Assembly: GCA_030280995.1 (NCBI GenBank) | Contig: JASXTE010000001.1 | Span: 15,099,001-15,163,000, forward strand | Length of the DNA: 64,000 bases | DNA from: Hemileia vastatrix | Lineage: Eukaryota; Basidiomycota; Pucciniomycetes; Pucciniales; Zaghouaniaceae | Direction: 5' to 3' | Made by a program: the position numbers and the translations under genes | Shown: piece after piece, positions 1 to 64,000 of the stretch | How positions within the stretch are numbered: position 1 is the stretch's first letter | How the letters are laid out: each line of letters starts with the position of its first letter | Notes under the pieces: model-generated | Told to the model about the DNA's origin: nothing | What the model saw: the letters and a program-made list of their open reading frames with translations, nothing else | The model's database searches: none

Positions 1-733
1 GTGCATCAGGAGGTTTAATATGTTGCATTAATCCTGCTCTTTTACCAGTCAATCTTTTTGATTTTTGGCAAGAATCATAAGATTCAACATATAATTTTGT
101 GTCTTCAGACATATTAACCCACCAAGCAGTGTTCTTAATTCTGATCATTGTTTTTTCAAGATCAAAATGTCCAGCTAATATGTCATCATGACAAATTTTC
201 AAGATGATTTCTCTCATAGAAGGAGGAATAACAATAACATTACTCAACTTCCTTCTATAATATAGATATCCTTCATCTATAGAAAATTTACCTTTTTCCA
301 AAGCCTTCTGGTACTTTGGTGGAAGGGTTTTAATTAATGCTTGTATTGAAGCATTCTTTGGATCATTTAATATGGTGCATAACTTTTTCAAGTCAGTGTC
401 CTTATCATATGCATCCAGAATAAGCTGTAATAGCTCTTCCTCCATATCAACCACATATATCCCATGTATATGAATAATTTCATCCTCAGGATCATAAGCA
501 AGATTAGAATCATCATTTGGTAAAGGTAACTTTGATAACATATCCACATTTGAGTGAACAATACAAGCCCTATGAATAATTGTCATTCTCCCTCTGTATT
601 CTTGAACAGCCAACTTCCATCTGAACATATGTCTGTTTGGTGTTTTCAAGTTTAAAAGGGATTTAACTGCACTGCATTCAGTGAAAAGTTCAAATTTCTG
701 GTCATCTAGGTAATAATGTAGCTTTTCTAGAGC
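1..733 (-). pseudogene. Gypsy Pol, RNase H end and integrase zinc-binding domain (partial)
   Basis: Continuation of the Pol frame after the TGA at 734-736. It opens inside the RNase H region (ALEKLHYYLDD), continues through a linker, and reaches the integrase H2C2 zinc-binding domain near the left edge. There two His (HDDILAGH) and a CDSC pair flank a conserved WW region (TAWWVNM). The integrase catalytic core lies outside the window. The frame is open to the edge. It is the same polyprotein as the upstream ORF; the only break is the TGA, which falls where gypsy elements normally have Trp (VVWALEK pattern). Confidence 0.8.
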
Positions 734-2884
734 TCACACTACAGCTAAACATTCCAATTGAGTAGCACCATATTTCAATTCACTATTTCTCAAGGTTCTT
801 GAAATATAACAAATTACTACTTCTGAAACTTTATCATTTATCACTTGTTTTTGATGGAGGGCAGCACCAAGACCAATGAAACTGGCATCAGTGTACAAAA
901 CAAATGGTTGATTAAAGTCAGGTAAAGCAAGAATTGGTGCTGACATCAAACAGTGTTTCATAGTGTCAAAGGCTCTTTGTCTTTCACTATTCCAGACAAA
1001 AGCAACATCCTTTCTAGTTAATTGGGTAAGGGGTAAAGCTATGACTTGGTAATTTTTAATATACTGTCTATAGTATCCACACATTCCCAAAAAACTCTGG
1101 AGCTCTCTAACTGTAGTAGGAGCCTTCACCTGTTGTATGGCTGCCACTTTGTTTTGGTCAACACATATCTGTAAGCCTGAAACAACATGACCAAGAACTT
1201 TTAAATAATGGAAACCAAATTTACATTTCTTCAAAGCAAGTGTCATATTTATTTCATCCATTTTCTGGAACACTTTACACAGGTGGTTAAGATGGTCCTC
1301 AAATGTTTTTGAGAATATAATGATATCATCAATATAAACCATCATCCATCCTTCAATTATCTCTTGATGGAATGTGTTATCCATGACTTTTTGGAAAACT
1401 GAAGGGGAATTTTTAGGGCCAAAAGGCATCCTAATATACTTATAAATACTCATATGAGTAGCAATCATCAGAATATTCTGAGAATTTTTCTCAACAGGTA
1501 CCTGGTGATATCCCTTGTTACCATCCAAACAGCTGATATATTTAGCACCCTGTAAAGTAGCATGTATAGAGCTAATTCTAGGTAAAGGGTAGATATCATC
1601 AACAGTATAAGTATTTAGTGCTCTATAATCACCACATAACCTGGATTTATCTTTCTCGTAAGAAATTAGGACAGGTGAGATAACACAATATTTAGGTGTT
1701 TCAACTACCTTTTCAATAATATTCATTTTCAAAAGGGTAGAGATATTGTCTTCAATATCTTTTCTCTTTGTGGGAGAAGCAGGATAAGGCTTCTTCTTTA
1801 AACTAAGAGGTATATCAGTTAATGGACAAGACAATGAAAGTTTCATTTCCTCTTTAACTAATCCCAGTTCATGTGACCCATGAGCAAAGGCCATAGGAAA
1901 AGACTTTATCAAGTTAATGATGTAATCTTTATCCTCACCAGAAAGTTGTTCTCCAAAAGAGTCATTGTCAATTTCAGACATAAGGGCATTCATTTCTTTT
2001 GTAGATCTTCCTTTATATTGAACCACAGAATTACATGTGTTCAATTCTGGTTTTAATAATTTCTTAGGGGAGGAAATCTTAAATTTTCTCTTCCCATTCA
2101 TCCCCATTGTGAAACATTGGTTGGAAGGATCCAATTTTATGCCATACTTGGTTAAAATATCATTCCCTACAATAAACCAATTGCTTAAGTTATAATTTTT
2201 CATGACAACAAAATCACAAATAGCTCTTACAAAACCATTGTTATATTTAAAAAACACTGTGGCTTTGTATTTACCAATGGGGGACAAAACAGAGCCATAC
2301 CCTCTCCAATTTACAGAAATGATAGGCATTAGTTTTGATTTATAGTCTTGATCTACTGAAGCAAGTGCTCTTTCAGATACTACACTTCCTCCAGCTCCAG
2401 AATCCAGAACAACTTCAATGCTGGTTCTATTGATCAAGGCTGGTGCCTTGAGAGGGGCAATAACAATTGAGCTATCATCAATGTTCTTTATGATCTCAGC
2501 ATCTTCAACTGTAGATAAATCATTATTATCAATATCAATAGTATTTAAATAATGGATATCCTCTTCCAGCATCAAGATTTCTTGTTGAGATTCATATGAA
2601 ATATTGCTGGCACAATCACTTGAAGTATCATCCAGTGCTACTGTGTCATTAGCATGCTCCTCTGTTTGCTCTACAAGATTTATCTTCTTGTCACAAACAT
2701 GGCCCTTCTGCCAAGGTTTGTTGCACTTGAAACAAGTGTTTGTTGCATAATTTTTAGGTACAACAGGGGCAGAAGGCTTCCCAAACTTTTCCAGAGGTTT
2801 CTGTTGAAAAGTTGAGGGTTTCTCCCAAGTGGTTTTAGGAATGAATCTTCTGGCATCATACTTTTTGTTTAGAAGAATCTCATT
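734..2884 (-). CDS. Gypsy Pol: zinc knuckle, protease, reverse transcriptase, RNase H
   Basis: Retrotransposon polyprotein segment. The frame is open from just after the TGA at 2885-2887 to the TGA at 734-736; the first Met is at 2575 but the frame extends upstream of it. In order: a CCHC-like zinc knuckle (CFKC...GHVC, about 2693-2738), a retropepsin-like site DSGA (about residue 58 counted from the Met at 2575), reverse transcriptase with LCGDYRALN, and the catalytic YIDD (about residue 414, near 1326-1337). RNase H begins with DASFIGLGAALHQ. It would copy element RNA into cDNA in cytoplasmic particles. Because the frame continues from Gag, this copy is best read as an interrupted Gag-Pol polyprotein and not as a separate gene with its own start. 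Confidence 0.85.
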   Translation of the reverse strand, partial: NEILLNKKYDARRFIPKTTWEKPSTFQQKPLEKFGKPSAPVVPKNYATNTCFKCNKPWQKGHVCDKKINLVEQTEEHANDTVALDDTSSDCASNISYESQQEILMLEEDIHYLNTIDIDNNDLSTVEDAEIIKNIDDSSIVIAPLKAPALINRTSIEVVLDSGAGGSVVSERALASVDQDYKSKLMPIISVNWRGYGSVLSPIGKYKATVFFKYNNGFVRAICDFVVMKNYNLSNWFIVGNDILTKYGIKLDPSNQCFTMGMNGKRKFKISSPKKLLKPELNTCNSVVQYKGRSTKEMNALMSEIDNDSFGEQLSGEDKDYIINLIKSFPMAFAHGSHELGLVKEEMKLSLSCPLTDIPLSLKKKPYPASPTKRKDIEDNISTLLKMNIIEKVVETPKYCVISPVLISYEKDKSRLCGDYRALNTYTVDDIYPLPRISSIHATLQGAKYISCLDGNKGYHQVPVEKNSQNILMIATHMSIYKYIRMPFGPKNSPSVFQKVMDNTFHQEIIEGWMMVYIDDIIIFSKTFEDHLNHLCKVFQKMDEINMTLALKKCKFGFHYLKVLGHVVSGLQICVDQNKVAAIQQVKAPTTVRELQSFLGMCGYYRQYIKNYQVIALPLTQLTRKDVAFVWNSERQRAFDTMKHCLMSAPILALPDFNQPFVLYTDASFIGLGAALHQKQVINDKVSEVVICYISRTLRNSELKYGATQLECLAVV

Positions 2885-4921
2885 TCAAGTATTGATGAAA
2901 GAAGAAAGTTCTCTGGTGAACTCAGTCCTAGCCACTATCAAGTCTCTTAAAGACATTGGCAATTTATAAAGGATCCTGTCCTTCCATAACTCAAACTCCA
3001 TTTTCGGGTCCATAGCTCTTAAGATTTTTACAAGTTTCATTAAGAACTCAATAGGTTTATCAGTAGAAGAACTATATTTAGTTTCCTCATACTGCCTTTG
3101 TTGAGCCATCCTAAACTTGGAGCCCCCAAATTGTGCTTTAATTAATTTCTTCCAATCTTCCCATGAGTAATCATTCCCATCAAGGAGGACAGATTCATAC
3201 CACATTAGGGCTACATTGGTAAATAAAGAAATTAACTTAGACACAACTTCCTCATATGGGAGTTTGTAAGAGTTTTTTAAGTTATCAATTCTGCAAATAA
3301 ATTTTTGCCAATCAGAAGAGGAATCACCATCAAATGTTGGATATTGGTCAAGTTTTGGCCAATTCTTTTGATTTGAAGGAGTCTCCTTAGTACTAGCTTG
3401 TTTCTTAGTAAGAAGCAGCTGTAACTTCTCCAATTGGGCAGTAATCTCATTGTTTAATCCCTCTGTTGAAGATCCTGGTTCATAATCAATTTTTGATGGA
3501 AACTCAGTGGTATCAACAGGTATCTCTGGAACTATTTTTACTTTAGATGAACTAGCCACAGGTAATATTTGAGAATCCTGCACTATATGTTCCTTTAAAG
3601 AAATGTCAGAATATTTCTGGTCATTCAACAATGAGTTCAATTTCTCTTCAATGGTTGTTAGTCTTTTTTTCATTCTTGGAAGACTAGATAAACTCTCATT
3701 GATAGTTCCAAAAGATAACTGATTTTTATTTTGAAAAGATGAATAATGGTCATTCAATCTCTTCAGATTCATCTTGTCTATCTCCAGCTCTTCACAACAG
3801 ATAGATACAGTGTCTTTTAATTTGGACAAATCATTTTTGATATTTTGCCACAAAGCAACCTTCTTTTCATGAGTTGCCTTATAATTAAACAAATCATCAG
3901 AGACTTTCTGCAATTCACTCCTTAAGGATTGATACCCTTGCTCAGTTAATAAACCATTAAACTTCTGAGTTAATTGCATATTGTTCATAATATGATTCTG
4001 TTTTGCAATAATATCTCTCAAGTATTCATCATTAATCTTTGCTACATCTGGAGTGTTTGTCAATAAGGAAACTGAGTAACTTTCCAGACTCTGATAAAAC
4101 TCAGGGTCAAGAGTTTCATCAATTACAGCCATATCAGGGTTAATCATTGAAGTAGCAATTAAAAGTAAAGGGTTAGGTTCATGAGTTATTTTTCTACTGC
4201 TCCCAGCCTCTACTGGTCTCAAGGTTTCTTCTTCCCTCTCAGATTTACCTGAAGGAACAGAATCAGCTACAAGAAATGGCACTTGAGAATCAATAGAGGG
4301 GCTTACCAGGGTTTTATGGGCAAGACCATATTGGATTTTCTTCTTCTTTTTCTTCCTCCTTGATAGGGGTGAGGAGGTGTGGGGTTGACCTGGCTGGGTC
4401 TTGACGGAACTGCCTGAGGTAACTGATGCTGATTTTGAGACAGGTTGTCCCACTGAGTGTTTAACCAGTCCCACTGCCAATTGGACACTTCCACTTTCTC
4501 TTGCTGCTGAGGAGCCAATGGTTGATGATCCCTGGGGGGAAGAGGTTTCTTCTTCTCTTGAAGAAAGGTATCTATCTTTCTCACCTTTTCTTCCAGAGCA
4601 TCTACCCTTGCCCTTACTCTCAAATTTTCTGTCCTTAGCTCCTTTATGTGAGTTGACAGATTCTTTACCTGTTGAGGCAATGGCATCTTTTTTATCCTGA
4701 ATCCTTTTGGAAGTTCTTCTGGTGGGTTTATTACAGGCTTCTTCTCCTGAGTTGTGTCTACCAGGATTTCCACTTCTTCCATCTCCACATCCTGTTTGGG
4801 GCAAGGATTTATTAATTTGAGAAATTCTTCTTGTTAAAGGAGAACTTACAGAAGTAGGATCATCATAATTAATTAAGTCTAGTTCCTCTTCACGTGCAGC
4901 AGAACCACTTTGGTCAGTCAT
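2885..4921 (-). CDS. Gypsy Gag
   Basis: A 678-residue ORF starting with Met at 4921. The first ~190 residues are low-complexity, rich in Ser, Lys, Arg and Gly, ending in a basic KKKKKK patch. Residues ~280-500 are predicted coiled-coil-rich. The C-terminal ~140 residues match the retrotransposon Gag domain (WQKFICRIDNLKN..., LMWYESVLL, WEDWKKLIKAQFG, KPIEFLMKL). It should form the capsid of the element's particle. The ORF ends at TGA 2885-2887, but the same frame stays open beyond and encodes the zinc knuckle and Pol, so the stop probably replaces a Trp codon. A 161-codon ORF in another frame of the same strand (4303-4788) overlaps the low-complexity part and looks equally protein-like. Confidence 0.8.
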   Translation of the reverse strand: MTDQSGSAAREEELDLINYDDPTSVSSPLTRRISQINKSLPQTGCGDGRSGNPGRHNSGEEACNKPTRRTSKRIQDKKDAIASTGKESVNSHKGAKDRKFESKGKGRCSGRKGEKDRYLSSREEETSSPQGSSTIGSSAARESGSVQLAVGLVKHSVGQPVSKSASVTSGSSVKTQPGQPHTSSPLSRRKKKKKKIQYGLAHKTLVSPSIDSQVPFLVADSVPSGKSEREEETLRPVEAGSSRKITHEPNPLLLIATSMINPDMAVIDETLDPEFYQSLESYSVSLLTNTPDVAKINDEYLRDIIAKQNHIMNNMQLTQKFNGLLTEQGYQSLRSELQKVSDDLFNYKATHEKKVALWQNIKNDLSKLKDTVSICCEELEIDKMNLKRLNDHYSSFQNKNQLSFGTINESLSSLPRMKKRLTTIEEKLNSLLNDQKYSDISLKEHIVQDSQILPVASSSKVKIVPEIPVDTTEFPSKIDYEPGSSTEGLNNEITAQLEKLQLLLTKKQASTKETPSNQKNWPKLDQYPTFDGDSSSDWQKFICRIDNLKNSYKLPYEEVVSKLISLFTNVALMWYESVLLDGNDYSWEDWKKLIKAQFGGSKFRMAQQRQYEETKYSSSTDKPIEFLMKLVKILRAMDPKMEFELWKDRILYKLPMSLRDLIVARTEFTRELSSFINT

Positions 4922-5605
4922 TCTTTTTTAAGATTCAACTGAAATGAAGAAAAAAGACAATAAGATATATTATTCTTTTATTTTTAATTTTTATTTAAAA
5001 GAAATAAAATAAAAATAATAAAAAAAAATCTTTTTAGGATAAAAATCAACTAAAATAATAATTAATTTATTAATTCAAAACAATTTAAAACCAGGATTAT
5101 AAAATAATCAACTGAAGAAATAAATTAAAATTTTTTATTAATAATTTTATGATAATTATTATCAGGATTTAAATCAACTGATTAATTGACTACCAGGACT
5201 TAATGTCAACTGAAGTAATTAAATATGAATTTTTATTAAAAAAAAATCTTATTGTCAGGACGATTTGTCAACTGGAACAAATAAAATTTAAATTATCAGG
5301 ACAAAAAGTCAACTGAAAATTATAATAATTAATATTAAAATATAATTTTTTATTACTTCTAGGACTAAGAACACAATTGCTCTATTATTGTCAACTAGGA
5401 TAAATAAAAAAAAATAATAATAAAAATTAATTCCAAATTACCGGACACCTCCCCCTGTAAAATGAGCAAATTAATGCCACTTACAGAGTGCTGAGTAAAA
5501 GGAAATATGTAGCAGATGAAGAGTGCAAAGTGACCCACAAATAGTAATATCAATAATTACCACAATATATACGACGTTTAGTCAATATATGAACCTAAAT
5601 TTTGG
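4922..5605 (-). repeat. Gypsy leader with degenerate repeats
   Basis: Untranslated stretch between the primer-binding region and Gag. A motif reading TCAACTGAA on the plus strand recurs about eight times (near 4932, 5048, 5110, 5176, 5207, 5269, 5310 and 5390). In most units it is preceded by an AGGAY core. Spacing is irregular (31-117 bp), with AT-rich filler between. No gene is seen. Confidence 0.6.
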
Positions 5606-5607
5606 AG

Positions 5608-5630
5608 CGCAGTTCGATTCCTGTTCGCAG
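5608..5630 (-). other. Possible tRNA primer-binding region
   Basis: The plus strand reads GCAGTTCGATTCCTGT, a tRNA T-arm (GTTCGATTCC) short of one G. On the element's own strand this is the complement expected of a primer-binding site, and it lies between the LTR and Gag as it should. It starts about 10 nt from the LTR edge and lacks the TGG that pairs with tRNA CCA, so it is a weak assignment. Confidence 0.35.
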
Positions 5631-5640
5631 AAAAAATATT

Positions 5641-6561
5641 TGTTATGTGACGTATGACGTTCGTCGTTTTGTTGCTCTCTTGTCCTTATAGGTACTTGAA
5701 TGCTGATGGTCCCTTTGATTTACGGCCTCAAATAACAATGCGCCGACGATAATTTGGGAAGACCTCCAATTGTCAAGGGGTCCTTTTGGTCTAGAAGTTT
5801 TATTTGAGGTTATACGAGGATTTTTAGGGTTTTAATGGACTCTTAAAGGTAAAGTACGTATTTCTTAATCAAACTGATTGTTTTACTCAAATAATAAGAG
5901 GTGCTTTTTAAATATTAATATAAATTATAGTTTAGAATTACGATGTTGTAAATACTAATGATATAAAGTATAGAAATAATTGTTGTATTGTAAATGTAAT
6001 AAAAAAGTAAGTAATGAAGGAATGAACTTGAAAGGTACAAATGTGAGGGCCTTTTATAGGCAAACATGAGGGAATAAAAGATACAAAAATTGCAACATCT
6101 ATTACAAGAGTGTGAGAAAGAAAATGACTAATAGGGGTATATATATAATATAAAAGAAAAGATAGATTAATTGGTACGTCAACAAGGCATTATGTTTATT
6201 GGTAATAAAGCATGAGTTCCTTGGACTGTCACAATTTGTTACATCACAATTAATTAATTATATTACTTTCACAGAATTCCAGATCTCTCAATGAAGTAAT
6301 ATAATAATTTTAAAGTTTTTTTTATTATAATTTTATTATTAATTTTTATTCCCAATCAACTTATACTGTTTGAGCACGGTGTTAGGGAGTAAAAATGTAT
6401 AGGACATTTATTAATTATTTATACTGCTTAATATACTTAACTAGTTAGTTGTAAGTAATACAATAGTAAATAATTTATTATTAGTAAGAAAAAGGGGCGT
6501 GGCTTCAACTCAGTAAAATAATTAATTATTTTACCGGGTAAGTCTAGTAGCCTGGCTGACA
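5641..6561 (-). mobile_element. 5' LTR of the minus-strand gypsy element
   Basis: On the minus strand it begins TGTCAGCCAGGCT and ends ACATAACA, giving TGT...ACA termini, length 921 bp. A TATA box (TATAAAAG, 6052-6059, minus) followed by GCCC is the likely promoter. The boundary at 6561 is supported because the next base continues a different LTR that aligns without a gap to the LTR at 60049-61555. Confidence 0.7.
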
Positions 6562-7161
6562 ATTTTCCTCACAGCTCTTATGTTTTAGACTTACTTAGTT
6601 AATGATTAGTTTAATTAATTGTTTTGGGAACTTATGGTGAGAAAATTGGTTACTTTCTCATGGTTTTAGTTTATTGTTTCATGTTTTTCTCTTAATTTCT
6701 ATGTTTTAATTATATTCTCTTGTTTTCTTGTTTCACATTTTTATTATTTTGTATACACACTATTGTGGCACTTCAGAGGTCTCCTTGCCTATAAAAAGGC
6801 CTTGGAAGTCTTATTTAGCCACCATCACTTTTTAAATACTTTTATTATTATTTTTTGACACTACAAGTCCTATAAAAAATATTATATAAATAAAACTAAG
6901 GTTTCTTTAAGTTTATTAATAGTTGCAGTTGATATTTAAGCAGAAATAAAAATAATTACTTGATGATAATTCCCTATTAAACCAGTATCTTGTGTCATGT
7001 TTATACTCCCAATTATTGTCATTTCATTTTTCTTATATTAATAACTTATATTTCTTTTTTTTTATTTCTTTTAATTTTATTATTTTCTTTATTTTCCCTT
7101 TTCATCTTATTCCTCTTTTCCTCTTCTTCTTATTCTCCTTCTACTAGACAACCGGCCAACA
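6562..7161 (+). mobile_element. Truncated plus-strand LTR
   Basis: This stretch aligns by eye, in opposite orientation, with the LTR at 60049-61555: the shared TTGGGAA block, the Gly-cys-like GTGGCACTTCAGAGG block, the TATA box TATAAAAA (6790-6797) with AAGGCC after it, a pyrimidine-rich tail, and the terminal CTAGACAA...GGCCAACA. Its 5' part is missing because the minus-strand gypsy element sits at its left edge. A long T/C-rich tract (7050-7145) precedes the end. Confidence 0.65.
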
Positions 7162-8308
7162 TAGAAGGTTTATGGAAAGGAGGTATCCTAATCTTCAAGT
7201 TGCTGTTGCTCATAGAAAAGGGAAAGAGGTGGTTCTAAAATCACTGCATGAATATCTTGTGCATAGAGGTACTGGTGAAACCTATAGGAGGATTGCTGAT
7301 AGATTTTGGTGGCCTGTAATAAAGAAGGTTGTTAAAAATTGCGTTCAGTCATTTGAAGAATTTCAAGGAAGAAGCTATTTAAGGCCAAAGGAGCCTGGAC
7401 ATGCAACTGGTGAAAAAACTCTTTTTTGTAGGGTTAGTTCTGATGCTGTTAATATATAAGAGGAAATATATAAATATTCAATTGTAGCAAGAAATGATTT
7501 ATCTGGATGTTGAAGCAGTGCCTATCATTATTTTGACTTCTAAAAATGTTTCAGATTCCTTGATGAAGTATTGGTTTTAAAGATATGGTGTGATAAATTT
7601 TGTGACTCTTGATGGATGAACTGAATTTGGGGCAGAGTTTAGGGAAGATATATCAATAGTTGAATAAAATTTTAGGGTATAGAACCCTAATTATCCTGAA
7701 GCTGAAGGAAAGGAAGAAAGAGAGAATTAAGTTATTAAAGATGCTTTGGTTAAAATGTGTGGAGAAAGTGTAGAAAAATGGAGGCACTATTTACCATTTG
7801 TTTTATTTGCTGAACAAATTTCTTCCAAAAGGAAAACTGGATATTCACCTTACAAACTATTTTTTGGTCAAAAAGCAGTTTTACAAGTTGTTTTAGATGC
7901 TGAATCATATGTTGGATTAGATTGGGATGACGTCAAGACTACTGAAGAATTATTATGTGCAATAACAATGCAGTTAGAGAAGAAAGAAGAGTACTTAGAT
8001 ACAGCATATTCTAGTATGATCAAGATTCAAAATCAGTCAGTGAGATATTGGGATAAGCAGTTGGTTCTTAGGCTAAGGAAACCTTTGAAGACTTGAGATA
8101 TGGTTTTCGCTTCATAATAGAAGTTTTGAAGTTTAGTGGGGGAAAGATGTTTACATATAGGTGGAATGGACCATATAAAGTCAGATATCAGGTTTCTGGA
8201 AGCTCATATGCTTTAGAAGAGCTGGATAGTGTGGTGTCAAAGAAGAGGGTAAGAGCCAACCAAGTCAAGAAGTTCTATCCAATGGGCACCAGGAGTTCTA
8301 AGAATTAA
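7162..8308 (+). pseudogene. Decayed gypsy integrase
   Basis: Broken plus-strand Pol relic. 7172-7459 encodes an H2C2-like zinc-binding domain (HEYLVHRGTGETYRRIADRFWW); the usual CxxC pair has become SFEEFQ. The catalytic core (about 7440-7745) is riddled with stops. 7746-8096 encodes the end of the core (WRHYLPFVLFAEQ, GYSPYKLFFGQ), and 8093-8308 the C-terminal barrel (YRWNGPYKVRYQ, SSYALEELD). Frameshifts separate the pieces. It is a different family from the minus-strand element at 1-6561. The LTR at 6562-7161 abuts it directly, as if inserted in its pol gene. Confidence 0.75.
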
Positions 8309-9289
8309 CTCAGAAAGGAGGATAAACTTCCCACAATTGTTATGAAATCTAACTTCAAAATGAGGATAAACTATCTACAATTTTTATTTAATATAACTCT
8401 AGAATGAGGATAAACTACTCACTATCATTATGAAATTTCAATATTTTATTAAAAATGTCTAAAGTATTTTAGATAGAAAATTTGAGATGTAGAAATTATT
8501 TGTTAGAAGTGCTGAAAGGGGGACCTTCTAGATTTAATATTGGAAAGTTTAGGGGTAATTGATGGGCTGGCTGTTCTATACATAATTGCCCCACAATGTT
8601 TATTTCCAGAAAATTTCTGTTTCTAGTTAATGACTGGCTTTTTTTCTTTTTATATAGGAAGTTTTATGAGACTACAAACTGGAATATTATGATTTCAACC
8701 AAATACACTCATTTAAACTCAGGATTCAAGTTTATTTTATCTCAATATCTAAAGTTTTTTATGTTTTGAATTTTATGCTATTTCATTTTTTATAATTATT
8801 TCAAATTTATTTTTTTAATTAATTTTTTCAAGGATAATACTCACTGTTTATCTCCAATAATTTTTAAAAAATGGAGGGAGCCCACCCAGTGATCATTTCT
8901 CTATTTTTTTATTTTATGTTTTTCAAATTTTTCAAAATTCTTAATGTGTGGTTTTAAAATCTCTTTCTTGTGTATCCAACATAAAGGTGCACTTGGATGT
9001 GGGTATGATGTCAGGGGTAAAGCTCATAAAAAAGCTTGGGAGCATCTCAATATTTTAAATTCTCAAAGTTTATTATATCTTTCAAATAAACTTATATTTT
9101 CCAAAATTTTAAATTTTCTTTTCAAATTTGCTTTTTTTATTTCATAATAATAGTAATAAATAAAATAATAAGAATAAAATTAATTATTTGTTATGATATT
9201 TAAATTTATTTTTTTTCTCTTTTTTATTTAATTTCATTTTCATTTCATTTATTATTTTATATTTATTTTAATTTTAAGACTTAAAGCAG
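8309..9289. other. No gene; 3' flank of integrase relic
   Basis: AT-rich sequence. Three copies of AGGATAAACT occur at 8317-8430 just after the integrase stop, and a purine tract GAAAGGGGGA at ~8512 could be a degenerate polypurine tract. The expected TGTCAGCC LTR start is not seen. Small ORFs here show no recognisable domain. Confidence 0.5.
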
Positions 9290-9860
9290 GGTTTATTGGT
9301 GATTGATGCTTATTTGACTATAATCAAGATTTGCAGTTAGCCCTCCAAGAGTCTAAACTAGCTGGTTTTCAAGATTTCTTCAATATTTCAATGAAATACT
9401 ATTTTAGATCTGTTAGTGTTTCAAGACTTTAAATGTAATCTTTATGAATATTTGGCTTCCATTTTTTGAATCTATTAGTCCTTCAAGACTTAAAACTGAA
9501 TTTCAAAGAAATATCAAGATTTTATGGTTCTTCTGGATTGGTCCTCTAAGACCTTAAACTGGAAATTTCTGGTGGGAAAAATTGTGTTGTATATGTTGGT
9601 ATGAAAAGTTGTAAGGGTCCTCTGAAGCCTTAGATGGATTATCGATTGCTTGGATGTTATCAAAGTTTGATATTTTATGGTGAAGGGTGTGCTGGAATGG
9701 TCCACTGAGACCTTCAAGTGGGGCATTCTATGTATTTGGTCCTTTACAGCCTTATACTAGAAATTTAATCATTTTCTGGTCAATATAATATAAGATTTGA
9801 AAAAGGCTGGTCCCCCATGACTTTTATACTGGAATATTGTATGCATATTCAATTCATTCA
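9290..9860 (+). repeat. Degenerate tandem repeats
   Basis: About eight imperfect copies of a short block with approximate consensus TCCTCTAAGACCTTAAACTG, spaced roughly 50-90 bp (for example near 9343, 9430, 9480, 9543, 9617, 9698, 9740, 9805). It resembles in style the repeat-rich leader of the gypsy element at 4922-5605. No ORF. Confidence 0.55.
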
Positions 9861-11179
9861 TTTAATTTATCACTTTCCACCATAACATTAAACTGGATAT
9901 TCAAATTCTATTTTGGAAATTAAACTATGAAATTTAATACAGTCATTTAATTTATCACTGCTACATTGGCACTCTAAACTCTTCACTCTTTCATTTGTAA
10001 AGTCAATCATTTTTTAGAAAAAGGGTGTATGCTAAAATTTAGGATGTGAATGTGTTGTAGGAGAATTTCAGGAGGTAGCTACAAGTTGGGAAGAAATATG
10101 GTGCAGAAACTCTGGGTCAAGATCATAAGTTTATAGTTTTATATCATGAAAAATAGAAAAAGCAAGTGTTTTCAAATTCTGTGGTCAAAGATTCAATCAT
10201 TGGAGGCTCTTAAAGATATATTTTAAGGACTATATGATGAAAATATGGTGCAAAAATAAAGTCTGGATAAAGATAAAATCTCTGAAATCTAGAGTGTTTA
10301 AAAGTTCTTAAAGGTTTGAATGTTTTATGTGAAATCTGTGATGGAAGATATTTTTGAAGGTGGATTAGGTAGTTGTAAATGTATTGTGCCTCATTTCAGG
10401 CTATGTTAGAGGAAGCTTGGAGGACCTTATGGCGGGAATTGAATCAAAAGTATTCAGCTCAGTAGGTGTGGAGCCTACTCTCTCATGCTGTTTGAGAAAG
10501 TAACTTGTAGAAGATTTTTGAGGGATTTAAACATCATTCTCAGTAGTTTGAATCATTAAAATATTAAAATTGGCTTATTTCAATTGGATTATGATTAAAT
10601 TCACAAAGAATATAAAGTTTTATTGTTAACATAAAGTTGGATTAACCACACAACATCTTTAAAGCACTAAAACAACTAAGATAAAAAGGAAATTGGGTTT
10701 AAAAATTGATGGGCTACCAGAAATCAAATCATTCAAAACATTACAAGGAATAAAGAAATGTTTGGAATGAATAAGTGATTGATCAAATATGAAAAATTAA
10801 AGAATGGGGACATTCTTTATTGGAGGAATGATGTAGTAGAATAAAGTTTAGTAGGGCACTCATATGATATGTAAAATATTTAAGAATTCTTTTTTAGTAA
10901 TTCTCTGAGCTTAATTGGTTTTTATGTTGGATTTATAAAGAATAAAATTAGTTTCTTTAAAGTGTAAAAGTTGGTTATAAAATGCTCAGATCAAAACATT
11001 TATTTTACAGTCAAAAAGATTTTTATAGGGTCAAAAGTGTATTGTAAAAATAGTAAGGATTCCCAAGAGCCTTCTGGAATTTTTAGGAATTTTTCTGATC
11101 TTATATCTAATTTTAATTTTTTTTATTTAGTGATTTTATGAATTCTAGGATTTTCAGATTTTACTGAACATTGATGACT
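9861..11179. other. No gene recognised
   Basis: AT-rich sequence without a convincing ORF, terminal repeat or RNA gene on either strand. Confidence 0.5.
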
Positions 11180-11640
11180 TTTAGTTCAGTGAATATGGCT
11201 TTTCAGATTACAAAAAGTTCTGAAAATTTTTAATCATAGGTGTGTCTATCTTCCTGAATTTATATAAATTTTGAGAGTATTTTTTAGATTTTAATTGAGT
11301 CCAGAAGTCCAGGCAAGCTCTGTGGAGATCTGGAAAAATCCAGAACACATTTAGGAGGTGAAATGGGGCTATGTGACTAACTTATGCATAGATATGGCTG
11401 TGTACTTGAATTTAGAGAATAGGCTTTGCAGGTTACAAAAAGTTTTGTAAATTTTTAAGCAGAGGTTTTTTTATCTTCCTGAATTTATAAGAACTTTGAG
11501 AGTAGTTTTTAGATTTTAGTTGAGTCCAGAAGTCCAGGCAAGCTCTGTGGAGATCTGTTGAGATCTGGAAAACTCCAGAACATGTTTAGGAAGTAAAATG
11601 GGGCTATGTGACTAACTTATGCATAGATATGGATGTGTAG
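11180..11640 (+). repeat. Two-copy 225-bp tandem duplication
   Basis: Two direct copies, about 11180-11400 and 11405-11640. The anchor CCAGAAGTCCAGGCAAGCTC starts at 11301 and again at 11526, giving a 225-bp period. The copies differ by scattered substitutions and by a GATCTGTT insertion in the second. No coding potential. Confidence 0.8.
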
Positions 11641-13188
11641 GAGAATTTAGAGCATACAAAGTTGTTAGAAATTAAAAATAACATCCAATAATGAATAATT
11701 TAACCATTTTAAACTTATTATTACATGTATAACAGTACCCTTATAATTTTAACATTTTAGTAATTATAACAAATATTTTACACCACAACTCATAAAGATA
11801 TACTCAAAGTGTAACATTAGAGAGTTTTTGGCTTCAGCAAGTAAAAAATAAAAACCTTTAGAAAAACATATATTACAATCATTTAAATAAATTTTTAGTG
11901 GTACAAATTTTTGTTGTATTACATTATATTTTCCAAAGAACACCAGTTTCAACATCTAAAACCCATCAATATTAACTTTCCAAGAAGTAATTTATTTATC
12001 AAGTAGAAATCTAAGCTTAGTTAACTGATAAAACTTATTTTACTTAAAGGGACAGTGTTTTCTCTTGTTTATCTTACTCCCTTGGATTCTGCTTACATCA
12101 AGGCAGCTATAAGAGTCTTTCTGCAGCGCATTTTTTACTCTCTTGACAATATTAAAATGGTCTGAAAGAGTGTTCTCTAGTCAGAAGTGGGGCCCCTGAT
12201 TAAGCTATTGAAATTGGTTTAGTTTCTAATCTTGTAACTGTGGAATTGGGAGGAGGAGTGCATTGAACAGGGGCCATTTTAGAGTTGGAACCTGAAAGCA
12301 TAGTAGTACAAGGAATGAGAACTATGGAGAATCAAATTATACTGTCACTGTACAACCTATGCACTTAGTTGAGGGAGCTCAAGGGAAACTAATATTTGAA
12401 TCTAAGAAGGTAAAACATCTTCAAGGATTAGAGGTGTCCTTTGAGGAGACTTCTCAAATTAGGAGAATGAGGTTTGAGGAACAAGTTCAATATGTACTTA
12501 TATATGTATGTATAGTAATTAATGAAGAGTAGGGACAAATTTTAAATTACTATATATATTATAAAGTTTAGGTTGGAATGTAGTATTAATATCTGCAATA
12601 AATGGGCTTAAATTTCAAAAGGGTGTTACTAAGAAATGAAAGAGTAAAATTTATGATAATTCAATTCTAAGAAATACTAGTACAGACAATACCTATTTTA
12701 TATCTGTAATACACCCAAGCTATGACCTCTTTGCATTAACACCCATTCCTACCCTTATTTCTCTGTTAATTAAATCTGCTAACTTGGCTAATTAATGACT
12801 ATTTATGAACTAGACAATATACCCTTTCTGGTAAAACCAAGTAGTACAAGGTAAAAGAAATAATAACTTAAAGTAAATCATCTAGTCCCTTTTTAAACAC
12901 ACAATTATTAATTTTGATTTAGTTGGCACAGTCAATTTTTATAAGCAATAACAAGTGCATATCAATTGAAAAGTTTTGTCAAGGCTCCTTTCAGCACTTT
13001 GAAATGTTATGTGTCATGTGACATGTGACAAATGCAATCAGTACCAGATTTTGCATTAAATATTTCTTCCCTTGACTACCCTCATCCATTTTTGAGCAGT
13101 TGAGAACACAAGCAAATGTGGATTCCCTTAAAAAAACCAAGTGTGAGTTGTGTTTGAATTGGCACACATTCTTACATCCAATCACTAT
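11641..13188. other. No gene; possible coding relic
   Basis: Nothing firm. Around 12340-12480 a plus-strand frame reads smoothly (QPMHLVEGAQGKLIFESKK) and may be a transposon relic, but no domain is recognised. The rest is AT-rich. Confidence 0.4.
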
Positions 13189-13215
13189 CACTACACCAAA
13201 AAGTGTGATATACCC
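13189..13215 (+). repeat. Terminal repeat of a CACTA-ended MITE
   Basis: CACTACACC followed by AAAAAGTGTGATATACCC matches the end at 17791 and the inverted end near 24282. It is cut 27 bp in by the AAT target of element H1. The partner end was not found by eye to the right of H1. Confidence 0.6.
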
Positions 13216-13496
13216 AATAGGGGGTGTCAGTTCTGGCAAATCCGCACTTAAATTAAGTGCGGATTTCAAACCAAATCAGCACTTACAAATCAGCACTTAA
13301 ATTTTGCAAAAAAGTCACTTATTTCAAAAAAGGGTGTCAGTTATGACCTCAAATCAGCACTTTTTTCCCGTTTTTTTTCACAACCACATTTTGGCCACAA
13401 AACATCCCTTCCTTTCTTAACCCATCCCTGTCACATGTGACACACTGACCTTCCTCGCTACCTACCCATCAATCCTCGGCACACACCCCTTCCTGA

Positions 13497-13955
13497 CATT
13501 TTCAATATTTTGACCAGGCATGTTTACATTCTTTTTTACTTATTTCTTCTACTTTTTAATCATTTTTCTTGTTATGTGCCAGTTTCATAATGCCTCCCAG
13601 ACATTCCAAATCTCAAAAGGTAACTCAAAAATCTGCTTCGTCACAAAAGTCTCCTCGTAAAGCAAGGATTACATAGAAAAAAAATCAGTGACTTTTTCTA
13701 TTACTTACAACTGTTTTTACAGAATTGAAAACTATGTTTCAGCTAATATTTTATGGAAGTGAACTCTGTTCTTCGCCCGAAGAACAGAGTTCATCCTCCT
13801 ATTTTCACATTCTGTTTGCACCAATCTCCAACATTTTCAATATTTTGACCAGGCATGTTTACATTCTTTTTTACTTATTTCTTCTACTTTTTAATCTTTT
13901 TTCTTGTTATGTGCCAGTTTCATAATGCCTCCCAGACATTCCAAATCTCAAAAGG
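13497..13955 (+). repeat. Direct duplication at the start of the H1 Myb gene
   Basis: A ~107-bp block beginning CATTTTCAATATTTTGACC and covering the ATG (ATGCCTCCCAGACATTCC) occurs at 13498-13620 and again at 13829-13955, a 331-bp offset. The segment between contains a copy of the hairpin sequence found five times at 15472-15995, so array material was inserted together with a local duplication. Confidence 0.75.
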
Positions 13956-14812
13956 CACCCGAGTTGATGTAAACCCTTGGTTTCTACACGATACTACTAA
14001 GCATATACCCTCTGGATCCAAACCTTCCTATAATCCTCCCAACACACCTTTACTTGAAGAAGATCAATCCCCTCCACCTTCTAACCATAGTTCAGCTGAA
14101 GATGATCCCAACTATCAAGCAGAACAATTATATCGCAGAAGATCTGAATCCTCAGAGGCCCAAAATTTAAATGTATGTTTACTTTTTGTTTTTTCTTCAA
14201 TTCTTCTCTGAAATTCTCTTTCTTTCTAGTCTCCTCCTACTCAAGCTCAATCTCCATTAAATAATCTCAATTCTGGAAATGTGAATACCTCTTTAGAAGC
14301 TGCTTTAGAAGAACTTCCTGAAGCCTCTTGTTCAAACTCCAAACTAAAGCGTCGAGCCTCAACTTCAATGAACTTGAACCATCTATTAAAACGTGGTAAT
14401 ACTTCAACAATCTCATTTGGCTCCCTTGAGGATTATTTTGAAAAAAAAGATATAAGTAAGTTTTGTTTACTATATATCTTAATCATTAACTCATTTATTT
14501 ATTTATTTCAATTTAATTTTCTCAGCGAAATCAACTATTGCAAATAATGCCCTTGACTTTGAGAAGATGAAGTTTGATCATATGCTAAGGAAAGATCAGC
14601 AAGCCTTAGATTTGGAAGAAAAAAAATTTGAGGTAGAGCAGATGGAAAGAGTAAATGACCGTCAATTTCAAAGAGAAATGGCTACTTGTGAATTGGAAAA
14701 ACAAGAGAGTTTTAAAAAAAAGATTTCATTATGGAATGTGTTAAAAATGGCCAATCTTATAAGGACATTAAAAAATTACTTGACCTTTTCAATTGATAAA
14801 TTGTTTTTCTAG
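13591..14812 (+). pseudogene. H1 Myb/SANT-type protein gene, Myb domain deleted
   Basis: Relic of the second Harbinger gene. The N-terminus starts at ATG 13591 (MPPRHSKSQK) and is duplicated at 13928. Compared with the H2 copy, the whole Myb/SANT-like DNA-binding region is missing: the N-terminus joins out of frame to the part aligned with H2 ADVNPVNML (here VDVNPWFLH, ~13965). Downstream exons persist: 13960-14170 (Ser/Pro/acid-rich), ~14230-14455 (LKRRASTSMNLNHLLKRG, FGSLEDYFEKKD) and 14526-14812 (coiled coil, DQQALDLEEKKFEVEQMERV), with GTAAGT and CAG splice signals between the last two. The intact protein would bind element ends and import transposase. Confidence 0.65.
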
Positions 14813-14984
14813 TTAATTTAATTTTGGTAATATTTTCTTATATGCTGACTTATAAAAGGAAAAGAATATAGTACGTTATTTTTGACAAAAATTTGAATGT
14901 ATAATAAAAATTTTCTATCTTTACTTTCTAGTCAATAAGTTTGCTTATCTAAATTTTTCTAAGTCATCAATTTCACATGTCAGA

Positions 14985-15135
14985 TTTAAAAATTTGGCAA
15001 TGCCCTCCCCTGCATTTTATTGAAACAAGGGGTGGGTACCACCAAATTTTTCTAAGTCATCAATTTCACATGTCAGATTTAAAAAATTGGCAATACCCTC
15101 CCCTGCATTTTATTGAAGTAAAGGGTGAAAGTCAT
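14985..15135 (-). repeat. Minisatellite, two units (H1)
   Basis: Two near-identical ~75-bp units containing CATTTTATTGAAG and a TTCACATGTCAGATTTAAAA block. The same minisatellite occurs at the equivalent place in H2, H3, H4 and H5. AATAAA reads on the minus strand, the strand of the (lost) oxygenase gene. Confidence 0.75.
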
Positions 15136-15459
15136 CAAAATACAATATAATTACATAAATTAATTAATATATAAATAAGATATGTCAAGTATACTACTTT
15201 TAAAGTAATGACAATTCCTTAAGCCAAAATGCAGATCAAGTCTAGAAACTAGGTTCAATGCAAAGTATTTTTTGAAGCAACTTATTTAAATAATACTTTA
15301 TTAAATTAAGTTGATCAATAAAGATTGATTGACAATATTGCAATTCTTAAATACAATAATTTTATTAAAAAATTTCAGATTACATATAAAAAAAATCAGT
15401 GACTTTTTCTATTACTTACAACTGTTTTTACAGAATTGAAAACTATGTTTCAGCTAATA

Positions 15460-16020
15460 TTTTATGGAAGTGAACTCTGTTCTTCGCCCGAAGAACAGAG
15501 TTCATCCTCCTATTTTCACACTCTGTTTAAAAAGAATAAAATGACTTACCTGGAGAGATGAGTTTAGAAAAAAGAAATATAAGTGAATGGAAGTGAACTC
15601 TGTTCTTTGCCCGAAGAACAGAGTTCATCCTCCTATTTTCACACTCTGTTTAAAAAGAATAAAATGACTTACCTGGAGAGATGAGTTGAGAAAAAAGAAA
15701 TATAAGTGAATGGAAGTGAACTCTGTTCTTCGCCCAAAGAACAGAGTTCATCCTCCTATTTTCACACTCTGTTTAAAAAGAATAAAATGACTTACCTGGA
15801 GAGATGAGTTGAGAAAAAAGAAATATAAGTGAATGGAAGTGAACTCTGTTCTTCGCCCGAAGAACAGAGTTCATCCTCCTATTTTCACACTCTGTTTAAA
15901 AAGAATAAAATGACTTACCTGGAGAGATGAGTTGAGAAAAAAGAAATATAAGTGAATGGAAGTGAACTCTGTTCTTTGCCCAAAGAACAGAGTTCATCCT
16001 CCTATTTTCACACTCTGTTT
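15460..16020 (-). repeat. 123-bp tandem array with perfect hairpins
   Basis: About four and a half copies of a 123-bp unit. Each holds a 32-nt inverted repeat, 15-bp arms around CC, starting GAACTCTGTTCTTCG (15472, 15595, 15718, 15841, 15964). A sixth copy is at 13761. The rest of the unit includes AAAATGACTTACCTGGAGAG, which on the minus strand is the exon end and GTAAGT donor of the oxygenase gene leader seen in H2 (near 19757). So the array grew from that leader, not from a CRISPR. Confidence 0.9.
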
Positions 16021-16147
16021 GCACCAATCTCCATCCCTTTCAATTCTATCAACACATGCTTGTCTTCCCTCTCCATGCCTTTCGCTATCCTCCCAGCCCC
16101 ATTGTATGCCATCCTCTTTTGATCCCCATTTCACCCCTCTCAACCTC

Positions 16148-16188
16148 TCGGCGGACTTGCTAGCAAGTCCGCCCCCCATATTGCATGA
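16148..16188 (+). repeat. Orphan end of a CACTA-type MITE in H1
   Basis: GGCGGACTTGCTAGCAAGTC followed by CGCCCCCCATATTGCATGATG matches the right end of the MITEs at 52342-52602 and 61162-61422. No second end is seen. Next to it (16195-16255) lies an inverted repeat ACTTAACGAT / ATCGTTAAGT. Confidence 0.6.
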
Positions 16189-16254
16189 TGTTAATGAACG
16201 ATTAGCTGAAATCGTTCAATAACTTAACGATTTGTTAACGAATCGTTAAGTGAA

Positions 16255-16520
16255 GGTTAAGGGGGGGTAGGAGGGATATGAGGGAGGATTTGGGGGAGTT
16301 TTGAGGGGGATAGGAGGGGGGTTTGGAGGGGGGGTTAGAGGCGTGTTTGGTGGGGATTTGGTGGGAGGATTTGGGGGATTTGGTGGGGGGTGGAGTGGAA
16401 TGAGGGGAAGATATGAGGAGACCAAGAAGGGGGAGATAGGGAGAGATGAGACCAAAGAGGGAGAAAAGGGAGGTTAGAGTGAGCCAAGGAGGGGTGAATG
16501 AGGCAGCCAAAGGGGGGAAA
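16255..16520 (+). repeat. G-rich polypurine tract
   Basis: Roughly 265 bp of almost pure purine on the plus strand, made of GGGGG, GGAGGG and GGGGAT runs, fused to the transposase frame at its right edge. Translations of this tract are proline-rich low complexity and are not credible genes. Confidence 0.8.
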
Positions 16521-17004
16521 AGGGGGATGATTCCAAGGAGTTGATGGCAGTGATACATCGTTTGGTATAAGTGTTAACTGAACCATACCCTAAATCAAAG
16601 ACATTTTCTAAACGTTTCAAAGCGGCTCCATTACCATTTGAACCCAAATGGCATAGTGTGATGGCCAATTGAATTGAAGGATGTCGTTGTTCTTTTTGAG
16701 AATTATTGTGAAATATGGGATGATCCTGAATAAGCTCAAGCAATTTAAGGAAAAATTCCTGAGAAGTCCTGAACAGCTGTCTAAAACTGGGTGTAGATAG
16801 GTTAAGAAGTGTTTGGATGGTGTACTTGGGGGTATGAAGTACTTGAGGCTTTCTGGGAAGAAGGTAACGTTTCCTGGCCATTTTTGATAAAACGACAAAA
16901 TCTTCTTCTAGATCAGAATCGGAATCAGAGTCCAAGAGCAGTTCAAGCGCCATGAAAGTCATTGCTTTATGTAATTTATCACGATTTGAAAGTGAGGAAG
17001 GCAT
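16474..17004 (-). pseudogene. H1 transposase, N-terminal part
   Basis: The 176-residue minus ORF starting at 17004 aligns with the H2 transposase N-terminus: acidic DSDSDSDLEEDF, FRQLFRTSQEFFLKLLELI, DHPIFHNNS, LGSNGNGAALKRLENVFDLGYGS, YTKRCITAI. This is the helix-turn-helix-like region ahead of the DDE core in PIF/Harbinger transposases. After ~residue 160 it runs into the polypurine tract, so the catalytic domain is gone. Confidence 0.8.
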
Positions 17005-17315
17005 GACTCTTATATGATATGATATGAAGATGTAAGTGATGTACGATGTTTTGAGTTATGAAGTGTTATTCTGCAGAGTGCTGCGTATGAATGGGATGAT
17101 GCTGACAAATCAGTGAAATGGGACTTGATGGTGAAATCAGCACTTTTGGTTGAGAAAGTGCGGATTTGAGTGAAATAAGTGACTTATTTCATTTTGAAAT
17201 CCACCAGTATTGGGGCTAGTGTGTTTTGGAAATCCGCACTTATTTAAGTGCGGATTTGGTCAAATTTAAGTGCGGATTTGTAAGTGCGGATTTGCCAGAA
17301 CTGACACCCCCTAAT

Positions 17316-17790
17316 AAGTATACTCGCACACAAAAAAAAGCACCTTGCACTTGCTATCAGGTTTAAATCCTTAAAATCATGTAAAACTCAAACAAAAAAC
17401 TTATATTTGATACCATTTAAACTGCTTTACTCAGTGTTCAATGAATAGGCTATAAGTTTTCTCTACAGTCAAGCTAAAGCTGAGTTAAATTAAAGATGGG
17501 GATTGGTATCTGCTATAAGAAGCCTTTATTTTTTTCTGGTTACAGCTTCACTGGCTACCATTTGAAACTTATATATACTGTGCAACATACTTCAACATTC
17601 TTTTTTTTTTATCTTTTGTGTATTTCATTTTTTTTGAAAAAAAACACTCAGCCCAAGAGAAACTTTTATTCTTGCCTAAAACTCTATTTTTCAGGTTTTT
17701 CTTTTTTTGAAAATCCTGTAATTTTTTGAAAACAAAACCTATTCTTATCTCCCTCCTAGTATATACCCAACCCACTAATGAATATACATA
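17316..17790. other. No gene between H1 and H2
   Basis: AT-rich sequence with T runs and no credible ORF or terminal repeat. Confidence 0.5.
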
Positions 17791-18199
17791 CACTACACTA
17801 AAAGTGTGATATACCAAATAGGGGGTATCAATGTTCAGGGATCCGCAATTAGGGATCAGGATTTTTTTTTCCCGGGATCAGACATTATTAATTGCGAAGG
17901 ATTCTTATTCACTAGTCCCAGGGCTAGTGGATAAGAAATCCACGATAATGCATTATCCCGCCTCTTATACCCCAATTTCCATTCCTAATTCCTGATCCCA
18001 AACTCATCTCATCCATGATGGATTTGCAAGAAAGTCACATGACTCATAATTGCTGATGACATCCTTAAGTCTTTCCTCACTCTATGCTACTTAATTTTGG
18101 TGGGGAACACTTAAGTTTTTTTTCTATCTACACACCCCAACTGCACATTTGGCGGTGAATTCCCACTTCCCTCATCACTTAACCTTTCCACTGGCAACA

Positions 18200-19459
18200 A
18201 TGAAACACCTCTCTACTAGGAAGCTACTTCACTCAACAATGAATGCTATTACTTTTCTTTTAGTTCTTTACTATAAATCTGACTCTGATTTGGAAGATGC
18301 TTTAGCTTATATGTGTTTTCTTTCCAAAAAGTGTTACATCATCACCAGGGGGCCAAATCTTTATCATGATCCCCGATATGATCTGGCCTCCATCCTCAAC
18401 ATTCCTCATTTAAACTTCACACAACTTTTTAGAACTTCTCCCGATTCTTTCTTCAAACTTTATCAACTCATCTCCAATCATCCTATCTTCCATAACAATT
18501 CTCATAACAAACAGTGTAATCCTGCCATCCAACTTGCTGTTGCTCTATGTCGCTTTGGCTCAAATGGAAATGGTGCTGCCGTAAGACGTTTGGATAATCT
18601 CTTTAACATAGGATATGGTACCGTGATATTATACACCAAGCGCTGTATGATTGCTATCCTTTCCCTCAAGTCTCAAACTCTTGCTTGGCCAACTCCAGAA
18701 CAGCGACTTGAATCCTCTCAAGTAATGCAAGCTGAAGGTTTCCCTGGCTGTATAGGTTTTGTTGATGGTACAACCATCCCTTTGAGTCAAAAGCCTGCTC
18801 ATGATGGCAACCATTATTTTGATTGCAAAAAAAGGTTTCTTCAAAATCTCCTCCAAGTTCTCATCTTTCACAATCTAACTTTTTATCTTCTTTCTAGATA
18901 CTCTATTGCCGTTCAACTTGTATGCGATGTCAATAAAAAATTTATTGCTTTTCACAGTGGCTGCCCTGGATCATGTCATGACTCTTCTGTCTTCCAAAGA
19001 ATGAGGATTTCTCAATCCCCTGACTCATACTTTGACGAATCTCAGTACCTCCTTGCAGACTCAGCATATGCAAGTGGAAAGTAAATTATACCTGCTTTCC
19101 ATGGTGCAAATTTAGAAAATGACCCCAAAACTAAATTTAATTATCACCTTGCACAATCAAGAGTACGAATTGAACATGCTATAGGTATTTTAAAGGGACA
19201 ATTTTCTAGTCTTCAGGAGCTCAGAATCCAATTTCAAAAAAAATTGGAGATCAAAACTGCAAATCATTAGATCTTGACTTGCTTAATACTCCACAATATT
19301 CTAGCTGATTTAAAGGATGAGTGGAATGATCTTTATGAAGAAGAGGATCCTGAACCACCACTGGCACTCCCCTCCCTTGATTCACAAATCATTCAATCAA
19401 CCGGCATACGCCCCATTATAATGCCAATTACTCTCCAACATTTCTCTTCACCCTTTTAA
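18200..19459 (+). pseudogene. Harbinger transposase (DDE_Tnp_4 type), two nonsense codons
   Basis: Start ATG 18200 (MKHLSTRK), chosen because H1 and H4 align from there. Exon 1 ends at 18834; a 63-nt intron (18835-18897, GT...TAG, stop-free) precedes exon 2. N-terminal half: NHPIFHNNS, FGSNGNGAAVRRLDNLF, YTKRCMIAI. Catalytic triad: first Asp in GFVDGTTIPLSQKP, second in LLADSAYASG, Glu in RVRIEHAIGILKGQF. TAA at 19082-19084 (H4 has a Tyr codon) and TAG at 19268-19270 (H4 has Trp) interrupt it. It would cut and paste the element at AAT targets. The rest is well preserved, so loss is recent. Confidence 0.85.
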
Positions 19460-19479
19460 TTTTTTATTTTTATGTTTTC

Positions 19480-20703
19480 ATACTTTCCAAATGTCCTCTT
19501 TGTGTACTTTAATCACTTGGTTTTGTATTTTGGTTTGTTGCATATTCATTTTTTTTTGAATTTACGGTGAATATCTTTTTTTTGGATGGCTCATTGGTTT
19601 TCTTTCACCAGCTCAACATGAAATCGCATATTTTCTGAAATTGCATATTTTGTCAGTGATTTTTTTTTTCATTCATCCCTCATATCCTTTTCCTATTCTC
19701 CTCCAACATCCCTCAAACAATTTGGTTTCATTCATTTTGTCATCTCATCTCTCCAGGTAAGTCATTTTATTCTTTTTTTTTGATTTTTTGATTACTAATT
19801 ATAATTTTTTTTGTTTTTTTCTGTTTATTTTATTTTTTTTATCTAAATTTTTTTTGTAAGTGGTTATTTTGGATTTCAATGGTATAATTAACCTTTTTTT
19901 TCTCTCCCTCTTTACTTTATTTTTTAGCTCCATCACCCTACTCTTCATCCCTCCTTGGCATTGTCATTATCCCCCCTTTCCCTTATTTCACTTTTTTTTG
20001 GCTCCATTTCATTGAAACACATACATTGCACATTCTTTATGCATTTCACTTACTCCATATTCAATTTCCCCACAATTCCAACATCAATCTTTCTCACTCT
20101 ATTTTTCCTACTTTTCAATCAAGGTAAGTTTCATCTCCTTTTTTTCATGCCTATATGATATCTCATTCCTTTTATGAAAACTTCATACTTAAATATATGT
20201 ATGACTCTTATCTGGATAACAGTGAACTTATAAAACTCCTTTTGATCTCATCTTCATTACCACTTTTAAAGTTTTTGTAAAATTTTGAAAATCAGACTCG
20301 GAATTAGGGTTAGGTTTATTCAAATCTAATGTTCTTTTTACTGAAGATTCTCCTGAAGGCTACCTTTCATTTCCTGCAAACAGATTTGAATTTGATTCAA
20401 TGGTTGCTGAGATATTGACCGTTAAAGTTGAGCCTTTTTTTTCCCAATTTAAATTTTTATTTCATTTTTTTATGTAACAAATTAGGGTTAGGTTTATTTA
20501 AATCGCATGTCCTTTAACTGAAGATTCTACAAAAGCATATCTTTCATTTTGCACAAACAGGTTTGAATTAGGTTCAGTGGTTGCTGAGATTTTGACCTTT
20601 GAAGTTGAGCCTTTTTTCCAAATTTCACTTGTCTTATTTCACATTTTTATATTGCATATTTAGAGGATAAGGATTCTGAAACTCTTATATGATTATTATC
20701 TAG
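19480..20703 (+). other. Leader and introns of the H2 oxygenase gene
   Basis: Likely 5' untranslated exons. One ends CATCTCATCTCTCCAG followed by GTAAGT (19757). The next runs from TTTTTTAG (~19928) to CAATCAAG followed by GTAAGT (~20123). Equivalent sequence is in H4 (31535-32770) and almost unchanged in H6 (62770-64000). Two repeat units (next entry) follow before the acceptor at 20703. Confidence 0.55.
20285..20640 (+). repeat. Two units of the 'TTAGGG / AEIL' repeat (H2)
   Basis: Two ~185-bp units, each starting TTAGGGTTAGG (telomere-like) and ending GTTGCTGAGATwTTGACC...GTTGAGCC. One frame stays open over ~35 codons in both (YLSFPANRFEF, VVAEILTVKVEP). The same unit occurs in H3, H4, H5 and H6 with varying copy number. 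Confidence 0.75.
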
Positions 20704-21633
20704 GCATTTCAATTATATAGGCATATATTCGTTGGTCAAGAATATCACTAAAGCTCAAAAAGATGAAGATTTTTGCTTATGGGACACTCTACCTTCCTTT
20801 GACTCTTTTCTTGCTTTTCAACTCAACAAGCTCTGTAATAAAGCATTTGAAAAAAATCATGAACTTGCAACCAAAGTTGGAATACCGAATTGGTGTGACT
20901 CCGAATTGGAAGATATCAGCCACGAATATCTTTTATTTTCTAATGTTATTATCACTCATTCTGGATTCCACAATAGGATTCATATCGATAGGAATGATGC
21001 CAATTTTCTTACTTTTGGAATATTCTCATATATCAATCCGATAACTGGCCACCCAATACCATCTCCAGCTAAAATCAAAGGACATGGTTTATATTTTCCA
21101 GACCACCGGTGCATCATTGATTTTGGTTTGGGAAATGGTATCATCGAAACTATTTGGAATTCTTCTAAGGATAATCATCAAACGACCAAAGCTCCTCCTG
21201 GTTTGGAATCCTGTCAAGATTTCACTCATTTCGGTTGCTCATTTCAAATCAGTAATAAGTTGATACAAAGAATCAATAAGGTAAAGTTATTCAATTTAAA
21301 AAAACTTTATCTAGATCCAAAAAGTATGGGGATTAGAGTTGTCATCGAAAATTTTATATTTTTTCATAAATTTTTAATAAATATTTTTTATATATCAATT
21401 TTCTCAAGTAATGTGATGAGCCATCAACCTTGTGTTGTATAACAGGTAATCATGATAACATTTATTTGTTTCATGGGGTTCCTCTTGCCTATACCTGTGG
21501 AAAGTCCCAAACTTTTGTTTCTCGACTTGGTCTGCATTTTGGCTTGAGGGATTGTCATTACTTTAAACTAGGGAAATTGATATATATTAGATATTTATTT
21601 AATAATTTATGTAATTATATTAAATTTAGATGA
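20704..21633 (+). CDS. TET/JBP-like 2-oxoglutarate Fe(II) oxygenase carried by H2
   Basis: Exon 20704-21280 follows an acceptor TATCTAG; intron 21281-21420 (GTAAAG...GATGAG); exon 21421-21633 ends in a stop. The protein shows THSGFHNRIHIDRNDANFLT with the iron-binding HxD, then GHGLYFPDH, IIDFGLGNGIIETIW, DNHQT (second iron His), FTHFGCSFQIS and C-terminal ITGNHDNIYLFHG, AYTCGKSQTF. Order and spacing match the TET/JBP-like oxygenase family expanded in rust fungi. Known relatives oxidise 5-methylpyrimidines in DNA; activity here is unproven. The position usually held by the 2OG-binding Arg (before FGCS) is His in H2, H3 and H4 alike. No internal stop. The first coding exon is unassigned because no ATG is in frame upstream of the acceptor. 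Confidence 0.68.
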
Positions 21634-22040
21634 CTTCCACCCCTTACTTCAATAAAATGCAGGGGGGGGTATTGCCAAATTTTCAAATCTGACATGTGAA
21701 ATTGATGACTTAGAAAAATTTTGGTGATACCCACCCCTTGCTTCAATAAAATGCAGGGGAGAGTATTGCCAATTTTTTTAAACAGATATAGAATTTTTTT
21801 GACTTGTAAATATTTTTGTGATACCCGTCCCTTACTTCAATAAAATCCATGGGGGGTTGTGCCAAAATTTCTTATAAGACTCGTGAAATTCTTGACATGT
21901 AAGAATTTTTGGGATACCGGTAAAATGCAGGGGGTAGTAAAGCCAAATTTTCATATAAAACTTTCAAGATTCATGACATGAAAGAATTTTTGTGATACCC
22001 ACCCTTTACTTCAAAAAAATCCAGGGTCGGGGGATTGTCA
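21634..22040 (+). repeat. Minisatellite between convergent genes (H2)
   Basis: About five units of ~85-100 bp, each with CTTCAATAAAATGCAGGGG and a GTGATACCCACCCC block. AATAAA reads in the oxygenase direction, so the array supplies serial poly(A)-type signals just after its stop codon. Confidence 0.8.
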
Positions 22041-22184
22041 AATTTTCAAAGGAGACTTGAAAATTTTATTTAAAAAAAGAATATTTAACATTAAAATACA
22101 ATATTTCAAGAAATACAGAAAATAATTGTAAAATTTATGTACAAATAAATATGAACACATGAAGTGAGAAAGAAATAAAAGAAA

Positions 22185-23588
22185 CTAGTCAACAAAAAAT
22201 TTCATTAAACGTTCTATTTCTTCAACAGATTTGTTTGCTTTAATGCATTTGATCAAGAAATCTTTCTTTTTAGAACTTTCTTGGAGATCATGCTTATACT
22301 TCATCTGTTCCATTAAGTTTTGATGCTCGAGTGTTTTTTCCTTATTTTTTGATTTTTCAATACTAAGAGTTAACTCAAACTTCTTCTCCTCCAAATCTTG
22401 GGCCCTACCATCCTTCTGTAAAGAGAGCTCAAACTTCTTCTCCTCCAAATTTTGGATCCGATCATCCTTCCGTAAGGAGAGCTCATACTTCCTCTCTTCC
22501 AAATCTTGTACTCTGTCATCCCTCCTTAAAGAGAGCTTGTATTTCTTCTTTTCAAAGCTCAGAGTCTCTTTAGCAATTTCCACTTGTTCTAGAGTGAGAA
22601 TAAAAATTAACATAAAGTAGAAGAAAAGCAGAGTAAAGTAATAAGAGTTATGATATCACTTACCAGCATCACGTTTCTCTAAAAACTGTTCCATCGAAGA
22701 AAAAGGTGTTTGTGATGAAGTATCACTTTTTCGTCTTCTTTGGGAGAGGAAATTTAGACTAGTTGAAGCCCTTCTCTTTTTGTTCAACGTAGCATTTTCC
22801 TCCTCATCATTGTCACTAGCTTCAGACTCAGTTGATTGAGGATCCTGGGTTTGTTCATCAGCCTTTTAAGAAATAAGAAAAAGATAAGTAAATAAAAAAT
22901 AGAATTGATAAGATAAAAGAAAAAAGAAACAGACCTGAGTTAGATTTGGTTGGGTTAAATCACCTATAGGATCTACAGAAACGCTATTTAGATATGTCTC
23001 ATTCAAATGAGGGGAGGCTTGAGTGGAGGAAGAGGATGGGAAAAGATTAGCTTAGACATCATGTTCGGAGATAGGATCTTCTCCATCCAACATGTTTACA
23101 GGATTAACATCAGCTCGCTCTCCAAAAATTGCATCCATCTCTTTAAAGTAAGGACATAAAGAATCAAGTTTATCGTCTATGGATTTTATGCCCTTAGTTA
23201 TATCATTGTCGGTAATCCCAAAACCAGTGGAAGATGAAAGAGCCTTTGCCTTCTTGTATTTTGCTCGGTAATGCTTGAAGCGTTCAGAAATCTGTTTAGG
23301 CAAAAGATCAATACTTCCCTTGGTCTTATTGCGTAATTCATTTGCCATTAGAAGATAGCCATTAACTTTTGATGCAGGGGGCCGTCCTACTTTAGTGGCA
23401 TACTCAGTACCAAAACAAGAATCATAGTTAGATTTGGTTTTCAGCCAGTTGATAAGAATGAGATGTTCATCTTTTTTTAATTGAACAATCTTTGATTTCT
23501 CAGCTGAGCGGGGGAAAGAGGAAGTAGTGGGAATTGAAGAACAACTGGGTGATGGCTGCCTTTGAGAAGATATAGGATGACGAGGCAT
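22185..23588 (-). pseudogene. Myb/SANT-like Harbinger protein with one nonsense codon (H2)
   Basis: Second standard Harbinger gene. Start ATG at 23588 (MPRHPISSQRQ). Exon 1 23588-22935, exon 2 22862-22665 (ends GCTG/GTAAGTG), exon 3 22588-22185. Exon 1 holds the Myb/SANT-like domain (LILINWLKTKSNYDSC, ISERFKHYRAKYKKAKAL, TGFGITDND). Exon 2 is Ser/acid-rich with a basic RRKRSD-like patch. Exon 3 is a coiled coil made of ~20-residue repeats (DLEERKYELSLRKDDR). TAA at 23052-23054 replaces the Lys codon seen in H3 and H4. The exon 1 donor is GTCTGT, weaker than GTAAGT in H3. Such proteins help transposase reach DNA and the nucleus. Confidence 0.75.
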
Positions 23589-24780
23589 GTTATTATAAAT
23601 GAAGATGAAAAGGAGCAGAAACAAGCAGATGAGATAGCGAGATGAAAAGGAGAAGAATCAAATAGATGAAATGGGGAGAAATTCTGAGCGGATAGAATGA
23701 ACAGGATGGGATGAGAATGGAAGTGCGCAGCAAGGTAGAAGGCTGGGATATCCAGAAAGTTGTCCAAGATGTGGTTATAGAAAATTGAGTAAAAAAATGT
23801 TGGATAAGAGGTGAACATTGACACGTAAAGTGTCTAATAACCCAATTATTAGCAAAAATAATTGCCAAAGATAATTGGGGTATGCAGATTATTTTCCACA
23901 ATTAATTTAATTGCGGATCAGTCAACATTGATACCCCCTAATAGGTACATTCTCAGGTAGGTTGGGTATGTTATAGGGGGGGAATGCCATTGAGGGATTT
24001 TCTTCAAAAAAATTATAAAATTTTACAAGAATGAAAAAAATTATTATCTCCCAAAAATTAAGGCTTTTTTAGCCCAATAATGATGTTTTTTTCCAAAAAA
24101 AAATTAAAAATAAAAATAAATAAATAATTCAAATTCAAATTAAAGAAAAAAAAATTGATGAAACATGTTACTCTATAAATAATTTTTTTTTAAATCTACT
24201 CAACTCATCCATGATTATACCTGTGGGTCACCTCACACTTTCAGTGTGGGGATAATGGATATATCACACTTTGGATGTAGTGTTTCTCCCTTCTGATATT
24301 AAAAAAAACTTGATTTTCTTGATTTCAAGACAAATACAAGATGTTTTCAAAACCTCCCACCTTCTGGGATCTATGAAAAAATGTGATTTTTTGCAAATTT
24401 TTCTCCCTTATAATAGGGGGTATCAAAGTTGAACAATTCACAATTAAACTAATTTTGAATAAAATTCCTTATACCCCAATTATCTTCCACAATGATTTTT
24501 GCTAATAATTGGGTTATTTGAAACTTTATGTGTCAAAGTAGACCTCTCATCTAACATTTTTCTACTCAATATTTCATAGAAACATATTGGACAACTTTCT
24601 GTCATAACCATATCTTGGCCTACTTTCATTAATAGCCACATCTTTGACTACTCTCTGGATATGCCTTCTACCTTGCTTCACACTCCCATTCTCATCTCAT
24701 CCTGTCTATTCTTTCCATTCAGAACACTTCTCTATCTCATCTGCTTGTTTTTGCTCCTTTTCATCTTCAATTATCTTAAC

Positions 24781-26122
24781 ATGCCCCATCATCATAGATC
24801 TTCTCAAAGGCAGCCTTCCCCCAGTTGTTCTTTAAATTGCACTACTTCCTCCTTCCCCCGCTCAGCCAAGAAATTAAAGAACTTTCATATAAAAAAAGAT
24901 GATCATCTCATCTTATCAACTGGCTGAAAACTAAATCTAACTATGATTCTTGTTTTGGTAGTGAAAATTTAACTAAAATAGGACAGCTCCCCACATCCAA
25001 AGCTAATGTTTATCTACTAATGGCCCATGAATTACAGAATAAGACCAAGGGAAGGATAGATATTTTACCCAAAGATATTTCTGAACATTTCATGAATAAC
25101 TGAGTCAAATACAAGAAGGCAAAGACTCTTTCATCTGCCACTTGTTTTGGTATTACCAACATCAATATGAGTAAGGGCATAGAATCCATAAATGATAAAC
25201 TTGAATCTTTATGTCCTTACTTTAAAGAGATTGATTCTATTTTTGAAGAACAATCTGATGTTAATCATGCAAACATCTTGTATGGTGAATATTCTATCTC
25301 CAAAAATGATGTCAAAACAAATATTTTCCCATCTTCTTTCTCCACTCAAGCCTCCCCTGTTCTAAATTCAACGGATCTAGATAGCTTTACTGTAGATCCT
25401 TATGGCAATTTAAGCCAACTCAATCTAACTCAAGTAAGTTTTTTTCTTTTATCTTACCAATTCTTTTTTTTATTTAAATTTTCTTATTTCTTACAAGGCT
25501 GAAGAACAAATGCAGGAGCCACAATCAACTGAGTCTGAAGCCAGAAACAATGATGAGCAGGAAAATTTGACCTTGAACAAAAAGCAAAGGGCTTCAAGTA
25601 GTCTAAACTTTTACTCTCAAAGAAGAATAAAAAGTGATACTTCATCTCAAACTCCTTTTTCTTCTATCAAAGAATATTTGGAGAAATGTGATGCTGGTAA
25701 GTGATACCATACCTCTTAATACTTTACTCTGCTTTTCTTCTACTTTTTGTTAATCTTTTTATCACTCTTAAAAAAGTGGAAGTTTCTAAAGAGACTCTAA
25801 AGTTTGAAAAGCAAAAATACAAGCTCTTTATAAGGAGGGATGATATAATAAAAGACTTGGAGGAGAGGAAGTATGAGCTCTCTTTATGGAAGGATGATAG
25901 GGCACAAGACTTGGAGGAGAAGAAATTTCGAGCTAACTCTTAGTATTGAAAAATCAAAGAAAGAGGAGAAAACAGTTGAGCATCAAAACTTAATATAACA
26001 GATGAAATTTAAGCAAGATCTCAAAGAAAATTCAAAGAAGAAAAAAATTTTAATGGAATGTGCTAAAGCCAATAAAGCTTATGAGGAAATTGAATGTCTA
26101 ATGAAATTTTTTAATGACTAGT
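24781..26122 (+). pseudogene. H3 Myb/SANT-like gene relic
   Basis: Start ATG 24781 (MPHHHRSSQRQPSPSCS). A frameshift near 24925 separates IKKDDHLIL from INWLKTKSNYDSCFG, and a stop interrupts the SERFKHY-equivalent region (~25100). 25167-25435 (SKGIESINDKLESLCPYF...) ends at GTAAGT. Exon 2 25500-25696 (AEEQMQEPQSTESEA..., EYLEKCDAG) ends GTAAGTG. Exon 3 from ~25777 is the coiled coil (DLEERKYELSLWKDDRAQDL) with a frameshift near 25930, ending 26122. Same architecture as H2. Confidence 0.75.
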
Positions 26123-26279
26123 GTTTTTACTTCTTTCATACTTCAACTATTTATAATTATTTTTACATTAAATTTTAGAATAATTTCCTGTATTTCATTA
26201 ATCTATCCATCATTAGTTGAAGTTTTGTATTTTAATGTTAAAAATTCTTTTTTAAATAAATTTTTCAAGTCTCATTTGA

Positions 26280-26710
26280 AAATTTTCCAATCCACCTTTC
26301 CTGAATTTTCTTGAAGTAAGGGGTGGGTATCACCAAAATTCTTTCAGTTCAAGAATCTTGAAAGTCTTACATGAAAAACTAGCATTACTACCCCCTGAAT
26401 TTTATAGGTATCACCAAAATTCTTTCAAGTTAAGAATTTTGCAAGTCTTTTAAGAAGTTTTGGCAATACTTCCCCCTGCATTTTATTGAATTAAGGGACA
26501 GGTATCACCAAAAATTCAAGTCAAAAATTTTTCAAGTCTGATATGAAAATTTTGCAATACCCCCCCCCACCCCTGCATTTTATTGAAGTAAGGGATGGTT
26601 ATCACCAAAATTTTTACAAGTCAAAAATTTTACATTTCAGATTAGAAAATTTGGCAATACCCCCCCCCCTGAATTTTATTGAAGTAAGGGGTGGATATCA
26701 CCAAAATTTA
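26280..26710 (-). repeat. Minisatellite, five to six units (H3)
   Basis: Units of ~75-90 bp with CATTTTATTGAAGTAAGGGG and a GGTATCACCAAAATT block. Longest C runs are at 26558 and 26661. Homologous to the arrays in H1, H2, H4 and H5 and inverted relative to H2, in step with the inverted genes. Confidence 0.8.
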
Positions 26711-26814
26711 ATATAATTTCATAAATTAATATATAAACAACTAATATATATCAATTTCCCTAGTTTTAAATTAATTACAATTCCTCCCACCAAAATGTGG
26801 ACCAAGTCTTGAAG

Positions 26815-27545
26815 CTAAGTTTGGGACTTTCCACAGGTATAGACAAGATGAACCCCATGAAACAATTTAATTTTATCATGACTAATTTTTATACAACACA
26901 AGGTTGTTGGCCAATTACTTTACTTTAGAAATTAGAAATATAAGAGTTATTTATAAAATATTTATGAAAAAATAAGAAATATTTGATGACTCTACTCATC
27001 CCTATACTTTTTTGATCTACTTAAAGTTTCTTTATATTTGTTAAATTTACCTTTTTTTTACCTTTTTTATTTGGTGGATTAATTTTTGACTTATTTGAAG
27101 AGAACATCCAAAATGTGTGAAGTCTTGACAAGATTCCAAGCCAGATGGAGCTTTGATTGTTTGGTGATGATCCTGAGAAGAGTTCCATATTGTTTTGATC
27201 ATGCCATTTCCCAAACCAAAATTAATCATGCACTGATATTCTTAAAAATATAAGCCATGTCCTTTGACTATGGCTGGAGATGGTATTGGTTGGCCATTTA
27301 TCAGATTGATATATGAGAAAATTCCAAAAGTAAGATAATTGGTGTCACTCTTATCAATATGAATCTTATTGTGGAATCCTGAATGAGTAATAATAAAATT
27401 TGAAAATAAAAGATATTGGTTGCTAATTTCTTACCATTCTAGGTCACACCAATTTGGTAATCAAACTTTGGTAGCAAGTTGATGATTCTTTTTGAAATCT
27501 TTATTGCAGAGTTTTTGACGCAAAGAGAAAGAAAATTATTAAAAG
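26815..27545 (-). pseudogene. H3 TET-like oxygenase relic
   Basis: Minus-strand copy of the H2 oxygenase. The C-terminal exon is at 26815-26920 (FHGVHL, YTCGKSQT). The catalytic exon includes 27047-27229 (INFGLGNGMIKTIWNSSQDHHQT, FTHFGCSLQIS). Upstream a TAA interrupts GHGLYF, and the HxD region is at ~27340-27370 in another frame. Nonfunctional. Confidence 0.7.
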
Positions 27546-27699
27546 AAGGTAAGGTGTCCCATAAGCAAAAATTGTCATCTTTTTCAGCTTTAGATAATTT
27601 TTTAAGTTAAGAATAGATGCCTATGGAAATAAAATGAGTGAAATGAATTTAAGAATGAAACATATATTATCATACATACCAAAATAGCCTTTAACAAAT

Positions 27700-28345
27700 C
27701 CTAGTCTAAACATGAAATAAATTATGTGAAATTTAGAAAAAAGGCTCAACTTTAAAGGTAAATATCTCAGCAACCACAGAACCAAATTCAAATCCATTTA
27801 TAGTAAATTAAAGATAGGCTTTAGAAGAATCTTCAGCTATAAGAACATAAGATTTAAATAAACCTAACCCTAATTTTGACTCTGATTTTTAAAATTGCAC
27901 TAAAATTTGAAAATTGATGATGAAAATTCCAAAAATATGGAGATATAAGCCTAGATAATCATCAGATAAAAGTTTCAGAAGCCTTATTATCTAATTATTC
28001 ATTATAAAAACATAAAATAAATTAAGTAACATTTGGAGAAAAAGGCTCAACTTTTAAAGTCAAAATCTCAGCAATCACTGGACCAAATTCAAGCCTGTTT
28101 GTGGGAAATGAAAGATAGGCTTCAGGAGAATATTTAGTTAAATTACATGTGACTTAAATAAACCTAACCCTAATTTGTTACATAAAAATATGAAATAAAA
28201 AAAATTAAATTGGGAAAAAATGGTGCAAATTTAAAGATCAATATCTCAGCAACCACTGAACAAAATTCAAATCTGTTTGTGGGAAATGAAAGGTAGTCTT
28301 CAGGATAATCTTCAGTTGAAAGAGCATTATATTTAAATAAACTTA
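27700..28345 (-). repeat. 'TTAGGG / AEIL' repeat, three units (H3)
   Basis: Units starting near 27742, 28048 and 28230 share TCTCAGCAACCACTG and end in AAACCTAACCCTAAT. Read on the minus strand the ~35-codon open frame is kept (YLSFPTNRLEF, IAEILTLKVEP). Confidence 0.75.
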
Positions 28346-29182
28346 ACCCTAATTCTAAGTCTGATTTTCGGAATTTTAAAAAAACTTGAAAAGTGGTGAT
28401 GGAGATGAGAACAAGAAGAGTTTAATAAGTCCACTGTTATCCAGATAAAAGTCATGCATATATTTAAGTATGAAATTTTTGTAGAAGGAAAGAGATATCA
28501 TTTAGGCATAAAAAAAAGAGATGAAACTTACCTTGATTGAAAAGAATAAAAATAGAGTGAGAAAGAATGATGTTGGAATTTGGGGGAAATCGAATATGGA
28601 GTAAGTGAAATGCATAAAGAATGTTCAATGTATGTGTTTTAATGACATGTAACCAAAAAAAAGTATAATAGGGAAAAGGGGGATAATGACCATGCCAAGG
28701 AGGAATGATGAGTAGAGTGATGGGGCTAAAAAAGAAAGAAAAGAGGGAGAGAAAAAGAATGTTAATTTTGCCATAAAAATCAAAAATAACCACTTACAAA
28801 AAAATTTAGATACAAAAAAGAAAGTAAAAACAGGAGAAAAACCAAAAAAAAAGTATAATTAGCAATCAAAAATCAAAAAAATGAATAAAATGACTTACCT
28901 GGAGAGATGAGATGATAAAATCAATAAAATCAAATTTTTTAGGGATTTTTGAGGAGAGAAGAAAAGGATATGAGGGATGAATGAAAATATAAACAGTGAA
29001 AAATTATGCAATTGGAGAAAATATTTGATTTCATGTTGAGGTGGTGAATGAAAACAAATGAAAAATCCAGAAAAGTGACATTCAGTGTAAATTCAAAATA
29101 AAAATGAATTTGAAAAAAAAAATCACCAAACCAAGTGAATAAATCAAAAAAGCTGAAAATCTGGAAATTATGAAAAAAAAAA

Positions 29183-29443
29183 TTAAAAGGATTGTGTTTC
29201 AAAATGTTGGAGGGTGATTGGCATAATGACAGAGCGTATGCTGGTGGAAATAATGTTTTTTAATTCAAGGGAGGGAAGATCTGTACAGTTTTGGGATCCT
29301 CTTCTTTATAAACATCATTGAAAATACATATAAGCTAAAGTGTCTTCCAAACCCAAGTCAGAATCAGAGTCAGCAGCTAAAGTTAAAGTGATAGCATTCA
29401 TAGCTGAGTGAAGTTGTTTCCTAGTAGAGAGATGCTTTATTAT
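29183..29443 (-). pseudogene. H3 transposase, internally deleted
   Basis: The N-terminal ~40 residues (KHLSTRKQLHSAMNAI, SDSDLGLEDTLAYM) fuse near 29330 to the C-terminal tail (KEEDP..., MPITLQHF). About 1 kb with the whole DDE core is gone. The equivalent of the H2 start ATG is ATA. Confidence 0.7.
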
Positions 29444-30275
29444 TGTCATTAGAGGGTGTAGATGATGAGTTGGAAGTGGGAATTTACCACAAAATGAGCA
29501 GGTGGGGTGTGTAAATAGAAAAAATGTTATGTGTTCACCACCAAAATTAAGTAGCATAGAGTGAAGAGACACATAAGGATGAGAAAAAATGTTAAGTTTT
29601 TGCCACCAAAATCAAGTAGCATAGAGTGAGGAAAGACTTAAGGATGGCATCAGCAATTATAAGTCATGTGAGGTTCTTAAAAATCCATTATGGATATGAT
29701 GAGTTTGCAATCAGTAATTAGGAATTGAAATTGGGGTATAAGAGGTGGGATAATGCATTATTGTGGATTCCTTATCCGCTAGCCCTGGGGCTAGTGGATA
29801 AGAATCTTCCACAATTAATAATAGGGGGTATCAATTTTCAGGGATCCACAACTAGGTATCAGGACTTTATTTCCTGGGACCAGACATTATTAGATGCTGA
29901 AGATTCTTATCCACTAGCCCCAGGGCTAGTGGATACCAAATCCACGATAATGCATTATCACGCCTCTTATACCCCAATTTCCATTCCTAATTCCTGATCC
30001 CAAACTCATCACAACCATGATGGATTCTTAAGAAAGTCACATGACTTATAATTGCTGATGCCATCCTTAAGTCTTTCATCACTCTATGATACTACTTTTT
30101 GGTGGTGAAAAAATAACATTTTTTCTCATCCTTATGTGTCTCTTCACTCTATGATACTTAATCTTGGTGGTGAACACATAACATTTTTTTCTATCTACAC
30201 ACCCCACCTGATCATTTGGTGGCAAATTCACACTTCCCACTTTCAACTCATCACCTAAACCTTCTACTGACAATA

Positions 30276-31534
30276 ATGAAGCACCTCTCTACTAGGAAGC
30301 AACTTCACTCAGCTATGAATGCTATCATTTTAGTTTTAGCTGCTGACTCTGATTCTGACTCTGGTTTGGAAGATGCTTTAGCTTATATGTCTTATCTTTC
30401 AAAAAAGTGTTACATCGACTCAAGGGGAAAAATCTTTATCATGATCCCAGATATGATCTCCTCTCCATTCTCAACATTCCTCAACTAAACTTCACTTAAC
30501 TATTTGGAACTTCTCCTAATTCTTTTTCTTACTTTCTCAACTCATCTCCGATCATCCAACTTTTCATAATAATTTCCATAATAAATGGTGTGACCCTAAA
30601 GTTTAACTTTCTGTAGCACTATGTCGCTTTGGTTCAAATGGAAATGGTGCTGCTGTAAGACATTTAGATAATCTCTTTACCATAGGATATGGTACCATCA
30701 TTCTATACACCAAGTGCTGCATGATTTCTATCCTTTCTCTCAAGTCTCAAACACTTGCTTGGCCAACTCCACAACAGTGACTTGAATCCTCTCAAGTAAT
30801 ACAAGCCAAAGTTTTCCCTGGATGGGTAGGTTCTGTTGATGCTACAACTATACCTTTGAGTAAAAAGCCTACTCATGATGGCAGTCATTATTTTGATTGC
30901 AAAAAAAGGTTTCTTCAAAATGTTCTCCAATTTCTCATCTTTCATAAACTAACTTTTTATCTTCTTTGTAGATACTCTATTGCTGTTCAACCTCTGTGAA
31001 ATCAACAAAAAGTTCATTGCTTTTCATAGCGGCTTTCCCAGCTCATTTCATGACTCTTCTGTCCTCCAAAGAATGAGGATTTCTCAAAGTCCTGACCCAT
31101 ACTTTGAAAAATCTCAGTACCTCCTTGCAGACTCAGCATATGCAAGTGGAAAGTACATTATACCTGCTTTCTGTGGTGAAACCTTAGAAAATGGCCCCAT
31201 AACCACCTTTAATTATCACCTGGCTTAATCAAGAGTACAGATCGAAAATACTATTGGGATTTTAAAGGGAATATTTTCTAGTCTCTGGGAACTCAGAATC
31301 CAATTTCAAAAAAATATTTAAATAAAAACTGCAAATCATTGGATAATCACTTGTGTTATACTCAACAATATCCTAGCTGATTTAAAGGATTAGTGGAATG
31401 ATCTTTATGAAGAAGAGGATCCTGAACCAGAACCAGCTCACCCATTCCTTGAATCACAAAACAATCATTCAACCAGCATACGCTCTCTCATTATGCCAAT
31501 CACCCTCCAACATTTTGACACACAACCCTTTTAA
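30276..31534 (+). pseudogene. H4 transposase relic
   Basis: Aligned to H2 from ATG 30276 (MKHLSTRKQLHSAMNAI). Several stops and frameshifts fall between ~30480 and 30970. The first catalytic Asp region reads SVDATTIPLSKKP (shifted). Later blocks are intact: INKKFIAFHS, LLADSAYASGKYIIPAF, RVQIENTIGILKG (Glu kept, His to Asn), TANHWIITC, MPITLQHF. More decayed than H2. Confidence 0.8.
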
Positions 31535-32770
31535 TTTTTTGTCTTCATACTCTCCAAGTGTCCACTTTGTATACTTTATTCACTTGGCCTGGTATTTTTG
31601 TTTGTTGTATATTCATTTTTTTTTTGAATTTATGGTGAATATCTCTTTTTTGGATGGCTCATTGGTTTTCTTTCACCAGCTCAACATGACATTGCATATT
31701 TTCTGAAATCACATAATTTTTCACTGTTTCTTTTTTTCATTCATCCCTCATATCCTTCTCCTCTTCTCCTCCAACATCCCTCAAACAATTTGGTTTCATT
31801 TATTTTCTCATCTCATCTCTCCAGATAAGTCATTTTATTCTTTTTTTGATTTTTTGATTACTAATTTTTTTTTGTTTTTTTTCTGTTTTTTTTTTTATTT
31901 TTTGTAAGTGGTTATTTTTGATTTCAATGGTAAAATTAACCTTTTTTTTTCTCTCCCTCTTTACTTTCTTTTTTAGCTCCACCACCCTACTCTTTATCCC
32001 TCCTTGGCATGGTCATTATCCCCCCTTTCCCCTATTTCACTTTTTTTGGCTCCATGTCATTAAAAGACATACAATGCACATTCTTTATGCATTTCACTTA
32101 CTCCATATACAATTTCCCCACAATTCCAACATCAATCTTTCTCACTCTATTTTTCCTACTTTTCAATCAAGGTAAGTTTCATCTCCTTTTTTTCATGCCT
32201 ATATGATATCTCATTCCTTTTATGAAAATTTCATACTTAAATATATGTATGACTCTTATTTGGATAACAGTGAACTTATTAAACTCATTTTGTTCTCATC
32301 TCCATTACCATTCTTCAAGTTTTTGTAAAATTTTGAAAATCAGACTCGGAATTCGGGTTCCAATTATTCAAATCTAATGTTATTTTTACTATAGATTCTC
32401 CTGAAGGCTACCTTTCATTTCTCACAAACAGATTTGAATTTGGTTCAGTGGTTGCTGAGATATTTACCATTAAAGTTGAGCCTTTGTTTCCTAATTTAAA
32501 TTTTTATTTCATTTTTTTATGTAACAAATTAGGGTTAGGTTTATTTAAATCACATGTCCTTTAATTGAAGATTTTACTAAAGCCTATCTCTTATTTACCA
32601 CAAACAGGTTTGAATTAGGTTCAGTGGTTGCTGAGATTTCGACCTTTGAAGTTGAGCCTTTTTATCTAAATTTCACTTATCTTATTTCACGTTTTTATAT
32701 TGCAAAATTAGAGAATAAGGATTCTGAAACTCTTATCTGATTATTATCTAGGCTTTTATCTCCCTCTTTT
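31535..32770 (+). other. H4 oxygenase leader with two repeat units
   Basis: Matches the H2 leader 19480-20703: donors after CATCTCATCTCTCCAG (~31827) and CAATCAAG (~32171), then two 'TTAGGG / AEIL' units (~32345-32490, ~32525-32660). The first unit has lost the TTAGGG. Confidence 0.55.
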
Positions 32771-32839
32771 TGGACTTTTCATCATCACTGTTCAAGTTTT
32801 TGTGCAAATTTGAAAATTTGCTTCTAATGTCACAGTAAC

Positions 32840-33480
32840 CTTTGGTGGTTTTTATAACAAAATTCACATGGATAAAAATGATCTCAACTCACTCACATTT
32901 GTAATATTCTCATACATTAATCCAAAAACTGGTCTTACTTACCCCTCACCCTCCTCTTCTACAAAAGGCCATGGTCTATACTTTCCAGACCATTGATGCA
33001 TTATTGACTTTGGAACAGGAAATGGAATAATTGCAGGAAATTTGTATTCAAATCTTCACAATCACCAGATGACTAAAGCACTACCTGGCTTAGAATCCTG
33101 TGATGAATTCACACATTTCTGATGTTCATTTCAAATCAATAGGGAGTTGGTCAATAAGATTGATAAGGTAAGAAAAAAGGTGAGGTTAAACAAATAACAT
33201 TAGGTAGAAAGAAAAAGTATGGGGTGTAATATAGGTTGTCAAAATTTATTTTTATTTCACAAATTAACATTTTACAAGTCATATATGATAATCTAATTAC
33301 CTAAATTAATGAACCATCGGCCATTTGTTGTATAATGGTAATCATGAGGAAATATTTTTTTCTCATGGGGTTCATGTATACATTTGTGTTTGATTTAATT
33401 GACTTTGGTCACAGACAATTTCCACTCACATTTTTACTTGAATTGTCATTAAATTAGGTTTGTTAATTATCTTATAAGAC
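32840..33480 (+). pseudogene. H4 TET-like oxygenase relic
   Basis: Keeps NKIHMDKNDLNSLTF with the HxD, KGHGLYFPDH, CIIDFGTGNGII, NHQMTKALPGLESC, FTHF and CSFQINRELVNKIDK, but TGA codons split it after PDH and after FTHF. The region N-terminal to THSGF is missing. The C-terminal exon near 33330-33400 is degenerate. Confidence 0.7.
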
Positions 33481-33524
33481 TTGTTTTCATGTTAATTTAT
33501 GCAATGAACATAAATTTTGGAAAT

Positions 33525-33660
33525 CTATGCCCCTACTTCAATAAAACACAGGGGAGGGTATTGCCATTTTTTTTCATAAATTTTTTTCTTAACTAGAAAA
33601 AAAATGGTGATCCCCACCCCCTGTTATGGTAAATAGCAGGGCAGGGTATTGTCAAAAAAC
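33525..33660 (+). repeat. Minisatellite, two units (H4)
   Basis: CTTCAATAAAACACAGGGG and a decayed second unit, in the same place and orientation as in H2. Confidence 0.6.
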
Positions 33661-33829
33661 AATTAGTGACACTCTAAAGTTCAGGAGAGAGGATTGTTAG
33701 CAGTTCACCCCTAGATTTTTCATGGTGAATCTTTCAAATCTCAGTGAGGAGTGTGTGCCAAAGATTGATTATTAGCCTTAATGCATTCTATCAAGAAAAC
33801 TTTGTAAAAAAAATAAAAAAAACTAGTTA

Positions 33830-35128
33830 TCAAAAATTTTCATTAAGTGTTCAATTTCCTCAATAGATTTATTAGCTTTAACACAATCTCTCAAGAAATC
33901 ATTCTTTTTGAACCTTCTTCAAGCTGATACTTGAGTTTTATTTGATCCAATAGGAAATTGTACTCAAGAGCCTTCTCCTCTTTCTTTATCTCAATTTTCT
34001 TCTCCTCCAAGTCATGTGCCCTCTCATTCCTCTTTAAAGAAATCTAGAATTTCTTCTCCTCCAAGTCTTGTGCCCTATCATCCCTTTTTAAAGAGAGCGC
34101 ATATTGTTTCTTTTGAAAGTTGAGAGTATCTCTTGCAACTTCAACTTTACCTAGAGTGAAAAGTAATATTAACAAAAGAAAAGAAAGGCTCACTTAATTA
34201 TTAAGAGGTATGCTATCACTTACCAGATTCACGTTTCTCCAGAAAATCATCAATGGAAGAAAAAGGGGTTTGTGAAAAAATATCTCTGTTTTGCTTTCTA
34301 TGACTGTTGAAATTCAAAGTAGTTGATGGTCTTTGCTTTTTTTTGGTGGTAACAGTCTCCTCTTCATCATTGATGCTAGCTTCAGACTCACTTGCTTGAG
34401 GATCCTGGGTTCATTCATTGGCCTTTTTAGAAATAAAAAAATAAAACAGCTAGAGAAGAAATATAAACTTACTGGAGTGGGATCATGTTGGTTTATATCA
34501 CCATAAGGATCTATTGGAAAGCTATCTAGATTTGTTGAATTTAGAACAGGGGAGGCTTGAGTGGAGGAAGAGGATGAGATAAGATTTCTTTTGACATCAT
34601 GTTCAGAGATAGCATCTTCACCATCCAACATGTTGGCAGGATTAACATCAGCTCGCTCTCCAAAAATAGCATCCATCTCTTTAAAGTATGGACATAGTGA
34701 ATCAAGTTTATCATCTATGGATTTTATGCCCTTACTGATATTGATGTCAGTAATACCAAAACCAGTAGAAAATGAAAGAGTCTTTGCCTTCTTGTATTTG
34801 GCTTGGTAATGCTTGAAACGTTCAGACATCTGTTTAGGCAAAAGATTAATCCTTCCCTTTGTCTTATTTTGTAATTTATTGGCCATTAGAAGATAGCCAT
34901 TTACTTTTGATGCAGGGGGCCATCCTACTCTAGTTGCATTCTCAGTACCAAAACAAGAATCATAATTAGTTTTTTATTTTTAGCCAGTTGATAAGTATGA
35001 GATGATTGTCTTTTTTTTAGTTGAAAAGTCTTTGATTCCTCAGCTGAGCAGGGGAAAGAGGGAGTAATGGCATTCAAAGAAAAACTGGGTGAAGGCTGCC
35101 TTTGAGAAGATCTATGACAACAAGGCAT
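33830..35128 (-). pseudogene. H4 Myb/SANT-like gene relic
   Basis: Start ATG 35128 (MPCCHRSSQRQPSPSFS). A frameshift after the QLKK stretch and stops near 34970 break the Myb region. From 34886 the frame is good (MSERFKHYQAKYKKAK, GFGITDINISKGIKSIDDKL, DVKRNLISSSSS) to a GTAAGT donor at ~34473. Exon 2 (~34427-34227) has one stop. The coiled-coil exon (~34150-33830) is degraded. Confidence 0.72.
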
Positions 35129-35506
35129 GTTGAGATACTTGAAGATGAAAAGGAGAAGAAAAAAACAGATGGGATGGGGAAGGGTTTTGAACAGAAATGA
35201 TTAGACAGGATGGGAGTGTGCAGCAAGGTAGGGGGGCTGGCACATCTAGAAAGTTGTCCAAGATGTGGCTATGAAAAATTGAGGATAAAAATGTCAGATA
35301 GAGGTGAACATTGACACGTAAAAGGTCTAATAACCCAATGATTAGCAAAAATAATGGTGGAAGATAATTGGGGTATAATGATTTTTATCTGCAATTGATT
35401 TAATTGCAGATTGGTCGGTCAACATTGATACCCCCTAATGTCTGATTCTGGGGAAAAAAAATCATGATCCCTAATTGCAGATCCCTCAACTTTGATACCC
35501 CCTAAT

Positions 35507-36225
35507 GATAAAATGATATCTCAGGCTTTCAAAGGTGTTATTTTCATTGTTCAGAGGTAACTGGTTTGTGATTTGAAAAAGATGGGTCTGACAAAAAGTA
35601 TTTACAAAGAAAATGTTTGTTGTCTAATCATTTTTATTAGCAATTCTTAATCTAGATGCGCATTAATACTTGTAATGGTTGCTTCGATGTGGAAAAAAAA
35701 AAAAAAAAAAAAAAAACATTGAGTGAGGAACACAAGAAAAATGGGGTGGTCACGGGGACTTATTGTCGCGGAGTGCAACATACATCCGATCGCACATGCT
35801 ATTTTTGTTCGATCTCTCTCTTTTTGGGAATAAGCACATATTTAGTAAATGATCCGTCTTCTTTTTATTTGGGTAGATGTTCATGTCTATTACGTGCAAT
35901 TCAATCTCATCGCTACCCTTTGAGCGTGAGCGTGGACCATTTGCTTTTTCCTGCCTTGGTATTCTCGCTCAAATATATCATTAAAATTTGATGTGTCACG
36001 TGACCAGAGACCGCTGCATGTGATCTTAGAAAGAATTGGCAGTGTTTATCAGCTAAATACTTTTTTATTAACAATTTCAATTCGCCCTTGGCGGGCGGGA
36101 CAAAATGCACAATTGAGGGTGATAATCAACCACGATCTGGAAAAATTTGGATGACGCATACACCTATGAAAGCTTAGTGCATCAAAAATTGCTTTTAAAG
36201 ATTTTCTTGTTTATTCAAAAGACAA
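35507..36225. other. No gene; 3' flank of antiporter copy A
   Basis: Contains A24 at 35693-35716 (T24 on the antiporter's strand) ~510 bp past its stop. It is less AT-rich with more CpG than the transposons. No supported ORF. Confidence 0.5.
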
Positions 36226-39200
36226 CTATGTAGATGATTTGTTTATATTTACACCTGCTTGAACGACTAATATTGGGGACGAACTTTGAGAGACAACTAA
36301 CGCACTGACGACATGGCCAAGAGTTTTGATGACACTGGAAGAAGAAGATATATCATAACTTCTATTAATCTTGACATCACTAAAGTTAGTAATGATGGGT
36401 TCTTGGTTTGCCAAAGAGACCCTTTGAGCTAAAATTTCGTCCAGTTCCATGGCATATAATTTTCCACCATCTCTGGAACGACCGGCAACAAGTACGACTT
36501 GTTCAGGCTGTGATTGACGTGCTCTTGAGACCCAATCAATCATTGTCTTTAAAGGGTTGTGCGCTATCACTATTTCCGATCGTATCTTTGATAAAGCTTT
36601 CTGCAAGGGGTTAGTAGCAGAATCTCTATGGATGGCGTAACTAGCGTCCGGAAACAAACTGTACCAAAGCATATTGTCCGCTATTTGTGATTTAAAGTTT
36701 GCATCGAGAAATTCTGCGCCCAGGTTATCTTGATTAGTAGTTGAGAAGCAGTTTGAAACTATTTCTCCATCTTTTTCAGGAATTATGTTAGATTTGTCGT
36801 TAGCCATATGATTGGGGATCTCCAAAATTCTCAAGATGCTTGCGCTTATGCCTTCTCGATGACACAGTTCAACTACCAATTTTAAAGAAGCCCGATCATC
36901 TAGCCCACCCAAAAAAGGAAGAACTAAATGTCGAGCGCCGTTCCAGAGATGGCTGCTACAGGGGGCTGCTTGCTCATTTGAAGGATTATCTATGAATCTC
37001 CAGCTTTGGTCAATAAATAACCCCACGTCATAGGGACAAGATTTGAAAATTGATTGAATTAGAGCAGAGTGGTGGAGGGAAGACTTCATTGAGTGAAAAA
37101 TAGCTTCAAGAAAATCACAAGTGCCTAAATTGAAGCCGTCAGAGCATCGAGGGATAATGGACCAAGGTATTACTACCATTTCAGATAGGTATTCGCGAGC
37201 ATGATTAGAAATTTTCTCAAGGACGTTATCATCAGAAACAGCGCATGAGCTGGAAGATATTACGTTGACGCCATAATCGTGAGAAAAAGTTTTAAATAAG
37301 TTCAATAAGGGATCAGATACAACACCCTTTTCACTCTTACTAGTTATCGAAATATCAGGAGTATGTTGAGCTTCGAGTAAAGGCAAAACTGAAACACTAG
37401 AAGGTGATTCAAATTCCAAATTCCTGCTTTTCAAATCCAGTTTAGGAAGAGAGGGATTTATGGTTGAAACTTTCTTTCTAGATTGGAGAGGTTTTGTGGG
37501 GTATAGTAGCCGAATAAACATCTAAGCCGTACATGCGCAAGAAATGAAGCACCATTAACGAAAGATTGTTAGGAAAAAAATTACTAGTAAGAATACGCCT
37601 CCTGTACAAAATCCTATGCAAAACTTCAACCAACCATTGCACTTGGCAAATTTTCAAGTGTACTGAGGACCAATAAAAACCTACATCGATAGCAATCGGC
37701 GGTTGATTTAATTGTTGGCATGAATTTTTCTGGATCAGCAGAAAGTGACATTGATTCCTTTGAGACTCGGTATGACGGAGGATAAAACAAAAGGGTTAGT
37801 GGTGTTGTCAGAATAGTAGTCTAAAAGGATAAATATGAAAAAGATCAATAAATAATGATAATCTAATTAGCAACCAACAAGCACTAATGGTGATCACTTA
37901 CTATCAGTGCCATCAGTATAAACATGGTGAATATTGGACCGTTCAGTACACCCGCATTGCGAGCAATGTTAACCACGATTACCTAGCAAGGAAACGGTCA
38001 ATGGCATTGTTTGTCAAACAAATAATTAAGGGAAAGAGCCAAAAAATAACCATTTTACCTACCTCGAGTAGTCCTTTACAGATCATCAAGCTACCTACTG
38101 CCCCAGATTCCCTCCAGTCCAATCCACTTAGTCTGCTCACTAGTAAACTAGGAAAGAATTTGGACAGCCCCGCACACTGCCATACACCTCGAAAAATTTG
38201 AGATATTATGACCAAAAAATTAGAAGAAAAAGCCAGAAAGGGAGTGAAATAACAAACTATGATAACAAGAATAGTCCATCCCTATCATTGAAATAGGCGA
38301 AACATTACATGATCCTCGCATGATATGTTTGGGAAAAATTCCTAACTTATAGAAAATCATTACTTACTATGATCGATGGGTCATTGAGCTGACCAAAATC
38401 AGTTGAAAGACCCGAAAGTGTAAAAAATAAGGGTAAGAAAAACCCCATAACCAGATATTCAATTTTGCTTTTCAATTGATGGGCTAATCCACCCTCATGA
38501 GGGATGATGATACCCATTAAAAATGATCCTAGATTCGTTTGGAATAGATAAATTTAAGCAATACCAAATGGGAAAAGGAGAAAAGAACATAATCACCAAA
38601 GATAGCGTGAACTCCAATGACTTGAGTAAACCTGAATGAGAAAGAGAGAGTCATTTATTGGCCACTCAAGCATAAGAAAAACAGAATTAACTAGCCAAGC
38701 ACTGGCCAAGGTCATTACAAGTATCAAGCAAGTGATGAGTGGAGTGGGTCCATCTCTAAAACTTCCGCTTTTTCGTGCAACTTGGTACAAGATCGGCTTG
38801 GTAACAAAGATAACAAAGAGTGTCCACCCTAAAACAACTAACATAATGTAAATGGCTGTGATAGTAGCGCTTGAATTGACTAATGTAACTGCTAATGCTA
38901 ACAAAACCCAACCAATAACATCGTTGGCCACACCTGTCACGTACGTAAGTCATGAAAAACAAGTATGGCTTGATATTAACATCTGAAAAAATGAAATGCA
39001 AACTACAAACCTGCTGCCAATGTAATCGGTGCCAAGGGCGTTTCCAGCATTTTTAAATCAGCTAAAATGCGACACACAAAGGGGAAAGCAGTGATGGAAA
39101 AAGAAACACAGATAAAAATCATTAGATGGCTGAAAGAAACGGAAGCATGATCAATAAATTTGTTGTAGAGTCCCCAGGAAACGCCTGCGCCAACTGCAAA

Positions 39201-39838
39201 GGGAACGATAATTCCAGCCAAACCAACGCCGGCGGCGGCCTTCCAGTTGCGGGTAATCATTTCAAAATCAACTTCCAATCCGGTGATAAATAAAAAGAGT
39301 ACCATGCCAGTGTTGGCAAATAGATTAAGGAAAGGGAGAGACTGGGGAGGAAAAATGGTTTGCGTAAAATGTGGAATATGACCCATTACGGTTGGTCCTC
39401 TAAGAAGGGGGAGGGTATAGATAGATAGAATGAGCGCAAGAAATGGCTGCTGACCAAATTCAACAGGTATATTTACAAGATAATTCCACCAATAACTTCT
39501 GCTATGACCTTTGGTTGTCGCAACTTCCCCAAGAAAAAAGCCAAAACATTGCATAGTGAAAGGATGATTATAACTTGCCTGTAGATAAATAGAACGGTAC
39601 CAATAAGAATACTTGGTTGAGGGAGAAAGAAAAAAGGTGAGCTCTTACGCAAAGAAAAGAACAATAGGCCTATAAATCCACCAGACAAGGAAAATAGATC
39701 AAGGTTAGCGTAAGAGAAAAATAAAAATAAGATGAATGTGTATGTATGTACTGACTCTTTAGAATCAAAAGAAAAGGGATTTTTATGACGCGGATCAAGA
39801 ATACTCTGAGCAGCCACAGGGTTCGTGTGATGGGACAT
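36226..39838 (-). CDS. KHA1: KHA1-type K+/H+ antiporter, copy A
   Basis: Predicted CPA2-family cation/proton exchanger of an internal membrane, for K+ and pH homeostasis. Twelve exons: 39838-39756, 39669-39649, 39578-39477, 39399-39011, 38933-38696, 38631-38597, 38528-38368, 38281-38258, 38176-38063, 37982-37902, 37820-37635, 37521-36226; total 2730 nt, 909 aa, in frame. Residues ~25-475 are the Na+/H+ exchanger membrane domain: KLRQPKVIAEVIGGI, GPTVMGHIPHFTQ, FLFITGLEVDFE, ND pair in GVANDVIGW (~202-203, ion-binding position), WFTQVIGVHAIFG, GLSTDFGQLND, LDWRESGAVGSL. Residues ~479-909 are a soluble C-terminal domain (LVVELCHREG, VVLVAGRSRDGG) as in KHA1 and plant CHX. The intron after exon 5 uses a GC donor. 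Start chosen by match to copy B. Confidence 0.9.
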
Positions 39839-40269
39839 TGGGAAAGATGGTGAAAGATAGATTTAAAGTCTTTCTCTTGGAGCCAGACCAGTCAGTCAGC
39901 CTCACTTCTCGATAACAATTAAAGGTATCTATTGACTTTTTGTAATCACCAACTTGCGATTATCGTGATCAAGCCACACCGTCCGCCTCGTCTTCCCGTA
40001 ACCAGTGAGGTAAGAGAGAAGTGGCACCCTACGGGTTTAGCTGTTGTATTTTGCCGTGAGACACCCTGTAAATTTCTTTCTTGCTTTGATAGCAGTACAG
40101 ACGGGAACGTAGCAGCTGCTTGCGTTAAACGAAAATAGACACTCACGCTATACAAGTCAAAATAGCTATTATCGTGTGACAAAAGTTATTAGGTACGCAG
40201 CTGGGCCCGCCAGCGTATATCATCTAGCCATAGGTCCCTGCAATAAAGTGGGAACTTGCAAGAATATTT
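39839..40269. other. 5' flank of antiporter copy A
   Basis: Upstream region likely to hold the promoter of copy A. It has CpG-rich patches unlike the transposons. No TATA box or ORF is convincing. Confidence 0.4.
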
Positions 40270-41238
40270 ATGCCCGCAATCATTCTCAAAGCTCATAAAG
40301 CCCAGCATCTACATACAAACCCCATCAAAGTTGATTCCAAAAAAATTCAGCTCTGTCTTCAAGAAACTATGGATGTTATCCCGAATATCAAATGGGATGT
40401 TTTTTCCAATGTTTTTCACATCACAAAAGTTGCCAAACATTCAAATGCATTGTGAGTTACAAATTTCTTTTAGTTCTTGAATATGTGGAGAAGTCCTTTT
40501 TGAGCATATTCATCCCTATATCCTACCACTTAAACCAAAACTAACTATGCGATATCTTACATACTCTAATGCAAAATGAATATCTTTACCTAGCTCTCCA
40601 GAGCAGGTAGAACCGTGCGTTAAATCAACAAATTGCGTGTAGTTCAACCCAGCCATGTTTCTTTACAAAATGGGCTAAAATTTCTTAATTTAACTGACGA
40701 TTGGATACATGCTCTTAAAAAAGCCGAGACAATATTATCTGTGATGCCAGCTGACCTTATTCGAAATAAATTTCCAAAGAATCCAGCAGACAAAAAATCA
40801 CTAGCCTACAACAGTTTAATATACCTGCCAGCAAAGAAGTCTATTTACAAAATAGCTATCTTGACTAAAGCAATAAATAATATATCTACCTGTCAAAAAA
40901 AATCAATGGAAAATCGAAAATAAACAACTGGTTGAGCTAATAACAACGCCATATCTCAAAACTACAACACTAGAGTTAATTCGTTTGCTGTCCCAGTATC
41001 CTACCGTCGATAGCAACCATATACATCACCAAAAGGCTCGCAAACTAACGAAAGGATCTTTGAGCTTAACGGAATCTCGTAAAAAGTTAAAAGAAAAAAA
41101 AATCAAACGCCAAATTACAATACAATCGCAATCAGATATCAAGAACTTCATCTACGTATTTACCGTTACTATTCATCATACTGTTATGTTCATATTCAAG
41201 GATAGAAAAGAAATTGAGAAAGAGAGAAAACAACACTA
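40270..41238 (+). pseudogene. Unidentified plus-strand coding relic between the antiporters
   Basis: Three protein-like stretches in changing frames. 40270-40451 (MPAIILKAHKAQHLHTNPIK...) ends at GTGAGT. 40643-40885 contains TDDWIHALKKAETILS and LIRNKFPKNPADKKS. 40926-41150 contains LELIRLLSQYPTVDSN and a Lys-rich end. The last two are offset by one base at an A8 run (40890s), so a homopolymer frameshift or sequencing error is possible. No splice choice by eye joins stretch one to two in frame. No domain recognised. An A26 run (41243-41268) follows directly. Confidence 0.3.
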
Positions 41239-41242
41239 AGAA

Positions 41243-41268
41243 CCAAAAAAAAAAAAAAAAAAAAAAAA
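41243..41268 (+). repeat. Poly(A) run of 26
   Basis: Uninterrupted A26 just after the coding relic and ~80 bp past the stop of antiporter copy B, on whose strand it reads as T26. It could be a retroposition tail or a plain microsatellite. Confidence 0.8.
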
Positions 41269-41345
41269 CTATTAGAATAGCATGCGAATAATAATTAATT
41301 CAATCAAAAAATGTGAAATATAGACAACATGTATATAAATAGCAT

Positions 41346-44300
41346 TCATAAGCCTTTAGATGCTTTACTGAAAACCGAACTAGCGGGTCCTTTTAATTTT
41401 TTACCAGCTTGAATAACCAAAGCACTATTTGAAACTCCAGAAGAAACTAAAGCACTAGCGATATCTCCAAGAGTCTTGATGATATGAGAGCAATTGGCAC
41501 CACCTAAGCTTTGACCCATTTTAGGGCTATTATCATCAGGTGACAAGGACTCTCGAGCTGTAGTTATCTTTCCAGATAAAAGTCGGTTAAGTTCCCCTGA
41601 ATAAGATTCACCGATATTTCTAGAGCGACCTGCCACAACTAGGGTATGTTCAGATTTTGTTTCGCAAGATGTTGAAGCCCAATCAATAATTGAACTTAGA
41701 GGATTAGAGGTAAATACTATTTCAGATCGTATTTTACCTAAAGCTTTCTGGACGATGGGGGAAAGAGAAATTGAAGGATCGGCGCTATTAGCATTAGGAA
41801 AATAACTGTGCCAAAGGATATTATCGGCCGTCTGTGAGTCAACGTTTTCGTCAGCATGACAGACTGTAGTATAAGGGTTGGCATCGTTTTCCCCATGATT
41901 ATCTTGACTACTTATCGAAGAGTTTAGTGACGCCCTTCTTGAATTTTCTACATTAGGTTGATTGATAGATCTCCCCATCGAATCAGGGTTATCAACAATT
42001 CTAATGATCGTTGCTGTTACGCCCTCTTGATGACACAATTGAACCACGAATTCTAAGGAAGCGCGATCATCTTTCCCGCCGACAAAAGGAAAAAATATGT
42101 GGCGATGGCCAACTGAAAGATGCATGTTGCCTGCAGTTACTGGTTTCCCTGAATCATCATGTGTGGAACCCCGTTCAATAAACAAACCAACATCAGAAGA
42201 TGCCTGTTTAAATACAGATTTAACCATGGCTGCATGATGGGGCGAATCTTGCATAGCATTAGAAATAAATTCAAGAGGGTTTAATGTATTTAAGTTGGAG
42301 CTAGTATAGGTGTGAGCGCTTATAAACCAAGGAATCACAATCATATCAGAACGCTCTTTTCGCGCAACACTGACAATTTCTTGGGGAAAGATTTCACTTG
42401 GGGTGATGCACAAGCCAGAAAAAATCAAATTGACACCCGAAATGTTGGCAAACGTTTTGAATATGTTTAGTAGGGGATCAGATGAAACAGCCTCTTCACT
42501 TTTGCTGGCGATCAAAATATCAGAGGTACGTTGGGTTTCGAGCAGACGCAAGACCGAAACACAAGGAGCTGGTTCAGACTGAGGATCCCTGTTCTGCAAA
42601 CCCAAGTCAGGAAGAGGGCTTTTTCCAGGTAAAACTTCACGATTAAAAGGAAAGACATTTGAAGGATGGAGTAATTTGACAAACATCTGATCCGAAAATG
42701 CAGATGAAATGAATAATCATAAGTAAAGCCTTAGGATGATGAACGATTGCACTAGTAGACGATTCAGACTAATCTTATAAGAAAATCCAACAAACCATTG
42801 TACTTGGGAAATGTTCAAGAGTACTGAGAACTATTAAGAATCTGGACCGTTCCCAGTGAGGTATTTTTCCAGGAGAAGAAATACAGGTTTCTTGTCCAGT
42901 AATAGCCAGAGACTCCTTTTTTGAGGCACGGTACGATTCCGGATAAAAGCAGAGTGTTAAAGGGGTCGTAACAACAGTAGTCTACAACCAAAGTTTTAAA
43001 ATAAAAAACAACTGAATAATAATGTTAACCGAATAATTTCAAAGGTGCTTACTCACCACTACTGCCATTAAAACAAACATGGCGAATACTGGAGCATTCA
43101 AGACGCCAGCGTTTCGAGCGATGTTAAGCACAATCAACTGAAGGGCATTACAGAGTTCATTTATGCAAAGCAAAAGGTCAATCAAAGTAACAATAATAAG
43201 AATAAACCCTATATTACCTCAACTAATCCTTTACAAGCCATCAAACTACCTACTGCGCCCGATTCCCTCCAATCCAATCCACTTAGTCGAGCCATTAGCA
43301 GGCAAGGAGTAAATTTGGAAAGTTGTGCGCACTATTATGAAGCATGATGTAAGAGTGGAGTATGATGAGATGATGATGTAAAAAATGACAAAATAGAAAA
43401 GAACTCACAATGATGACAAGAACCGTCCACCCCTAATATTGCAACATATTAAACAATATTTTTTAGTATGATTCTTCAGCCAAAAAATGAAACATCTTAT
43501 AGGTCATAAAACCCATAATTATGTGTGCATAGAAATGGAAAAAATGGAAGAATAAAATACGAACCCAGATGGAAGAGTCGTTTAGTTGGCCCAAATCGGT
43601 TGAAAGCCCAGAAAGAGTAAAGTAAAGAGGTAAGAAAAAGGCCGTGACTAGATCTTCAATTTTGGTTGCTAAATGGTGAGCGAACCCCGCCTCATGTGGC
43701 ATAATTACACCGATAAGAAATGCACCTGAAATGGAACACAATAAACGCTTGTTAGCAATTACATAAGGAAGAAGAAGGGGAAAATGGTAGTAACCAAAGA
43801 TAGCGTGGACTCCAATAATCTGGGTAAACCTGGTTGACAGCAAGATATTAATTTGACAGTAATTTAATTATCAAGGAAGGTTCGCTGACCAAGCACTAGC
43901 AAAGGTCATTAAAAGAACCAAACAGATGATGGGTGGAGTTGGCCCATGTTCAAAGCTCCCGCTTTTTCTTGAGATTTGGTAGAAAAGAGGTTTAATTGCA
44001 AAGACGAGAAAAATGATGAACCCGGATATGACCAGCATAACATAAAGAGCTGTAATGCCGGCGCCAGAATTGACCAATGTAACCGCTAAAGCTAGCAGGA
44101 TCCAGCCAATAACATCGTTGGCCACACCTATTCAACAAACCCTCGAATAAGCAGGTTGATGAATATTAGTGAGTTGACTGGTAGGCACAAGAAGAATTAC
44201 CAACCTGCGGCCAAAGTTGTCAATCCTACATGATTTTTCAGCAATCGAAGATCCGTCAGGATTCGACACAGTACAGGGAAAGCAGTGATGGAAAAAGCAA

Positions 44301-45047
44301 CACAAATAAAAACCAAAAAATGGCTGAATGCAACAGAAGAATGATCAATAAATTTGTTGTAAAGTCCCCGAGAAATTGCCGCTCCAACAGCAAAAGGGAC
44401 TGCCAGTCCGACCAAACCGACACTTGCAGAGGCTTTCCAATGTCGCTTCATTATTTTGAAATCAACTTCCAATCCAATAATAAAAAGAAAGAGAATTAAG
44501 CCAATATTGGCTACTAGGCTGAGGAATGGAATGGACTGAGGAGGGAAGATTGCCTGTGTAAAATGTGGTATGCGACCCATTGCAGTAGGTCCTCTGGAAA
44601 GAAATGAGTAAAAAAGAAACAAATGAGTTAAGATGTTGAAAAAATGGAATCCAGAAAAACATACAAAAGAATCCCTCCAATAACTTCTGCAATGACCTTT
44701 GGTTGTCGCAATTTGCTGAGAAAATGAGCGAGAAGGTTGCATAGAGAAATGATGATAACAGCTTGTCTGTAATTAATCAAAGATGAGGACGGAAATGTGA
44801 GATGCGTGACAAAACAGAAAAAGAACAAGTCCGGGCATGTCTGCGTGCGTTTCAAGGGGCGGCAATTGAGCTTACACAATAAATAGAACAAGAGGGCTGT
44901 AACAAAAGAATGAGAAAGAAAATAGACAAAAGTGAGCGAAGGAAAACAAAAAAGGAAGGAGATCACTTACTCAGTAGAATCAAAAGCAAAAGGATTTTTG
45001 TGATGTGGATCGAGAAGACTTTGAGCAGCGACTGAATGGTCCGCCAT
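41346..45047 (-). CDS. KHA1: KHA1-type K+/H+ antiporter, copy B
   Basis: Tandem paralogue of copy A. Twelve exons: 45047-44971, 44896-44876, 44766-44665, 44593-44205, 44127-43890, 43829-43795, 43725-43565, 43432-43409, 43331-43218, 43137-43057, 42981-42796, 42686-41346; total 2769 nt, 922 aa, in frame. Exons 2-11 have exactly the lengths of copy A, including a 21-nt exon 2. Membrane domain residues ~25-475: KLRQPKVIAEVIGGI, GPTAMGRIPHFTQ, FLFIIGLEVDFK, ND pair in GVANDVIGW (200-201), IGVHAIFG, GVIMPHEAGFA, GLSTDLGQLND, LDWRESGAVGSL. C-terminal domain ~477-922: LEFVVQLCHQEG, TLVVAGRSRNIG, SKASKGL end. Exon 5 ends in a weak GTCAGC donor where copy A has GC. Likely exchanges K+ (or Na+) for H+ across an endomembrane. 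About the length of yeast Kha1. Confidence 0.92.
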
Positions 45048-46481
45048 GAGAGAAGGGAGAAGATAGAACAGTTGGGCAACAGCAAGATTAAAAGCGGAGG
45101 TAAAACAAAGAACTGGGATAATAATGAGAGAACAGGGTAAGAATAAAAACAACCAGAGAGATAATATTAAAGATAAGGACAAGGACAAAGACAAGGATCT
45201 AATACCTCTGATGAAAATGAGATCAGCAATAGGAAAATAAGGGGACGAATACACTAGCAATAAATATTGAGTGACGGGAGTAAGAGAAAACAAGTGATTA
45301 TGGGAATCGTTGCATACCAACAGAAAACTCTCAGGTAAACAAACATTCCCTAAAATGTGGCTGGAAGCGTGTTACGTGCTTTGACAAAAAGGATTAATTA
45401 TGATAATTTTATCTTAAACGGCTGAATAGCCAATTAAAGACCCCGAAGGATAGTATGTACAATTAATCCGAGTGGGTCTAGACTGAGGATAAATGCGAGA
45501 GAAAGTTATATGATTAGGTATTTGAACATTTGAACTTGTATTAATCTGAAAGGAATGTAACCCTTATTGAATTAGATGGTGATCTATAATTTGGTATCCT
45601 TCACATTTGATTTGTAGATATGTCTCGGTTTCTTGTGTCGGACACACTACCCTCTTTTTTGATGAATCTATTTTCCCTCTATTGAATTGAAAAATTTAAA
45701 GTTGATTCAGGAAAAGCCATTTACATCCAGTTGGTTCGCTTCGTATGGGTTATATTCCTCGCTGAAAAAAAATCAATCAGTCAATTCGTACTGGGCATCT
45801 TCCACTCTTACTAATCATACAAAATTGAGAACTTGCAAAGTAATCATTGGTTAGAAAAAACCCAGGAAAAATTACAAACAATCTATTATTCACCCGTTAA
45901 CATGAAACTGTTTGTAGAACTCCGGACAGAACAGCAGAAGTAGTCCGTTGTTTTCCAAATATTTTGTTTTTGGTGGTAAAGCAAACAAATATCTAAGCTT
46001 CTTGCGGTTGAGACTTCTACTAGATTTAACTTCCTTAATACCCTCAATTTTCTATCAATTCTCGTTCAAGTTATTCACCGAAGTAAGAACTTTGTTGTGT
46101 ACATTTTCTTGAAGGTATTTCGACTCATCACCCCTTTTTTATTTTTTTATATTTTTTTTACACTTTGGTATGTTTCTGTTTTTTTTCAATTCCCACTTAA
46201 TCTTCAATTAGTCTATACTATCTAATTCTCGTTAGATCGCCATAAAGAAAGAGACGAAACGAAAAGACATGTCATTAGCAGAATAAAATTTTACCTTTTT
46301 ATTCATTAACTCTCATTTTTTCATCTTGCCTTGGGGCCATGTATAGAGTTGACGTCAGTAACTGAATTCGAATGAAACAAGTTGTGCACTTTGCATGACT
46401 CACCTATAGATATGATGTCAGTAACTTAATCCGAAAAGAAACGAAGAGATTGATTACTAACAGCTCCAAATACTATAAACT
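45048..46481. other. 5' flank of antiporter copy B; no gene
   Basis: Holds a short (GACAAG)n-like microsatellite at ~45176-45198 in the presumed leader and T-rich tracts at 46128-46190. At 46351 and 46412 a motif GTCAGTAACTkAATyCGAA repeats. No ORF supported. Confidence 0.45.
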
Positions 46482-46484
46482 ATT

Positions 46485-46685
46485 AGGGGGTATCAAAGTT
46501 AGAAATTTGTAATTATTTAAAAGGTATTTCACAGCACAAAAAGAAAGCCACAAACTTGACATTGATTCTTACTAAAAAGTAGTTTTTAGGGAAACAATAT
46601 GGCATACTTTAAAAAATAATCATGGTTAATTTGATGGAAAAAAGAGGTATTTTGAAATGGAAGATGTGTAACTTTGATACCCCCT
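46485..46685. mobile_element. MITE with Harbinger-type ends
   Basis: 201 bp. Ends AGGGGGTATCAAAGTTA and TAACTTTGATACCCCCT, flanked by ATT (46482-46484, 46686-46688). The termini match element H3 (AGGGGGTATCAAAGTTGA), so it is probably mobilised by that transposase. Interior AT-rich, no ORF. Confidence 0.9.
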
Positions 46686-47370
46686 ATTGTATGTATGTAC
46701 AATTACAGTCATTTACTTCATCATCTATATACCCCATTCGTGGCCCACTCTAATTCATTTAGTCCTCTCTTCCATCATGGCCTGACATTCTTAAATTTTG
46801 ATGATGCTGGGTGCCTGCTTTTTTATTATTTCTAGATTTGAGTCATAAGATATAATTAAGTAAAACAAAGTTTTGAATTACCACGTCAAATAACAACCTG
46901 TATTTGGGAGATCCAAAGAAAAGTCGGCGTCTCGTCCATCCTCTAAAACTATCGTTCCCCTGTACTGATGGTTCGTGCTGCGGAGAAAAACTGGGTGCCA
47001 CAACTGGCTATGTGTTATCTAAGCGGAATTATTTTCAAAACGGATCAAATGATCATAGACAAAAATGATTCTGCCTCCTCAGTAGGGGATATCGAAGTTA
47101 ATGGATCCTCCTTTCTTTGACACTGAGTGGGTTACTTGGTGTTTGGCTTATCAAAATTAGACTGAAGGAACCATTTGAATTAATTTCCAATTTAAAAATG
47201 TGGTGGGTATCAGAGTGAAATCCTTACACACCTGTCTTTGCATTGGTTGATTAAAACTAACCGTCATGAAAAATGCTGATTTTGAGGAAAAATAATGTCG
47301 AATCCGTTTGTCAGTGCCATAAGTATATCTTGGCAGGAAATGAAATGAGGGGTTTTCTGCATTTTACAAT

Positions 47371-47593
47371 AGGGTGTATTAAAGTTATAAATCTTCCATT
47401 AGCTAAAATTTATTTTGGTACAACAAAAATAAAGCTACATGCCAGGTTTTTCTCTGATGACAAGTTCAATTTTATTTATCATAAAAATGAAATTTTTGGC
47501 ACACAATATGCCATATATAAAAAATAACTTTGGCTGATTTGGTAGGGATGAAGAATACTTTGTGATCGCCCATTTCTAAATTTGATACTCTCT
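47371..47593. mobile_element. Older MITE of the same family
   Basis: 223 bp. Ends AGGGTGTATTAAAGTTATAA and TAAATTTGATACTCTCT, flanked by AAT on both sides (47368-47370, 47594-47596). Degenerate relative of 46485-46685; internal blocks GGCACACAATATGCCATATA and GCATACTTTAAAAAATAA-like are also shared. Confidence 0.75.
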
Positions 47594-47596
47594 AAT

Positions 47597-50500
47597 ATGT
47601 ATTTCCATACATCATTTTTTCTAGTGTTCCTTATGGCTAAACCCAATCTTGTGGCCGGAACTTACTATTAGAGGTTTTATGGATCTGTATGCATCTCATT
47701 TTCTTAATGCGAAATCAGGTATTATGCTTGGGAAACTTTGGCTGCACGAGAATCATCTCAGGTAAAGCCTAGAAGTCAAATGTGATTGTAGTTAGTAAAG
47801 TACTTCTGAAAGAATTTAGGGACAAAAGTACTTAGAGGAACATATAAAGGTTTATCTCTCTTTCTGAAAATTATACTCAGTATTAAGAAGGCAACTTGTA
47901 ATATTTTACGCATTCTAAAAAAAATTATTGATAATTTCTGACATTGATTTTAAAATAAATTATAAGAACCATTGTTATTGTTAATAGTTACAATTGACGA
48001 GAAAGGCCACACCTAGGTGAGTGTTAGACCAAATTTTTTTTTGAAATATATTTTCATAAGTGATTTTCAAATTAAATTATGTATTACTATTCTCTCTCCT
48101 TTACTCGTTATTTTGTGGTGACTTCCAGAAATATGATTTTCTCTGTATTTAATTTAGTCTATCTTATTTTTTTCACTCATTTTTCTATGGATATTTATCA
48201 GATGCCTCGTTTGTCGCTATTCACATTTCTTATACTCAATTATGTAATCTTTTGAATTCTGATGTCTACATAATTGTTTAATAGATATAAGGTTATTCTT
48301 ACAAGTGAGCTAATTTTCCAGGTGCCATCCACGAAGAATTAGTATTGTTACAGCTTAGGGTTGTTCAAATTATTTGATATCGTGACTCTAAGTTTGGTGT
48401 CATTGCAAATGCCTCGTTCAAGTAAGAAAAGTCACTTATTTTTGTTGTGGTTAATCCCAGAAAAGCCCGAGATACTCCACTTAAGTTTATTTGCAATTAA
48501 GTCAGCTACAAATATCCAAAGTGTTGATCTTATAATATCTGCAAAGCATATGCTTAGTGAAGCATAAAAAGGCAAAGACGCAGTACACTTTCCTTCTGGG
48601 GAGGATGGATATCACAGCTCAGGTAATTGAAGTTAAACCTAAATGAAGTATGTCAGGCTGTTCGGGATTTGTCATTAATCTTCTCAGGAAGGAGCTTGGT
48701 TCTGCGCCAAGTTGTCAGATAGCCGTTGACACAAAACAAATTTTTGGCACTCTCGTAGTTGGTTATATTGGATCTGATGAGGTGGAGGTTTTGGTCTTAG
48801 ATTTCTTGAACTTATTTTATTCAGTTACTTTAGATTATATACATTTGGGTGCGTCGCAGTCGAGCACTTAACAGGTTATATGTTGTGTTGAAGTTTTTTT
48901 TTTTTTTTTTGGAATGTTGAACTTATGTCAATTTTTTTCTTAGCCTACTTACCATTCTTTATATATTTATTTCTTATTATAATACCTCAAAATGAGTCAT
49001 GAAAATAAGCAGCTAACACACTATGAATAATGACGACGTCTTGTATGTTGCGTCAAACGAACAATTGTCCTGTCGGCCTAGATGTCATCCATTTCTCATC
49101 TTGAGGCATGTCTAGAGAAATCTCATTAGTTCATTTTTCAATTGAACGAGCTATTTTATGACATGTGCCTCAAGGTGTAAAGTGAAAGACATCTCCCGCC
49201 ACCAAATCAACCCTTTGAGTGACATATTCTTCATAAAAATTTTCGACAATATTTATGTAGTGCTAATCAATAGCTAAGTACCCATATGAAGATGGCAGCA
49301 GAAGAAGTGTAAAGAAAATAGACAAACATATATGAAAACAAGGGGCAAGAGTGTGGCTCTTAAGAGTAATATTGAATTGGGTTTTTCAAGGTGTTTGGTT
49401 TATCAGCTGGTTAACCCACTAGTGCATTTCGGAGTTATAAATTTTTCCTTAGAAAGCCGTCATATTTGCGAATAAATCCACCAAAAATTATTTTTCAATT
49501 TCAACTTGGAAAATATTGAGCGCTATTTTGTGAAACATGCCATGACTATTCTCGCTAATAATGCTTTATGCACAAATTGAAGAAAATTTTCCATTCGCGC
49601 ACAAACCTTTTTTGGTATCGTCTTAATTACAAATAATAATAATAATCATAATAATTATAGTAATAGTAAAACTGTTTATTTCACTTGAATATACTTTGGT
49701 CCAAGAAAAACAAGGTTGGTTTTATGACTTGTTGATAGCTAAAAAAAGTGATTATTTCATTTCAACTCTAATCCCGAAACCTGTTGAACTAAGTAATCCA
49801 TTTTTTTGTGAAATCAATACCCAATTTTTACATAAGCTTTGATTTTGGGCCCCATAATTAATTTGATGGCTGGTATATCACGATAAAAAAAGAGGGAATT
49901 AGACCCGCATACAAGTACAAACCCTGACTGAATTGAATCCAATTTAATTAGGGTCTGAACTTGCGTACGACTCCCCCCCCTCCCTGTTTTTCGTAGTGCA
50001 GTTTGCCAGTTTTATTACGCCTATTGAATTTACTTTTTTAATTCAAAGTAATCAAGAAAAGCTAACATTCTTGCAAGAGAGGAGCCACAGCTAATTCTAT
50101 TTCTTTAAACGATAAAATTATTGAATGAACTCAAAAATATGAGCTTGTATCGAGAAATTTTAATTAACGCTGTTTACAAGTTAAATAAATCTGCAATCTC
50201 CCCTGTTGACAAGAAAAATGTGAGCTTTTCAATTTTTTCTCAAAAATAAGTTGGAGATTAGTAGGAGCATGTACAATTGTTAGCCTAACTCTAAGAGAAT
50301 TGAAAATGAAAAACGTCACTTTGCTAGCCTAATACCTCATTATCCCCAGCCGCTTCATTTTCACTACTAATCCGGACAGAAAATTTAATGAAAAAATGAC
50401 CAATCACAGCCACTTCATTTTGACCAAGATCGCTTCCCCACTTTTTCTCTTTTTATCATCCTCTTTGTTAATTATGCTACAGCTATACCAACAATTGTTG

Positions 50501-50618
50501 GTGCGCTAGTTGAAAAAATTATTCAACTTTGCACCACATTTTGGCTTTCAACTGAATTGATGGGCTGCATCATCAATTTGTAAAAGTACGTCAGTAACAG
50601 AACTCCGAGAAGAATCAA
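47597..50618. other. Gene-poor stretch
   Basis: Several short ORFs (48361-48567, 48650-48871) look weakly protein-like but have no recognisable domain or consistent splice structure. A T18 run is at ~48896. An imperfect inverted repeat around AATTAGACCC / TAGGGTCTG lies at ~49899-49952. Nothing firm. Confidence 0.4.
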
Positions 50619-50621
50619 TAA

Positions 50622-51459
50622 GAGCATCCACACTCGTTCGGTTGTGTAACTTCCGCTTACTTGCATATTACTTCTGAATTGCACAAATTTATGATATCAT
50701 TCCACACTCATTTTTCAAAAAATTCACTATTTGCGAGTTACACGAAATATTCATCACTCATGTTTCTTGGTTTATTCAATAACATCACTCCTTTCACAGC
50801 ACTGATTTCTTCTATCCCTCCTTCTACTGTACTCATTTTTCTTCACTCAACTGTTGCATTTCCCATGCCATTAAATTTCCTTGATGATTTATTAGACATG
50901 AAAGAAGAGGATCTGCTTCTTACATATTTTTTAACTACCTATTACAAAAATCAAACATCAAATTCAACTACACCAAGACCAAAAAAATGATAGAATGAGA
51001 TTGTTACATTGGTAATGCACAATTAATGAAAGAATACTTTGGGCAAAACCATTTTCAATTTTGTTGAAGCTTTGAGGTGTAGACATGGTTTAGAAAGTAT
51101 TATAATATAATAAAATGATAATTTTGGGTGTGATGTGATTATGAGAAGTGAGAAAAGTAGTGTTGAGTAAGAGAATGACAAGTAATGTAGTGTTGGGTAA
51201 GAGTGAAGTTTTAATGAATCAGAGGTAGTGAGGTGTTGCAAGGTTGAGCAAGTGAGATGAATTACTGAAATAATGGCAGGGCAGAAAATGAGTTACACAA
51301 ATGGTTCAAAAATTTGTGGAAAGATCCACAATTTACTGAAAAAATTACTTATTTGACCCTTTACCAAAAGACTGAAAATTGATGAGTGTGGAATTTTAGT
51401 GGCTATTGTCAGTAAAATATGCATACCAAAGCTAATTTGACCTACAAGTGTGGATGTTC
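50622..51459. mobile_element. PIF-type non-autonomous element
   Basis: 838 bp. Ends GAGCATCCACACTCG and CAAGTGTGGATGTTC (imperfect inverts), flanked by TAA (50619-50621, 51460-51462), the classic PIF/Harbinger target. A plus ORF (50790-50990) ends with LDDLLDMKEEDLLLTYFL, like the acidic N-terminus of PIF transposases. The catalytic core is absent. Confidence 0.65.
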
Positions 51460-52341
51460 TAATGCATTACTCTACATGCAATAGTACATCAGTAACAGAA
51501 CTATGAGAAGAATTGGAGTTAGTCAGATGTGTTATTACAGTCTACATAAAATAAGTCATCACCACACAATATGGGGGGCAGATTTGCTAGCAAGTCTGCA
51601 ATCTTAAACCCTAATTTATATCTAATTGAGCACACATTGAGACAGTGATAAAACAATCATGAAGAAACAGTGAATTTACTTTGAAAACACCTTGAAACTA
51701 ATTTGAATCTTCATTGAACAACAGTTGATTAATAGTTCAAAAAATTTTTTTACTTTAATTAGAGGATTTGTTGAAGGAATAAAAAAATAAATGAGCCCCA
51801 CTATCAATCTAGCCTTGTGGATTCTTAAGATTTTGAAAAATTATACAGTTCTTTCATTTTTTGAATCTAATGAAACTCTCATATACTTTGAATTATAAGA
51901 GATTTCACAAAAATTTATTAGATATTCACCCTATGAATATATAGATAAAACATCCAATATTCTAAGAAATTATTCATTAAGAAATATTTATTGAATTTTT
52001 ATATTTCATCAAATTTTTATCAGTAAAAAATTGAGAAATAAACACCTTTTCTCATTATATCAATCAATATTATTAGTTTTTTATCCATTTTCAAAACATT
52101 TGTGAAATTTGAAACACTCTTTAAAATAATTTAACATTAAATTTAGTCAATAGAACAATAAGTAAGATAGATTTACATCCCATATTTATACAAGTTAAAA
52201 CAGGATATGGGCCCAAATCTATTAAAAATATAGCTTATCATGATCTCCATCATATCAAAAGAAAATAAATCCAATTTTTTATGAACATAAAATCTATGGT
52301 TAATAAATATTGGAAAATATTTTTAAGTTTTTTTTGGGATG

Positions 52342-52602
52342 CACTACACAATATAGGGGGTGGACTTGCTAGCAAGTCCCCAACCTGAACTCAGATGGAA
52401 CTCAGATGGAACTCAGACTGAACTTATACTGAACCCATACTGAACTCTACTTGAACACCCACCTAAAACTTTTTGACTGAGTGGTGTTCATCCCTGATTG
52501 TATGGTTCCTTTGTCAATAGCTCAATGTGTGTTCAATCTGGGATGAGTTTGGGTCCAAGGTTGTGGACTTGCTAGCAAGTCTGCCCCCCATATTGTGTGG
52601 TG
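52342..52602. mobile_element. CACTA-like MITE
   Basis: 261 bp, CACTACACAATATAGGGGG ... CCCCCCATATTGTGTGGTG, flanked by ATG (52339-52341, 52603-52605). Both ends carry the 18-bp palindrome GGACTTGCTAGCAAGTCC (or one-base variant). Subterminal GAACTCAGA-type repeats follow. Confidence 0.92.
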
Positions 52603-52679
52603 ATGTTTCATGCCATTATGATTTCCAAGTCTCATAATATATTATATAATTTTTGTGCTTACCTTGTTTCAAAATTGTC

Positions 52680-53330
52680 CTTACAAATTATTTCCTACCT
52701 TAAATTTCACATCTCATTCTTCTCCCATCTTAAATTTTCTCCCTCTTACATCTTATTTAGGTCTACCAAGAACTCTCCCATCCCAAAACCATATTCCCCC
52801 TTCTCCACCCCTCCTCACTTATTTTGCTCCCCTTAACACCCTATTTAATCCCCTCTCCACCACTTTCCACCCCAACTTTCTCAATATCACTCTATTTTCT
52901 CTCCTTCTAACCCCTTTTACTCTATAGGAAGAAAAGGGGGTGATTCGGAAAGCTATAGGGGTGGGATGAAAATTGAAAGGGTGGATTGGGATCGAGTGGG
53001 GAATTTCTGGGGTGAAGAGTGAAAAAAAGGGGGTTGAAAGCAAATGCATTTTAATTATTTGTAAAAGGAGTGGGAAGGAGTTGAGACAAAAATAGATAGG
53101 GTGAGGTTGAAAGGGGTGTGGTAGAGTAGGGAGAGGCAAGAAAGGAGTGGTGAGGGATGAGGATGGTAGCAAAAGGGTTGAAGTTGTTTTAAAAGTGAAA
53201 ATAGAGTGAAGGGGAGTAGTGAGAAAGGCTTATACATCGATTTTGAAGCTTAGAGGGTGTAGCCAATGTATCAGGAGGGAAATAATAGGGTGGAGGGTGG
53301 TAATAGAATTAACAGAAATTACAAGGAAGA
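52680..53330. other. Pyrimidine-to-purine strand switch
   Basis: Plus strand is strongly C/T-rich to ~52924, then strongly A/G-rich to ~53330. ORFs on both strands here are Pro/Ser/Leu/Thr low complexity and not credible genes. Confidence 0.7.
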
Positions 53331-53351
53331 AAAAGTTTTGCAGAGAGATTG

Positions 53352-54528
53352 TGTCAGCCTAAATATCCTTAGGACTGAGTATTTCTTATGCTTAAAATAA
53401 GATAACCTTAAGTAGATTAAGCTTATATCTTAAAAATAAGGTTAAAATAATAATATATATTATTTTATTATATATATATATAATTATTATTCTATTATAT
53501 AATTTATAATAGTTTAAATAGCTTATCCATGGCCTAATAATACTTATTAAGGTGTTAATAGAGTCATAATATACTTATCTTAAGTGATATGAAGTAATTA
53601 TTGACATACATAAGCTTATATGTATACATAAATCTCATATTCAGTGAAATATGTGGTATATTATGTATATTTAGGTATATAAGTGGGTTTTAGCCCCTTA
53701 ATAGCCTATAAACTTTGTTTTTCTGCTTATTTTAGGTCATATGGACGAAATCAGTGGACTCACAACGCCTACAGAAGCATAGACACCTATATCAGGCGCA
53801 TACACCCAGTTTGGACAACTAAAATTACTTCCTTGGATGGTTATTCACGGATTTATGGGTTGCAAGGATATTTCTGGGTTAATGTGGATGCTTGGGGATG
53901 TTATTGGGGGCTTGGACATTTTATTTGTTTCCTTTATATGCTTTTGGTTTCATTAAATCTCTTTTTGATTGTTTATTTTACCTGTTTCTTTATGGTATCC
54001 GCTTTTATCTGGATTTTCTATTTATGGTATGGATCTGTGTTATTATTAATAGTGATGGAGGGTCCTTACTGGAGGTCTGGGTGTTGAAACTTCTTGAAGT
54101 GGACGCCATGGGGAGGTGATGGGCCTTCACAGTGCTGTAATTGCCGGGGATAGCAGTGACATCATCTGGATTGAAGGTCTGTGCACTCCAGTGGATTTGG
54201 GTATAAGTAAGGAGGGATTTTGACGGTTATTTATCATCATTCAATTACTACAACTCCAAAAAACACTACTATACAATTATTAATCTTTAGAAATATATTA
54301 TAAAGCCATTATAAATTGATATTATCTTTATATAAGCTATAACTATATTTTATTCATCTATTTTCCACCACTAGCACACATTTAAACCCAAGTATTGTGA
54401 GTTTTATTTGAGTATAACTATTTTATTAGTCTTCCCCTGAGGTTTAATCACTAAATCATTTATAAATAAGTAGTAGGACCATAAATAAACACTATTATAT
54501 CATACTTATATACTAGACTATACTGACA
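53352..54528 (+). mobile_element. Solo LTR
   Basis: Begins TGTCAGCCTAAATATCC, ends TATACTGACA, with a perfect 5-bp duplication GATTG at 53347-53351 and 54529-54533. 1177 bp, no Gag or Pol. TATATAAG at ~53667 is a possible promoter. It shares the TGTCAGCC start with the LTRs at 5641-6561 and 60049-61555. Confidence 0.85.
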
Positions 54529-54533
54529 GATTG

Positions 54534-57480
54534 AGAGGTTGACCATTGAGCTAGAGAAAAATGGAGAGTGTACTTTATTATTTGGGAAAACATCAGAATC
54601 CACCCCCTCAATCAACAGCTCTATTCTGCCAATATAAAAAATGATTGATAAATATTTTTTATTGATATTTTTGAACTCAAACAGATTGTTAATACATCTT
54701 AATTTTATATTTTTGATTTGAAATGCACTTCAAGACTAAGAAAGTAATATAGTAAAATAATTGGTAATGAAATAATATTTTGCTTTTTTACACAAGAACT
54801 CACAGTTTGCTTCTGATAACTATACATGATATAAATAAATAATATAATAGGAAAATTGTAGCAAAAGGTTGAACACTAAAACAAAATATTTAGAGAAATT
54901 TTAAACTATTGAAATTTTGTATTTTATGAGTTTATTGTATTTATTTATTTAAAATGTAATAGTAAAATATGTTGGTTAGATTAAAAATAGCTTTGACTTA
55001 AATTAAATAATTCAAGTAAATGTTGAAGAAAATATTTATCTACATATATAATCATTTAGCTTGATTTCTTGTTTTGTGACTACTTTTTATAACTGGATAA
55101 TTTACTGTAATAACTTCTAATTTAAGAAATTTTAATAAGTTATCTGCCTCAATATATTTACAATAATTTTTTCAGTAACAAAAAAAAATTCTGAGTCCTT
55201 TCTTTTACTAATTTTTTTCATTTCAATGACTATAAACATTTTCAAAAAAATTATTTAATATGTTTTTGATGGAACTTAGATTGAACTCTCAATGAAATCC
55301 TTTTTCCAAGTGTGGTTCAAGCTAAGTTAAGCCATGAAAAAAATTGTACTTTTTTAGAATTTTTATTAAATATTTCTAAATATAAAAATAATTATTTTTA
55401 TATATCAAAATATTTTTATTAAATACTTTGAAGCTCTAAAAATAAGTACAAATTAAGAATCATTTTGAGAAAATATTATATTAAAAATAGTTTTAATTTG
55501 ATTATATATTTTTATGGTATGAGTTTTCTCCATATGACAGATTAAGAAACTAACTAAAATCAATTTTATACAACTATATTATATAAAAAAAGTATCAGCT
55601 CTTCTGCTTAGATTTGAAGTATTTTAAAAAATAATTATTTTTGCTTTAGGTTCACATTGTATAGAGTCTTCAGAGCATCATATTAATTTTTTAGATTTAT
55701 ATTTTTAAGTTGAAGGGAAGATTCACAAGATAAAATTGGTGGTTTTTTTAAAAAAAAATAAGTAAATATCTTTTAAATTAATATATATTTTTATAAAATG
55801 TAGAATTTTATTATTTATTTTCTGCTTTAAATCTGTAATAAAGATTTTAAATTTTTCTATTTAAATTAATTTTTATAAAAATATACTCATTACAGTATTA
55901 CTTTGTGATAAGGCCATTTTCAAGAAGATTTAGAAATTCTTCTGTTTAAATAAAATATCAAAGGTATTTTTTTCATACACTTAGAAATTGAATAGAGACA
56001 TCATATAGGATCCACCAATCAGCATTAATATCATAATTCCAATAAATCATTGAAAAATTCTTAACTTATATATTTAATTTTAGAATTGTGCATAAGTGTC
56101 CAGTTGTGAATTACTCCTATCAAAACTTTTATTCTAAAGACTAAAAAAGTGTACCTGAAACATTTCACTTAATTTATTTTTCAACACCATAGAATTGAAA
56201 TATTTATTCTATTCATTTTAAATATGGAATAATATTATCTTCTATCAAAATATGATTGTCTTTACAGCTGCTTTGCTACATGGGTATAATCTAAAGTACC
56301 TATTGTGTCTTTTTTACAAAATGAATATAAAATAATAGTTCTTCAATTTGAAACTGATAGAATTATGAAAAAGTACCAATTCTACCTATTTAATTCAGCT
56401 CTTGAAAAATAATATAATCAAAATTTTTACCTGAAGCACATTTTTTAACATGAGAACACTTTGCAAAATATATGGTGCTTATTTCCAGGTTAACATTGAG
56501 ATTATACCACAATACTTCATTAAAGCAAAATCAAGCACTAAAATTAAAGTTTAAATAAATTTATACTACTTTATTTTTATTATCTTTAAGGTTTTACATC
56601 TAGCTTGAATTTCAGTTTTTCATATGGAAATTTTACTGAGTACTGATCAATTATTTAAAGTCATGAGATTACTCTACCAAATAACCTTATTTACATGGAA
56701 TTTTGTGAAATACATCATGAAGAGTTCCAGAATACCATATATGTATTAAATTGTATAAATGTATATTGCCAAGATTCTTAGTAGTTGAATATTCAATAGA
56801 ACAAAAAAAGAGCAAAACTATATTTCCTTTAATTTTAATAATCTTCTTGTATAAAAAAATTTCACAAAAAGGATTAAAATACACTGGTATAAGAATTATA
56901 CTTGTTTCTAGACATATAATTAAACAATTTATCAATTATTAGTGCTTAGTGTAAAGAAGCTATGATAGGACTTCATTGAAACAGAAATTAGGAAAAAATG
57001 TTGCTATCTTTTATTTTTTAAATTATAACTCTTTTCACAGTATTCTAGAATGAAATACTTGAGAATTTTGATGGCTCAATAAGTTTCTTAAATAAATCCA
57101 TTGAATTGAAAATAATTATGTTGCATAATCAGAAATAATAAAAATGCAAAAAAAATATCAGGTAATATGGTTTAAATTAAAAAATGAAAGTTTCAAATTC
57201 TTGGTTAAAAAGAGTTATCAATAAAAAGAACCACTGATCTTATTATATATTTTTTCAAAAAAAAAAACTTATAAAATCATTAGAGAGGTTAAAAGTGATG
57301 CTTTTGAAAGAAATAGTTTAATTTTAAGTCTTTTTTATGATCAATTGAATTTCAAAATAAAAATTAAATTGTGTTTTATGAAAGAAATTCTGTGAATGGA
57401 TCATATTCTTAATCTGCCCTTGTTATTATTTCTATAAATTATTCATTAAACTTTCACTATTATTCCAGCACAGACTCATC
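54534..57480. other. AT-rich interior of the CACTA-like element; no gene
   Basis: Very AT-rich, no ORF with a recognisable domain, no terminal repeats found. Probably long-decayed sequence. Confidence 0.55.
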
Positions 57481-57811
57481 CATTGTTGGTGAAGAGCTCA
57501 AGATGAGTTCATAGTAAAGTTTAGTATCAGTTCATTACAAGTTCAGTCTGAGTTCCATATGAGTTCCATCTAAGTTCATGTTGAGGACTTTCAAGTAAGT
57601 CCCCCCCAAATATTGTGTGGTGCATCATATGTCTAAGTGCATAACAGCCCCACACTTTGCTACAAATAGAGAAAAAAAATTCAACAATATGAATGGATCA
57701 AGTACCATCACGTGTCCCCTCTTTTCTACAGTTAATGCAGGGCCTAAATTTTTTGTTAACATGTCTGAAAACTGTTCTTAACCTGAAACCCACTCTAAAA
57801 TCACATTCTTC

Positions 57812-58141
57812 TTGTATAACTAATCATTTTTAAAAGAAGAAGTACCTGTCCAAGTGTCTTGTTTGTTTGTTAGAAGGATTTTTTTAGCTGAGGAAATGGA
57901 ACTCTCATTGTCACACCTTAGGATGAAACCAAAAATAGGTCCATGGATATCAGACAGTAAGTTCTGTATCCAAATGCCATCCTTAGAAGCCTGGAACATT
58001 GCTATACACTCTGAAAAACAAGTTGAGTCCACCACAGTGGTTTCTCTTTTGGACATTCATAGAATTGGACAGCCATTGAGATAAAGGATGTGCCCACTGG
58101 TTGAATGCACATACTCACCACCCCACAATGCATCTGAATAT
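57812..58141 (-). pseudogene. Ty1/Copia RNase H fragment
   Basis: Minus frame reads WGGEYVHSTSGHILYLNG, then SKRETTVVDSTCFSECIAM, IWIQNLLSDI, LRCDNESSI, the conserved RNase H region of Copia Pol (S/TKRQ-ST-AEAEY-like block and CDN). One TGA falls exactly where the conserved Trp precedes SKR. The fragment is cut at its upstream side by element H5. Confidence 0.8.
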
Positions 58142-58519
58142 AATAGGGGGTTTCAGCTCTGGAAAATCCTCACTTTACTTAAGTGCTAATTTCAAACCAA
58201 ATCAGCACTTACAAATCAGAACTTAAACTTTGCAAAAAATTCACTTCTTTCAAAATTGGGCGTCAGTTATGACCTCAAATCAACACTTTTTTACCAATTT
58301 TTTATCACAACCACATGTTGGACACATCATTGCTTCCATTTCAAACCCATCCTTATAACATATGATACCCAGACCTCAATCCTCTCATAAACTATTGGCA
58401 CACACTAACTGAGATTTGAAACATTTAATTGTGAAATTTTAACCAGACATGTTTTTTTCCTTCTTTTTTTATTTTTTCAACCTCCTCAAATCAGATGTCC
58501 GACTCCATCAAAGGTCAAT

Positions 58520-58800
58520 GGCTTATTGTTGATTGAAAATGAAGTAAAAAAGAAAAAAAAAGGGATGACTTGACATCAATCCTAAGCAAATGAAGGAGAG
58601 GTTTAAAAGTTATCAATAAAAATATTAAAAGGCTCATTTTGCTTCCACTTCCACTGGCTTTGGTATTGATGATTATGATTTGGAGAATGGAATTACTACT
58701 GTTTCCAAAAAGCTCAATGTCATGTATCTTCCCTATGAGGAAATGGATATTCTTTTTGGCTCCCAATTTAATAGTTACTTTAAATCTAATCAAAAATTGT
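58520..58800 (+). pseudogene. H5 Myb/SANT-like relic
   Basis: Broken frame matching the second half of the Myb exon: QMKERFKSY, then STGFGIDDYDLENGI, KLNVMYLPYEEMDILFGS. Stops lie between. Confidence 0.6.
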
Positions 58801-58979
58801 TATATCATGAGATTCTGATAACACCATTTTTCCTTACTGGATTCTAAAATATCACACTTTTGAAATTTCAAATGATATAAATAATACATATGCCTCTTCA
58901 AAAATCCTTATCACCAACATAATTTGACACCTCACCACCAATTTGCATTTCTAAATAAAGATAAGTCAACAAAATTCTA

Positions 58980-59140
58980 TATCTTTTTGAAAAAACTGGA
59001 AATACCCTCCCCTGAACTTTATTGAAGCAAGGGGTGGGTATCACCAAGTTTTCTAAGTCATCAATTTTCCATGTCAGATTTGAAAATTTGGAAATACACT
59101 CCACTGAATTTTATTGAAGTAAGGGGTGAAAATCACCAAA
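58980..59140 (-). repeat. Minisatellite, two units (H5)
   Basis: Same unit as in H1-H4 (TTTATTGAAGCAAGGGGTGG, GTCAGATTTGAAAA), same relative place. Confidence 0.7.
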
Positions 59141-59219
59141 ATTTAATATAATTACATAAATTAATAAAAAAGATAAAGCAAATTTAATAGTTTTAAAGTA
59201 ATGACATATCCTCCCACCA

Positions 59220-59520
59220 AAATGTGGACCAAGTCTAGAAAATAAGTTTGGGTCTTTCCACAGGTATAGGAAAGATGAACCCCATGAAAAAAATTAATTT
59301 TATCTTGATTAAAATTTATACAACACAAGGTGTTGCCTCATTACTTTAGTTTAGTAAATTGAAATATCATATTTATTTATTAAAAATTTATGAAAGAATA
59401 AAAAATATTTGTTGGCTTTACAAATCCCCAAACTTTTTTTTATCTACCTAAAGATTTGTAATTTTATGAATTTTAACTTCTTTTTTTCCTTTTTGATTTG
59501 TTGGACTAACTTTTGACTGA
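59220..59520 (-). pseudogene. H5 oxygenase C-terminal relic
   Basis: Minus frame keeps FHGVHLSYTCGKTQT. The upstream catalytic exon is deleted: after ~59520 the sequence passes straight into the repeat units. Confidence 0.55.
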
Positions 59521-60048
59521 TATGATATGAGTAGCAAAAATGAGTGAAAGGTTGACATATGAAAATGGTAAGAAAAAGAAAAAAACACACCTTGATGAAA
59601 GGGCAGAATGATAAGTAAAAGGAAAGTTAGTTTGATGAATCTGGAAAGATAAATTCATGATGTAAAAGTTATGATATGCATTATGAAATATATAAATGTG
59701 AAATCAGGAAAAAAAGGCTCAACTTTAAATGTCAATATCTCAGCAACCACTGAACCAAATTCAAATTGGTTTGTTGGAAATGAAATATAGGCGTCAGAAG
59801 TATCTTCAGATTAAAGGAAACTAGATTTGAATAAAATTAACCCTAATACTGACTCTGATTTTCAAAATTGCACCAAAACATGAAAAGTGATGATGAAAAT
59901 TCCAACAAGAGGGAGATAAAAGCCTAGATAATCATAAGAATATGGAAGGATAAATGCATGATATAAACATTATGATATTCATTATGAAATAAATAAATAT
60001 GAAATTGGGAAAAAAAGGCTTAACTTTAAATTTCAATATCTCAGAAAC

Positions 60049-61555
60049 TATTGGCCAGTTTGTCTAGAAGGAGGAGAAATAATGAAGAAGAGGAAGAGGA
60101 AGGAGAAGAAGGAAAAACTTAAAGGTAAAAGAGGAGAAAGGACAAAAGGAATAAGAGGTAAATTGACAATGAAATAATGGAAGTGATAGGACTAATGACA
60201 AGGGGTGGACTCAATTACAATAGTAAGTATTATATTCTATCTCTGCTTAACTATCAACAACTAATGATTAAAAATCTCTTATAGCAACTTTTATAATTTT
60301 ATTTAATAGTTAAAGGGACAGAAACACCACAATAAACAATAAAATAGACTATAGTATTTAAAATATGATAAAGTAATGTAAGTGATAGCTGAAGCGGATT
60401 ACCCAAGACCTTTTTATAGGCAAGGAGTCCTCTGAAGTGCCACAAATTTGTACATACAAAGTGATAATAAAATGAAACAAGAAAATAAAAGAATATAATT
60501 GAAACATGGATATTGAGAGAAGAACATGAAAAAATTAATTAAACCCATGAATAGGAAAATAATTTTCCCATCCTACATTCCCAAACCAGTTGATTAAAAT
60601 AGTGAGTAACTACACAAATTTGTAACATGGGAAACTGTGAGTAATATATCCAAAAAAGGCATTACAATGAGTTTAAGTGGTTTTAATTGAACCAACACAA
60701 TCATGCCAATTTTACACAATTATTTATGTAATCAATTTAAGCCCAAAACAGAAATTAGTAATTGTTTTAACTATTCCATTTGAGTAATAACTAAATTAAG
60801 TGAAACAAGTAATTAATTTAATGAAAAAAAATTAAAATTATATATTTAATTTATTTTATTAAGTAAGTATTTTAACTTATTTAATAAAATATTTTTTAAC
60901 ACAGTTAAGGGTCAAAAAAGTGCCCAATATTTATGGATTATAACATATGAGAAGATTGATTTATTATATAGTTTTAATTAATTAAATTTTAATTCCATTA
61001 TAATTTTAATTTTTCAATTGTAATTATAATATAGACTTACAATTAATTAATTATTAATTTATTAATTTAAAATATGCCATGATTTATAGAATATGATATA
61101 TATCATGTTTGATGTAAGTGTATAAATAATTTATTTAATAATAAAATTAATATAATACTTACACTACACAATATAGGGGGTGGACTTGCTAGCAAGTCCT
61201 CAACCTGAACTCAGATGGAACTCAGATGGAACTCAGACTGAACTCAGACTGAATCCATACTGAGCTCTACTTGAACACCCACCTAAAACTGTTCTGCTGA
61301 GTGGTGTTCATCCCTGATTGTATGGTTCCTTTATCAATAGCTCAATGTGTGTTCAATCTGTGGTGAGTTTGGGTCCAAGGTTGCGGACTCGCTAGCAAGT
61401 CCGCCCCCCATATTGTGTGGTGTTATTCTAATAAAATGTTTATATAATTTTATTATGTAATAAAATATTATTTTAAATGCATAAAATACATCACTTTATT
61501 CCCTCCAATAAAATATTATATATTTTTCTGGGCTCCTGAGACAGCCTGGCTGACA
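60049..61555 (-). mobile_element. Solo LTR inserted in H5
   Basis: On the minus strand it starts TGTCAGCCAGGCT and ends GGCCAATA, flanked by a perfect GAAAC duplication (60044-60048, 61556-61560). TATAAAAA at 60411-60418 (minus). Homologous to the truncated LTR at 6562-7161. It contains a CACTA-like MITE. Confidence 0.88.
61162..61422. mobile_element. CACTA-like MITE inside the solo LTR
   Basis: 261 bp, same termini and subterminal palindromes as 52342-52602, nearly identical in sequence, flanked by TTA (61159-61161, 61423-61425). This is a third nesting level: MITE in LTR in H5. Confidence 0.93.
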
Positions 61556-62584
61556 GAAACCACTGAACCAAATTCAAATTGGTTTGCCGGAAATGAAAGA
61601 TAGGCTTCAGAAGTATCTTCTGCTTACAGGAAACTAGATCTGAAAAAAAATAACCTTAATACTGACTCTGATTTTTAAAATTGCACAAAAACTTGAAAAG
61701 TGATGATGAAAATTCCAACAAGAGGGAGATAAAAGCCTAGATAATCATAGGAATCTGGAAGGATAAATGCTTAATGTAAACATTATGATATGCATTATGA
61801 AATAAATAAAAAATAAAATTAGAAAAAGGCTCAAATTTAAAGGTCAATATCTCAGCAACCACTGAAACAAATCCAAATTGGGTTGCTGGAAATTAAAAGT
61901 AGGCTTCAGAAGTATCTTTGGCTAAAAGGCCAATATATTCAAATAAAACTAACCCTAATTCAGACTCTGCTTTTCAAAATTGCACAAAAACTTGAAAAGG
62001 AATGATGAAAATTCCAAAAAGAGGGAGATAAAAGCCTAGATAATCATCATATAAGAATTTCAAAAGCCTTATACTCTAATTATGCAATATGAAAACATGA
62101 AATAAATTAAGTAAAATTCAGTAAAAAAGGCTCAACTTCGAAGGCCAAAATCTCAGCAACCACTGAAGCTAATTCCAACCTGTTTGTGGGAAATGAAAGA
62201 TAGGACTCAGAAGAACCTTCACATAAAGGACATGAGATTTAAATAAACCTAAACATAATTTGTTATATAAAAACATGAAAGAGAAAAATTGAAATGGGGG
62301 AAAAGGCTCAACTTTAAAAGTTAATATCTCAGCAACCACTGAACCAAACTCAAATCTATTTTTTGGTAATGAAATATAGCCTTCATAAGAATTGTCAGTT
62401 ACAAGGACATCAGATTCAAATGAACCTAAAACTATTTCTACGTCTGATATTCAAAATTTTACAAAAATTTGAAAAGTGATAATATTAATGACAACATGAG
62501 AAGTTGAATAAGTCTGCTGTTATCCAGATATGAGTCCTACATGTATTTAAGTATGAAATATTTATAGAAAAAATGAGATATAAT

Positions 62585-64000
62585 AGGGGGTGTCAGTTCT
62601 GGCAAATCCACACTTAACTTAAGTGCGGATTTCAAACCAAATCAACACTTAAATTTTGCAAAAAAGTCACTTATTTCAAAAATGGGTGTCAGTTCTGACC
62701 TCAAATCAGCACTTTTTTCTTGATTTTTTTTTCAAAACCACATGTTGGCCACATCATCCCTTTCTTTCCCATACCATTTTGTACTCTCCAAATGTCCTCT
62801 TTGTGTACTTCATTCACTTGGGTTGGTATTTTGGTTTGTTGCATATTCATTTTTTTTGGAATTTACGGTGAAATTTTTTTTTTGGATGGCTCATTGGTTT
62901 TCTTTCACCAGCTCAACATGAAATTGCATATTTTCTGAAATCACATATTTTGTCAGTGATTTTTTTTTTCATTCATCCCTCATATCCTTTTCCTATTCTC
63001 CTCCAACATCCCTAAAACAATTTGGTTTCATTCATTTTGTCATCTCATCTCTCCAGGTAAGTCACTTTATTCTTTTTTTTTGATTTTTTGATTACTAATT
63101 ATAATTTTTTTTGTTTTTTTCTGTTTATTTTATTTTTTTTATCTAAATTTTTTTTGTAAGTGGTTATTTTGGATTTCAATGGTATAATTAACCTTTTTTT
63201 TCTCTCCCTCTTTACTTTCTTTTTTAGCTCCATCACCCTACTCTTCATCCCTCCTTGGCATGGTCATTATCCCCGCTTTCCCTTATTTCACTTTTTTTTG
63301 GCTCCATTTCATTGAAACACATACATTGCACATTCTTTATGCATTTCACTTACTCCATATTCAATTTCCCCACAATTCCAACATCAATCTTTCTCACTCT
63401 ATTTTTCCTACTTTTCAATCAAGGTAAGTTTCATCTCCTTTTTTCATACCTATATGATATCTCATTCCTATTATAAAAACTTCATACTTAAATATATGTA
63501 TGACTCTTATATGGATAACAGTGAACTTATAAAACTCCTTTTTATCTCATCTTCATTACCACTTTTCAAGTTTTTGTAAAATTTTGAAAATCAGACTCGG
63601 AATTAGGGTTAGGTTTATTCAAATCTAATGTTATTTTTACTGAAGATTCTCCTGAAGGCTACCTTTCATTTCGCACAAATGGTTTTGAATTTGATTCAGT
63701 GGTTGCTGAGATATTGACCATTAACGTTGAGCCTTTTTATTCCCAATTTAAACTTTTATTTCATTTTTTTATGTAACAAATTAGGGTTAGGTTTATTTAA
63801 ATCACATTTCCTTTAACTGAAGATTCTACTAAAGCATATCTTTTGTTTCCCTTAAACAGGTTTGAATTAGGTTCAGTGGTTGCTGAGATTTTGACCTTTG
63901 AAGTTGAGCCTTTTTTCCAAATTTCACTTGTCTTATTTCACATTTTTATATTGCATATTTAGAGGATAAGGATTCTGAAACTCTTATATGATTATTATCT
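62585..64000. mobile_element. Harbinger-like element H6, chimeric, runs off right edge
   Basis: Starts AGGGGGTGTCAGTTCTGGCA after AAT, inserted in H5. The first ~185 bp match the Myb-side end of H1. At ~62770 it switches to the transposase-to-oxygenase region of H2 (19485 onward) in plus orientation. No Myb or transposase gene lies between. Confidence 0.8.
62770..64000 (+). other. Oxygenase leader in H6
   Basis: Almost identical to H2 19485-20701: the same leader exons with GTAAGT donors (~63057, ~63424) and two 'TTAGGG / AEIL' units (~63600-63745, ~63778-63915). The oxygenase coding exon would start just past the window edge. Confidence 0.7.

Follow-up and report, generated by a model that had tools for sequence, protein, structure and literature searches.

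The 64,000-nt stretch of Hemileia vastatrix DNA analysed here (hereafter, the window) harbors at 17820–23939 a single Harbinger-type element, best explained as one degenerate member of a large, recently active family in this rust. We consider it likely that, in this family, a transposase and a Myb-like protein mobilise elements inserting into AWT targets, and that a TET-like oxygenase cassette present in a subset relieves CpG methylation in trans. The window element has the termini AGGGGGTATCAATGTT...AACATTGATACCCCCT, placed at 17820 and 23939 and flanked on each side by AAT, which bears out the sequence-only reading of one element with matched ends and an AAT duplication. The features of the element and its relatives within the window are as follows.

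17817..17819, no strand: left target-site duplication AAT (copy-end reading, 3-bp covariation and empty sites of copy L037)
17820..17851, + strand: 5′ terminal inverted repeat (exact over 16 bases, then mismatched over 5 and exact again over 11; ends recur in copies)
18200..19459, + strand: transposase gene, DDE_Tnp_4 (Pfam and reading-frame check)
19857..22111, + strand: exchangeable middle segment (comparison with sibling copies)
20717..21280, + strand: main coding part of the TET-like oxygenase (PF20515 core 20747–21193, HxD, IIDFG..NGI.E)
21430..21633, + strand: conserved C-terminal oxygenase piece, read in a different frame and probably forming the next exon (other oxygenase copies have similar pieces next to them)
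22188..22613, − strand: coiled-coil coding part, which probably forms exon 2 of the Myb-like gene
23055..23591, − strand: Myb/SANT-like coding part (PF13837, under cut-off)
23908..23939, − strand: 3′ terminal inverted repeat (ends recur in copies)
23940..23942, no strand: right target-site duplication AAT
24415..29822, − strand: H3, a related inverted element, broken (border near 29822 from alignment only)
29823..35436, + strand: H4, a related element that retains all three genes, its transposase interrupted by stops
46485..46685, no strand: MITE whose terminal repeats are of the same type, with ATT flanks

Three copies at other genomic places (L037, L040 and L042) align to the window element over its full length. 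Closer by, H3 (24.4 to about 29.8 kb) possesses Myb, coiled-coil and oxygenase parts together with a transposase piece of merely 49 residues; of H3 and H4, to both of which the full gene trio in matching order was ascribed earlier, only H4 has it, and a second 3′-like end lies next to H4 at 35503. Element fragments additionally occupy 13.2–17.3 and 58.1–59.6 kb of the window.

The DDE_Tnp_4 transposase, a defining trait of PIF/Harbinger elements, was recovered from the window element by a Pfam match on 18149–19081 (E = 4.4e-11; score 43.1 bits, cut-off 24.8). Its gene likely contains one intron near 18836–18898, as judged from the sequence, and in the window copy carries two in-frame stops (at codons 62 and 124, counted within 18899–19459). 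The third gene looks Myb-like by its profile match, albeit below the Pfam cut-off: Myb_DNA-bind_4 (PF13837) aligned to 23055–23624 with E = 2.7e-4 and 21.7 bits (cut-off, 27), and all seven near-complete copies scanned, the window's among them, gave E-values of 2e-4 to 2.4e-3, each under the cut-off. The partial Myb piece of H3 yielded no PF13837 match in the Pfam scan, a Myb structure was absent among the 13 weak PDB matches of the Myb-like protein, and its structure model (mean pLDDT 44) was too poor for fold reading. Among close copies, dN/dS ratios of the transposase and Myb parts were mixed, ranging from about 0.3 to above 1.

Both ends could be read in 19 of the 29 large copies examined, and all 19 duplications comprise 3 bp (11 AAT, 8 ATT). 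Related MITEs displayed AAT or ATT on both sides in 33 of 40 cases, the other seven not matching in this way. The middle bases of the left and right MITE flanks covary (A/A in 19, T/T in 16, mixed A/T in three and with G in two cases; Fisher p = 1.5e-7, or 1.9e-7 when two MITEs with identical flanks are counted once), and at four paralogous empty targets of L037 the sequence agrees with a 3-bp duplication, while none of the sequences compared fits TA. This middle-base covariation and the L037 empty sites rule out a TA duplication for the Hemileia elements, even though both flanks read TA in 38 of the 40 MITEs: the 3-bp AAT/ATT duplication here mimics TA. The AAT duplication proposed for the window element is accordingly upheld by the covariation, the empty sites and every large copy read at both ends. 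In their duplications, the elements follow the 3-bp type of canonical PIF/Harbinger members and not the TA of the published PHISTA elements.

The product of 20704–21633, proposed earlier to be a TET/JBP-like enzyme, matched the profile PF20515 (‘Tet-like 2OG-Fe(II) oxygenase’) on 20732–21439 with E = 3.3e-28 and a score of 99.6 bits (cut-off, 27). Together with the other Pfam matches and the recurrence of the unit, this confirms a Harbinger element with a TET-like oxygenase between the transposase and the Myb-like gene. HxD, the iron-ligand motif, and the IIDFG..NGI.E block are common to the copies in a 15-row alignment, with the exception of L166, which has N for the D of HxD. Genome-wide, all 150 oxygenase hits scored, out of 10849 first-look candidates, exceeded the PF20515 cut-off; three further first-look numbers (3666, 4610 and 4460) likewise denote candidates unconfirmed as copies, 40 having been scored in each. 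The 5mC oxidases CcTET, NgTET1 and human TET have the HxD motif in common with the rust protein and are related to it at family level according to the Pfam name of PF20515; in PDB searches, the oxygenase sequence had no match among solved structures, those enzymes included, and the structure model of its relative L017 (mean pLDDT 36) was of too low quality for a double-stranded beta-helix to be read from it.

About 185 N-terminal oxygenase residues present in sister copies are without a match in the window copy, and the enzyme of the window subfamily, in which this part has no counterpart, may be inactive. The oxygenase copy of the window is also 12–13 bp shorter than 25 of the 40 that were scored. 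Between subfamilies, 76 of 116 synonymous vs. 46 of 448 non-synonymous sites differ (window vs. L017), and dN/dS amounts to 0.06–0.09 in comparisons of the window oxygenase with L017, L021, L028, L013 and L026, and to 0.18 with H3. These substitution patterns indicate strong protein-level constraint on the oxygenase between subfamilies (dN/dS about 0.07). Relative to L042, the ratio of the window copy was 0.27 (p = 0.004), which tempers the suspicion of an inactive enzyme; among close copies the ratio scattered from 0.11 to 1.0 or was undefined, as expected after insertion.

Within the 20 copies nearest in transposase (a non-random sample), the oxygenase is present in six and missing from 14, all 14 of which retain the Myb and coiled-coil parts and a 3′ end. 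In the same sample, row 3 has an oxygenase match only up to window position 21254, and the copy in row 12 could be a nested one. Other sequence substitutes for the middle segment in eight sibling copies with a right border at 22112 and in four others with a right border at 21784 (left borders about 19856–19925), and where this sequence was inspected, its open frames are all short. By these alignments, the oxygenase is optional, and the family mixes carriers with otherwise near-identical copies devoid of the enzyme.

In the copies, C>T changes affected 36/420 cytosines at CpG vs. 46/4425 elsewhere, and in the oxygenase exon 47/320 vs. 21/2863. Changes private to one copy were ~4-fold faster at CpG (11/714 vs. 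23/6446 and 6/414 vs. 17/4870), and the observed/expected CpG ratio of the window is 0.32. CpG sites thus change several-fold faster than cytosines elsewhere, a pattern of the kind that methylated DNA shows and one which suggests that the copies were methylated. Of a sparing of oxygenase carriers from CpG loss, neither majority-base nor private counts gave a clear sign. One majority-base count found 20/240 CpG changes in 12 carriers vs. 16/180 in nine non-carriers (p = 0.80), a second 40/294 in ten carriers vs. 21/420 in 14 non-carriers, with the carriers more changed (p = 7e-5). As majority-base counts flip direction with the copies included, private changes are to be preferred; in these, the CpG share in carriers vs. 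non-carriers was 9/55 vs. 2/31 (p = 0.31) and 5/54 vs. 1/17 (p = 1.0). One measure points the opposite way, CpG sites accounting for 20/189 changes in carriers, which include diverged subfamilies, and 16/43 in non-carriers. For the idea that the oxidase reverses silencing methylation of the element, the CpG decay is hence favorable in suggesting methylated copies; the missing clear sparing of carriers, and siblings that lack the gene yet share the arrangement of the other genes and the ends, leave it conjectural.

The pairing itself, thought undescribed in the sequence-only reading, is already on record: Kojima 2025 (PMC12730594) reports TET+ Harbinger elements, there named ‘PHISTA’, from Puccinia and Austropuccinia (six rust species), with TA duplications, a third protein without a Myb/SANT domain and the same proposed anti-silencing role. 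An independent capture by Harbinger is likewise unsupported, that paper inferring transfers of TET-like genes between transposon superfamilies. PHISTA and the Hemileia family are alike in that a single rust element unites a Harbinger-type transposase with a Tet-like oxygenase and one further gene, and in proposed function. By the paper's description they differ in the duplication (TA vs. 3-bp AAT/ATT) and in the third gene, which is weakly Myb/SANT-like in Hemileia, a genus PMC12730594 does not mention. Nuwa and canonical Harbinger elements share the 3-bp duplication and the transposase plus Myb/SANT protein, but are two-protein elements as portrayed there, to which the Hemileia subset adds the oxygenase. 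The KDZ elements (Kyakuja, Dileera, Zisupton) are also basidiomycete DNA transposons with a Tet-like (TET/JBP) gene, yet belong to other transposase lineages with 7–8 bp duplications (PMC12730594). Beyond that published account go the 3-bp duplication, the Myb-like third gene and the optional oxygenase.

In the explanation we favor, structure and insertion footprints indicate that the transposase and Myb-like protein probably move AGGGGG...CCCCCT-ended elements into AWT targets, and probably MITEs with like ends as well. A subset would bear the oxygenase cassette between these two genes, its enzyme most likely oxidising 5-methylcytosine and so relieving CpG methylation. Because near-identical siblings without the oxygenase keep the layout and also spread, it probably works in trans for the family, and not solely on its own copy. 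The absence of the gene from most transposase-nearest copies that keep Myb, coiled coil and 3′ end, its replacement by segments with only short open frames where inspected, and the lack of clear CpG sparing in carriers would suit neutral cargo, a gene of no service in elements that freely take up and swap middle segments; we regard this as rather doubtful, the constraint between subfamilies, H3 included, arguing against it. Some TET/JBP relatives hypermodify bases, as discussed in PMC12730594, and the enzyme could likewise produce a modified base, 5hmC or a different one, which marks or shields element DNA with methylation left in place; this appears unlikely, since the Pfam scans recognised no second DNA-modifying enzyme in the coding parts of the element. 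A host gene hit repeatedly by Harbinger insertions, an idea to which the many Tet-like copies in this rust (150 scored of the first-look candidates) lend some appeal, is highly improbable and was discarded, given that the window element, L037, L040 and L042 share the internal oxygenase position, the ends and the outer duplications in different flanks.

It is about as likely as not that the elements are simply Kojima's PHISTA lineage, its TA being the same misreading of AWT plus a terminal A/T, so that the host alone differs much. The similar gene set, the order of fungi and the superfamily (PMC12730594) agree with such an identity, as does the TA reading of both flanks in those 38 Hemileia MITEs despite their AWT duplication; against it stand the TA duplications and the lack of a Myb/SANT domain that the paper gives for its families. 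A bolder version of our favored explanation, put forward only tentatively, is that a minority with a DNA-base oxidase serves the majority in trans, the cassette passing between elements, and that the published TA may be a misframed 3-bp duplication.

The present data extend the Harbinger–oxygenase pairing to Hemileia (Zaghouaniaceae), and the 3-bp result is specific ground for looking again at the duplication from which the published lineage takes its name. If that TA proves misframed, the TET+ Harbinger lineage would return to the ordinary Harbinger elements. For the question whether transposons carry their own demethylase against silencing, a family whose nearly identical members either have or lack the gene, side by side in the same genome, offers a natural control.

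In Hemileia vastatrix, the coffee leaf rust of the family Zaghouaniaceae, whose Race I assembly is reported at 747.98 Mb with a GC content of 33.78% (PMC10652848), the element is organized as follows:

17820-23939: Harbinger-type element with terminal repeats AGGGGGTATCAATGTT...AACATTGATACCCCCT and AAT at each flank
Within it, plus strand: DDE_Tnp_4 transposase and Tet-like oxygenase
Within it, minus strand: Myb/SANT-like part and coiled-coil part

The sequence-only reading, which saw a single element whose matched ends surround all of these parts, held, with the Myb match staying below cut-off. Its assignment of the oxygenase product was borne out by a profile match to Pfam PF20515 (99.6 bits, E 3.3e-28). 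All seven near-complete copies scanned, that of the window among them, showed the Myb match, each time under the Pfam curated cut-off; the eighth sequence scanned, a partial piece of the related element H3, gave no Myb match. The window transposase carries two in-frame stops within 18899-19459, and the oxygenase copy sits inside a broken element. Of the five copies that could be matched for comparison, four (L040, L041, L042 and L043) are open over the same transposase part, and L037 has one stop there.

Related sequences lie nearby. H3 and a further related element, H4, apparently abut head to head near 29822 (window 29320-30396), H3 being devoid of the stretch matching ~18320-19325 of the main element, i.e. 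most of its transposase. A sibling stretch at 13220-17311 has GGGGGTGTCAGTTCTGGCA ends flanked by matching AAT; it contains transposase, oxygenase and coiled-coil fragments as well as a tandem-like array at 15464-16020. A MITE of 200 bases (46485-46685) with ends like the element's had 1190 first-look genome candidates, of which 40 were scored (91-100% identity). Outside the Harbinger element, 36469-39817 and 41616-45032, ~5 kb apart and 64-70% alike across several segments, are a diverged duplication.

Comparison of eight further oxygenase copies with the window element revealed three (L037, L040, L042) that align end to end at 92.9-98.3% identity and one (L038) with both ends and an internal deletion; in the other four, no 5′ end was recognized in the fetched stretch. 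In three genome searches with 40 copies scored each, identity was ≥96% for all oxygenase copies and ≥98% for all transposase and all Myb copies, which points to recent amplification of the element family.

We sampled 20 transposase copies (rows 3-22 of 40, leaving out the window, L037 and 18 lower rows) and examined each for its 5′ end, which was recognized in 19, its spacer, the oxygenase slot and the 3′ end. Six (rows 3, 4, 9, 10, 12 and 17) carried oxygenase sequence. The remaining 14 all kept the Myb part, coiled-coil part and 3′ end, and the interval from transposase to 3′ end gave no oxygenase hit in any of them. In eight of these non-carriers, a different sequence was joined at window position 22112; five formed a second type (join seen at 21784 in four, row 6 linked via its middle segment), and row 22 represented a deletion. 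Judged from these swapped segments, the middle segment acts as a cassette that can be exchanged. A similar hint comes from H4, whose identity to the window element is 64-82% for Myb pieces and 65-81% for transposase pieces, 53% for the oxygenase and 37% over the longer coiled-coil piece.

The oxygenase main exon is strongly constrained between subfamilies (window vs. L017: dN 0.11, dS ~1.6, near saturation; ratio 0.07, p 1e-32), suggesting that selection has kept the protein over long periods. The window copy and L042, both of the short form, gave a dN/dS of 0.27 (p 0.004), and values among close copies ranged from 0.11 to 1.0, or were undefined. Sister copies (e.g. L041, L166, L026) possess ~185 extra N-terminal residues, for which no match was found in the window copy or its closest relatives. 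Other Tet-like copies (L001-L030) fall into several classes, from 97% down to ~51% identity to the window's, some adjoined by coiled-coil parts of the window element's family.

CpG observed/expected in the window was 0.32 (vs. 0.92 for GpC), and the majority sequence of 40 MITEs contained zero CpG. Among copies, C>T changes per site were 8-20 times more frequent at CpG than at other cytosines (36/420 vs. 46/4425; 47/320 vs. 21/2863), with a ~4-fold excess for changes private to a single copy (11/714 vs. 23/6446; 6/414 vs. 17/4870). Together with transposable elements of Austropuccinia being reported as hypermethylated at CpG and depleted of it by deamination (PMC12774611), this means that a TET substrate was probably present. 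Sparing of carriers was not clear in low-power tests of CpG changes (20/240 in carriers vs. 16/180 in non-carriers), of a wider CpG count, where carriers were more changed (40/294 vs. 21/420), and of private changes (9/55 vs. 2/31; 5/54 vs. 1/17). In the first of these comparisons, the CpG share of all changes was lower in carriers (20/189 vs. 16/43), but that carrier set includes diverged subfamilies.

Flanks of the form ...AWTA/GGGGG...CCCCC/TAWT... can be read as a TA duplication, or as AWT plus a terminal A and T. The TA model predicts independent W at left and right. Among 40 MITEs with similar ends (46485-46685 and 39 others), the W pairs were A/A in 19, T/T in 16, T/A in 2 and A/T in 1, with G in two; 33 had identical AAT or ATT on both flanks, and W covaried (Fisher p 1.5e-7). 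L069 and L070 have flanks in common and may be one insertion later duplicated; dropping one gives p = 1.9e-7. Of 29 large copies inspected (window, eight fetched, 20 sampled), both ends were read in 19 (window, L037, L038, L040, L042, rows 4 and 22, and 12 further sampled rows), all with a 3-bp duplication (11 AAT, 8 ATT). L037 is inserted in a repeat whose empty form at four other loci (L111, L113, L119, L121) reads AATTCAATGTGGGC, with a single AAT; at ≤1 difference, no sequence compared with this insertion site fitted the TA model. Because of the covarying W, the 19 two-ended copies and the empty sites, the AAT duplication proposed from sequence alone was right, and a TA duplication is rejected for this family.

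The pairing of Harbinger and TET-like genes, which the sequence-only reading was not aware of as a described system, is already in print: Kojima 2025 (PMC12730594) describes Tet-like genes in seven rust transposon lineages, among them fifteen TET+ Harbinger families from six Puccinia and Austropuccinia species (PHISTA), and proposes escape from silencing as their role. Apparently beyond that account are the Hemileia host, the 3-bp duplication, the weak Myb-like third gene, carriers and non-carriers behind one transposase, the oxygenase constraint and the CpG test. As published, PHISTA elements are flanked by TA duplications and their third protein lacks a Myb/SANT domain, whereas the Hemileia elements have 3 bp (AAT or ATT) and a third gene with a Myb-like match below cut-off. 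Since the TA duplication that names the lineage was tested and 3 bp found, we do not class the Hemileia family as PHISTA. PHISTA itself may have the 3-bp duplication, and in light of the Hemileia result, the TA published for this related lineage therefore deserves re-checking.
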